Shown here: piece after piece, positions 1 through 64,000 of the stretch
Layout of the letters: the number at the start of each line of letters is the position of its first letter
How positions within the stretch are numbered: position 1 is the stretch's first letter
NCBI GenBank assembly: GCA_034620365.1
Contig: JAQGEQ010000380.1
Span: forward strand, 1,178,001 to 1,242,000
Length of the DNA: 64,000 nucleotides
Direction: 5' to 3'
DNA from: Pegea sp. RAD2-039
Taxonomy: Eukaryota > Chordata > Thaliacea > Salpida > Salpidae
Translations under genes and position numbers: made by a program
Notes under the pieces: generated by a model
Databases searched by the model: none
What the model was told of the DNA's origin: nothing
Seen by the model: only the letters and a program-made list of their open reading frames with translations

Positions 1-532
1 GCTTAACGTAAAAGGTTTATTGGATATAATTAATGATAGAAACTTAATTCAAACAAAGTATTTCTATTCAAAGTCACAACATTGTTTAAAACAGTTTAAA
101 ACTTTTTATTTTGATTAGTACTTATGATTAAAGCTTAAAAAATAACACTTTCAAAGCTAAGGTCAATTTTTTTTTGGATATTTACTATAAAAATAAACTC
201 AAAGTTTTTTATTTATTGACTAAAGCTTATTTTTTCTGGTACATAGAATTGTTATTGTTTCATTTTACTGTTTTCAAAACAGAAATGTCAAGAAGTAGAG
301 GTTAATAACATAACAACTTGATTATACCTATTTTTTGTTTTAAAAAGTATTTTCTAGTCTTAACTACCAAGTATGTGCTTTAATAACAAACTATCTGTAA
401 TATTTTGTCTTAAATGTCAAGATTTTGTTTTCGAATTAATTCATATTGTAGCTCGATTGTATGAAACTTCATAAGAGCAAATATTTATTAAAAAAATTGA
501 TGTAAGTTAAATAATTGATTATTTTTTATTAG

Positions 533-3500
533 GAATATGACTTATTGAAGTTTTTGGACTACCTTTTTACAACAGTGTTTACTATTGAGCTTGCATTGAA
601 AGTTCTAGCTAACGGTTTTTACATTGGAAGTAATGCATATTTAAGCAGGTTCTATTTATCTAAAGTTATTACATAAATCAATCTGAATAAACTCTTATGA
701 TAACTGCCAACAACTGAGTGTTGTAATTACTATTAGCTTGAATAATCTAAAATTCTAATTTTTATATCAGTGGATGGAATATTCTGGATTGTTTATTAGT
801 TGCAACATCTTTAATTGACGTATTAGTCAATGTCATATTACAAGCAGAACAAGTTGATTTTCTAGGAGTACTTCGAGTATTTAGATTACTACGAGCCCTG
901 CGACCTCTCAGGTGATAATTTAACTAATTGCATTCACTTCTAAGTTGAAATTAGTCTTACTAATTAAATAAATCTCTTTGAAGAGTTATCAATCGTGCTC
1001 CTGGATTAAAACTAGTGGTCAGGACTTTATTGTCATCGCTGAAGCCTATTGGAAATATTGTTCTTATATGCTGCGCATTTTTTGTTATTTTTGGTATTCT
1101 TGGAGTTCAAGTAATTGAAATTACTTAAGTTTAAATAACTAGTGACATTAATTTTTATACTTTTATGCCTTCTAAATCATTATATTTTTGAGATTTTGTT
1201 TTAAGAGTTAAAAGTTACTACAAGATACAAATTGTTCATAAAAATAACATTGATTTTTAGCTACTAAAAGGAAAGTTTGGTTATTGTATCGGTCCCAAGC
1301 ATGTGTTGAACAAAACTGAATGCGATAACGAAGACCAGCAATGGTCTACTAGACAGTATGTTTATATGAAATATAAACCACAAAAAATATTCTTTTTATT
1401 CGATAAAAATATATTTATAGAAATTACAAATTTTTGCTTCGATTATATTTTTTACAGAATCTCTCTTTTACCAGGTACAACTTTGATGACTTATTTCAAG
1501 CATTGATGGCTTTGTTTGTTCTTGCCTCTAAAGATGGTTGGGTCGAAATCATGTATAATGCAATAGATGCAACAGGAGTTGACCAGGAGGTTTATTAAAA
1601 ACTTATAATAAAAAATCTACATAAAAGATTTAATCGTAGAAAATCTTTAATTCGTTTGTAGCTCGCTCACAGAATCATTTTATTATACAGCCAAAACGAA
1701 ATCATAATTTGTGGATGCTTATTTATATCATTTCTTTTATTCTAATTGTTGGATTTTTCGTCATCAATATGTTTGTTGGAGTTGTAGTTGAAAACTTTCA
1801 TAGATGCCGTGAAGAACATGAGCAGGAAGAAATCAGAAGAAGAGAAGTCGGTTAAGTTATAACTCAATAAATATCATCACCTACTTATTTTAGGCTCGGC
1901 GGCTTCATAAGCTAGAACGGCAAGAGCGTAAGAGGGCTGCCCAATTGAACCAGTCAGAAAATGAATCGTTTTCTCGTAAAACTTTAAAACTTGCACTATC
2001 TAGTTTTGATAGTGTGAGAACTAAGTGTAGGCGGGTGTGCAGGCTTGTGAGAAATTTATATCAACGTTGCTATAAAGGTAAAGTTACATCTGGTTTTCGT
2101 GTTAATGTAAAAACATATTAAATTTTTGTGATAGCGTATTTACACATAAAGTTTTAATTGTAATAGTTTGATAAATTTGCTTTATAAACTTTTCCGATTT
2201 AACTTCAACATTAAATATTTTCTTTCCTTATTTAGTTCTAGCAGTTTGTTATATAAGCAACTTCAGTTGTATAAGGTTTAAGAAATCTTTTAGTTGTATA
2301 AAAATGAGAATAAAAATCAAAAGTTTTGTTGGCACAACTGTTTATGTTTTTAATCCAATTTTACGTTTTTAACCAAAATCTTCTTGTAATATTTTCAAAT
2401 AGCTTGTCAAAAACTTATTTGTTGTATATTTTCTTTAACAAATAAGAAACCTAAAGGTTCAATACAACATACAGGACAATTTATAAAGCTTTTTTTATAT
2501 AATCTTTTCGATCTAGCAAAAATTCAAAAATTTATAGAATAGAATGATTAATCGATTCATACAAGTAACAAAAAATTCTTCATTTAGATCATACCATAAC
2601 ATTTATAGAACTGTTTTAAAAACTCGATTATTATAAAACTGTTTATATAAAAATTCAAGCTTTATGATATAAGCAATTTAATTTGCAAACATGGCATTAT
2701 ACCAAGTTTACTCAAAGATTGAAAATAAATAACCCCATAATATCAATAATTAATACTTATTGGAAACAGTTTCTGAAACTTAACGGATACAGTTTTTGAA
2801 GGTTTATAAAATTCTAATTAAAAAAAAACTTAAATAAAACTGAAGCGTTTTCGAATTAAGGATTAAATTTATTTTTACTATCTTATACCCAATTTAGATA
2901 ATATAATATGTTTCAGTAAAGCTGTAAACTCATAAGCTTTCATGAATGTCAGATAAATACATTTTATTTTTAGATGAACCTAAGTATTATATGCGGTATT
3001 CTTGTTTGAGAAGGAAGATGTACAACTTGTGTGTTAGTAAACATTTTGAGCTTACCATATCATGTGTTATCGGACTAAATATCCTAACGATGGCTGCAGA
3101 ACACTATCAACAGCCTGCGGTAGGTCATTCTTCTGGTTATTATCAAAATCGTTTACTTTGTGATATGACGCCTGTATTGTTCACTTTTAACAGTTTGATT
3201 TTTTAATTATGAGCAAAGGAAGTTAAATCTTGATCTGTAACAGTAATTAAGATCTATCTTGTTTTGAAAATGATACTAATTGAGTATAAGAAGATTAAAA
3301 CACAAATAAATCACTTTTTATAATAAAGCAACTCTAATTTTGGTTATAATAAAAGTATGTTAAACAGATAAGTTAATAAAAATGTTTACTTGTAAATAGA
3401 AATATTGAAAAAGAATTTGTTTTAACATTCTTGATAATACTTTTGATAAAAATAGAAAGTTTCTAATTTTTATATATTTTTATAAAGATACTTTATTTAA

Positions 3501-6500
3501 AAGTCAAACTTAAACATCTTTTCATTTATTTTTATTAAACTCAAAATATTTTAAAATCAATTTTTGTACTAATTTTTCTTAATTTTTTAATCAATACCTG
3601 GCAAAAATTATTATGAAAATGAATGATCAATTTACCAAAACTATATTTGTCATGAAAATCAGATTTGTAAATCCGGGTTTAGCCTGCAGCACTCGATTAG
3701 ACTTCAGAGCAGGAACAAGATCTTTCAAATGCTGGCTTTCAACTTGCAGAAGTTGATACATTAACTTTTCAAAGTTTTGCGACAACCTCTTAACCAAAAT
3801 TATGTAAAAATTGTTGGTCAAAAAAACACAAAAGTTTATTCAAAGCTAATTTGTTCAAAAATTTGGTATACTAAAACCTTCTTTAACATTTATTTCAATG
3901 AATAAATAAAATAATGATAAATATTAGGAAAATAGAATCCTTAAAAACTAAGAAAATTATGAGCTCCTTATAAGATGTTGCGGAAAATATTTAACTTTTA
4001 TTTTCTCTTTTGGATAAACTTCTTAGATGACTGGAAGTGGACAGAGTTGCGACCACTTATTAGGTCCGGTTTCCAACGACATAGCCTAGAGTGGCAGGAC
4101 AGTGACATTAAGGTCACCAAATTAGACAATTTTGTATCTGGGTTTACTCCAACAGCCTTTAATTATCTCGAAGCAACTACAGGGTAGTGGCACTATAACC
4201 CATAGCTTAAGAAGGTACTTTTCGTGGTCGATAGGTGGCGTTATATGTCACTTCGACGACGAGATACGAGTCCCAGCATTCAACACACAATGGATTAACA
4301 ACCAATCTTTACAACCACTCATTTATCTTGATGCTTATCGTAATACTTACAGATATTACCATTAATCAGCATTTTATAAATCTATATAAAATTGAAATAA
4401 GTTTACTTCAATGCAGAAGACATATTTGAAAAGTTTAAAGCAATAAGCAACGTTATTAACATTATCTAACAAATTAAAGATTATTTGTTACAAGTAGTTT
4501 TTATCATTAAGTCAAGTGCTTCTCATATAAAAATTTTCGGCAAAATGATTCAAAAGAAACAGGTCTGAAGTTTAGAAAATTATTTTCACACCTGATATAT
4601 CATGTTTATCAAAAGCAAATCAATCAAAAGATGTAGATTTATTCTATCTTTCTTCAGCGCTATTCAATCAATAGAAAACCACAAAAACAATCATTCTATA
4701 AAGCATAAAAATCTACAAACAAACCATAAAACTTACTGAATAATTGTTTTCAGGCGCTAGGCGAAGCACTACGGATTGCCAATTTCATTTTTACTGTTGT
4801 TTTTGTTTTGGAAGCTGTTGTCAAAATAATCTCTTTTGGAGTTTTACGTTATTTCCGCGAAAAGTTAGTGATTAAAATTTAATTTGAGTTGTTTTGTTCT
4901 GTTAATTTTCAATTGATTTAATTTGTAGATTAAGTTTAGAGATTTAAATAAACTTTAAAACTGGAATTCATTTAACGTAGTTTTAATCTGTAGCCAGTTA
5001 ACTTTTAGAAATTAAAAATTTGTTTATTGTTTGATTCATGAAAAATAATTAGTAAAGTTTGCATTCAAATAATTCAGGTAGAATTATACATGTAAGTCAT
5101 CAACATTTACTTTTTCAAACTAATTTTCCTGAACTATTTTAAGGTGGAATATACTTGATATGCTGATTGTAATTTCTTCCGTTGTTGGAATATTGATTGA
5201 AGAGTATACTGGAGATGGATTTGAGATTCAGCCTTCAATTATACGAGTAATGAGGGTCTTAAGGGTTGCGAGAGGTAAATATCTGCCCGCAATACTTCTG
5301 ATATTTAACTACAAACAGCTTCAGTAGTGTACAAGTTTTAAATTTTAATATTTGTATCTAGTGTTGAAGTTGATGAAGATCTCAAATGGGATTCGATCTC
5401 TTCTAGAAACAGTAGCTCGAGCAATTCCACAAGTTGGAAACCTTGGAATGTTATTCCTTCTTCTTTTTTTTATTTTTGCTGCTTTAGGAGTAGAACTTTT
5501 CGGAAAAATTAGTAAATACTTTTATTTTATCAATTAAAATCTCACCAAAGTTCTTTAAGCAAATATTGCGCATTAAAAACAATAAATAAGATGACTTTCA
5601 GCTTGTGATGAAGAAGACTTTCCTTGTGAAGCCCTTGGAAGACATGCTTCATTTAAAAACTTCGGGATTGCGCTTTTGACTTTATTTCGTATTTCAACTG
5701 GAGACAACTGGAATGGTATACTCAAAGACACTTTAAGATGCCATCCTAATAAAGATTGTTGGCTTACTCGGATTTTATCCCCCTTGTATTTCATAGTTTT
5801 TGTTATGATGGCTCAGTTTGTGATGGTTAATGTTGTAGTAGCAGTTTTAATGAAAGTAAGTATAACATATTGATATTTTATTTTCAATTTAATTTATTTA
5901 TTTGTTATTTCTAAATTTTTGAAGCTCTTAAACTCTATCTATTCTATAATATTTGTTACAAAGCAAAACTCAGTTAAATATAAAAAACCAATTTAATGTC
6001 ATTTGATTTAACATCGGCACTGATTTAATTGTTTAAACAAATAATTGAAGCAGAAACAGTTAATTACAAATGAGCTCAACAAAACTTTGATCTACTTAAT
6101 TTTGAAGTACTTAAAAGTCAAGACATATTTGAAAGTTATAAAAAAACTAAGTCTGTTTTACCAATTTTTAAAAACTTTTTTGATTTCGGTAATTTGTCAA
6201 AATTACTTCATAATTATAAGAAATTAGTAAAAAAATGTTTTTAGCAACTCGAAGAAAGTAGATGCGATGCTTCGGAGGATGGTTATGAAGAAGATGATGA
6301 AAGCAGCTCACAGAATGATGATGAAGATAGCTACAATGACGTCATCAATAAAAATAAATATTTTTCTGATGACACGAGAGCCTCTGAAAACAAGTCTGAA
6401 CAACAATCAGAAGATTTTGCAGTTGTCGAATTGCGTGAAATTGATGTAAGATTTAAAAAATAGTTGACTACTTTGAAGTAAAAAGTGAGAAAAATCATTT

Positions 6501-7833
6501 TGTTATGGAACCAAAAATAACTTATTACACAATTTTAAAGGAGTTCTATAAAATTTTATAGAAATTTATTTTACTTAATTTAGCTTTCAAACAAGATCTC
6601 ACGTTTTTTAGATCATGCTTACATCAGCTGATGAAATTAAAGAGCACTCAACTGGTTTTCAAGTGAAACCAACTGATTTAAAGAAGATGAAACCTAAAGT
6701 AATAAAAAACGATGATAGTTAATTTCTTTTTCATCAAACAAACTAATTTTTTTCTTTAAGTTCAAGTCTATGGTGAATTTTTTTTCATATGAAGATGATA
6801 CCGGTTTAATGGAATCTCGTGACCATGAGATTGTTCAAGATCAAGAAAATAAATTTGATCAGAAAAAAACATTGTCATTACCATGCTTAAAGGTTTGTGA
6901 GAAGCACTTTGAGTCAACTTATTCTGTTATTTGTCGTGTTTTGTGTATAGCTAAAATTTCCAGTTTCATCGAAAGAAAAAGCTAAAGAGTTAGCAGAAGA
7001 AGAAGTTATTAGATCAAACTCTTACACTTTTGATGATGAGAAATCTCTTTCTAAAAACTATCAAAATGGTAAACATAAAAAAAATTGTTTAATTTCTGTA
7101 GTTCGTCGGTTTAATTTAGTTTTCAATGATAATAAATTTGTTTAACCAACTGATAAAAAATATTTTAATTGATATTAAGTATATATTAGTTGTCATTAGT
7201 TCTTGTAAAACTAACAAAGCCATATTATTAAGCTTTAAATGTTTTCGTTCAAGTACGATATAATAAGATGTATAAGATAAAGTTAAACACGAGGTAAAAA
7301 TCACTCTAAAAAATAAATAAATCTGTATAACTATATAAATTAAAATAACTTAGAAATAAAAAAAATAAATAAAAAACAGATTACTGAAATAAAGTGAAGA
7401 AATACCAATTATTTGGCAAAAAGTAACTTATTTTTTCATACGTTTTCTTTACTATTAATCCTATTTAAACTTTGCAGACGACTTTTATAATAAAAAAGAA
7501 CTAGTAAATGAAATTCAAACTTCTTTTTCATCTTCTGGACATTCACTGTCAACTTCTCAATCTAAATCATCATCAAGTTTAAACCTGGGCTTCTTGTTTT
7601 CTATAAACGAAACAAGTAGTTTTGAAGACCTAGATAAGGACTCTTTACATGTGTCATCGACAAATTCTCTACCTCCGTGCGTTTTAACCCAACAATCAAA
7701 CTCTATGGGTGAATTGTATAATCACAGTACTTTATCACGTGCCAACAAACACTTCAAATCAGAACCTACTTTGCAAAGTTATCAACAAATTTCCGGGTAC
7801 AATTTTACGACTACAGTTAATAATTCTAATTGA
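533..7833 (+). CDS. CACNA1G/H/I-like: T-type (Cav3) voltage-gated calcium channel alpha-1 subunit, 3' part
   Basis: Pore subunit of a low-voltage-activated calcium channel in the plasma membrane; repeats I and II lie left of the window. Exons: 533-648, 771-911, 984-1110, 1261-1355, 1475-1589, 1691-1846, 1894-2077, 2974-3119, 4754-4863, 5144-5274, 5362-5511, 5602-5855, 6245-6445, 6612-6698, 6761-6892, 6951-7068, 7478-7833; 872 codons plus stop. Seen: repeat III S2-S6 with S4 [14 protein letters not shown] and pore ASKDGW; III-IV linker rich in Arg/Lys; repeat IV with EHYQQP, S4 [18 protein letters not shown] and pore STGDNWNG. Asp in both pore loops is the repeat III/IV half of the T-type EEDD filter; high-voltage-activated channels have Glu there. 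The C-tail has a Glu/Asp/Ser-rich stretch from 6245 and a Ser-rich end. Oddity: the 1846/1894 join needs a weak donor (GTCGGT), because the stronger GTTAAG four bases later breaks the frame. Family sure; paralogue not assignable. Confidence 0.95.
4035..4340 (-). repeat. tRNA-headed SINE, copy A (minus orientation)
   Basis: GC-richer island inside the intron between repeat IV exons 2974-3119 and 4754-4863. Read on the minus strand, its head aligns by eye with copy D at 58.2 kb (AGTGGTTGTAAAGATTGGTT against AGTGGCTAAGCCGATTAGCT, then the B-box region and CGTCGTCGAAG). Its body aligns with copy B at 22.9 kb through the shared plus-strand core TTTACTCCAACA. Diverged, so an old insertion. Edges are approximate. 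Confidence 0.6.
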
Positions 7834-10800
7834 TAGTTGATTAGCTTCAGCTAAAAATTTATCGTTTTTTGTAGCTCAACAAATTTATTTAATTTTAATA
7901 ATTTAAGATTATAATCTTACAAGCTATTTTAAGTTCTTATGTTCGTATACTTTGCCTAATGAATACTTTTTGATAAAAACATTTAGATAACAATTTCTAC
8001 TTTTTATCTATAAATTATAAACAACTTATAGTAAAGTATACAAAATATATCTCTATTTGAAAAGCTTCAAAGTGTTTAAAACGTTTTAATTTCTAGGAAT
8101 AAAACTGATCAGATTAACCTTGATATCGACAATCAAAATAATATCTTGGAATGATGGATGCTAAGCTTGCAAAAGATCGTTTAAAAACTCGTTTTATGGT
8201 GTGATTGCAGCACAAAATGTATTTTGTAGCTTCTTAATGATGATAAGAAAATCATAAATGAATTTTTGAACTTATAAAATTTAAATTAAATCTCAACAAA
8301 AAATTAGATTAGATTCAGATAGAATGAATTAAATGGAAAAGTTTTGAATTCAAAATAGATGATAGAATGATATTTTTAGAATCGCAATAAGATCATTATT
8401 ATGGTAAATCATATAAACCTCATTATTAAAGCATTTATTACAACTGTAATTAAACTTCAATAAATATTTTTGCATTTGATTTTTACTTTTAAGAATATGT
8501 TTGTTTCATTTTAATAACTGTTACAGCTTGACAGAATTTAACTGCTTCTTAATTAAACGACTTTTTTAAACTTTTTACGCTAACTGATTGAGAGTATTTT
8601 TTTACATCATCGTTATTACTGTAATAAATAAGATGCTGGCAAATGATCTTGAAATTTATGAGAAATCAATTCAGTTAGCTTTTATAAACTAACAAAGTAC
8701 TCCAAATTAAATTGATTAAAGTTTAATTGAAAGTTTACCAGTTTGTACTAAGTTAATCCTTTCAGTATTTACCAGAAAATTTACAAGAAACTTATTAGAT
8801 AACTTCTTTTTCCTTTTTACTTATCATTGTTTTTATCTCTAGTAACTTCTAAGACTTTGGTTAACTTATTAAAAGAAATCAAATAAAAAATCTTATTATT
8901 AAAGCTAAGTTTATATTAAAATAAATTTGATAAAAATTATATTCTAAAGTTGTTAAGTTAGCAACCCTCTAAAAAGAAAAATATATGATACCTGCTGTAC
9001 GATAGGCTGCCTCCTCAAACATAATATGCTAAAATCTTAATTTTTCAATGTTTTATATTTGACTTTAAATCTACATTAGAACGATTTAAGAATTAATTCC
9101 ATAAAAGGTAAAAAGTCTTAGCTGCCTAAATAAATATAATTTTTCAAAAAAATTTCTAACAGGTTCACACAAAATTAATGAATTAAAAATAGTTTGTTTT
9201 AATAATTTCAAATTTCATTTTGTGATAAATATTTTTGTTGATTAAAATAAGTTTTTACACTTACCTCACAGAAAACGAATTAAAGTTCTATTCCTTAAAA
9301 CAAACTTTTAATTTTCATTTTATGCTAAAACTCTTTTTCCATACCAATGAAAAGTTTTTTGTATAACTAATATAGATACTGCTTAAGGAAAAGATTGCAT
9401 GATATGAAAATGGTTGCTGACAACTTTATAGTTTTGATAATTAGATATCCTTTTTAATCTGGGAATATAATTTCACTTTCATCTACAAACAAAATTTTTA
9501 CTTAATTCTGAGTTTTGTCTTAAACCAAAATCCTCAAGAAATGAAAGTTAATTTGTGATGAATCTAATAACTGAAAACTTAAAATTCAAAAGAAATTAAC
9601 TTACGACAAATATCAACAGAATAAATTTGCGATAAAAGTTTTAGAATATTTTATATCTTTGAAAAGGTTTTTATTAAAAAAGATCCAAAATTTCGTAAGA
9701 AGATATATAACTATTCCTAATTAAGCAATAAATATAATCAACTTTTTTCTGCAAGAATAATTCATAGTAAATAATTAAGTTTCTCAATTCTAGAAGCTCT
9801 TGTATTTAATTACACCATAAACAATTGTATATATGAAATATATATTAGTACATAAAACTATGCCAAATACCAAGCTTTGTATATATAGTAACAATAAATA
9901 AAATAATTAAGGTCTTTGAGCCTTCTGCAATCATAAATCGATACCACGAAATAATGATAGATATCAAAATAAAAAATCGTGGACAAATTTTCAGTTTGAG
10001 AGTGTATCGATAAATAAAATAAAATTTGTTTGTAAATAGATATATATAGCAACAAATATTTGATTAAAACAGGAATTAATTTACAAATATTGATAGTTCT
10101 AGAAACCAAGTTAATAAAATTAATATTACAAGTTTATAAATTAAAAATTTCTAAAGTTTTCATTTTGATAAATGTTTTTGTTTAAAAGATTTTAACTTTT
10201 AAGTATTGAGTACTACGATAACCAATTGCTAGAGTTGTATTTGGTTTATAGCACCAAAAGTGTGGTACACTTTGAATTACTGCTTCATTATTAAATACAA
10301 TCCAAAATCCTTTATATTAAAAAGTTTTAGAACTACTTGTGGCTTATAATCTCGGTGTTGTAAAAAGTGTTTAGAAAACGTTCTTTTAATTGGTAAATCA
10401 AGTTTATTGAAGTTATGAAATACATTGAGAAAAGACTTAAAATATAATTTATTTTTTTGTTGTATTGCTTAGACGTTAAAGTAACTTGGAATAGAATCTA
10501 TATCAAAAGGTTTTCGAAGGATTTTTATACCGAGTTAAAAATTTTGAAGCAAATGTGTCTTAACTGTCAGGGTATAAGAGCAGAATATGCCTGTGCTATA
10601 AGAATTATTTATCGATCAAAGTTGGGTTTTTAGCAGAAGGATTTAATTTACTAGGATGACATACAGACCTAAATATATTACAGCATAGCTAAACTGAAAT
10701 CAACTGTTTTGGAATAACAAAATAAATAGTAAAATTTTTAAACTAAAGTCAACTGGTTACTGTTTAACTTTGACAATTAATGATTATAGTTTAATGTTTA

Positions 10801-13800
10801 TACTTAATTAAAACATCAATTGTTATTGTACTACTAACACATATTCAAAATGTTAAATGTAAACCACAGTTGGTACAAAAGCTATGTACTTTTAAAGAAA
10901 ATATATTACAAGTATTTGAAAAATAAAGTCAGTTAGCATTCCTATGCATATAACTCTGTAAAAGTTACAAGCTTATGTTAATTCGCTAGGTTTCAGCAAA
11001 GAGCATACAAAATAAAAACAATTTTATTACCAGAAGCAAGTATGACTTTTACTGAAAAAGTATTCTGTTGGTTCCATGCAAATTTTGACACGTAGGAAAA
11101 ATAAAATAAAAACAGAATACGTGGCGAGCGAAACGAGAGATATAGAATTTAGAAAGTCTAAATATAAAAATCAACTAACTAAATGAAGTTAATGAAGAAT
11201 TCTTAGTCTTCACAATAATCAGTTTTATTATTTTGAATAATATTCATAAAACAGTATGAGATAAAAAAGTAGAAAATATCTACAAGCAAAAAGTAACCAA
11301 ATAATTTCTTGCTTACTTGTATTTACTACTAGTTATAATTACTTATTTTAGTGACTGAAACTTTGAAATTTGTTGTCTATTAGTACGAGCTTAAAACAGA
11401 CTAAATTGAGAATTATTTGTTTTACTATAGAAATTTTATAAGACTAGTTAAACTTGTTCATACTTTTTTATCAATTCAGTTATTGTATAATGAATTGGTT
11501 TGCTTAGATAAATTTAATATTTAATGTTTAATTCAAATGCAACTTTTATTAAAACACTCTTCAACTATTTAAACTTCTATTCTTAGTCTTTTGAAAACAG
11601 ATGAAGCAAAATGAATTGTTTATAACTAAAATTATCTCAAATCTAAAATGCTTTCAATGTTTTTAAATTTTTTCTACTGAAATTAGCTGAAGAAAGTTTT
11701 CTAAATATGTTTTAATTAGTCAACTTTAATAAAGTTGTTTAAAGTTAATTTTGTTAAGGATAATTTAACCTATTTCTGTAAATTAACTTAACTTATAAAA
11801 AGTTTAAGCATTACTCTAAGATTTGAAAAATTTAATTAATTAATTTTCTTGATTCTAAATAAGGCACAGTAATAGTATTATAAAATAACACTTTAAAGGA
11901 TAAAAAGGAAAGATGACTGATCTCAATTCTAAATAGAATATCTAATTAAGAGGCTATTATCTTGTGTATTTGTTACCAAAATGAATGAATTGTTGTAGGA
12001 ATATTGAAAAGATGTTTCAACATTTTTTTTTAACTTATTTATGATTTTCTTTTAATGAGTAAGATATTGACAAACGTTTTAATCAAAACAGAAATATTTG
12101 AAGACAGTTTTATTGTTCAAATTATTATAGTCAGAAATAGAAGCAGAAATAAAGAGAAAACATATGTATCAGGAAATTAGTTTAAAAAAACATCTTTGTA
12201 AAGGTTTTAAAAAGTAAGTTATTTGACACAATGTTCAAGAGAATTACTTTTAAAAGAGAAAGAAAGTTATAAAGGTAAAAACGTGGCTGGTTGTCTGGCA
12301 CATGTAACTGGATAGTTAAGGGACACGTTTATATTTTACAATAAATGTTATTACCGAAACGCATAAAATGTCAAAAAAGTAACAGTTTTCTAGTGATGCT
12401 CTTTCAACCACTTTCTATATCAATTGCACTTCATATCGAAGCAGCTACAACAAACAAAAGTTATCTTTTCGTTTAAACTGAAGTATCCCAGCACTTTTAG
12501 TGATAAAATAATCGATTTTGAATGTTTTTACTCAATCAAGGTTTCTACTTTAACTTACTTTAGAATTAAATTATATCTGTCACATACCTACCTAAGAGTT
12601 AGCTCCCATGCTGCAATTATTTTAAGATTTTTAATGAATGAATTTTCAAAAATATTTGAAGTTTCATTTTATAAACTAAGATATAAATAAGGGAAAGGTT
12701 TTTTTTATATTTTAAATAGTAATACAAAAAACTAATTTTCAACAAAATTATTAAAATTTTTAGGTGGATAAAATAAAAATAATCTTTCTAAAAGCTAATT
12801 TATAGCTCTTAAAATTACTGAAGTTTTAAAGCTGAGTTAACCTTAATTTTTTTCGTGACAAATTTCCTTTTTAGTAAACCTGTAAAAAATATTCAAATAA
12901 ATCATGTCGATCTACAGCTTGCCGTCATTGAAGTATATAGAAAGTCAATTTATTTCTAGGTTTAGTTTAATCAATAATATGCCGCGTTTCTTTCTACAAT
13001 ATAAACTGACACCAAACACCTTTTAACTCTTCTATTTTCAGCTTTGCTTTTACACATACAAGTTGGAATTTATCTAAACATTGTTTCTACTTTGACAGAA
13101 AAAGCTGTTATTTAATAATTAATAAAAAAGTTTGTTTATGGTTAGAATAAGTCTTGGTAAATTTATAATTAATAAATAATAAGTCAACAGTGATCAAGGT
13201 TTCTTGGTATATTAATTAAATATTTTTGCTATAAGATTTACTTTTAATTTTTAAAACAGTTTGTACTGAATATTGCTTTTATAGTTAAAAATCACTTCAA
13301 CAAAACTATTTGCAAAACTTCTGTACTTAAGCAAATTTGTAATATGTCTTATCCTTAAGTGTAATACATTAGTTTTTATGTTAGAAATTGAGTTTGTGAT
13401 TAATAATCAATTTTGAAATCGAATATTAATGTTAAAAGTAATAGATCGGTTTATTTTGAGCATATAATCACTGACAAATCAATTTGATAAACCGCTTAAA
13501 AACCAGTGCAAGATAATCAAACGATAATATCAAATACAGGATGCTTATAAGAAGCAATTACTTTTATAGAGCTTTGATGTTATGTTAACGTGACATACTA
13601 TTGTGAGTGAGAAATAAACATCTTTTTTTCATTTGATTTTAAAGTTCAAATCATTGAAGCATAAACATTGATGATACTTGTAGTTAACTTACCGGAACAA
13701 ATTCTTTTTCGTTATTTTGAAAAGACAACTGTTTGCACAGTAGTCAAAAAAGGAAATCGAACTTTTATTCCAACTTTAAACTTGAGAAATCAAAATAACA

Positions 13801-15448
13801 AATGAACTGTTGTAAAGTAATCTCTGTAAAACTTGTTTGAATAGTTATAAATGGATTTAGAATGTCTGAAAACAACATCCATAAATGGACTGAAAAGAAG
13901 ATAAAGACAAAAATGTTCAAATGTGTTGAATTTATTTTTCAAACAGTATTTGAAAATTTATCAATTTTTTTGTAGATTTGTTTAATCAGTTTGTTAAAAA
14001 ATAATTATTAAATAGGTTTTAATGAAAAGGTCTTTTGGAAAAAATTTTTTTTTTCTCTCTCTTCTAAACAGCACGAGTTAACGAAAACAAATTCGGTGTA
14101 ATTTTTATAAACATAAATGGTTCAATAAGTTTGGTCGATACAATTTAATATTTATAACTTACATGTCTCTACTTTAACTAGGAGATTTAAAAAAGTTTAA
14201 ATCTTTAATCAGGTAACTCAAAAAAGTTTTTAGTCACCTTTGAAAATCAGAGAAAAAATATCAACGAAAGTTTTTAGCAACAATATATTTTTTTAAAGAA
14301 TAAATTTAAATTTGTAAACTGTATTCCTTTATCAATAGAAAACTTGAGTTAAAATCAATAAAATCAGAAGCCAAACTGTGCTTCATGCTTGTCAATGTTA
14401 ATAGAACTAATAGTTTTACAATTAAAGTTTTTGGGCTGTAACCAATTAACAGTTATTTAGTTGAAACATTGAGTTTATCGAATTGAGTTTATCACAAAGA
14501 AAGTTTAAAAAATAATTATATAGAAGAATGAAAACATTTGATGTTTTGAATAATTTTAAACAAAATCTATATATGCAATATTATTTTTGTGAAAGCCAAG
14601 AAGATTAAATGAAACAAGTATATGATAGATAAATTAAAAGAAATAATTAAATCTAAAGCCAAACAGTTTATTTAATTCAATGGTTATTGATTGTCAACTT
14701 GGCTAGCATGTTATTTCGTTTTTTTTTTAAATTTATTTTTTTGAAAGTTTAAAACATGAAATTCTTTTCTCTTTTCTAAATATTTTCAAAGTTTAAAATA
14801 TTGGAACTTTAAAATGATCAAATGAAGATATGTTTGTATTAAACGGCTTTTATTATGAACATGCTTTCATAAAAATAGTAATAGTTTGAAAAAAGCATGT
14901 TTTGTAAGTTTGTTTTTTTAACAGCTTTTATTTCATCAAAAAATACTTGACATTATAATATAGAAAGTTTATAAGAAACAGCAAATTTTTTTGAAAAGAA
15001 AAAAAAACAGATGTATCAATCATACAAAAATTGACTAATGATCAGAAGTTTTAAAGAAAAAATGAATTCATAAAAGAATAAAAAGGGAATTTAACAACTT
15101 TAAAAGGATTCTTATTCATTTTTAACACAATTGAATCATTCAATAACTTTAAAAAGTTGACGAGAATTTTAAAGGCTACTAAAAATAAATCAAAATCGTT
15201 TTGGCATTTTGAAAGAAGTAGAATATATAGTTTTTATATCAAAGTAAGTTAGTAAGTTTTAAAAAGAAAAAAGTATATATGAAACAGATGAAACAAGTTT
15301 TTCTACTCCTTTTAACAATTATCTGTCTTAGGAAAACTCTATTTGGCCAGCAATACATTTTGTATTAGTTTATAATAAGCTATTAAACAAGTTAAATGTT
15401 GAGCTATTTTTAGCAGACATGAACTGAGTTTCTTTCAATAACTACTGA
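7834..15448. other. Gene-poor AT-rich spacer
   Basis: Apart from the channel 3' UTR, I see no exon with recognisable protein similarity, no tRNA and no tandem array. Open frames here, such as 12424-12690, have AT-driven composition and no motif, so I treat them as chance. Confidence 0.6.
8098..8103 (+). terminator. AATAAA polyadenylation signal, calcium channel gene
   Basis: First AATAAA I noticed after the channel stop codon, about 265 bases downstream. The position suits a 3' UTR end but is unproven. Confidence 0.45.
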
Positions 15449-15583
15449 TCTTATGAGGCAATAGAAGATTACTTTACTGATGACATCAAGAGCATAAAGA
15501 CCTTTTTTAAGCCAATCACTAAACAAATAATTCAAGTCTATGAAGCTCAAGCCAAGAAATACAAAGCAAAAAATCTTAAATAG
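15449..15583 (+). pseudogene. Short coding-like fragment, unrecognised
   Basis: A 44-codon open stretch between stop codons, reading YEAIEDYFTDDIKSIKTFF and then PITKQIIQVYEAQAKKYKAK. Its balanced, amphipathic, lysine-rich composition is unlike the spacer and suggests a helical protein segment. It has no start codon. It may be an exon or retro-fragment of an unknown gene, or chance. It ends 237 bases before the GalNAc-transferase start and is not in frame with it. Confidence 0.25.
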
Positions 15584-15820
15584 AAAGATGCTTGAAAAAC
15601 GCTTTAAAACAATTTTTAATTCTTCTAAAACTTTAAGAGGATTGTTTATTTTAAGACATAATAGATATTTTTATAAACTGGTTTCGATTTTTTGTTCAAA
15701 AAGATTAATTTAAATTTTACAAATTCTATCAAATTTATATTTTTTAATGCAGCAGAATAAGTACGCAGATGCAACATTACACATAAGTTGATATTTGAAA
15801 ACATTCGTTAAAAACCAAAT

Positions 15821-18800
15821 ATGTTGACGTTTATACCTAGAAGATATCGAGCCTTGGCAGTTCGTGTAATCGTTTGTTTCATCTTTGGAATCTTGCTTCT
15901 TCAACTTTTACCGTCACATAAGCAAGTTTCAAAAGGGTCTGGAAGGTCAGACAAATCACTGTTTCGGTTTGAGCATGATCTTGAAGATGATAAAGATAAA
16001 TCTCTGATAAAAGATAAAGAAGAAGTTGAAATTATAGCAAGTGATGATGGAATTATTCATGAAGTCCCTCTACCACCTTCCAGCTTGCGAAGTGAAGATG
16101 GAAGCGATCTCATTCAAGATTCAGAAAATATTACAGAGGAAGTTGTACCTGAACCTTCGGTGAGTGATTTTGATTTACAAAAGATTAAACTTCATTAGCT
16201 TCAATAAAGTGACCTTTTAAGGGCTCAAGTCTCATAAAAAATAGATTAAATATTTAACTTCTTTTTTAATATTTACTAAACTGTTGAGCTTTCAAGTAGC
16301 AGTTACTTTGATTTATAAAATTAGGAAGGTTTAAACCAGTTTTTCATCTTTTCCTATTTACTATAATTATAAGATCGTGAATATTTGATTCTTGTGTATA
16401 AAATTTTACTGATGAAATAATAATTTATTATAAAAATATAATAACAAAATAAATTATGTATTTTCTGAAGTTATTTAGTTAGGAAAATCTATCAAAACGC
16501 AAATGAGGTTGTTTACAAAAACTGATAAATCATTTTGATTAATCTTTAAGTAATCAGCTGAAATTAAAATGATTGAAGTATATTAGTTCCACCGATACTA
16601 AAATAGACAATCAAATAATCTTATAAAATTGATTTTTGCATCACAATAATTAGAAAAATACTTTTTTTATACTTGCAACTAATTACATATTCAGTTGATG
16701 TTGTAGTCGATATTTTGAGTATAGAGTTCCCAACATTTTCACTTTTCTATACTTGTTGTAGAGTTTTTGAATAAGACTAGCTGGAAGCCATTTCACGTCA
16801 GACTTCTGTCAGCTTTTCTATCACTTAATCTCAGACCAGCTAAGCCTCTTAAACCTGAATCTTTCCTCTAAATGTTGCAAACTATGCTATTTTAGTTCCC
16901 ATGGGCTTTCCACTGGTAATTTTGTGTCAAATATAAATGTGAAACCGTACTTTCAATTTGTATCTGATCAAGAAGTTAATTAAAATACTTTCATTTTACT
17001 TTAGTGAAAACCCGCAACTAGCTAGTAACTAACTAGTAGTACCCATAACCTATTATTATAGTTTACAATTGCTTTATCACTTGCTTTACTTTCTATTTAA
17101 AGGCAGATGTCTTTTAATCGATTTTACATCAACTAACGCATGTTTTGTAAGAGACCGTTTTTGTCTGGTCTATTATTTGAAAGATGGTTTTTATTCCTGG
17201 GCTAACATAAAGAAATTTTGTAAAAAGCACCTAACCATTTCTTAGGCACACACCAATGAGGTTTTAATGGCTTGGATCGAAAATTTTTAATAAGTAATAG
17301 CTATAGGTCAAACTTTAAAACTATTTTATAAAATTCAAGAACATTGATAATCGAATTACTTCAACCTTAATCTATATTCAGTAACTTTTGCTTTGTCTAA
17401 TTTACTTTAAGTAAATTGTATCAAAATATTTTCAAGATAGGGACAATTAAAATGATTGAGTCTGCATCTTTATTAAAGTATTGATATATACGACAAATGT
17501 TTTAGAATGTTCATAAGCTTTAAAAGCTACAAACAGATATTGAAAACTTGTAAGCCTTAATCTAGAAATCAATCTTTAGGTATTGATCTTTCTTAATGTC
17601 AAAATAACTGTTTGGTGTCAAATAAATGAGTTATTTATGAAAGTATAACGGCAATTAGGAACTGAATATTTTCCATGTATCATGTAGGTGAAGAACGCTC
17701 TGCTTACTAATACTTTCAAATTGATCATGATTAACCTTGCTGAGTTTTAATATAACATTTTTGATCATAAACCAAGCTTGATTCATAAGTTTGGAAAATT
17801 TTAAAACAGTTTTAATGGTTTCAGAAAACAGTATTTGGTTGTTTTTGAAGAATAAATTCAACAATAACAGCTCATTAAGAAAACTTGCAATAATTTTTCC
17901 TATTATCAATTTCTATACGAAAAATAAATCTTTTTTTAGGGAAAATAATTAGCCCACCATCAATAGACCTTCAGAACTTAGTTTCCAAATATTTCTTTGG
18001 AAACTAAAATTGTTACTTTGTTGCTTTTACAGAGTAAATAAAATGTATTGAATATCAAGTACATTCTTGTTTATTGCTCCAAGAGGTCTTATAAGTAAAG
18101 ATGCTAAATATACCAAACTAGCAATACAAGCTATATGCCTTATGCAGGATTATGACTAGTTTTGCTCAAACAGCAACTACATAGTTTCTACATTTGTTCG
18201 TAATCTAAAATAACGTTAATCTATTATTAAATGACGTTAAACTGTTTTAACTCGAGTATTTGATTGAAAATTTGAATAAAATCACTTAATAGCGCTAAAT
18301 GTGTCAAGGCTTAAGCACTAAATTAAACTTAAACGTTATAAGCTTTTAAGTTTTTTAACTACTTACTACAAAAACGAAAGTTTTTTTATGGTTATGAATA
18401 AATTTTAATTATAGTTTTTTTTCAGTATGACTATTATGCTGAAAGCGAGTTAGAACCTCATTTTAAAAGACCAGCAATAGACCCTAGTTTACCAGGAGAA
18501 TTAGGAAAACCGTATAAGCTTTCAGAGGAAGAACAATCAAATGAAGAGACACAAAGAACTGTGAAAAGAGGATGGAATAATCATGCTTTCAATCATTATG
18601 TGTGTGACAAAATTTCTGTTCATAGAAGTCTACCTGATCGAAGGGATAAAGAGTTCGTTGACATATTATAAATATTTTAACAAAAGATAAAAAATGACAT
18701 TTTAATGCAGTAAACCACTAAAATGGAAATCGTTTTTACAATTACACTTGTCTTACAAAATTTGGTCAAAAATATAAATAAAAGTTATAGAAGATTTAAT

Positions 18801-21800
18801 TCAATATTTTAAAAATATAAACTTTGTCAGAAGTTTTATGGAAAGTTAAATTTTGTGATGAATGCTTTAAAAGTTGTTTTTTTCATCACCTCTTCTGATA
18901 TTAAATACCAGCAAGGTATCTTTAACCCCATGTGAAGCAGAAACATATGAATTAGCTCGATTGAGATGTATAACTCTTCCACAGCTAGAATTAATCAAAA
19001 TGTGTCTCACAGACAAATCTTGCTTTTGGTCATTAGATCTTGTAATTAGGAATGCTAAATCTGGCTCAAAGGGTTTACTTAATCTTCTGTTCTAGATGTA
19101 AGCTTGATAAGAAAGGAGAAACACGAAAGTGGAGAAAACCTCTGCCAACAACTTCAGTCATCATCATTTTTCACAATGAAGCATGGTGCGCTCTCTTACG
19201 GACAGTACATAGTGTGATTGAGACATCACCTGCTAACTTACTGAAAGAGGTCATCTTGGTTGATGATTGTAGTACAAATGGTAAACTCTTCAATAAAATT
19301 AAACTCTTTTTTTATTTTATGAATACTTTTTTCAGATAATTTAAAAAATTCATTAGATGAATATGTTTCTAAATTGAAAATAGTTCGTATAATAAGGTTG
19401 CCAAAGCGTTCTGGTTTGATTCAAGCGCGTTTAGTTGGTGCTGAAGCTGCAACTGCTGAAGTTTTAACTTTTTTGGACTCGCATTGTAAGTAAAGAGTTA
19501 CTTTTGATAAAAATTTATCATTCATAGAAAAGTTTTAATCAATTCTTTAAGTTTCTTCATGAGTCTGAAAATGATTTGCTTGTTTTTAAAAACTGTTCCA
19601 AAAATTTATAAAATTTATTGACTGAAAGTTCTTAAAAATTGAAATATTAATTTGACTTCAATCCAAGTGATATTGCAAACATATTTCTTTTTTACGATTG
19701 TTATTAAATTCAAATTGAATTATCCAATACTTTCAGTTGTAACTAGATAATTAATTGAACAACTAACCTTTAAATACTTGCCACATAAATGAGATGAAAC
19801 CTTCAAATAATCATCCAATCTTTTTAATTCATTATCTACAATAAACTCACAATGCAGGTGAATGTGCTCCTCACTGGTTGGAACCTTTGCTTGAAGGAAT
19901 AGCGCAGGATCCAAAACGAGTAGTCTGCCCAGTAATCGAAGTAATAGATGCAGATAACTTTGCTGTTAGCACTACGACAGCCAGGTATACTTGATTTGAA
20001 TTTATATTTTTTTGTGGGGATTATTCAACTTCAACTTTTCTATTTGAAACTTTTTTGTAATTTTTTAAATCAAATGTAAATTTGTTTTTTGACTTTTGTT
20101 TGAAATATGAAAGACAAAAGCTCCAAGTTGTTGATCTCGAAAATTTAAAACAATCCATCAACATAAAAAACAAGAAAAATAAATATTATAACAATAAATG
20201 TAACAAAAAGCAAGTTTAAATTAATATAACTTAAAGTAAACTGAAATACATTTCAAATTTCATAAAACAAAAATTGAAACAAACTGTGGTAAAATCACTA
20301 CAACTGTCTATCTTTAAAAAACTGTTTTAGATTTATTTTAAAACATTTAAACATTATTAGCTTTTAATTACTTGAAAAAGTAATTATAATATTAGTTATC
20401 AGTCTCTTATTACTTACTCATTCTACGAGTATATACTATATTGGTATTTAAATGATTTTAAAAAATCATTTAGCGTAGTAATTCATATTAGTTATCCAAA
20501 TATGGACCAGGTCAGTACAACGTGGTGTCGTTAGTTGGTCATTAGTGTTTGGTTGGTCCAAACAAAAGCCTGAAAATAATGTCTATGAAAATGAGATGTG
20601 GATAGATAGTCCTACAATGGCTGGTGGGCTATTTTCAATTGATAAGAAATATTTCAATCACATTGGTACTTATGACGGAGACATGAAAGTTTGGGGTGGA
20701 GAAAATATTGAGATGTCATTTAGAGTAAGCTTTGTTCTTTTGTCGCTTCTGCATTATCCTATTTTACATAAAGTTTTTCTTTCAAAACTTTTCTAAATTT
20801 TAAGATAATTTTCATCACTTAGAATAAACTTTGGCATTAATTAAAGTTTGTAAAAAAGTATAAAATAATTAATTGAAAATAAATTAAACTGTTTAGCTAT
20901 AGTAGTTAGTAAAAATAAAGTTTATACCGCTTATAAATATATTTATTTGCAAGTAACACTTATTAGATCTCCTTTTTTACGTATATAATAAAACATATTA
21001 AGTATTAGCATTACTTTTACTAAAGTTTGATGCTTTCTTTCGTTAAAAGAAATTATTTTCAAACTCAACTTATAAAATGATTAGTAGCATTTGATTATAA
21101 AACTAAAACATTCTTTTCTGCAAACTAAAACAAAGTAAGAGTTATTTATGATAAATTATTAACACAAATTTCAAATCTATTGAAACAGTTCAGATCTAAA
21201 TAATAATCTCAATAAGCTCAAAAAATAACAAAAATAATTGAAATTACTTTAACTTTAGATATGGATGTGCGGGGGGTATATACAAATAAATGCATGCTCT
21301 CATGTGGGCCACATCTTTCGTAAGTACGCCCCATATACTCATCCAGGAGGTACTGATGTTATCATTCGAAATAATAAGCGATTAGCTGAAGTTTGGATGG
21401 ATGAATACAAAGAAGAATACTACAAGCGAGTACCAAAAGCAAGAAAGGTTTGTAGCAAAATCAGTTTTTAAAAATAAATTAAAGTTGTATGTACCTAAAG
21501 CCAATTTAATTAGATGGATGTTGGAGACTTATCAGATCGATTTCAACTACGAAAAGATCTTCAATGTGAAGATTTTCAATGGTATCTTACAAATATTTAT
21601 CCTGAGCTATATGCTCCTCCTAAAGAAGATATTATTCTTAGTGGAGAGGTATGATCGTTCATACATCTTGCTTGATCAAAATGTTCTATGAAATAAAAGT
21701 TTTTTAATTTCAATAATTTTTTGAGAACATTTTCCATAAAGTTTGTTTTTGTGTTAAAGTGGCGGAACAGAGGCAAAAATGGCTTCTGTTTAGACTCTCA

Positions 21801-23604
21801 AAATCCTTCGGGAATTTCAGGAAAGCGAGTCGCGATCTATCCTTGTCATAAGCTGGGATCAAATCAGGTTTTACAATTCTTATATCCGATATCAATTATT
21901 TTTGAGATTATAATTTCGCTTTAGTTAAGTTTTTTATTTTAGGCTTAATTAAGAAAGTATTTTTGATATATTGTTAGAAACTTGATAAATAAACTCTTGC
22001 TTTCAAGATTGAACATTTAAATCCGTTGTTTACATCTCTATATTTGGATCTTACAAGCCATTAATGTTTTTATGATGTAAAATGATTTAGTTTTTATAGA
22101 TTTTTTATAGCAAATTTCATTTAATAATATCTTCATAAACCATACGGCAAAATTATTGACAAAAAAATAGAAAAACATTCATTTTTAGAAATGGGGAGAT
22201 ATACATTTTTAAAGATTCTAAAATCTAAAATTTTTGCTAAAATGTTTGACCTTTAAAACCCAATTTTATGACTATAACCTAAAAACAAAGCTTTTAGACA
22301 AAAATTTGAAGAAATTTAATGTAAAACAAAGTAATAAACCAATAAAATAATTAATGATAAGTAGCTTATCAAAGTTTGCTTTTCACTGGAGATAAAAGCG
22401 AGGTACTAAGATTAAATATAGTAGTTGGCAATTTAAGACCCAGAATTATGTGTTAAAATTAGTCAAATAGAATGAAAAATATATTAATTTATGATTAAAA
22501 TTTTAGTTGACGCAAAAATAAACAAATACAAAGCTGGATAAAGATTATAAATTGTTTGGATAAATGATAACGTTAAAACTTAAAAATAAAAAAGTTAAAA
22601 AAAGATAATAGCAAAGATAAGGTAAAGTGGGAAGCATCGAAAATATTCGGTTCAATTGATCAAAATTTTCTTTCGAATAGTTTAGATCTGATGTTGAAGT
22701 ACTAATGTTATATAAATCTCATGAAGAATTGAGTTTAGACTCCAGGCTGATTACATGAGGTTATTTTCTCACTATTAATTTCTGTTTTGATATTTTATGA
22801 TTTACCTTGGCTACGTAGAAGCAGTAGATGAAAAAAGTTGATGATTTCTTAATAACTTTCTGCCTGTATATTGGCTTTCATCAAAGTAAAAAGCAGCGTG
22901 CGCTAAACTACCTCCACTCCTTAAGCCTAATGCGAGACGACCTGGTACGGTGACCTGGGACCGTGTTACATTGACCGATTGTGGATTTCTTGTCTGAGTT
23001 TACTCCAACATTCTTTGCTCTTCCTAAAGCAGCAACAAGACACTGATAGTTAGGAAAGATAGCCTGATGTTTGGTATTACACAGAGCGTTGTGTCGTATC
23101 TTCGATGACAAAGTCGAATTTGAAGCCAGACTGGAAACAATTATATCCAAATTGATTTGTTTCTTATTTTTAAATTGTTTAGTTTTTGTGATTTCAAAGC
23201 CATATTTATGTTAAAGGATTTCACCTTCACCCGCCAGAATGAAATACGACATAACTTTGTTCATGAACTTTGTTTACAAGCAATTGGCAACGTAGTTGTG
23301 GCTCAAACTTGTATATATCCTCTTGGTAAAGTCCCTCCTCAACAACAGTGGAAGATTTCTGAGGTTGGAATTGATTTTAGGATGATCAAATATTTCTTTA
23401 CGAATGTTTTTAACTACACTTAGTAAATCAATTATAATTAAACTTCTAGTAAAATCCTACTATTTTGTACAGGATGGAAAAATACAACAAAAAAATAATT
23501 ATAAATGTCTGGATGTTGACTCATCAAACTCCTTATGGCTTCTTCCGTGTCAAGAAGATAAGCTAACTCAAAAATGGATTATTACAGAACTCACTAATCT
23601 ATAA
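15821..23604 (+). CDS. GALNT: Polypeptide N-acetylgalactosaminyltransferase (GALNT11-like), proximal isoform
   Basis: Golgi type II membrane enzyme that starts mucin-type O-glycosylation by moving GalNAc from UDP-GalNAc to Ser/Thr. Exons: 15821-16159, 18426-18652, 19096-19280, 19336-19485, 19858-19984, 20511-20724, 21259-21447, 21514-21648, 21760-21867, 23217-23363, 23473-23604; 650 aa. Start chosen because residues 15-30 form the N-terminal signal anchor ([17 protein letters not shown]) after a basic segment. An acidic stem follows, then GELGKP, the GT-A domain with [13 protein letters not shown] and the metal-binding FLDSHCEC (DxH), then [23 protein letters not shown] and SHVGHIFRK. The C-terminal ricin-type lectin domain has CLD/QW repeats ([16 protein letters not shown]). 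The DSH and IWMCGG motifs resemble GALNT11, but paralogy is uncertain. All catalytic motifs are intact. Exons 6-11 have a second counterpart downstream. Confidence 0.93.
18874..19095 (+). pseudogene. Possible decayed BEL/Pao-type retroelement fragment in GALNT intron 2
   Basis: This open stretch in intron 2 is GC-richer than its surroundings. It reads [19 protein letters not shown] and then [17 protein letters not shown]. The ITLPQLEL motif recalls the RNase H segment of BEL/Pao elements (typically IPRLEL). It runs straight into the exon 3 acceptor and is in a different frame from exon 3, so it is not part of the enzyme. The assignment is a weak resemblance only. Confidence 0.25.
22888..23165 (-). 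repeat. tRNA-headed SINE, copy B (minus orientation)
   Basis: GC-rich island in the intron before GALNT exon 10. The minus strand ends GAGTGGAGGTAGTTTAGCGC, matching GAGTGGGGATAGTTCAGCAC near 58.49 kb in copy D. The B-box side (GGCTTCAAATTCGACTTTGT) matches copy D's GGTTTGAAACTTATCACTTC. The TTTACTCCAACA core is shared with copy A. An 80-codon minus-strand open frame here is a by-product. Confidence 0.65.
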
Positions 23605-25581
23605 TAATAAGATTGGTTTGAAAGAAAAAAATTGGTTACTTCTACCAATTTTGAGATACATTTATTTCTACTAGATATTAACTTGGTACTAAATCGTGCA
23701 ATAAGTTTTATCATTTAGAAGTTTAATCAAAGAGATACCTAAATATTATATTTTGCAATATTTTGCTTTATTAAGTTAATTTATCAAAAAGACACTTTAT
23801 AAGCTTGATATATCTCACGTAGAAGATCTGTTTGTAAAAAGCTTCTTTTAAGAAATATTGTTAAAAACATAATCATATGCTTAAAAATATTTAAGTAATG
23901 TGAACCGCGTTGTACTTTAACGTATATATCATAAGTTTTAGGTTTATTTTAGAAAACCTTTTTTACAAACTTGTTATTGTTTTTATCATTACAAAATAGA
24001 ATTATTTATAAATATTTTTGTAAATATTATTTAACTTAAATTATTCTAATGGTATTATTGTAATTAGTTTTGTTTATTTAATCATATAATCAGTATATAT
24101 TGATTTATTAGAAACTGTTTATTGTGAAAATAGCTTATCACTGTAACTTGTGGTAAAAAAGTAAAGTAGTTTTACCACCTGTTTTTTCGTAGTTTTGTTT
24201 TTATTTTTAATGTATTCTTTGGAATGTGAACAATAAGTTCATTGACTTTTAGATAATCTTCCTATATGTCGTGTAGCGGCCACTATCAATGGCTTAAAAA
24301 TGCTTTATACCATTCCTGATATGACGTAAAATATGTTTCATTCTAAAGCTTTCTATTTTTCGATTTGATAACAATTTTATTTTGCTTTAAGGTTCTCCTT
24401 GAGGTTTTGGTCAAAAACTGTATACCTTTATCTAGTTTTGAATTTAAATAAAACGGTATAGGCCCTTTTAGCAGCATATGAGGTTATTGGAATTTAAAAA
24501 ATGTATATTTAAGCAGAAGTCCAATCTTTTGACTTGGTATAGTTTACAAATATATACGATTTGATAAATAAACCCATAAGATATCCACACTTTGGTAGCA
24601 AATGTTCTGTGAAATAAAATGTAATGCTGCTAATTTATTTACATCATTTAATTTTCTTTAAAACTAATAGGATTATATTATGAAAGTGGTTCAAGTACTA
24701 ATTAGTATGAGAGCCAATATTGCTTTCAATTGTATCATTTAGAATAAAAAGATCAGATGGAAAAATTTGTACAAAAAAGTTATTTAATAAATTAATTAAA
24801 TATCAGACTTCTTAATTACATTTTAGTTAGAATATCATGCTAATAACAGAAGCAATGATATTCTATCAACTATGTGATGCTTTTATATCCTTAAAAATCA
24901 AACTTATAAGTTTGTTAGGAGGTGTTTGTATCTATTATATGTACATCAAACATAATAATAGAAACTTTTTAATCATACTGTCATTGTTAGAAATTTTAGC
25001 ATAAAATGCCTTTGCATTTTGCAACTTTAAAAAATTGTTTTTAAATGTTTTTAAACTAAATAGCTATTGACGGATAGACAGGCATAATCTCATTAAAGAC
25101 TTTTAAGTATATCAATTTGTTTTGTTATAAAACTAATTATATTATTTTGCTTAAACAGATGAACAGTCCTTAACATATACCTTAATAACAGCTTAATCAT
25201 ATATTTTGTGAAAACCTCACTAACCTAATGTTAACTATAATTGTCAACTTTCAAAAGTAATTTGTTAATTTCAGATTGACAGTCATTAAAGTGTTCTTAA
25301 AGATAACATTTTAAATTTTTTCCTAACTTGACTGAAGCATCATTAATTTCAGAATAAAAAATTATTTCAAATCAAACTAAATTGTGAAATAAATTTTCAT
25401 CAGGGTAAAAATAAAACTTATCAAGAAGAATTAAGAATACATTTTTGATTAAACAAAATTCAAAAATATTGGAACATCAAAAAACAAACAACTTTTCTAT
25501 AATTGTGATTATATATCTGTTACAAATAATTTATATCTATTTATATTTTGGTTTCACTTTCTCAGAAAATCTTTTATTCAG

Positions 25582-28500
25582 GCATATTCCTATTGGCGCT
25601 TTTGGCTGGGGCCTTGAGTTTCATTGGGCAACACAACCAGGCAACAAGGGAATGGAAATACAAGTAAATGACAGAGACAACCCGTTCACGTATGTACACA
25701 TGTTTTTACAAATTTTTTTGATTTAGTTACACATAAACTTCACTTGTGATTTCTAAATCAACTTTATTTAAATGATATTTCAAACATGACTTTTTGTTTC
25801 ATCTCTTCAATTTTAATTGAAGCAATGATTTTTATGATTTTAGTTTTTCTTGTTTAATTTTATATTTTGAAATATTTTTTTAAAAAGACATTTTTTTTGC
25901 AAATAACTTTGAAACTTGAAGTTAGTCAAATTTTCAAAACTTTTTCTTCTACATTTTATTAAAATGTTTCTAACTATCTGAATTATTCTTTAAATTTAAT
26001 TCTGATGTGTTTTCTTAAATACATGTCTTTAGAGCTTCTTAATTAGCTACAATTCTTCTCGTTAGACTTTGAGTATATGATGTAAATCATTTAGTATTCA
26101 ACTTTAAATACATTTAAAAGTTTAAAATAGACTATATTTACTTTTTTCTGATTCGGTCAGATACAATTGCAACAAAAATTTTGCTCCAACAAAACTTATT
26201 TAAAGTAACTTGCAAATTATGACTGAGCAAAAGCTGTGATTGTACGATTTCATTGATTTTTAAACTTTTCAACACTGTTGTAAGTCAGTCAAAATATTTA
26301 CTTTAATTTTCGTAATATTTTTGCTTTTAATCAAAATTACAACTAAAATATTTGGCAGCTACTGCAATTGGTTTGTTTTGGTAAAATTCTTAAATTATGT
26401 TTAAGTTTGTATACGCATCTATGTTGCTTGTAGAGATTGTTAATGAAGGTTGTTGTTATTCTTATCATTCAAATCAACTTTCTGTAGATTCTTTAGATAA
26501 ACGCTTCAAATTCTAAATATTTCTAAACTTCTTAAGAAATCTGTAAGCGTCCTTCTTAATCTTTCTTCTTAATCTTAGAAATTAACTGAAATTAATTCAT
26601 GAAGTTGAAACCTTATTGCTGCTGCATTTTCTATCGTAAGCCTGTCAGCTCAATCAGTAATAATTAAAATTATTCTAGAATTTGATTTCGTAAAATTCGA
26701 ACTGTGATGAAAGTGTGGAAATGTATAACAGGTTTAATTAAAGTAAAGAGCAATGAGAAGAGACACCTTTAAGTAAGAAGCTACCTAAATACTCAGTTAT
26801 CATTTTCTGCTGGTCTTATCAGTTTTATTTGTAGTATTGTTCTTTCGGTTATTTAAGCTGTAATTTAGCAATTGTATAGATGACAGAATGTTTTCAATAA
26901 GACTAGGGTATTTTTGGACGATTAAGAACTTTATTGAAGTGAATACGAAGAGACAGAGATCTTTTTGCGGAGTACAACACTAATTTTAAAAATGAACTAT
27001 TTTTACAAACTTTATAATTAACAACAATCGACAAAACACATATAGTGATTGTAGTGTAGACGCTTGCATCCTTTGCTGCCTCTGAATTAACAAGTTTATC
27101 AAACACTTTTTACTAGCTTTTGATGTCAACTTAGATTGGAAACATTAGAATGATTAATAATATTCAACGATTAGGTATTAAAAAAAATTCAAATTTATAA
27201 ATGAAATAGAAATTTAAAGTGATAAAATTGTAGCAACAATGATATTTTATATAATAAAACATAACTGAAGTAAACTGTGTTACTATGTGTCTAACTCTAC
27301 CTCTAACTAACTCTACAGCACTCCAGTTATGGCAGGAGCTTGTTTTTGCTTCGATAAATCAAATTTTATTCATTTTGGCTCATATGACCTCAGTATGAAA
27401 GGGATTGGTAGTGAGGATATTGAGCTTTCTTTTAGAGTAAGTTTTCAACTATAAGACAAAAAACGTGAGTGACTTGTATGTTTAAGGTTTGGATGTGTGG
27501 AGGCTCGATTGAAATCAATCCCTGCTCTAGAGTAGGTCATATAGGTCGCAAAAGAAAGCCATATAAAGATGAAGACTTTACTGATCGACAAGTAAAGAAC
27601 AAAATGATTATTGCTGAAACCTGGATGGATGATTATAAGTGGATGTTTTATCGTCGAACACCGAGAGTATGATGTTAAATAAGATTAGAAATTATAAAAG
27701 AATCAATCATTATCCAGTCTTTAAATAAATAATATATAAAATAATAAACAGTTTTACATCATATCTATTTACTAGTTAATAAACTTTATTAACGAGTAAT
27801 TTCAATTATAAACTTTTGTTTGTTTTAAATTAGATGAAAATTTTCTACTAATTTTGTGAAAAACTGCAGTTTGTTACAGGCTCGAGAACTTGAAACTCCT
27901 GATGTTACAGAAAGAAAGAAAAAAGTTGAAGAAATGGAATGTGGAAACTTTGAATGGTATATGAAAAACGTATCACCAGATACCCACATAGTTGCTTACA
28001 AGGATATTATCAGCCATGGAGAGGTAATCAGTTACTTTGAATTTAACTATTTTTAGCCTAAAATAGTAGTTTAATCTAAAAAGTATTTTTTATTTTATTT
28101 ATAAATGCTTACATTTGTAAAACAAGTAAAACGCAAGTCGACATCTTCATTTAAATGAAAACAAATAACCTTTGAGACATTTTGTAATATATTTCCCACT
28201 GGCACTAAATCATTTTAGTTTTACTCGTTGTTTTTTTAAACAAGTTTTAAAAATTCCATATTGTTGATTCAAGTGTAATTTTATTTGATACTTCATGGGT
28301 TTATATCATGAATAATTGATTCAAAAAAACTTATAACATAATCTTTACTACAAACTATATATAATTGTTTTGATAAAATATTAAAAATAGAATTTATTAA
28401 AACGATTTTGTAGCTACCTTAAGGTAGGGTTTGAAACAATATTAGTAGCTACCAAATCAGCACATTATCTAAGCAATGATGTACCGACAAAGCCAACCAC

Positions 28501-30824
28501 AAAACCTTCTATGTGTACATTCTTTCTTTGAAGCTCGATTGCTGTTAGGAGATAACATTTAAACATAGAAAATCGATCCCATTTATTTTTGGTTTAGTGT
28601 GATCAAAGCGTTATCAGAATTGAAATGTAATTTTTTCTAGAACACCATAGAATATTTGAAAGAAAACAATTTTTCAAACTGTTCAATATTTAAAAATGAA
28701 TTTATTAACAAATAAATAAACTATTTTAAATATAAGTTTCTTTACACCCAACATAAAAGCTTATCCATATTATTTTATCTTTAATACAAAAATATAAAAA
28801 CCTACTTTGATACTGCAAACTCTACTTTCTAAAAATTTACCGATAAATCATAAAAACAAGTATTAGCAACCTCTTTTAATCTATAAATTATTTATCATTT
28901 ACAAAATAGAAACTCAGTAATATTTTTCTGTAAAACAAAATTACACAAACAAAAGTGTTTTGAAATTTGAGGTTTAGTAAAATATTAGTATGTTCACTCA
29001 TTCTATTTTCTACTCACTAATGTGTTTGAATTAGTCCCCAAAGATTAAAAACTTTATCATGCACCTACAGATACACTAATAAAAAGTAATGTTAAAACGT
29101 ACTTTAATCGATTATATCAAATCTTGTTCATCTTTTAGTCATTTCCTGACAATTTGAGAAATTATTTGCTCTGTAAAACATGAAGAGACCTTCTTTTTAA
29201 TATTTAACCTTTATTTTACAAACATAGAAACTGTACTTTCAGTTTTGAATGGTTTTGTACTTATATAAATTATTTTTTGTTTGTCTTACTAAACAAGAAC
29301 ATTTCTCAGTTACGTAGAGACCAACTAAATATATGTTACTTTGTACAATACAAAGAAGCTGTAAAAGATCTTTTCATTTAATTTTCATTTTTTTTATCAG
29401 ATAAGACCTTCGACTGATGAATCATATTGTCTAGATTCAAACAATGTGCATGGGAACCCTGGATCAATACTAGATTTGATCAAATGTCACGGTCTAGGAA
29501 AAGGACAAGTAAAATTAAAAGCGAAACATTTTGTAAAAGAGAATGAAATGGATTTATTTAAAAACATTCTGTTCTCTAAGAATTATTGCTATTAATACAA
29601 ACTGCTTTATACACCGACTGGAAGATACTTACACTTCTGTTGGATTTGCGTTTTGTTGATTCAATGAAATTCATGTTTAGTTTCTATATTACAAATGAAA
29701 CAGTTGATAAATTACATAAAATATTCAATCGATCAACTCCTGAATAAATTAAATTGTTTTGTTAAATTGTTAGTTGTTTTTATCGCCAGGATGTCAAAAG
29801 ACAATTTGAACCATTAGAACAACTTTGTGCTTGTTTTTGGCATTCTAAAATCAAGTTGTGTTTTGATGGTTTCTTGATTGTAAAATCTATTTGTAGTTTT
29901 TAATTTTTATTATTTTTTTAATTTGAAGTACTATGAGTTCACGAAAGAAGGCGAAATCCGTCAAAATACTATTTCTGAGCTTTGTCTGTGTGGTTCAAAA
30001 AGTAAAGAAGAAGCTGATATCTGGACGGAAAAATGCCGTTTTCCGTGGCATGATACAGCTGAAAGTCACAAGTGGCTTTTACTTCCTGTGAGTATAAGTT
30101 AATAGTTCTACAAAAATCCTTTTTTATCTTAAATATAATCACTAAATAATTATCAATATTTGTTATAACATATGCTTACTAAAAACGAATGTTTTCAAGC
30201 TGGAGATAAGTTATTTAAATCGGTGAATTAGTTAAGTGAATTATTTACAATTTTCAAATAAGTTTCTTGTGAGAAAGACAAACCTTAAGTTGAATAATTC
30301 TTTAGGTAAGCTTTAACAAAAATATTTTTTTAAGTTCATTAGCATGCATACCCAAATGATATGGTTGTTAAAGTCTCGTTTCAGTCATTTTTAAGTAGTC
30401 ATTAAGAATCAAATAGCTCATTGGTTGATTTCAATTAAGAAGACTTTTTAGGAAGGAAGAATATATCACATTGAAAGTGATAGATGTCTGACATTCAATC
30501 TCCGAACTTTGAGTGTTAGTTTATTAAAATGTGTCAAGGGAACAGGACAAACGTGGAACTTCAACCAGAAAGACGGATATGATGAAGGTACTTCAATTAT
30601 GCTGCTGATTAAATTAGATATACAATTAGTAGAGTAAATAATAAATTAGTAAAAATATTACTGCTTCTGGGTTATTATCAATATCTCTCACCATACTAAA
30701 ATACATTTATCTTTCTAATTTAATTATAGAGTTTTCTGAAGATGATGATGATGATGATGACGTGAATAACTTAAGTGAAGTAGATGATACTGACGTTGTA
30801 CCAGAAAAGGGAGAATATGTCTAG
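25582..30824 (+). CDS. Second, diverged set of GalNAc-transferase 3' exons (alternative 3' half)
   Basis: Eight exons: 25582-25689, 27319-27436, 27487-27666, 27880-28023, 29401-29508, 29929-30087, 30452-30587, 30730-30824. They encode the second half of the catalytic domain (IGAFGWGLEFHW, PVMAGACFCFD, VWMCGGSIEINPCSRVGH, AETWMDDYK), the lectin domain (YCLDSNN, CLCGS, RCLTFN) and an extra acidic tail with a run of Asp ending GEYV. No signal anchor, DxH or FHNEAW exon is visible between 23605 and 25581. The first exon needs an upstream phase 2 donor, exactly what GALNT exon 5 (ending 19984) supplies; exons 1-5 plus this set total 2076 bases (691 aa). Intron phases match proximal exons 6-11, with one extra intron. 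VWGGENIE is replaced by GIGSEDIE and GGLF by GACF. It is either an alternative 3' half or a gene that lost its 5' end; intact frames in eight exons argue for use. Confidence 0.85.
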
Positions 30825-30864
30825 TCATAAATGATGTCAATACTTGCAAAACTATACGCACGAA

Positions 30865-30870
30865 AATAAA
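30865..30870 (+). terminator. AATAAA polyadenylation signal, distal GALNT exon set
   Basis: AATAAA about 40 bases after the TAG at 30822-30824. Its closeness suggests a very short 3' UTR and supports transcription of the distal set. Confidence 0.65.
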
Positions 30871-33800
30871 AATAGAGTTTCTTAAAGCTTGTTTTCACAC
30901 TGTAGTGTTTTTACATTTCTTACTTCTTTCTATGTAATCTGTCAACACAAAAATATGTCTAACCAGATGAATCTTTGATGTGTTCTAATCACCCTATGAT
31001 GTTAGATCATTGTTCACTTTTTAAGAAACAAACAACGTAAAAAATTTTGCAAATTGAAATAAAATTGATAATGTAGGTAATAAAATATGATTTTTTTTTT
31101 GTATTTTTAAAAAGCAGACAATTTTCATACAAGCTAAAACAGAGTAAACAGAAAAAGAAGATTGTTTGTAAGATATACAATTATAAATCGAAGTTAAGTT
31201 TGTGAAAATTTAGTTTTAGCAAGCACTCAGATTTTATAACTTCTTACTTTTATTAATAACACAATAATATAATTAACATAATTAATTAGTAATAATAATT
31301 TATATTATATATATAAAAATATTTTTACATAAGAAAATAAAATACATAGTCTGCTACTATAAATTCAAACAACAAAAATGTAATAGAATCAAATAAGAAT
31401 TTTTACTATTATTTGATTCACTTACAAAAGTACAAAATAAGAATTTCATTGAACTTTAAGATAAAACATTTATCAGTATAAAGCAAGCAAATACAATCAA
31501 TCATCGAGAAATATTCTAGTTTCGTTTTAGTTTACTTTCATTTTTTCTAAACAAATTTGTCATAGATAATTGTAGAATGCTTTATCAAAAATTTTTTAAA
31601 AGAAATTTCAAGATGGTATGTAGCGGTAAGAATGAAATCTTTAAAGCGTCATTTAAGTAATTATATAATCAGTTAAAACTGCTTTTTAAAAAAAAGTTAC
31701 TTGCTAAAAAGTAGTAAAAGATATGTTATTAGAAAGAGCTTTTTGGTAATAACATTAGTATACTTTATAGTATGATTTATTAATAATTATTTATCATCAA
31801 TTGAAAGTTATATAAACAGTTTTAAGGAAGTTTATTATAATACGTTTATTATTATGAGCAGTTACTGAAAATGATGAGTAAATTTTACAGTAAATTTGCC
31901 AATAGTCTTAAAACCATATAACAAATTAGGTTTAATCTTTATTACGTAGTTTATATTATATCAATAGCTCTATAAAGATTATCAAAAAGTCAAGTTGATA
32001 CCATTATCAAATATTGAAAAGGCAGCATATGTGATTTAATGTAATTCGTCAAAGCTATTTGTATTGACCTCAGTATTTGCTACAAAAAGCTAATTTATGC
32101 TACACATATGCTATGATTTCAAAAATATTTAGTCAGAGATTTGCTTCTGTAAACAAATTCACTACTGAAATCAACATTCTTTTTTATTACTGTTTATAAA
32201 ACTTCTCTCAAAAAATTCTTTTTTCTTTTCTTTATTTATTTTGAGTAGAAAAAAAAACGAAAAAAGCAGTCGTGTTTAAATAATCTGAAATTACAGACTC
32301 ATCCAAAGTTAATTTCTTATAAAGTGTTCAATGATTATGATAGTTTAAAAGACAAGAGTTTTATAGAAAACCGGTTGGTTTTTTTGCGTAGCTTGACTGA
32401 ATCAAAGTTTCCAGACAAGTAGAACAGATAATTCTCATATTTAAATACTTAAATTTCAAAAAAACTGTCTTGAAAATTACCTAATAAATGTTAAGCTAAT
32501 AATTAGTTGTGGTAGATGATTAGATTTTAAGTGAAGGTAAGAGTTATGAATGGGAGTCAATCGTTGAGTTCCTTCATTTATACTGAACGATTTGTTGGTT
32601 TTGTACGTAATTAAATTTTGATTCCATTGGAATAGGATGATGCCAATGAAAGTGTAAATGGTCAGGATTCATGAGGCGTCCATAAATTTTGAACCAAAAA
32701 TGTTTTAAATGATGTTTTTGTTAAACTTATGACACATAGATTAAAAATTAAGCATTTATTTAGTAGATCCAAAATACTTAAATTTTAGTGACTATAGAAT
32801 GCTTAATTTAGTGGCATAGAAAATAAATTAGATTAATTTTATTAAAAGCTGTCACTTTATAAATTCTTTATGAAAATCAGTAATCTTCAATAACCACAAA
32901 TATTTGTAAAAAAGTTTAGACTTCATCATAAACCATTGATATCTTCTTGTTTAAACTTTTAAATTCATCTTGTAAGTACTTTTGATACTCCAACAATAAA
33001 TGTTTTTTTTATTCCTGATAATAAATTAATAGTGAAAAAGATCTTGAAGTGAGCTTTATTTGCTGAATATTAATTCAAAATTGTGAAATACTTTTATTTC
33101 TAATGTCAAGCTTCCATTTCAGTTTATCTTTTCAGCAATATTTATTTGAAACTGAGAAGTTTAAGTTTGAACGAAAGTTCTTATAACATATAATAAAAAA
33201 TCATTTGTAAGTAAAACAAATCTGTAGGTACAAATATTATTTTAAAGTAGAAATGATTTTTGAAATCATTCTAAACTTGTTTAGAATAAAAGTTAAAAAT
33301 TTATAGGCCAAGCTGCCAGGGGACTTTCTATGGTTTTGAACTTATTGTTTAAGTGTCAGTGAAATAGTCAATAAGATTTCATAAACAATAAAAATTAAGA
33401 TTTATTAATGACTACTACATGCAAGTTATCAATCATTTTACTATTTAATTTTTTATATTTTATGGTATACCGGTTTTATTCTGATGAAAATTTGTTCATT
33501 TCTTTTTACACCCCTATAGTTCATATAATGAGAGTACGGTATTAAAATCGATATTAAACATTAATTAGGCATCAAAATTTTAATAACACTGAAAGATAAT
33601 GTAGTAAGAATGAATTTTTATTGTAAATTTTAACGATTACCATTTTCAGTTTATTTATTTGAGACGAATGATAATTTTCTCTCAAATAAATGATTTATAT
33701 TTTTATATATACTTCTATAACAACTACATGGACTTTTTAACATATCTTTTCTTAAACATCAGTATTCTTCTGTTTTCTTGTTAATGAGTGATGATAAACA

Positions 33801-34554
33801 AACTTTTCATAAAGTATGCTTACCTCATAGAATTATTTGTAGCTTTAAGTTCGCCTTAGATGAATTTTTAACTCTAATGTAGAAGCATATATAAATAATT
33901 TCTGTTTTTTAGCATTTTATTAAGTATTTAATATTATCTTAAGTAGTTTCATGTGCTTGAATTTAAACAAGGCTGATTAAATTGATAACGTTTATATGGA
34001 TGCTGTTATAAGCGTGCTTTTATATTGTTTGGCTTAAAACTAGAAGATTTATTTTATTTTTCAAGTTATTAATATTTTTATCATACAAAGATGTTCACAA
34101 ACATTAAAAACTCTTATTTAAAATAAAAAAATATTTTTATATAAAAGGTATTGATGTTGAATATTTTTAATTGAAAAATATCCGAATTAATGGACCACGA
34201 GAATTTGCAATTGTGTTTCTCTGTTACTTTTCTTAAAAAACTTTGTTTTGGCAAAATGATATTTTCTGGGTTTGATAGAATTGTCAGATAAAGTGAAGTG
34301 TTTATCATAATTTTATCAATTTATATTAAGTTATACAGAAACTTTTCTTTTCATATTAGCCTGTGAAACTTTTTTGCTTTACTACTTAGTCAGTGTCATA
34401 AAGTGAGATAGACTGACATAAATACTTTAAAAGTTCATGTTTTTCCATAATTTTTTGACGCGTCGCTTTCAAAATTTCCGAATGTTATAGTGACAAGTTT
34501 TAAATTATCAATTTTCTAATTACAGCTGACATTAATATTTCGTTCAAAAGTAAA
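30871..34554. other. Intergenic AT-rich spacer
   Basis: I find no convincing exon, RNA gene or repeat. The right end holds the presumed promoter of the neuropeptide gene, but no element can be named. Confidence 0.55.
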
Positions 34555-36759
34555 ATGACTTTCAGTAAAAGTACTCTTCATCATAGTTTGGTTTTGATGG
34601 TGGTGTGTTTTGTTGCTTGCCAATGTTGTTACTTCAGTAATTGTCCTCTCAGTCACAAGTGGAGAGGGAAGAAAGATGGACGCGAAGGAGAATTAATCGC
34701 GAATTCGGATGTTCTGACTGATAATCTTGATCCTATAAGCCGAGCGGATGAACTTAATGGATTGCAGAGATTGCAGAAAGTAATAGAAGATAATCTGAAC
34801 TTGGTGAGTTATCACTTGCTAAAAACGATAGGTTTACCTATAAAAAGATTTATTTTTAATTTTAATTTGATAAATTAAAAGCTTGTAAAAGCCTTTTAAT
34901 TATAATTACATTTATAATTTTTGTTTGGAAGTACTGAAAACTTAACAAAATATATTTCTTTAAAACTTCAAATAAAAGATCAAATAAATATGTTTTTAGA
35001 TTATTTCTTTATTAAACCGAAAAGACAACATTTCTTCATATAATTTTGATACTTTAAATATACGGTTTGTATATCAAATCATATAACTATTGCTACAAGC
35101 TTCTAAAAGCTCTGAAAATAGCAGAAAACAAAATTTACAATAATCCCAAGTTACTGAAACAGTAATTGATAATGTCAAAGGAATTATTCGCTGCATAAAA
35201 ACACGTTTTTTTATGTGACATGATGTTTATCCTTACATTTCTTGGAGCTAAATTAATTCAAACAAATGTAGATATCTGATCTTTAGATTCAGAAATTATA
35301 GCTGTAAATAAATGATGAAACCAAATTCTGTTTACAATACTTAGAGTAAAGCTTATATCGCTGTATTCAGTTGTTGCTTCAATTTAAGAAAATTTTTAAA
35401 GCTTTATTTTTTTAAAGTGTCTTTTAAGATGTAAAAAAAATGATTTAATCATTTACATACATTTTGAAAGTATTGAATAAAAATTGTCCAAGTCTGAAAA
35501 GTTTAAATAAAGTTGCTGAGTGAAGAAAAAATTATTTTACTTGAAATCGATATTAAGAATACTTTTCATATAAATACATAAACCAACAATCATTTTTTTT
35601 AAATAAATTACTTTTTTTAATTGTTCTATACTAAAGGTGGCTAAATATAAATCTATGGTAAAGATAGAATACAATAATTTTCTAAACTTAAATTATTAAT
35701 AGTAATATTATAGTATCTAAAAATAAAAAGATTCATTTTTGTATCACAAAGTTAAGTAGGATTCTATTTTGTACAAAGACTTTTAACAAACTTCTAATTT
35801 TTTTAACTTTGAGATCGATACCGCTTTGTTGAGTAATATTTGCTAGCTTTAAGATAAGAATTTTCAAATACAAATCACTTGGCCACCCATAATAAATTAC
35901 TGCTTTCAAAAAGAAGTTTATTTTCCTTTATTCTTGCTCAGGGTAATAATCGAGTCGAACAAAGCGATTCTGGAAATTTTATATATTTTTATTTAAAGAT
36001 TCTTTTATTTTCATCATTAATATCTACAAAGATTAATAACTAATTACAAATACTACCTATAATAAGTTATTTTTCTGAAAATTGTGATTCGCCAAGCCTA
36101 TATCATTGGAATAATAAATGAACTAAGGCCAACAACCATTAAAAGATTACATAAACAAGTGAAGGTGGCCTTGAATATACTAAATTTACGATAAAATTAC
36201 TTTTAATACTTAAAACATTGATTAGTTTATTATCTAGATGTTAGTTTTAAAAAGAAATCTTTATTTCAATACTTTTCTTTCTTCTACTTACTAATTGTTT
36301 CTTTTTCGCAGCAATGCTATGATTCTATATCAGCTTCAGAGACCTGTTTAACTCCAAGAATAGTTGCAGCTATATGTTGTGTAAAAGATCCTGTAACTAA
36401 AACCAGTCAATGTGAAATAAACTCTTCAGTTGATGAAAATTATGTTGAAGACAGAACAAATGAGAATTGGCTTTATATACAACAAGTCTTGAAAGGCTTT
36501 GTGGATATGAGTGATTCAAACGAAAAAGACCATTATTGTATATCACTACGGGATTGTTGTATGAATGGTATACTTAATTACAACAGTTTTATTTCATAAT
36601 AAGCTGATTTTTCTTTCAGGAAACTGTCAGGTAGATATAGTTTGTTCAATGAAACTGAATCACCCGACTAGTGGTAATAAATATGAGCCGAATGGACCGA
36701 CTATGAGTCTTCAAAAACTAATTGACCTGATTCGACGCAGGGATAACAAAAAACAATAA
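34555..36759 (+). CDS. Vasopressin/oxytocin-superfamily precursor with diverged neurophysin
   Basis: Secreted neurohypophysial-type hormone precursor. Exons: 34555-34803, 36312-36567, 36620-36759; 214 aa. Residues 1-24 are a signal peptide (hydrophobic SLVLMVVCFVA). CYFSNCPLSHKWR follows directly, then Gly (amide donor) and Lys-Lys (cleavage). The Cys1-Cys6 ring, Tyr2, Asn5 and Pro7 are the family signature; the four-residue extension after position 9 and Ser4/Ser9/Trp12 resemble tunicate peptides. A spacer of about 43 residues leads to exon 2, which opens with QC. The C-terminus CISLRDCCMNGNCQVDIVC has the spacing C-x5-CC-x4-C-x5-C of the neurophysin end. Both introns fall where vertebrate genes have them: before the first neurophysin Cys, and after CC-x2. 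Only 10 neurophysin-region cysteines remain (usual 14), and the centre is a Cys-free, acidic stretch. Carrier function may be altered. Confidence 0.85.
34627..34665 (+). other. Predicted mature amidated 13-residue neuropeptide
   Basis: Encodes CYFSNCPLSHKWR, with a predicted Cys1-Cys6 disulphide and Arg-amide end, followed by GKK at 34666-34674. Length 13 with terminal Arg-amide matches my recollection of the Ciona peptide. Ser4, Ser9 and Trp12 match the Styela one. Processing is inferred, not shown. Confidence 0.8.
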
Positions 36760-36932
36760 ATTCTACAAGCAACATTAGACACTTGTTGTTGAATTTTTCT
36801 GTCATTGCTTATCTACAAAAACACTAATTTTGTTAAAGTCTACTCAAATTTATGTCTTAAAAATTTTATATTTCTTGTAGCATGAAATTTATGTGATTGT
36901 TAATTAAATGGTTATCTGTTGTCAATTTCTTA

Positions 36933-36938
36933 ATAAAC
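36933..36938 (+). terminator. AATAAA polyadenylation signal, neuropeptide gene
   Basis: About 175 bases after the exon 3 stop codon; it would end the transcript before the downstream micro-exons. Confidence 0.6.
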
Positions 36939-38067
36939 TATTACATATATCTTTTAAGTATTTCTGTATTCTTTTGTTCCTGAAACTAAGACTGTTGACT
37001 AAAGGTGAAATAATTTACTATTACAAATAAATAGTGCTTAAATTAAGTAGGAATGATTTAGACTACACTAGTAATCAAAAAAATCTACCGTTGATATTTA
37101 TCTAAAAAATATTTTGCTGTACAAATTGAACTTTATAGAAGTTTTAAACTGTTAGATGAGCTTAATTAAAAAGCTTATCTATAAATTCTATTCCAATGAT
37201 CTTTTTAAATGAACTAAATTAAGATCAGACTGGAAAAACACGATTAAAAAATATGATTTTTATCGTCTTAATTATTAACTTTATTTATAAGTACTTGAAA
37301 TAGAAAGTAGATGACCTGGTTTTTGTGTGGGAAGCTACAACTGTAACAGCTGAAAACTAGTATTTCTAAGTTGAATAAGTAACAGTTGACATATATAAGA
37401 TAATTTCTATTCTAAAAATATGACTAAAAATGATAAAAAATTAATGAGATAAGATGAACAAATACCTTGTTACATAATCACTACGTCACAAGTGGAATAG
37501 AGTTTAAGAAAGTATCTGAGTTAACATATTTTATGCATTACATCAAATCTTTGTCAAATAGTTTTAATCGTAATTTGTATGTATAAGAAAATTATTAACC
37601 AAAAATGGGTCAAAATCTTGAATGTGAAACTGATAGAAGTTTGAAAAAGTGTGTTCCGAAAAAGAAAGAAAAAAACATGAAAGCAGAAAACAGTCAGTTT
37701 TATCTTTGAAAAATTTTATAGCTACTAAAATATTCTATTGTACGTAGATTTACTAAAAATTTTACATGAAGTAATCTACCAATGACTTGAAATGTATAGT
37801 AGTATAGCTCTTCTTATATTTAAATAAATAATAATCAAAATCATGTTTCTTTTACAAGTAATGATAGCTTATCAAAAAAATAATATTGAAAAAACTTGAT
37901 AGAAAAGCAGTTATTTTGGATAGCACATATTTAACTGTTACAAAACTGTTACAAGCTTCTTCTAAATATTTTTCTGTAAACTATTAGTTCAACTTTTTTT
38001 ACTTTTTAAGATAAAATTCATCATAAGCAAACTATTACACTTTCATTAATTTAACAATAATTTATAG

Positions 38068-39204
38068 GCAAGAATTTTAAAAGAAACTCACCGCAAAATT
38101 TACCAGTTTGTGTTGAAAGCAAAGGTTAGTTTATATGTTTTAATTAATTACATTTTAATAGCGACAGTACTTTACAAAACCACTTCATGAAACTTTTGAG
38201 CAGTTAGCTAAAGATTATTTCTTAGTTGCCAGAAGAGAAAATGATATTTAATCTTTTAACAATTTTAATTCTTACTTTTTGTGTAAAATTGACGAAGAAT
38301 TTCTTTTAAAGATGAAACTACTTTTTCTGATACATATCAAAACTCTGATGAGAAGTTTAAAGGTAAATTTGTTTAGTAATATTAACAGTTGAATCATTTT
38401 AAATAAAAACGGTTATAAATCATATAATTTTTTAACAAATCACTAAACATAAAGAAAAGAAAAAGAAGTTTTATACCACATACCAAAATTCAAAAGAAAA
38501 AGAGCAAGGTGAAACTAATCTAAAAAATAGATGTTTATTATTATGATTATTGTTATAGAAATACATAGAATTATTGTAAATTATAGGTCATTCAAGATTA
38601 GTATAATTGGTAATTTGCCATGTAATTTAGTTATTAAAAGAGAATGTTTCATTTTCAAAATATTCGTTCATCAGAAAGCAATGAGTAACATCTTTTGCTT
38701 TCTATATTTTTAACTTAATATATATTATTTGTGAGAATGTGTTTTAGCGAGAGGTCCTCTCTTCGGGCACCTTCTTTTGAATTTGTTGTAATAAATAAAT
38801 TCAATATTTCAAATTTTTGTTTTTGCACAGAAATTTAAAACATTCACTTAAAGTAAATGTTAAATTTAGGTTGAAAAACTATTTTATTTAAAAAAAGCCT
38901 AATTCATGTTGATGTTACTTTTTAATTGATGAGTTGTTGATTATTTTATTTGTTCAGACTCAACTAGAAAATTTTACGGGGCTTATCAGAGTTCACGAGA
39001 AAGATTTGACGGTAAAATATTTAGTTTTTTAGTTCAATATAAATTTTCTAAATAAACAGAAGCTCTATATATACAGAAGCTTGAAGACTTTTCTTAATGG
39101 GTTCTGTTTATATTTCAGCATTGAATCCTAATGATTGTAGCAACCAAAATAAATCTCGTGTCGATTCATTGAAAAAAAAGGCTTTTAAAAAGAAACATTG
39201 TTAG
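38068..39204 (+). CDS. Micro-exon array: alternative 3' end of the neuropeptide gene, or a separate small gene
   Basis: Five small exons: 38068-38124 (57 b), 38312-38362 (51 b), 38455-38508 (54 b), 38959-39012 (54 b) and terminal 39119-39204 with stop. All internal ones start and end in phase 1 and are multiples of three, so any can be skipped without a frame change. Exons 2-4 are mutually similar: DETTFSDTYQNSDEKFK, EKKKKFYTTYQNSKEKEQ, DSTRKFYGAYQSSRERFD. Exon 1 gives GKNFKRNSPQNLPVCVESK; the last ends KKKAFKKKHC. No leader exon with a start codon is evident between 36760 and 38067. Exon 2 of the vasopressin-like gene ends in phase 1, and joining it to this array gives a continuous 268-residue frame that replaces the last neurophysin cysteines. 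Product function unknown. Confidence 0.6.
38727..38795 (+). mobile_element. Severely 5'-truncated non-LTR retrotransposon 3' end
   Basis: The sequence TTTGTGAGAATGTGTTTTAG, the following GCGAGAGGTCCTCTCTTCGG, the GCACCTT arm and the TGTAATAAATAAAT tail match the 3' end of the element at 51.47-52.9 kb read on its coding strand. Only about 70 bases are present, inserted in the intron between micro-exons 3 and 4. The matching tail shows at least two insertions of this family in the window. Confidence 0.75.
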
Positions 39205-41453
39205 AAAATCATTACAAATTTATGTTTCATGTTATTTCAAGTATCTAAAATCATTGATTCTTAAATTGCAACAATAAAGATTTGACAAATCAGTATCTAC
39301 ATTGCCTCTTTCTATAAAAAGTTCCTTGGCAAGCGATTTATTTTAGTTGCTGCTTGAACAAAACACCAGAATCACAAATGTTTTGAAGTTGTTATTTCAA
39401 CATTTTAAGATCACCAAAAATAAGTTGAGAATTAGAACACCTAGAAGCTTATGTGTTTAAGTTGTTTTTTATACTGAAAATATCTTAGTTTGTTACGTTT
39501 ATAGATTATAAGCAGGTTTGGGTTAACTTACTTAATACTCACATACTGAAAGTAAAATGTAACAAAACTTTTAATAATTGCAGTATTCTTACTTTTCAAA
39601 AAGTATTGTTTGAAACTAGAAACCAATATAACCTTGGAATTGTAATTATCTAGTTTTGATTAATTTTAAAGTTGAATATTTTTTCTAAGGAATTTACAAG
39701 CTGCAAAAAATAAAGAAATTGTAAGTCTGTTGCATATGAATTTTAAAAAATGTGGTTCAAGATGCTTTAGAAAACTATTTTTATTGTTTAGTTTGAGTCA
39801 TGAGCAAATTTAAACCATTTTTAAGTTCATATACATTACATTTTTACTGCTAATGTTGGATTTCAAGGTTTATTTAAAATCAATAGAATTATCCAAATGA
39901 AAATAGGACATTATTTAACGTTTTCGTCAAATGACTGAAAAGTTAAATGCTTAATTTCTATTGAATTAAAAAAAGATATAAAACAGAAGAAGATTTCCAA
40001 ACATTATTTGAAAGTTTTTTTGTGAGTATGAACAGGAAAATAGCTTTAAAAAGTATTAAAAAAACATCAGGCTGCGTTTTCAATCATTTAATCTATTAAG
40101 AAATATTCATAAACTTTAAAGAAGAATTTTGTTTAAATATAAAACTATAAGTGTTCTTTTAAGTTATCTTTTATAGTATAAGCAAATTGGCAATTAGAAT
40201 CGAAAAAATATTATTTAAAAAGGGCTGGCAAACATTGCTTCAAACTATCAATAAGGGGTATATAAATTAAAAAGATAACTTAATGTAGTATAATAAAGAA
40301 ATTTATTACTGTTTTTCAATAAATTAAAGTTTTTAATTTTGTGTGGTTTTTATCTAAAAGTGTAATATTTTACTTTTAATTTCAATAAGCTTTTTATTTG
40401 ATTGTGACGTCAAAATTCGTCATAAGGTTACCAAAAAAACTCATCGAGTTTAAACTTCAAATAATTCTTTTTATTATTTTCGCTTTTTTAAATTATTAGC
40501 GAATTGATAAAAAAACTTACAAGATTTTATTGGATCGAAAGATAGTTTTCCTGCAATACAATTTTATGCTTCTTAAATTCAGTATTCTCAGGTGAGTTTA
40601 AAATTACTAAACATTTACTTTATAAGTAGCTACATATATTTACTCTAAGTTGTTCTGTACCAAGTGTGTATGCTATATACAAATAAAACTCACAAATATA
40701 TAGCAACAAATAAGTTTGATCATCAAAATAATTGCAGGTTAGATTTATGAATTGAATAGTTTTACTTAAATTACTTCTATTCCAACATAAGCAAGTAATA
40801 AAGTATCATACTATAAAGTTTTAACGAAGTTTATTAAGTAGTTATTGAAGGTTTAATATGTAAAAGAATAACTTTAGTACTATCAAAGGCATATACATTA
40901 AAGTCTTATATTTACATTATCAATATATCAAAATCATTACCAATATATCAAAGGCTTATATTTACCATTTTTATGTAATAAATATTTCGATTAAAAGTTA
41001 ACAACAAAAAGCTGCTATTTTTAAATTTTGCTCAAAAGTGTTTAAATTGTTTTTTAATGAAATCACAAGTTATTTATTTTTGCAATAGGTTTGCAAGTGT
41101 TGCGAACAGTGGAATAAATAAATTTTATAGACCTAGTATTTGAGTCAGTAAAATAGATTTAGACAACACTTTGTTGTCACATATCTTAATAAAATAATAA
41201 AACAACGATTTGATTAAAAATTATGAAACTTTTTGTGTCAAATTTGTATAATAATTGTTTTTAATCAAGTTAAATAAAATACGTTGGAAACATAAATAAC
41301 CAAAATATCATACTCATCGTTGCTCTCGGTTTAGCTATAGCTCATATATTTCAAAGTTGTTTATCAGTTATTTGTTTCATTGTACAGCGCGGTTTGTTTT
41401 TTCAGATACATCTCTGTTAATTTAGTAATAAGCTTTTGTTAAGTACAAATAAT
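39205..41453. other. Intergenic spacer
   Basis: Strongly AT-rich with no visible exon or structured repeat. It contains the 3' end of the micro-exon unit and the presumed PSMD11 promoter. Confidence 0.5.
39273..39278 (+). terminator. AATAAA polyadenylation signal, micro-exon array
   Basis: About 70 bases after the TAG at 39202-39204. A separate signal supports the array's last exon being a true terminal exon. Confidence 0.6.
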
Positions 41454-44400
41454 ATGGCAGCAGCGATGGAGTTCGACCGGGCTCAATCTTTTCAAAAGTT
41501 AACTGACCCACCTAGTACAGACGAATATCATTTAGGTATATATATTTTAATTTACTAATCTAATTTATTCTGTAAAATTTGTCAGTTTTTGTATTCCATT
41601 TAAAAAAATGAAATTGAATTACTTTACATCTTAAGAATAATAAGGAGTTCAAATAATCTTATATTTTAAATAGTTTTTATTCTTTAATATAAATTTATTT
41701 TTATTCTCTTTTCTTGCTTTTATTTTATGAATATCATTATATATTTTTAAACAGTGTAATATAATTTAATTTCTTAGTTTATATATTAAAATCATATGAT
41801 ATTCTGATTCAAACATTAAATTTACTCATTATTTTATGATGGTATGATCTAACTCAATTATATTAGTAAGGTTATTGACTTTAAATTGAATTTGATTGTA
41901 ATACTTGAATGGTCCATTTTAATTCACTCTTTTTCATAGCTTTAATTAATTATATTTTTTTAAGTTAAACATCAATAAAAATGCTATATGAAAATTTAAG
42001 TTTTAATTATTATTCATTACCTTCAAGTAATTCTTAAAAATAATACAATGATTTGTTTTTAAATCCTATTTTTTGTTTAGTATTTAAAAATCTTTATAAG
42101 ATATTAAGACAATTTATAATTTATTTAGTATTTTTTCAAACGTTTGTCTAGTTTCAAAATTAACTTTGAAATAAAAATTGTTCTTTACCTGTTTAATGAA
42201 ATTTTGAAATTTTATTATTAGTTTTTAGTAGGTAATAAATGTTGTAGTTCTTAATTTAAAGATTTATTATGATTCACCATAATTATTCTTATTAATGGTG
42301 AGATATTTTGTATTATTTTATTATATAATTTTTTATGTTATTCTTTAGGCAACCGGCAGGAAAGTGGTAGTTATAAAGATGCTTTAGATGAGCATGAAAT
42401 TATCAACATTGGTACAAGATTGCAACAATCTGTAAGATTTGTTTAATGCTTTTACTGATAATTTGATTTTTTTATAGAAATTTTTATAAAAATTAAATAT
42501 TTTTACTTTTGACTTATATAGAGGAGCTAGTCCTTAGCACTTTTATGTATTTTTATTAAAATAATTTTATTGTTTATTTTATAACACTTCAATTTTATAA
42601 GAAATTGTTTAACTTATAAGTTAATTTCTGTACAGTTATAAAATTTATTTTTTTATTAGATAGATAATATATAAAATTGTTTTCTTATCCCAGGCAATTT
42701 TTAAACTTTCAGATCAATCTAAAGTTTAAACTTTTTGTTGTTTGGTTAGTTTATGAGTTTAACTTTCTAATATTAGAATTAAAATGCATAATTTTGTTGG
42801 TATTTTGTTATATACAAGTATATGCATCTTTTATATACTTTAAATTGTCATTGATAAAATTATATTTAAATTAGGATTGTGTTTTATGATGTACTTTCTC
42901 AAATTATCTATTCACTTTTTTACATTTTCAAATACAATTTAATAACCATTATGTTTTGATCAATCAATTGAATTTTAACTATAAAAACATATTTATACCA
43001 ATTAATGCAATATCTTCAAACTTATTTAGTTGAAATAATTGCTTTTAATCATCAGGGCAATGTTCAAGAACTGAGTATTTTAATTCAACAAGTTCGCCCA
43101 TGTCTCAAATCATTGAGCAAAGCAAAAGCAGCTAAGTTAGTTCGAACTCTTGTTGACCTTTTCTTGGATATGGAAACTTCATCTGATCTTTCTGTAAGCT
43201 ATCTTATTTCATAAACTTTGATTTATTGTGATGTTTTTGCTTGTATTAGGTTCAGTTGTGTGCTGAATGTATTGAATGGGCTAAAGAAGAAAAAAGAACT
43301 TTTTTGAGACAAGCTTTGGAAGCAAGACTTACAGCTCTTTATTTTGAAACTGGCAACTATCAAAAAGCCTTGAAATCAGGTTTAATAATTATCTGATGAT
43401 AATTGATGCTCCAGATATTATGACTTCTAATTAGTAACTCATTTTCTTAGTATTTCAAAGCATTCTTGCCAACATCAGCACAATTAATATTATATTGTTT
43501 TAATTCTCTATATATTTATATATATTATTACAATTTATATTATTATTTATTATTTATTACGAATTTACTAATAATTCTTCTAAATACATTTTAACTATTA
43601 AACTGATTAGATGAATATAGTAAAATGCAGCTGAGCTAGAACCTGATTTTCACTTCATCTGCAGGTTCAACTTTACTTCGAGAGTTGAAAAAACTTGACG
43701 ACAAACGACTGTTAGTTGAAGTTCAGCTTACTGGTATGTTTTTTCATCAGTTTCTATATCATAACTATATTTAGTTCAATTTTAGTCATTCATTTTCTAT
43801 AACTTTTATTTATTTGTCTATTTTAGAGTCTCGAACATATCATGCTCTTGGTAATTTACAAAAATCCAAAGCAGCTCTTACTTCAGCGAGAACAACGGCT
43901 AACTCTATGTACTGCCCTCCTAAAATGCAAGCTTCTCTTGATCTACAATCTGGGATTCTAAATGCAGCTGAAGAACGTGATTGGAAGACTGCTTATTCTT
44001 ACTTTTACGAGGCATTTGAAGGCTATGACTCAATTGAAAACAAGAAAGCTGTAACCTCATTGAAGTATATGTTATTGTGTAAAATCATGCTGGGATCTCC
44101 TGACGAAGTTCAAACTTTATTGAGTGGAAAACTTGCTTTGAAATATCATGGAAGAGATGTAAGTTGTTTGTTTCAATTATCATGGATTTTTAAAACTTTT
44201 ATGAATCATTTAGATTGAAGCGATGAGAAATATTGCTAAAGCAAGCCAAGAAAGATCTATTTCTCAGCTGAAAGAGGTTTGTGTTATCTATCATAATATG
44301 TTTAATCATCTATCTAATTATTTCAGGTCTTAGCTGATTTTGAGAAAGAGTTACAAGCAGATAAAATAATTGAAGCTCATCTTGATAAGCTCTATGATAA

Positions 44401-44987
44401 CCTTTTGGAAAAAAATCTTCTGCGTATAATTGAACCGTTTTCCCGCGTGCAGGTAGTTTTAAGGACTGCTGCAGTTTTTTTTTTAATTTTTCCAGCGTTG
44501 GTTTTTGTGAGTACTAATACGATTTGTTTTTTCAGGTGTTGCATATTTCATCTCTTATCAAGCTACCTTTGGTTTGTTCTGTTTCAATTAACTTTTATTT
44601 AAAACTAAATATTATTTCACTGACATTTGTGCTTCCACATAAGCAGAACTTTTTTGTAAATTTCTTCTTCGTATTTATTCGAAGCAAACGTGAAAAAGAT
44701 AATTGCTTTTCTATTTTTCACATTAAATGATTTTTTTCAGGAAAACGTTGAAAAAAAGCTTTCTCAAATGATTCTAGACAAGAAATTTGATGGTAAATAA
44801 CCAAGTTGCACTTCAATAAAGCTTTTTCAACTGTTTTCTTGTAGGTATTTTATCACAAGGTGAAGGTGCTCTTATTCTGTTTGATGAAGCAAAAACCGAC
44901 AAAACATACGAGTCTGCGCTTGATCTGATCTCTAGTATGTCTGATGTAGTTGATGCCCTCTACCAGAAAGCAAAGCAACTTACATAA
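41454..44987 (+). CDS. PSMD11: 26S proteasome non-ATPase regulatory subunit 11 (Rpn6)
   Basis: Lid subunit of the 19S regulatory particle; in the family it clamps the lid to the 20S core and ATPase ring. Exons: 41454-41535, 42349-42431, 43056-43193, 43250-43379, 43665-43733, 43827-44158, 44214-44276, 44327-44452, 44536-44571, 44741-44792, 44845-44987; 417 aa, against about 422 in vertebrates. Near-identical segments to animal PSMD11 include [20 protein letters not shown], the TPR-like solenoid with [12 protein letters not shown] and [32 protein letters not shown], and the PCI winged-helix part with [20 protein letters not shown] and [15 protein letters not shown]. The start [12 protein letters not shown] matches the family start, but the next 40 residues are poorly conserved. 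Gene complete; no defect seen. Convergent with SMC4. Confidence 0.97.
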
Positions 44988-44995
44988 TCCTTTTC

Positions 44996-45001
44996 AATAA
45001 A
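44996..45001 (+). terminator. PSMD11: AATAAA polyadenylation signal, PSMD11
   Basis: Only about 9 bases after the PSMD11 stop codon, implying a very short 3' UTR. Confidence 0.65.
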
Positions 45002-45934
45002 ACCTTTCTTTATTTTGTTATTGATGCACGTAAAACAATAATTTAAATAGACAATACTAGTTACAACAAAACCAGCAGCAACTTGTGATTCTTTAGTTTC
45101 TAAAAGTTTTTGATCTGAATAAAATGTGTAAAAACCGAAATTATATTCATTGAATTTTCTATTTAATTACAACTGTTGCTGGTTTATCAGCTCAGTTTTG
45201 ATTGAGCAGTTTTTTTGTTGAACCAACTATTTTATGTATATTTGTGATATCTTTTTACTTCGAAAGGTTGTTGCTCTTTAAGCTTATCTTGTAGTTGTTT
45301 ATCTTTTGCTAATTTTAACTGGTTGTAATTTAATTTATTCATGATGGGACGTTATATACAATGTGGTCGAACTTTATCCTTCTTAATATTGAAATGCTGG
45401 GAAAATAAAGTAGAAATGACCAAAGTACATATTTAACTAAACTTTTTATTTTTAGTACCTAACTCTTTGTGAAGAATGCTTCTGCATTAAAAAGACTTTT
45501 GCTAATTAAATGTAGATTTAGTACTGGTGGACTTATATAGTCATAAAAGTTAATTAAAAGCTTAAAATAAATATTAGATCTAGGGTAAGATGTAGTTTGC
45601 TGCTTTTCACATGTTAATGCGCGGGCAGAATGAACTGAAAGTTAACTTTCATCTGCTACTTCATCAACTTCTGTTAAAATATATTAGAGAGCTACTCAAT
45701 CAGTTGAAGATCATATTAGAGCTACTTGTATCTTGGTTAATGAGTAGTTTGCGATGGACAAAGTTGGAAAAATAAAAGCTATCTACTACACTTAGAGAAC
45801 AATCTGTTTTTTGTTTGATTATTTATACAAAAAGATATTTTAACATATTTTTAAATACAAATTTTCGAGATTTGAAATGTCACTTTGCATATTAAAAAAG
45901 ATGAACTGCCCTTAAAACATTTATACCGCATAAT

Positions 45935-46165
45935 TTTTAGCTTGCTTTTTTCATGCATTTGCGCACCAGATACCCTACACCTGGATAGGGTCGCAGAAGC
46001 TCTATGAATGCAAATGCCTATAAGACTCCAAAGGCTTAAAACTCGGAGTTCTGTGTCTCCCAGAATCGTTCTACTCAAGTTTATAGACTTTTCCTTGTTG
46101 CAAATGTAGATACCTAGGATCGAACCCGGAACGCCCACCTTGGTAACCGTTACAGCACATAAATG
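45935..46165 (-). repeat. tRNA-headed SINE, copy C (minus orientation)
   Basis: On the minus strand it starts near TGCTGTAACGGTTACC (A-box-like) and has the clear Pol III B box GGGTTCGATCCT about 20 bases further on. The following TTTGCAACAAGGAAAAGTCT aligns with TTTCCAACACGGAAACTATC of copy D, then AGAAC and CTGGGA blocks. It is the copy with the best-preserved tRNA-like head. A 109-codon minus-strand open frame across it is not protein-like and is rejected. It lies between the convergent PSMD11 and SMC4 genes. Confidence 0.7.
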
Positions 46166-46535
46166 CCATATTTTGCTCATAATTATATCTTATATTATCT
46201 AATACTGGAGTTAAATCTTTCAAAAACGTTTCTTTTTAAATTGATAAGACTACATTCAAAAGATTTTGTTTCAAACTTGAAGTCAAACTGCAATCATGAA
46301 CTGAATTTGCTGTTTTAACATTTCTAACATATTCTATCAACTCAATAATTTGTTTTTAAATATAAGTCTGATTTAAAAAATTACAATTTGTTACTTACAT
46401 CAGACAAATACTCTTATACAACTACTGCATGATTTTATTGTAATTAACAAATAATTGTAACCTGTGCTTACTAAGTTAAAAAGATGACAATAAACAAGTT
46501 GTTTTAAAAAACCAACTTTAGATTTGGTTAGACTT

Positions 46536-46541
46536 TTTATT
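46536..46541 (-). terminator. SMC4: AATAAA polyadenylation signal, SMC4 (minus strand)
   Basis: TTTATT on the plus strand reads AATAAA on the SMC4 strand, about 110 bases beyond its stop codon. Confidence 0.5.
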
Positions 46542-46650
46542 AGATTTAATAACAATATTAATGAAAATATTAAGGGAAAACATTTTAAAAAGAAATTTCG
46601 AAAAAGTAATCTTTTAATATTTAACAAAAAACTTTAGAAAGACAGAATTA

Positions 46651-49600
46651 TTACTTTTTAACAGCAACATCAGATTCTGGTGTTTTTAAAGCACGTGTTT
46701 CAAGGGCAACTGTTTTGGTAGAATTATTAGTCTTATAGATTCCAATAAGTCGATCAGATTGCTCGTACATTTGATTGCGCAAACTTATAACTATAAATTG
46801 AGCATTTTTAGTTCGCTCGGCGATATATCGTGCTATTATAGTTACATTTCTTGTATCTAGAGCTGCATCTATTTCATCCATAACATATAAAGGACTTGGT
46901 CTATAGTGATGCAGAGCAAATATCAGTGCTAAAGAACTTAAAGTCTTTTCGCCTCCTGATAAGTTGCAAATATTTTTCCAAGACTTTTTAGGAGGTCTAA
47001 CACTGAAAGCAATACCTTCAGAGAAAGGATCTAATGAATCAATATATTCTAATTCGGCGTCTCCCCCAAAAGTAATCAACTGATAGTTTTCCTTTAATTT
47101 ATTTGTTATGATCTTAAATCCTTCGGTGAATTCATTTAGACGCCTCTTAGAAAGATTTTCAAAGATTTTTCGCATGGTATTTCGTTCTTCAGTTACTTTT
47201 TCCAACTCACTAACTCTCTCCAAATATATCTTTTGTTTTTTTCTAAATTCTTCAAAAGAATTGAGATTTGGTGACAATTTAGCCGCTTCTGAATCTAAAG
47301 CAGAATGTTGATTATTTGTATCTACAAAGTCGTTTTTGTCTAGCTCTTGGTCAAGTGGAAATCGTTTCAAAGGTTTTACATCTTCTCCATCAATCTCTTT
47401 CAACTTATATTTACTCAGTGTCTGTTTTCCAATATGAATATCTTTTTCAAGATCACTTAGAGTAGCTTGCAAAGATTTTATGTCCTTGGAAATACCATTT
47501 ACTTTTTCAAATACTCTTCCATGTCTTTTTTGCACGTTTACCAACTTCTTCTGCGCAGTAACAACTTCCTGTTCAGCTTTTGTAGAATTTTCTTGCAGTT
47601 CATTTCTTAGATCATACAAATTGCTTGCTTCCAATTCAAGCTTTTCATAATCTTTTTCAAGCTGTTCTATTTGTTTCTTCAAATTAGTAATATCATCTTC
47701 ACCAATTTTTAAAGATTTTTCGATATTTTTATACTTTCTAGCTCCACTTTCAATAGCAATTTTATTTTTAGATATGTTTTGTGAAGTTTTCTTGATTGTT
47801 TGTTTAATATTCTCAATTTCTTCTTCTTTTGGTCCGACTTTCTTCATTCGTAATTTTAAAATATTATCATCAATCAATTTAATTTTCTTACTAAAAATAT
47901 CAGCTTTTTCAAAAGCTTCCTTAAATTTTGCTTCTTGCTCATCAAGTTGTATCTTTAAAGCGCTTTTCTGATTTTCATCAGGTGTTGCATCAAAAGCAGC
48001 TTTTTTCAATGTTACAAGTTTCTTTTTTAATTGAATAATAAGATTGCTACTATTTTTCAGCTCCATCACTATAGATTTTTTCTCCGAAGTGAGTCTTTCT
48101 AATTCGCTACTTTCAGTATTATAACTTTTTTCTTTTGATATCAAATCTTGTTGGATCACTTCCAGTTCTCTTTCATTCTTTTCACATTTCATCTTTAAGT
48201 CTTCTAAGTCAGAAGAGTCTACAACATCAGTAGTTTTGCTGTTGGTTCCCATTCTACCACGAGTAACTCGATTTCCTCCACCACTCATGGTTCCATTTGT
48301 ATCAATCAACTCACCTTTGATAGTGACAACTCTCCACCTTGTAGCTCCATAAGCAACTCTCTGGGCTATTTGAAGATCATCTGCAACTAAAGTGTCTCTT
48401 AAAGCATAATAGAAAGCAGTTTTGTATTCTGGTTTGGTGATCACGAGATCACGTAAGCGAGGTAGCGGAGCCGAAGAAGGATTTTCAGCCTGAGATTTAT
48501 ACTGTCCCATCTGCTCTAGGGCTATGAACGTAGTTCGCCCTATATTACTTCTTTTTAGTGCTTCCAGACACTTTTTAGCAGATTCAACAGTATCAACCAC
48601 ATAATGCTCGAGTGAAGAGCAGCATGAAGATATAGCTACATCATAATTTGCATCAATACCTCCCAAGTCACCAAGTCGTCCATGTATCCCTGGAATGTTA
48701 CCAGATTTTTTCAAGTCGAGCACAAAACTGTGAATCGCACCACGTGACTTGCTCTGCTGATGAGAAAATTTCATCGTTGTGAATGAATTCTGCAATTTTT
48801 GATGTTTGTTTTCAACAAGCTTCTTTCTCTCTTTTAAATCGTTTAATTCTTGTGCTCCTTTAGTGACCTTTACCGTCAGACTTTTGCTACGGTCTTCAAT
48901 CTCATCCAGACGTGATTTAAACGACTCAACTTTATTTGTATGTTCTTCAATTTGTTTTTCACATGCAACAGTAGCCTCCTTAGCTTTTGTATAATCCTTT
49001 TCGAAAAGTTCCAACTGAACTTTTGCAAGGTCGAGTTTTTCTTTTGCGGCATTTACTTCATCACTTCGTGAAAGTCTTTGCTGAACTAGATCATCTTTAT
49101 TTTTTTGAAGTTGTTTTGAGGCTTTAGTAAAATCTTTCATCATTTTCTCTAAAACTTTCTCTGCTTCTTTTTGTTCTTGATTTAAACTTTCCAATTCAGA
49201 AGTAAGCTCATCAATTGTGCCCTGTAAAGTTTCAGGTTGACTCGCAAGCTCTTCTAATTGTTTTCTTTGCTTTGCTAACTTTTTATCCAAATTCTTATAA
49301 GTGTTTTTTTTATGTTTCCTATCTTCAAATATTTCAACATTTCTTTTTTCAAAGTTAGAAAACTTTGCAATATTATCCTCAAGCTCTTGAGAAAGTCTGG
49401 ATTTCACTGCATCAAGTTCTTCAACTTTCTTTTTGGCTTCATTAAGCTCAACATTTGCTTCCTTTAAATCATCAGACAAGGCATCTTTTTCTTCAACTTT
49501 ACTTTTCACTAGCTCATTTAACCTTATACTTTTAAGCACAATTTTTCGAACATCATTTTCTTTTTTACTGTATTCAATCTGAATTATCTCATTTTTTATT

Positions 49601-50424
49601 TTCAGATACTTGATGGTATCATTACGGATTACTTCCCAGGTTTCTTTTTCTTTTTCAACTGATTTTATACGATCAAGTTTTAATTTTCTATCTTCATCAA
49701 GTTCTTGCAAAAGAAGAGTACTCTTTTCAATTGGTTCTCGAAATCTGATTGTACCAATAATATCTTCGATAAATTCCAGCATTCCATCAGTACCATGTTC
49801 CTTTTTTGACATCGGTTTCATCAAAGATATTTGTTCTACCTCGCCTTGAAGGATTAAAAATCGATTATAATTCAAGTCAATACCATAACTTTCAAGCAAA
49901 GCAGCTACTTGCTTAAAGTGAACTTTTTTCTTATCGATGAAGTAACTAGATGAATTATCTTTATAAACAGTTCTGCCAACACAAAATTGAGAATCTGGAA
50001 TCTGTTCAAATTTCCCATCAGCACTTGCAATAATTTTTGCAAAATGAACTTCGACTGAGCAAAATGTACAATTTTTATAGTTCTCACTATTATGAATTAA
50101 AACTGAAAGTTTTTTAGATCGAATTTTTTGAGCTCTAAAACCAAAGACAAATAACATAGAATCAATGACATTTGATTTACCACTACCATTTGGACCAACA
50201 ACACATGTAAAGCTGTGATCAAAAGGTCCTAGAACTTTTCGACCAGCATATGATTTGAAGTTTTCATTGATTATTTGAGTAATCATTAACCGAGAACCAT
50301 CACCAACCGCAGCTTCACACACTTGGGGAGGAGGGGCAACTGCTAATGACTCTGGCAATGAGATTTCAGGCAAGCTCACACTATTGGGATATTCAACCGC
50401 AGGAAGAACAGTAAGCAAACTCAT
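46651..50424 (-). CDS. SMC4: Structural maintenance of chromosomes protein 4 (condensin core ATPase), single exon
   Basis: ATPase core of condensin I/II; pairs with SMC2 and compacts mitotic chromosomes. 1257 aa in one uninterrupted frame. Order: N-terminal extension; ITQIINENFKSYAGRKVLGP; Walker A GPNGSGKSN at about residues 77-85; KIRSKKLSVLIHNSE; Q-loop LILQGEVEQI; long coiled coil; hinge around GIHGRLGDLGGIDANYDVAI and DTNGTMSGGG; second coiled coil; signature LSGGEKTLSSLA from about 1155; Walker B LYVMDEIDAALD from about 1179; FIVISLRNQMYEQSDRLIGI. The KIRSKKLSVLIHNSE block distinguishes SMC4 from SMC1-3. Somewhat shorter than vertebrate SMC4, with a short N-terminal extension. All ATPase motifs are intact. 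The first ATG was taken because a stop-rich stretch lies upstream. Lack of introns contrasts with every other cellular gene here. Confidence 0.97.
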   Translation of the reverse strand: MSLLTVLPAVEYPNSVSLPEISLPESLAVAPPPQVCEAAVGDGSRLMITQIINENFKSYAGRKVLGPFDHSFTCVVGPNGSGKSNVIDSMLFVFGFRAQKIRSKKLSVLIHNSENYKNCTFCSVEVHFAKIIASADGKFEQIPDSQFCVGRTVYKDNSSSYFIDKKKVHFKQVAALLESYGIDLNYNRFLILQGEVEQISLMKPMSKKEHGTDGMLEFIEDIIGTIRFREPIEKSTLLLQELDEDRKLKLDRIKSVEKEKETWEVIRNDTIKYLKIKNEIIQIEYSKKENDVRKIVLKSIRLNELVKSKVEEKDALSDDLKEANVELNEAKKKVEELDAVKSRLSQELEDNIAKFSNFEKRNVEIFEDRKHKKNTYKNLDKKLAKQRKQLEELASQPETLQGTIDELTSELESLNQEQKEAEKVLEKMMKDFTKASKQLQKNKDDLVQQRLSRSDEVNAAKEKLDLAKVQLELFEKDYTKAKEATVACEKQIEEHTNKVESFKSRLDEIEDRSKSLTVKVTKGAQELNDLKERKKLVENKHQKLQNSFTTMKFSHQQSKSRGAIHSFVLDLKKSGNIPGIHGRLGDLGGIDANYDVAISSCCSSLEHYVVDTVESAKKCLEALKRSNIGRTTFIALEQMGQYKSQAENPSSAPLPRLRDLVITKPEYKTAFYYALRDTLVADDLQIAQRVAYGATRWRVVTIKGELIDTNGTMSGGGNRVTRGRMGTNSKTTDVVDSSDLEDLKMKCEKNERELEVIQQDLISKEKSYNTESSELERLTSEKKSIVMELKNSSNLIIQLKKKLVTLKKAAFDATPDENQKSALKIQLDEQEAKFKEAFEKADIFSKKIKLIDDNILKLRMKKVGPKEEEIENIKQTIKKTSQNISKNKIAIESGARKYKNIEKSLKIGEDDITNLKKQIEQLEKDYEKLELEASNLYDLRNELQENSTKAEQEVVTAQKKLVNVQKRHGRVFEKVNGISKDIKSLQATLSDLEKDIHIGKQTLSKYKLKEIDGEDVKPLKRFPLDQELDKNDFVDTNNQHSALDSEAAKLSPNLNSFEEFRKKQKIYLERVSELEKVTEERNTMRKIFENLSKRRLNEFTEGFKIITNKLKENYQLITFGGDAELEYIDSLDPFSEGIAFSVRPPKKSWKNICNLSGGEKTLSSLALIFALHHYRPSPLYVMDEIDAALDTRNVTIIARYIAERTKNAQFIVISLRNQMYEQSDRLIGIYKTNNSTKTVALETRALKTPESDVAVKK

Positions 50425-51469
50425 TATATAAAAAAAATGAAATCAAAAAGCTGAAAGTATGTTAAAAATTTAAACTAAAATTAAGTTAAGCAGAAAATCA
50501 CTTTTTATTATTATAAATTTAAAATTAAAACTAAGGTTATATATAATATAAAAGTTATTAAATGCTGAGTTACAATGAACAATTAATATATAGCAATCAT
50601 TTATCATTATTCAAATCTAAAATATTATTATTTAAATTTAAGTGACAACCCAATATTCATATCATAAAATCTCTAAGAAAAATTTTTTTTTAACAGTTTG
50701 TAATACTGGATTATATACTAAAGCCTTTGACTAAAATTCATAATCAATCATAACTCAAATATAAAAAAATATATATAAAAATAAAATATACATAAAAATA
50801 AAATATATATATGCTATATTGTATATATATTACACAGAATATATAAAATAAATATTGATAAAATCAATTTTGGTCAATATAATTATTATACCTTTAGTAA
50901 AAAAATTACATCAAAACAACTTTTATAGAAATATTACTGAAAATAAATAAAACAAAAGATACCAACATTTTCTGCTCAACTATAATATAAAAAAATCTTG
51001 ATATAAAATTATAAAAGTTAAAAATATTGTATAAAAGAATAGTTGAATAACTAGTTACTATTATTTTTTGAAAATTTATTCGATTTCAGCTAGACGCAAC
51101 TACAAATAAAAGCATACAATTAATAAACAAGTAAAATAAACTTAGAAAAAGTGTAAAGTATAATAGAGAAAACAACTCCACATCAACTGCAAAAATTAAC
51201 TTTACTTATGTTCGAAAACAGCGGGAAAACCTAGATAATTATATCAATTTATAGATGAAACATTTTGGCTAATATTGTAAACGCCTAAGTAACTATTGTA
51301 GACTACTTTATTTTCAGCTTAATATATAAAATAACGCTTACCATAGTAACTTTCCTATAAACGTAATATAGAAAATAACTTACTTTTAAAAATCAGTTAT
51401 TATATAAATGAGAAAAGAAACTCCCAATTATAAAGCTAATTGTAAAGATAATAACAGCAGTTTTAGACC
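50425..51469. other. AT-rich upstream region of SMC4
   Basis: No exon seen. It includes a low-complexity TA/TATAAAA-rich block around 50755-50860. The SMC4 promoter and any untranslated first exon must lie here but cannot be recognised. Confidence 0.5.
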
Positions 51470-51472
51470 CCA

Positions 51473-52970
51473 TTTATTTATTTATTTATTTATTACAATA
51501 AATGTGAAGGAGGGTGCCTAAAAAGAGCACCTCTCGCTAACACACATTCTCACAAATTAGATCTATTTGACGTGTAAACGAAAAAGCATATGACAATGAA
51601 GAACTGCACGGAATCATAGTATTGTAAAAGAGAAAAATTCACAGTTTAGAAATGGCAATGTTGGCGATATTATAACAATTCAGCTTTTTCTTGAACAGCA
51701 TAAGTGATTTTGACATGACAATCTCTGATGGCAGATTGTTCCATGTACTGATTATGCGGTATGAGAAAAAACTTAATCTGGTTAACGTAGCTGGTGGAGT
51801 GGGCTTATTAAGATGTAATTTATGTCTTCTAAGTTGATATAACTTGAGGGAGGGACTAATGGAGAAAAAGTCATCAAACTGAAGATCAATTAGGTTGTGA
51901 ATAATTTTAAAAATCAGAATAAGGTCGTATTTGATTCTTCGGATTTCCAAAGAATCTAGATTGAAGAAGCTGAGACGATGGTTATAACTCCCGTATTTGA
52001 TATTAAGTTTCCTGCAAACCAATCTCGTAAATGTTGCCTGAACAGATTCGATTTTTCTGATATCACCAACTTGATATGGCATCCATGCACTGATATTGTA
52101 TTCAAGAATAGGGCGTATGTACAGTTTGAAAAGGTTGACGAAAAACCATGGATCTTTAGAATTAAAAGTCTTTATGATGAGGTGGACAAGCTTGATAGAT
52201 TTTCCAAAGATTCTGGAAACATAACTGTGCCATTTGAAGTCAGATGTCAGAGTAATGCCGAGGTCTATGACTGAGGATACTCGTTCAAGAATGGATCCAT
52301 TGATGTAGTATTGGTTGCTGAAGTTGGCCGCTGGCTTACGGGAGAATGTTATAACTTCAGACTTTGTTGGCTGGATTTTAAGTTGCCAATTCGCAGACCA
52401 GTTTTCTACAATGTTTAGTGCAGTTTGGAGTTTTGAGTGAGAACCAGATAATAGCTTGATGTCATCTGCATACACAAACACACTGACATTGTCTACTGTT
52501 ATTAGTCTTCTGATGAGGTCTTCAATGAAAATCAAAAAGAGAAGTGGACCCAGGACGGAACCTTGAGGAACGCCGCTGGTGACTTTACTAGGAGTAGATA
52601 AAGATCTTTCTACACGGGTTCGTTGGGTTCTACCTGATAAGAAATCTTCAATCCATTTTAAGATAGAGTTGCTGATTTTTATGTTTTTCAATACAGTAAT
52701 GAGCTTGTTGTGTGGAACAGAATCAAACGCTTTAGCAAAATCAAGGTATATGATGTCACATGGAGTATTACTTTCGTAATGAGCTGTAAGCTCATTGAAA
52801 AAAGTGAGATGTTGAGTCAAAGAAGATCTTTGCTTAACAAAGCCATGCTGGGCATCAGATATTAGATGATTTATTAACAGTTGCATAACCTTATATGAAT
52901 TATGTGGTATTTTAAGAGGTACATTTGAAGTTTTCATAGTTGAAGCTAAAATTGAAAAAAATCGGCCCAA
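51473..52970 (-). mobile_element. 5'-truncated non-LTR (LINE) retrotransposon
   Basis: Minus-strand element made of a reverse-transcriptase frame, a 3' UTR of about 160 bases and a tail of repeated AATA/TAAA units (plus-strand ATTTATTTATTT... at about 51473-51497). Endonuclease and most of the 5' region are absent, as in usual target-primed truncation. Similarity to LINE protein becomes clear from about 52900 leftwards; the 5' edge is therefore uncertain. The 3' UTR carries a potential hairpin, AGGTGC-loop-GCACCCT. A second 3' end of the same family is at 38727-38795. Clade not resolved (CR1/L2/Jockey-like group). Confidence 0.85.
51639..52970 (-). CDS. Reverse transcriptase fragment of non-LTR retrotransposon
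   Basis: Open frame of 443 codons. Copies element RNA into DNA at the target site. Seen: LISDAQHGFVKQRSS (residues about 37-50), catalytic YLDFAKAFDSVPH (Asp at 77), SGVPQGSVLGPLLF (132-145), FVYADD (165-170), then the thumb region and a C-terminal conserved domain ending in SYRIISTWNNLPSEIV. No stop or frameshift interrupts it, so the insertion is fairly young. The first 25 or so residues do not look like RT; the true ORF2 start is missing, and the first ATG is just the first in frame. Confidence 0.9.
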   Translation of the reverse strand: MGRFFSILASTMKTSNVPLKIPHNSYKVMQLLINHLISDAQHGFVKQRSSLTQHLTFFNELTAHYESNTPCDIIYLDFAKAFDSVPHNKLITVLKNIKISNSILKWIEDFLSGRTQRTRVERSLSTPSKVTSGVPQGSVLGPLLFLIFIEDLIRRLITVDNVSVFVYADDIKLLSGSHSKLQTALNIVENWSANWQLKIQPTKSEVITFSRKPAANFSNQYYINGSILERVSSVIDLGITLTSDFKWHSYVSRIFGKSIKLVHLIIKTFNSKDPWFFVNLFKLYIRPILEYNISAWMPYQVGDIRKIESVQATFTRLVCRKLNIKYGSYNHRLSFFNLDSLEIRRIKYDLILIFKIIHNLIDLQFDDFFSISPSLKLYQLRRHKLHLNKPTPPATLTRLSFFSYRIISTWNNLPSEIVMSKSLMLFKKKLNCYNIANIAISKL

Positions 52971-52984
52971 AAAAAACCGGAGCT

Positions 52985-54420
52985 TACTTATTTAGAGAGT
53001 TTATTTAAAGGACTCGCGCTTACATCAAGTTAGCCTCCAGCAGTTCGACCTTCTTTACATTATTATCATCTTGTTTTTTGGCTAGAATAAGGTCAGGAAA
53101 TTTTAACATTTCTTCTTCTGGAGTGATAGTATGAAGCTCTCTTCTTGCTTTTTCAAATCTATCTCCATCGTGGTTCCCATTTTATATCAAACTCACCACC
53201 TCTCTCTTTCCTCTCATAAAAATCGATGGACCTCCTTCCAAAATTTACAAACCTATCCCTAATAAGACAAAATAATTTCCTCTGCACTCCGCAACGACTT
53301 GGATTTGTAAGGGGCTGAAGATCCCTCAGAAGTTCTAAACTCTCCTGATCAGCCGTTACATGATCTCTTCAAAAACAAAGCTCTTCTACTGTATATACTG
53401 CAACTCGTTAAAGGTCATTTTTGTGTCTCTGATGGACTTAAAAACTGTGAGTGGTACGGAGCTGTTCAACCAAAAATGTGCATACTGCTAAAGAACAACG
53501 CGAAATGCAATAATAAAAATGATACAAAGAAAGTTGTAACGCTACAAAGTTTGTTGTCCCGTTTCCACTATTCTCTCTTCCGCCGTGGTTATGACAACTT
53601 CTACGGAATTCATCATTATTGGGAAAACGCTTATATCCCTCCCGTCGCCGTTTGTGATTGCTTCTCTCCTGCTCTTCCTCGCAGCGAGAAAACTTAGGCG
53701 TCCTTATTTCTGGTTAGATCTAGTAGAACTTATTGTTTGTTTTTTTAGACCATGAGATAGGAACTCTTATTCTGTTTTCCCGTTATAACTTTTCTACTTC
53801 AGAATAACTAGAACGGTCAGATGCTATTTCATTAAACTTAGTAACCTAAAAATATTCAGTTCTAGTCTTGGCCACCATCTCATCTCTTATTTCTTTTCCT
53901 ATGCGGCTGCTTCTTAGATGACCCAATTTTAACATCAGACGAATGACTATAATGTCCTCTCTGCCTAAACCTAAAACTTTTGGCATGACAATTTTGTGTT
54001 TGTTTCCTCGTTACATATTCAATGTTTAAGACTAAATCATCTTTTGAACCTCCTAACTCAAACACAAATTTTATTATGAGTTTTAAGGAAGTCCCTTTCA
54101 AGCACCATCTCTACAGTGAGGCCCTCCATGACAAACATATTTCTGTTCTGTTTCTTAAAAGATGGAAGTTAACTTTGCAAAAATTATTTATTTTGTACAC
54201 CCTAGATGGCTGAGCTATTTCTACTTTAAATGGGTTTCGTCTTTTGTTAGAGGAAATTTTGTCCTTCACCGACTTTAGAAAAGTTTCAAAATCTTGCTTC
54301 GTATTGAGAATTAAATCATTTGTGTCAGACTGAGGAATGTTAAAGATACAGAGTTTCTTGTAGAAATTTCAGTTTGTGATTCCATAGTTGAGGTGATGTT
54401 AGAGAGGATACTTCCCTTAA
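52985..54420 (-). pseudogene. Decayed, GC-richer minus-strand coding sequence, unrecognised
   Basis: On the minus strand, several protein-like pieces follow one another in different frames: KQDFETFLKSVKDKISSNKR (about 54.3 kb); QRGHYSHSSDVKIGSSKKQ (53880-54101); CEEEQERSNHKRRREGYKR (about 53.65 kb); ESLELLRDLQPLTNPSR and then FVNFGRRSIDFYERKERGG (about 53.2-53.35 kb); and ARRELHTITPEEEMLKF (about 53.1 kb), ending in TAA near 53030 with AATAAA soon after. Breaks between pieces suggest frameshifts rather than introns. It adjoins the LINE. It may be a processed pseudogene or an old element's ORF1. I do not recognise the protein. A plus-strand open frame (53476-53697) overlaps it and could be the real one instead. 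Confidence 0.4.
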
Positions 54421-55064
54421 GTTATTCTCCACTGAAAAAATCTGATTAACTTATTGATTTTAGATTTTCAATTTTATTTGGTTACATCAGTATATAAGAG
54501 CTTCTGAGCCTAAATCTCATTTGTTCTTCAGTTGTAACATGTCCTTACTTCCTACTGATTGCTCATTTAGAAAACTAATACTTGTGCCAAGAAATTGAAT
54601 GACTTTCTGACACAAACAAAGCTTTAGTTTGTTAAAAACAAAACCATCTTTATATTTAAAACAAGATTTATTTGTTCTGAAAACACACACAGTATAAATT
54701 ACTTGTACTAAAAAATGAGTTAAAAATAAAATATAAAAGCAAAAAAAAATTATTATTTTGCAGCTATCCTCTCACAACCATTAAATAAAAATAAAGTAGT
54801 TTGAAAGTTATAGTACAATATCTAAAAATAATAAAAACAGGCCAAAACAAACAGTTATGAAAACGTATAAAAATCTATCAAGAAATAAATTAAATTGTTG
54901 GAATATTACTTGGCAAGCTTACATATTAATTAGAATCTAAAGTACGAGTAAGATAGAGAGAAAAGGACGAATATATGTTAAAAAAGAAAAGAAAAGTTGT
55001 CATATAAGATTCAAATAAACGATGAGATGTTGACTGCTTAGACTAGCCCCACGGATAAAAGAAA

Positions 55065-57304
55065 TTAAGCATCAGTTACAACTTCATTAAGATATCCAGA
55101 ATTGATAGAAGTTGACAGGCTGAAGAAGTTTTTATTATTAGAATTGAGGTGATTAGTTTGTAAGTTGTGATCTGTACGAGAAGAATTAAGAGTAGATGAG
55201 CAAGCTGGTAAAGGCATATCTTCAAATGATCTTGCTGCTTCACTAGCAGCTCTTCTTTTATTAGCTTTCTTTTCTTCTTGTCGCTTGTAGTGAGAGTAAG
55301 TTGTTTGATTTCTAAAAACTATAAATTAACATTTTGTAAAAAATATTTAAACAGAATAGAAGTTGACAGATTAAAATCAAAAAATATGTTATCAAATACA
55401 ACGACCATAATAAACATTTCATGACTAACTCAAAAATATATGAAAGATTGCAAGCTGTCCAACTAATCCAATAGTAACAAAGAGTAAAAGAATTTTGATT
55501 CCAATAAAAGTTAGAAAAGTTATAAAAATTCCATTCGAGTATTTCCACCAGACATCTGTAAAAACTTTCAACTTTAACATATACTATTTAATGAAATAAA
55601 GAATCATTTTGATAAAAATCAATTCGTTAATTCTTAATAGACTTGCCAATTCTAAAAGTTTTCAAAAATAAATCAATAATTATCAAAAGAAAGTTGAATT
55701 AAAAGTAGTAAAGTTGTATTTTCATTCAAGTCAACAGTTTTCAACTCTTTTTTATCTCATGCAATAAACTATTTGTTAACTTTTTAATTCTTCTTATTCA
55801 GTGAAAACTACCCTGAATTTCAGCTACACTTGAATAAAACACAAAAATATTTAGAGAAGTATTCATATATATCATGTTGGCATTGTTCTGAAAATGTACA
55901 CTTTTCAAGATAACATTTTTTAGAATGAGTATCTACTGATTTAGTTGAACTTAAAAACTAAAATTGAAATTTAAACAAAAATTATTAATCTTTAGAAGTA
56001 GGAATGAATTAGCATAAAAAATTCAAATCAATAATTGAATTTTTACTAAAAGAATTCATTTTTTTCAAATCTTAATTTAAAATTTCTAAATAACATGAAC
56101 TTTTAACCAAACAAATAAACTTCAACAAGATCTTTCAGGTTATTTCATTCTGCTTAATTAAAAATATTCAAAAAAATGTTCACCTTGATTTAGATTCTCC
56201 TCATTTACAAATCCTAAGATGAAAATATACAAACTGATGACTAGCATACCAATACAAATGATTAAAGTAACTGAGAGAAGAATAAGAAAGATTCTGCAAA
56301 ATATAGAGTTAGATTCTACAATTTTTTGAGATTAATTATTTACTTATAGTTTTTGCTTCCAATACAATTATTTAACCATATACAGTGATGATCAAAATTT
56401 GTTACACATTTATTACAAGGTTGGCAATGTTTACTGCTTTTTTCTCTGCAAGCAAATCAATAAGATAAATGTTATTAATATTTTAGTATTATTTCAGTTT
56501 TATCGCACAATTATACTAAATTAAAAACTTACACAGTACATCTGCAGATGTTACAATAACCATTTTCAATAACATGCTTATGTTTAGAACGATCAAATGT
56601 TTCTACAGAGTTTCCACTATTTTTCCGATGCTCAAGTGACAATGGATCACTTGGATCAATAGTTGTGGCAGCTAAAAGAAACCCAACAACCAATGATAGA
56701 AAAATGGAAAAGCACTTTAAAAAAACAAGAACAATTTTAAATAATGTTGACATAAGCTATTATAAATTTGCATTTAAATAATTAGATATTTTTCTAAACA
56801 TTTGTTTGCCCGCTTTGGCACACCTTTTAAGGGTGTTGTCATTTTACCAGACTCACAGCAAGCAATTTGGATAGGTAAATGAAAGCCTTCTAAATTCTAA
56901 ACTCACTATAAATCCAGCTGGCCAAGAAGATTTTGGGAGCGTTGGGAGCTCGACTCCAAAAGTTAATAAAGCAAAAATAAGAATAATAATCCATGTTAAA
57001 ACCTGTGATAAGTAAGACTTTATTATTAGAAATAATCAAAGAAGAAAAAGTACAATTAACTAAATGGCCATACATTTATATTAAGAAAAATTATTTTAGT
57101 TTTATTTCTTGATATTATAAGCTAATAAATAATATTTATTAAAATAAATATTTAAAACAAACTTCAAAGCAAATAAAAATAGGTAAATAAGAAAATTATT
57201 GACCATAAGTTTTAACAAACCTGAAACTTATTCAATGGTCTGCTCCAACCATTATCCCTGATGAATGGAGTTGTACTTATCTTATTATTTATCAGAATAG
57301 ACAT
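55065..57304 (-). CDS. ZDHHC1-like: DHHC-type protein S-acyltransferase, ZDHHC1/ZDHHC11 family
   Basis: Multi-pass membrane enzyme that attaches palmitate to cysteines of target proteins, probably in ER/endosomal membranes. Seven coding exons (minus order): 57221-57304, 56907-57002, 56533-56756, 56344-56445, 56184-56293, 55430-55555, 55065-55318; 331 aa. Seen: [11 protein letters not shown] before TM1 ([17 protein letters not shown]), TM2, then the family-specific TTIDPSDP and [18 protein letters not shown], the zinc-binding [18 protein letters not shown] with catalytic Cys of [15 protein letters not shown], two more TM segments, and NQTTYSHY matching the TTxY motif. The tail is basic, then Ser/Asn-rich. 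The DPSDP/HKHVIE segment places it with ZDHHC1/11 rather than other DHHC groups. It looks complete. Confidence 0.93.
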
Positions 57305-60300
57305 AACAATAAAGTTCAATCCATAAATAGGCAACACTATTAATCTAATATGAAATAAAGTTGTTGAAAAAAAAAATTGAATAAAAATGAATAGCAGATT
57401 ATGAGAAATATTAAAATGAAATTTGTTTTATAAGAATAATATTAAACTACTAAAAATTATAATTTAAAAGAGAAGTTTATGACATAAAACTAACCTTATA
57501 TCAAAGGTTCATTTAATCTTGGATAATAAATTAATTATCACAAATTTATATTCTCTACAAAATAGTACATAGTTGAATGTAGAGATTTTTGAGTTTATGA
57601 TAATCAGTATAAACTAAAAGATATTTATAAAATGAAAAAAAGTAATTTATTATTTTAAAAATACAATAAATCAGTTTCTGTATATTCAATTTTATAAATC
57701 TAAAAAATATAAAGTTTTACAGAAACTTAACATCCAGCAAATCTATATATAGAAAAGTTTCAGAAAATTTATAAAATTCATAAGTTTATAAATTAAATTT
57801 TTGTAGGTGATTGGTTGAAACTTGTTATTATTCATAACTATGTAAAATACATTCAAAAATTACATCTATCTACAAACTGACTCGTAAGAAGTGTCAAAAT
57901 TATTATTATATTTTAATAAAATTTAATAAACTCATAAACATAATGATAGAAACAAGAAAAACGAATTTAACAAAATACAAATATATGAACGAGCAAAGCT
58001 TGGATGGTTTCTAGTCTTTTCAGCTTGATTTAAGATAGGCAAAAGAAAAGAAAAAAAGTACTCTGTTGTGTATATCAACAAAGGCTAGTAAAAACGTAAA
58101 TAAAAGATAGGTTAAAAGTATGGAAGGCTTCCAAAGAATCTACTAATATTGTAATTATTTATAAGATGTTCAATTTAGATTTTAAAAATAAGTTTTTAGT
58201 CAGTTTCTCCTCGGTCAAGATATCCAGTGGCTAAGCCGATTAGCTGCTGATCTATTTTGCTTCGTGTAGGTTTGAAACTTATCACTTCGTCAATACTACG
58301 ATATATCACGTTAAATTACACCACAAGCTTATTTCCAACACGGAAACTATCCTCTCTACTTAAGTGTGGATAGAACTCTTAAGAGCAAAGGCCCTGGGAA
58401 TAAATCTAGAAAAAAATACAGGTTGTTGACTTCGATGTTACTATTTTGAGTCACTAACGTTTCAACGAATTGGATCTTAAGAGTGGGGATAGTTCAGCAC
58501 ACGCTATTTTCTATTACAACCGAAGTCCATGTGCTAATAGGAAGAAAGTACGGATGCCAACTTATCTACTGTTTTGGTTTATAAGACTAGATTAAACAAT
58601 TTCTGTACTTTTATCTTTAGAGATTTGAATTTTGCTTTTTAGCTCAGAAAAAATACTTTTCCGAAAAAGAGTTTAAACCAGCTGTTATCTAAACTTTTAA
58701 AAAATCATATACGCTACTAAAATAAGCTAGATGCTTCATTTTGCACATTTTTGGGTCTCTTAAGTTCTTTGAAAAACAAAATACAAGGTTTATTTATAAA
58801 ATAAGTTTAGTTTTGGCTGTTGGAGGTATTGAGGTCAGTTGATCTTACCAGCTTTTATTAAATGTTTGTCTTTGCAAAAAGTTTGTTTTAGTTAAGCTTG
58901 TATTACAAATCAGCGTTCTTATTGTAAAACAGTTATACTATCTTGCATATATGTTGTCCTAAAAATTAACTGAATCAAATGATCACATTTAATTATACAA
59001 AGTCCTGAAATGATAATACCAAGACATGAAAATCTTGCCTAATGCTTTTTGGTCAAAAATTACTTTCGTCGACGTCAAGGACTTTAATTTGATGTCTTCA
59101 AATATCACAAATAATGTTTTTGTTACAAAAACTGCATAATTGTATCAGTAATACAAAATCAATTATTATGTTACCAATAATAGATCGTAAAATTATTAAT
59201 CTATTTCAAGAATAAATAGCTAGAATAACTGATAAAATAAAGCTATTTTTAAACTAAGTTATAATCTTTTATTCTATCATAAGCATATCTTTCATGTAAG
59301 TAAAATGACTCTAATGTTTGTTTTCTTATGTTGAAATGTTAACAACATCTTAACAAGGGAAGTCAAAATGGTAACAAATTATATTTCTACCGAAATAACA
59401 ACCGGTAACACTTGACTACTTTTATGTTAGATTTATTTATCATTTTCGTTTTGTTGTTATTGTAGAAAGCTTAGAAAAAAGTAAAAACGTTTTTTGAATT
59501 TATTCAGTTCATAAAACTTTTTACAATGGCCTGAATTAGAACTAAAAAAAATAGAGTCAAATTAGATTTAGATGTTACACATCGGTACTTTAAGTCGATT
59601 TTCTTATTTATTTGCTTATGCTGCTTTATTTTTGGCTGAATGGTTAAAAAGACAGTAGATTTGCTCTTTTTTTTATAAAACTAAGCGTCAACATAGAATT
59701 AGATTACACAGCTTTGATTAATTGATTACTTTTAAAACTATCATTTTATAGTTTTACTGTCAATGGTAAAGTCGTACAAGTCTTAAACAAATATCCACTT
59801 CAAATATTTGTAAGTTGATTGTCTAGATTTCATTTAATTTTATCTTTATTTATTTACAAATGTTAATTATTATTCGAACATTTTATTTTTTTAAATAAAT
59901 TTGTACATCTGATTTATACACAATGATTGATTTTAGTAATTTCGTATTTTTAAATATCATTATTTGATTAATAGTTGAAAGTTTAACAAATTATTTTGGT
60001 TCATTAGATTTTGTATCAAAATTTACCATGGTCAAACAAATCTCAAATTAAGACAAAGTACTTTATTATTATTCTATAATAAAATTACATTCTTCCTATG
60101 ATTTGAAAAATAGCATAAAATAAAATCTCAACATATCAACCCGGAGATATAAAACAGGTTAATATCGTGTTCGTTACTTGCTGTCAACTATTTTACAGAA
60201 ATACATTTTTGACTAAAATAGTTAGCAAACCCAATAATTGAAAAATCGATAATTATGATACATTTCAAATCTAGTCAGGTTTCTAACACAAGGTGTCGCT

Positions 60301-60445
60301 AGTGATAACATTTCAAGTAAATAGTAGAGAATAATAAAAAAAAACTTGCGGCAATTCGAAATTAGAAGTATAAACTAGCGCTGATCACTCTAAAAAATAA
60401 ACTTCTTGCTGATAATAGGTCTATTGGGCAAGATTTGATCAAGAG
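57305..60445. other. Intergenic region with one SINE
   Basis: Between the divergent ZDHHC and carbonic anhydrase genes. Apart from SINE copy D at 58.2 kb, I see only AT-rich sequence. Both promoters are expected here but no element can be named. Confidence 0.5.
58195..58540 (+). repeat. tRNA-headed SINE, copy D (plus orientation, most complete)
   Basis: Begins with a tRNA-like head: A-box region CCAGTGGCTAAGCCGATTAG, then about 35 bases later the B-box-like GTAGGTTTGAAACTT. The body contains TTTCCAACACGGAAAC and CTGGGAATAA blocks shared with copy C. The end GAGTGGGGATAGTTCAGCAC, followed by ACGCTATTTTCT, is shared with copy B. It serves as the reference for this family. Old and diverged; no obvious target-site duplication. 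Confidence 0.7.
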
Positions 60446-63400
60446 ATGAATTGTGCTTTCTTCCTCATTGTCATTTTTGTTTCAGGTACTAATAGTATGT
60501 TTTGTATTTCTGTTGAATTTTGTAACCATCAGTTATAGTATATTGGCCTAGAAATTAAGTTTAGCTCTTAGCTTCAAAAATTGAAATTATGTATAGTCAG
60601 TATTTGGTGAGGTTTAGTGCAAATGTTTTACTTTTGTTATAAATACTTTAAAAACACTTACTCAATTTGTGAAATGATTTTGAACTAGCAAGAAATTAGG
60701 TATTATTTTAAAGCTTGAATAATTTGAACAACAACAAAATTTGAAATTGTTCAAATTATTGTTTTATACGTTTGGCTTTAAGTCAAATTATTACTTCTGA
60801 TATTTATACAACAAAGCCTAATATTTTGCTGTACTTATCAAAAATTTAATCATGTTTTGAAACTATAAAAAGTTGTTTGAAAAAATTGATTAATTGAGAT
60901 CAGATTGACTTAAAAGTAAAATGCAAAGTTTACTAGAAGAAAATTTACTAAAACCTTTACTATTTATATACAATGAAATAATACGTTAAGTAAACAGTGT
61001 TAATCATCAGTTAAAACTATTTTATGTTGTTTTATATAGTTTTTTACGACTGCTTTGAGAATAAAAGATTTTTAAATAAACCAGTCAGAAACAAACACTT
61101 AAAAGGCACTTAAAAAGAATTTTATCAAAATTATGGTGATAAAATGTAAATTTCAAAACATTTATGAAGTATAACACTGTAAATATTTTTTAAATAATCA
61201 TTTCTCAGATTTTTGCTCATTAAACAGATAATTAGATATTAAATATAAGCTACTGTAGTTAGATGCAAGCGTTATTGACAAAATTATTTATCAGAACCAA
61301 AAATAATTAGAAACTATTTAGTATCTACTTTGGGACCTTTAATCACAGCCTTTGCCGATAATTAAATTCTTTTTAATATTAATAATCTTTAATGTTTGTT
61401 GCTAAAAATATAAGAAGTGTTTTATTTCATCATTTTGTAAGTAATATGTAATCTATAACCTGCTATATAAGGCTATATAAGAAGTTGTTTTGTTTGCCTT
61501 AACTTTCTTATAATTTAAAATCTTTTTCTACGAAAGTGTATAATAATTAGAAACAAGGTCAGTCAATATTGATCAAGGAGTCTTTTCTTCTAACAAACGT
61601 GGTCTTAGAAGAAATGACAAATAATAAGTATACCTTTTCTGAGATTTTCTCCTATCTTTTGGGGGGTATAAATTGAAAGTTAGTTAAAGTGAAAAAAAGT
61701 TTTCATTGTCTGCTCTAATAATTTAAATCTGCAAATTAAATCTGTATGCCTTGCAAATTATTAATCTGATTAATGATTGATAATTTTAAGGCTTTTAATT
61801 AATATAAAAATATAAGTTTATCCTAAAAGTTAAATTTGTTTAGTAATTTTAATTATCTTTAACTTTGAAAAGTCCTTATCTGAAAATCTATAAGACTCAA
61901 AAGTATATGTACTGAAATGACATAATCGTTAAAGGAATACAACAGAAAGTAATTTGAGACAAGAAGACATTTCAAAGTTTTTACTTTTTGAAAATTCGAT
62001 TAACAGATGTAAAGTTGTTTCGGTTTTCTACTTGTAATTTATGCACAAGAGTTTTTAAAATTCTTGTTTTTTCAGTTCTTTGAACAATTTCAGTAAACTT
62101 TTAACCTCAAGTTTATTATTATAACTAAATGAAGGAAGCAAGTAAATTTTTTAACAAAGATTTTTTTGAAAAGAAGCACATTTGATTATAATTTAGGTAT
62201 CAACAAACACATTACCTTGATCTTGATTTGAAAAAAAAACTTTTAAAATTAGTATATAGCTACAAATTTCATTTGTTAGAAAGTTTGAAGATTAATACAC
62301 ATAATATATTAAAGATTCTGTTATTGAATTTTGTATAAATTTATTCAGTTATAAATGAAATCAATAAAAATTTACAATGTAACCAGCCGAAAAAATTGAC
62401 ATAAAATTGTATTTTGTGAAAAACTTTTAAAAATATTTTTTTCAGTTTATCTGGTCAGATGTAGCAATGATTGGAGCTACGAAGGTCATAAAGGTATAAA
62501 CAGTTTTTAAATATTATTTTTACTCAAACTGTATACCATTAAGGTCCAAAGTTTTGGAGTAGTTTAGATGGCAACACATGTGGAGGCGATAATCAATCCC
62601 CAATCAATATTATTGAAAGCTCTGTGATATCAGATCAAGCTCTTACAAGATTGGAATTTCAAAACTATGATAAGTCACTAAACAAATTGGATTTAATTAA
62701 CAATGGCCACAGCAGTGAGTAATAATAATAAAATTAAATTAGTTTTTACGATTTTAGACAAGCTCTAAATATTTTATTTGAATAAATTAGTAGCTAAATA
62801 TTACTTAAGGAAAGTTGATAGTAAAACTTATCAGAACTTAGGAGATGCTTGCGATATTGCATGAAATAATTGTTACAGAAATAAAAATATCATGATTTTA
62901 ATTATACTTAGCAAGTAGTAAACTAATACCTTCAACAAATTCATCATAATTGACAACTTTCTTTAAAACTTCTTTTACTTTTACTTCAACCTCTTGTTTT
63001 GTTGCAATAAAACTAGTTGTAACAAGAATGAGCTTATGAAAACAATGCTGTACAAATAATAGAGTTGAATTCAAATTTGTTTGTCAGTAAAGTGTCTTTT
63101 ATTAACTGTGTATCTGTGTAACTTAGGTTTAAAATAAAGTTTAAACTACATTATTTTTAAGCTACAAACAATCACAATGAATAATTATTATATAAAAAAT
63201 ATATTGTTTAATCAGAAAATGCTTTCACATTTATACTTTCTATTCATTTACTTCTCTAATAATGATTAAATACATGATAATGTAAACAAGTCAATTTATT
63301 TTCGATTGCATATTATAAGTTTTACTGTTTGGGCGAAAGCAACATATCATAACCAAAAATCTTTACTAAGTAATACTGTTACAAGTACTATTTGCACTGT

Positions 63401-63628
63401 AATGATTTAAAATAGTTTTAAGAACATCATTTTACTATTGTAAGTTCAAACGTGAATATTAAATTTTTTTTAGTAAAACTCATTTTGAAAAGCAATGATA
63501 AGCCTATGAAGATGACTGATGAATTAAATCAAACATATACTGCCTTACAACTTCATTTTCATTGGACTTCTGAAGATTTCCGTGGTGGTTCTGAACATAC
63601 TTTAAATGGGAAACATTTTCCTATTGAA
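60446..63628 (+). CDS. Alpha-carbonic anhydrase, secreted (5' part; runs off the window)
   Basis: Zinc enzyme that interconverts CO2 and bicarbonate, here probably extracellular. Exons: 60446-60485, 62446-62493, 62544-62714, 63474-63628; frame continuous for 138 codons. Exon 1 gives a hydrophobic leader MNCAFFLIVIFVS continuing into VYLVRC (signal peptide). Then WSYEGHKGPKFW, CGGDNQSPINI (family signature), a loop, and LQLHFHWTSEDFRGGSEHTL with two of three zinc His ligands and the SEHT Glu. The exon ends KHFPIE. The third His (usually in an LVHW-type motif) should be in the next exon, which I do not find before the right edge. The Gly usual after HFHW is Thr here. CSNDW/CGGDN cysteines fit a secreted, disulphide-bonded form. 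Exon 1 is assigned by phase and leader character, so is less certain. Confidence 0.88.
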
Positions 63629-64000
63629 GTAAATTTTTGATATAAATCTTTAATTCAACTACTTAAACTGTAGACCTAGTCTTTAGATCAATCTTATTCT
63701 CGGAACTTTTTTGAAACAGTTAAAAAAACTATTGAAATAGTTACTACTGATTAAACAAGTATTCTAGACTATTCACAAGAGTTTGTTTGAATAAGAAGTT
63801 TTATTTACAGTTGAAATTAAAATAAAGCAGCTTCAACAAAAGGCTTTCACGTTTTGAAATCTACATTTTGTACTAATAAGCTTAAGTTGATTATTCAAAT
63901 TACTTATCAATTATGTAATTTTGAATTTTATTTTAAACGGCTAGACAAAATACTGGAAAAAATATTATATTTTTTTCAACAATTATTATTAATTTAACAT

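Follow-up and report, generated by a model that had tools for sequence, protein, structure and literature searches.

Does one GALNT gene of the salp Pegea sp. serve two different 3′ halves from a single 5′ half? The question arises in a 64,000-nucleotide stretch of contig JAQGEQ010000380.1 of Pegea sp. RAD2-039 (hereafter the window), in which a complete GalNAc-transferase gene is followed, some 2 kb downstream, by further exons of the same kind. According to the original prediction, one 5′ half would be joined to either of the two exon sets and so give rise to two enzymes. Here we rebuild the exons, compare both sets with their relatives, and weigh the proposal against its alternatives.

Gene structure of the locus

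The anchor and the first catalytic half are encoded by five shared exons on the forward strand (S1–S5, 15821–19984, with GT-AG borders), and the anchor helix spans residues 7–28 in the predicted model of a relative, P0121. Six proximal exons (P1–P6, 20511–23604) and eight distal exons (D1–D8, 25582–30824) lie downstream (Table 1). The shared exons add up with the proximal set to 1953 nt (650 aa plus stop) and with the distal set to 2076 nt (691 aa plus stop), each a multiple of three. All eight distal exons have GT-AG borders and an open frame. The donor at 19984 is in phase 2, and P1 (20511) and D1 (25582) each complete the same Arg codon. Two homologous exon sets stand in tandem, either one phase-compatible with the shared donor.

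Table 1. Exons of the GALNT locus in window coordinates
Exon	Position	Strand	Content	Support
S1	15821..16159	+	start codon, cytoplasmic tail, signal anchor, start of stem	exon rebuild with GT-AG borders
S2	18426..18652	+	stem, start of catalytic domain	
S3	19096..19280	+	catalytic domain, FHNEAW region	PF00535 match
S4	19336..19485	+	catalytic domain, DSH metal motif	
S5	19858..19984	+	final shared exon, phase-2 donor at 19984	Ciona and Clavelina isoforms split here
P1	20511..20724	+	MAGGLF and WGGEN motifs	
P2	21259..21447	+	VGH metal ligand, flexible loop	
P3	21514..21648	+	end of catalytic domain	
P4	21760..21867	+	lectin alpha repeat	
P5	23217..23363	+	lectin beta repeat	
P6	23473..23604	+	lectin gamma repeat, stop	
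D1	25582..25689	+	first distal exon, accepts the S5 donor (HIPIGAFGWGLEF)	same join in P0124, P0002, P0130, P0131, P0134, P0135
D2	27319..27436	+	MAGACF and GIGSED replacing MAGGLF and WGGEN	
D3	27487..27666	+	VGH metal ligand, loop	
D4	27880..28023	+	end of catalytic domain	
D5	29401..29508	+	lectin alpha repeat; CLD retained, Gly at the Asn479 equivalent	
D6	29929..30087	+	lectin beta repeat	
D7	30452..30587	+	lectin gamma repeat, start of acidic tail	
D8	30730..30824	+	acidic tail, stop	

Exon by exon, P1 corresponds to D1+D2, P2 to D3, P3 to D4, P4 to D5, P5 to D6, and P6 to D7+D8. Each of the five proximal introns is in phase 0 and has a phase-0 partner in the distal set; four of them lie, by eye, at the homologous residue, and the P2/P3 intron is about 3 codons off D3/D4. 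The distal set has two extra introns, D1/D2 in phase 2 and D7/D8 in phase 1. Within the window the distal and proximal halves share 40.9% identity over 176 catalytic positions and 29.7% over 128 lectin positions, values that rule out chance and mark the halves as old homologues. The structural part of the original prediction was thus borne out in detail: the junction coordinates (19984, 20511 and 25582) were reproduced exactly, the eight open distal exons do encode another GALNT second half, D1 does need the phase-2 donor that S5 supplies, the combined length is divisible by three, and the distal intron phases mirror the proximal ones.

With a type II anchor, a family-2 catalytic fold (DxH, WGGEN, VGH) and a ricin-type lectin domain, the proximal form resembles an ordinary GalNAc-transferase. 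Catalytic and lectin folds are present in the distal form as well, and the overall fold is intact in the predicted model of a relative. PF02709 (cut-off E ≤ 0.001) matched the proximal form and gave no match in the distal one, and the acidic tail opens with DGY in all eight distal rows and none of the six proximal rows of our alignment. Three other open reading frames in the window matched no Pfam family, and Rfam gave no match across it.

No other 5′ half emerged from the searches. Tblastn of each shared exon against the window returned the exon itself, all other matches having E > 0.5, in keeping with the earlier claim that neither an anchor nor a first catalytic half lies in the 2 kb between the two sets. 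With 12 GALNT proteins as queries, the window outside 18400–23700 and 25500–30900 yielded S1 and two matches at chance level (E 0.54 and 0.14). In the genome (105.7 Mb, 387 contigs; best-scoring candidates only) the shared half gave at least 22 matches, 18 of them outside the locus, with a top identity of 68% and none credible as a 5′ half of the distal set; the distal half also gave at least 22 matches, which outside the distal exons reached at most 61% identity, over 31 residues. The nearest other GALNT on the contig (C6, ~3.17 Mb, L082) has a 5′ and a 3′ half of its own and is by eye of the T1/13 type. A block at C3:1893717-1894169, considered as a second distal copy, was rejected (29% against the distal half, with internal stops).

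Relatives, phylogeny and constraint

The same arrangement, which the original prediction proposed to look for in related genomes, is present in two other tunicates as pairs of database gene models, named by NCBI GALNT4 in Ciona intestinalis and GALNT4-like in Clavelina lepadiformis. The Clavelina isoforms X2 (P0123) and X1 (P0130) have 333 identical residues and then diverge; the Ciona isoforms X2 (P0125) and X1 (P0131) do so after 320. In both species the split falls directly after ...AR, where the proximal-type X2 continues with SVQ.GILSWSL and the distal-type X1 with VP.GAFGWGLEF, and this junction is homologous to the S5 donor at 19984. For X1 and X2 of each species the longest contig listed is equally long.

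Among named single-gene homologues, those nearest to the proximal product likewise come from tunicates (Clavelina 56%, Styela 55%, Ciona 54%). In a protein search with the distal half (best 120 of 134 matches), the top seven matches were distal-type (P0124, P0001, P0002, P0130, P0131, P0135 and P0134, from 676 to 406 bits); the next was a 1158-aa nematode protein at 267 bits, the one below, 197 bits. Styela had no distal-type sequence among these listed matches. Six of the seven distal-type database proteins have an S-type 5′ half (partial in P0002), and in four relatives beyond Ciona and Clavelina it runs into the distal half. The contigs of P0124, P0002, P0134, P0135 and P0121, at most 2.2–2.7 kb, are too short for a gene with such introns, and we take these sequences to be spliced transcripts. 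Exactly one set, proximal or distal, is found in each of the 12 proximal- or distal-type database proteins placed in the tree.

The two halves have different phylogenies. In the 3′-half tree (36 rows, 8 of them distal and 6 proximal) the distal clade (support 100/100) and the proximal clade (100/98) are sisters (100/97), and together they adjoin the vertebrate GALNT3/6 clade with moderate support (90/81), their deeper placement being less sure owing to three long outside rows flagged by the program and to the long distal branch. In the 5′-half tree (32 rows) all ten tunicate S halves group together (95/90) regardless of the attached 3′ half, again closest to vertebrate GALNT3/6 (97/92). Topologies that unite the four D-linked 5′ halves (p-AU 0.0013) or the six P-linked ones (0.0011) were rejected, in tests with groups defined by the 3′ half and run once the 5′ tree was known. 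Shared use predicts this combination of one front lineage with two back lineages.

Compared with P0124, the distal set is 87.8% identical in its catalytic exons and 85.0% in its lectin exons, next to 85.8% for the shared catalytic exons and 55.1% for the stem. Against more distant relatives the distal catalytic exons diverge more quickly than the shared ones (64.4% vs 75.1% identity in Ciona, 71.1% vs 74.6% in Clavelina, 53.4% vs 71.2% in P0134), at levels comparable to those of the proximal catalytic exons (64.8% in Ciona, 66.9% in Clavelina). The distal lectin domain is the better kept of the two, with 63.6% and 65.1% identity to Ciona and Clavelina, vs 39.2% and 43.8% for the proximal one. 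These identity levels indicate selection on the distal set, of about the same strength as on the proximal one.

Splicing from the shared donor and its alternatives

Taken together, the isoform pairs, the proteins that cross the S5–D1 junction and the discordant 5′ and 3′ trees argue for a duplication of a 3′ exon block early in tunicate history, with the two copies serving as alternatives. The ancestor would have been a gene of the GALNT3/6 line, in which a tandem 3′ duplication created a second version of the second catalytic half and lectin domain. In Pegea the donor at 19984 would be spliced in cis to 20511 (proximal, with its own stop) or to 25582 (distal), S5 joining P1, or D1 when P1 is skipped. 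P6 ends in a stop and has no used donor, so the two sets would be mutually exclusive at the end of the mRNA; in-frame mixtures, for example P3 joined to D5, may also occur. The outcome would be two Golgi-type proteins with a common anchor, stem and nucleotide-binding half and with different acceptor and lectin halves. From the sequence comparisons above we assign a probability of about 0.88 to the arrangement itself, that is, to the use of one 5′ half by two alternative 3′ halves.

Local splicing and processing signals add little. The P1 acceptor has 10 pyrimidines in 20 positions and that of D1 has 13, a difference that is a hint at most, other constitutive acceptors being equally poor (10 for S5 and P3, 9 for D4; range 9–16 over 18 acceptors). 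Between the proximal stop and D1 there are 8 AATAAA motifs vs ~6 expected at the window density of 3.1 per kb, and poly(A) signals do not discriminate between the models.

Several other histories could place a distal set behind a complete gene. It might be a separate transcription unit with a short start of its own, producing a truncated protein devoid of the anchor and the nucleotide-binding half. Such a unit is brought to mind by P0001 (421 aa), which starts MGTSR, matches S5 poorly and then continues into the distal half, and by the spacing of ~2 kb from P6 to D1; some species may have a short start of this kind. However, the other six distal-type database proteins have an S-type 5′ half, complete or in part, two pattern searches of 23600–25600 found no P0001-like start exon, and the frame that is open from 25415 in the intron through to D1 has no Met ahead of D1; we consider a separate unit very unlikely. 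The lack of a 5′ half of its own, both in the window and among the best-scoring genome candidates, would also suit an unused relic left by a tandem duplication with loss of the 5′ half. This is extremely unlikely, given that the eight exons are open and bordered by GT-AG, are conserved vs P0124 like the shared catalytic exons, and are matched by seven distal-type database proteins.

Spliced-leader trans-splicing is in use in tunicates, and trans-splicing might in principle link the shared mRNA to a separate transcript of the distal set. No observation requires this, and cis splicing is the simple route for exons on the same strand, in order and in compatible phase, so that a trans-splicing origin seems even less plausible than a separate unit. 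Discordant 5′ and 3′ trees could also arise through gene conversion between two complete genes, but this needs a second 5′ half, and the window and genome searches found none.

The distal active site and known GALNT switches

Residue counts in the 36-row alignment (human T2 numbering) set the distal form apart from other GALNTs. In the accessible text of the structural literature, Trp331 is named as key to catalysis, with an in/out state that tracks activity, manganese is surrounded by Asp224, His226 and His359, and the lectin sugar contacts are Asp458, Asn479, Tyr471 and His474 (PMC4432651); the same Trp is reported under the name gate-keeper, and in a snail model the counterpart of Gly309 is tied to the N-acetyl group (PMC6994419). 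The distal isoform keeps the metal ligands, with His359 (along with Glu334) retained in 36/36 rows, the eight distal ones included, and Asp224 and His226 wherever these positions are covered (35/35 rows, 7/7 of them distal). It lacks Trp331 of WGGEN and Gly309 of MAGGLF: the former is Ile in 8/8 distal rows and Trp in the 28 others, the latter Ala (6) or Ser (2) in the distal rows and Gly in 28/28 others. Asn335 is replaced by Asp in four of the eight distal rows, and Arg362, present in all 28 non-distal rows, is kept in six (His in P0134 and P0135).

Other differences carry less weight. Lys363 and Tyr367 are variable in the distal rows and little informative, as they also vary among other GALNTs (Lys in 14/22, Tyr in 18/22). 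At the lectin alpha site the acid of CLD is kept in 7/8 distal rows (Glu in one), Gly stands for Asn479 in 8/8 and Tyr471 is absent from 8/8; the last two changes are weaker signs, since other GALNTs often lack these residues too (Asn479 present in 17/22, Tyr471 in 10/22).

The replacements of Trp331 and Gly309 in every distal row make altered or weak catalysis quite possible, and it is the outcome toward which we lean, if only mildly. We regard the distal protein as folded and conserved, its catalysis probably being changed; retaining the metal ligands and missing the gatekeeper Trp, it would perhaps act as a binding or regulatory partner. Full GalNAc-transferase activity with an altered choice of acceptor, the view taken in the original prediction, appears to us possible yet less probable. 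It is consistent with the metal ligands and Glu334 in every distal row covering them, with the intact fold of a relative's predicted model, and with the two Drosophila precedents, of which the pgant5 isoforms are both active with distinct peptide preferences (PMC12776162) and the pgant9 isoforms are both described as functional (PMC6115407), as far as the accessible parts of these papers go. On the other side stand the consistent loss of a Trp described as key or gate-keeper (PMC4432651, PMC6994419), the substitution throughout the distal rows of Gly309, the counterpart of which contacts the N-acetyl group in the snail model (PMC6994419), and the absence of Arg362 from P0134 and P0135. The proposal of two enzymes on one 5′ half is therefore upheld in its first part, for which the Ciona and Clavelina isoform pairs, the short-contig proteins across S5–D1 and the discordant trees provide strong support, and is put in doubt by the distal active site as regards the word enzyme. 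The more specific picture, a terminal exon-set switch between a normal GalNAc-transferase and a conserved, non-canonical partner that lacks the gatekeeper Trp (a pseudoenzyme, a regulator or an altered-donor enzyme) that predates the Ciona/Clavelina/Pegea split, has in our judgement an even chance of being correct.

Smaller switches within single GALNT genes are known, as the accessible text of the respective papers describes. In Drosophila pgant5A/B a splice swap changes ~60 residues (PMC12776162), whereas the Pegea locus would swap the second catalytic half, the whole lectin domain and the tail (~308 vs 349 residues). Drosophila pgant9A/B similarly uses alternative exons of one GALNT gene (8A/8B), giving isoforms with different substrate preference (PMC6115407), but theirs is a single exon in the lectin alpha repeat and not a terminal block of 6 vs 8 exons. 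A locally duplicated exon set is also found in vertebrate GNAO, whose mutually exclusive pairs 7.1–8.1 and 7.2–8.2 occur in all major vertebrate clades (PMC5896119); that case involves two exons and a different protein family, and the accessible text describes no loss of an active-site residue. The accessible part of PMC9741552, examined for multi-exon set swaps, offered no closer case.

The original prediction also held that no GALNT gene so arranged had been described. Our literature search, with subscription literature mostly outside its reach, found no paper on a GALNT 3′-half swap or its conservation in tunicates, although both isoforms of Ciona and of Clavelina (X1/X2, on one 5′ half) are already in NCBI as database models and the smaller pgant5 and pgant9 swaps are published. 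What is in no paper found is the swap of a whole 3′ half conserved across tunicates; smaller GALNT swaps, the database isoforms and duplicated terminal exon pairs elsewhere are known.

If the arrangement is as proposed, a single splice choice would exchange half of the catalytic domain and the whole lectin domain, a larger switch than those described for pgant5 and pgant9. With the nucleotide-binding half in common, the two products would amount to a natural domain-swap experiment on the roles of the second half and of the gatekeeper Trp, and since both forms are annotated in Ciona, a standard laboratory chordate, it would be directly testable there.

Further reading frames and a GALNT-like block

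Features in the window and elsewhere in the genome of the same species (G000)
Feature	Location	Strand	Character
Short open frame in the S2-S3 intron of the GALNT gene	window 18871-19095	plus	frame open
SMC ORF, 1263 aa	window 46651-50442	minus	uninterrupted; SMC_N and SMC hinge domains
Open frame, 450 aa	window 51639-52991	minus	reverse transcriptase domain RVT_1
GALNT-like block	G000 contig C3:1893717-1894169	minus	match spans several exon equivalents in a single stretch; internal stops

The SMC ORF, which we take to be of the SMC4 type, is without introns, in contrast to the neighbouring GALNT gene, and is possibly either a retrocopy or an intron-poor gene. By its look, the frame with the reverse transcriptase domain belongs to a non-LTR-type element, and a stretch of the short intronic frame presumably recalls a BEL/Pao-type retroelement protein. 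The GALNT-like block on the other contig may be a decayed retrocopy.

Distal and proximal types in relatives

The distal-type database protein P0001 (source label merc) carries MGTSR at its N-terminus with the distal half immediately after, this being either an alternative short start or the result of a truncated contig.

Among the matches listed from the database protein searches, Styela clava (P0126) and the source labelled lgn (P0127) are represented by proximal-type proteins only, and no distal-type protein was among those listed for Styela. The distal type may merely be without a database entry, or it may have been lost in Stolidobranchia.
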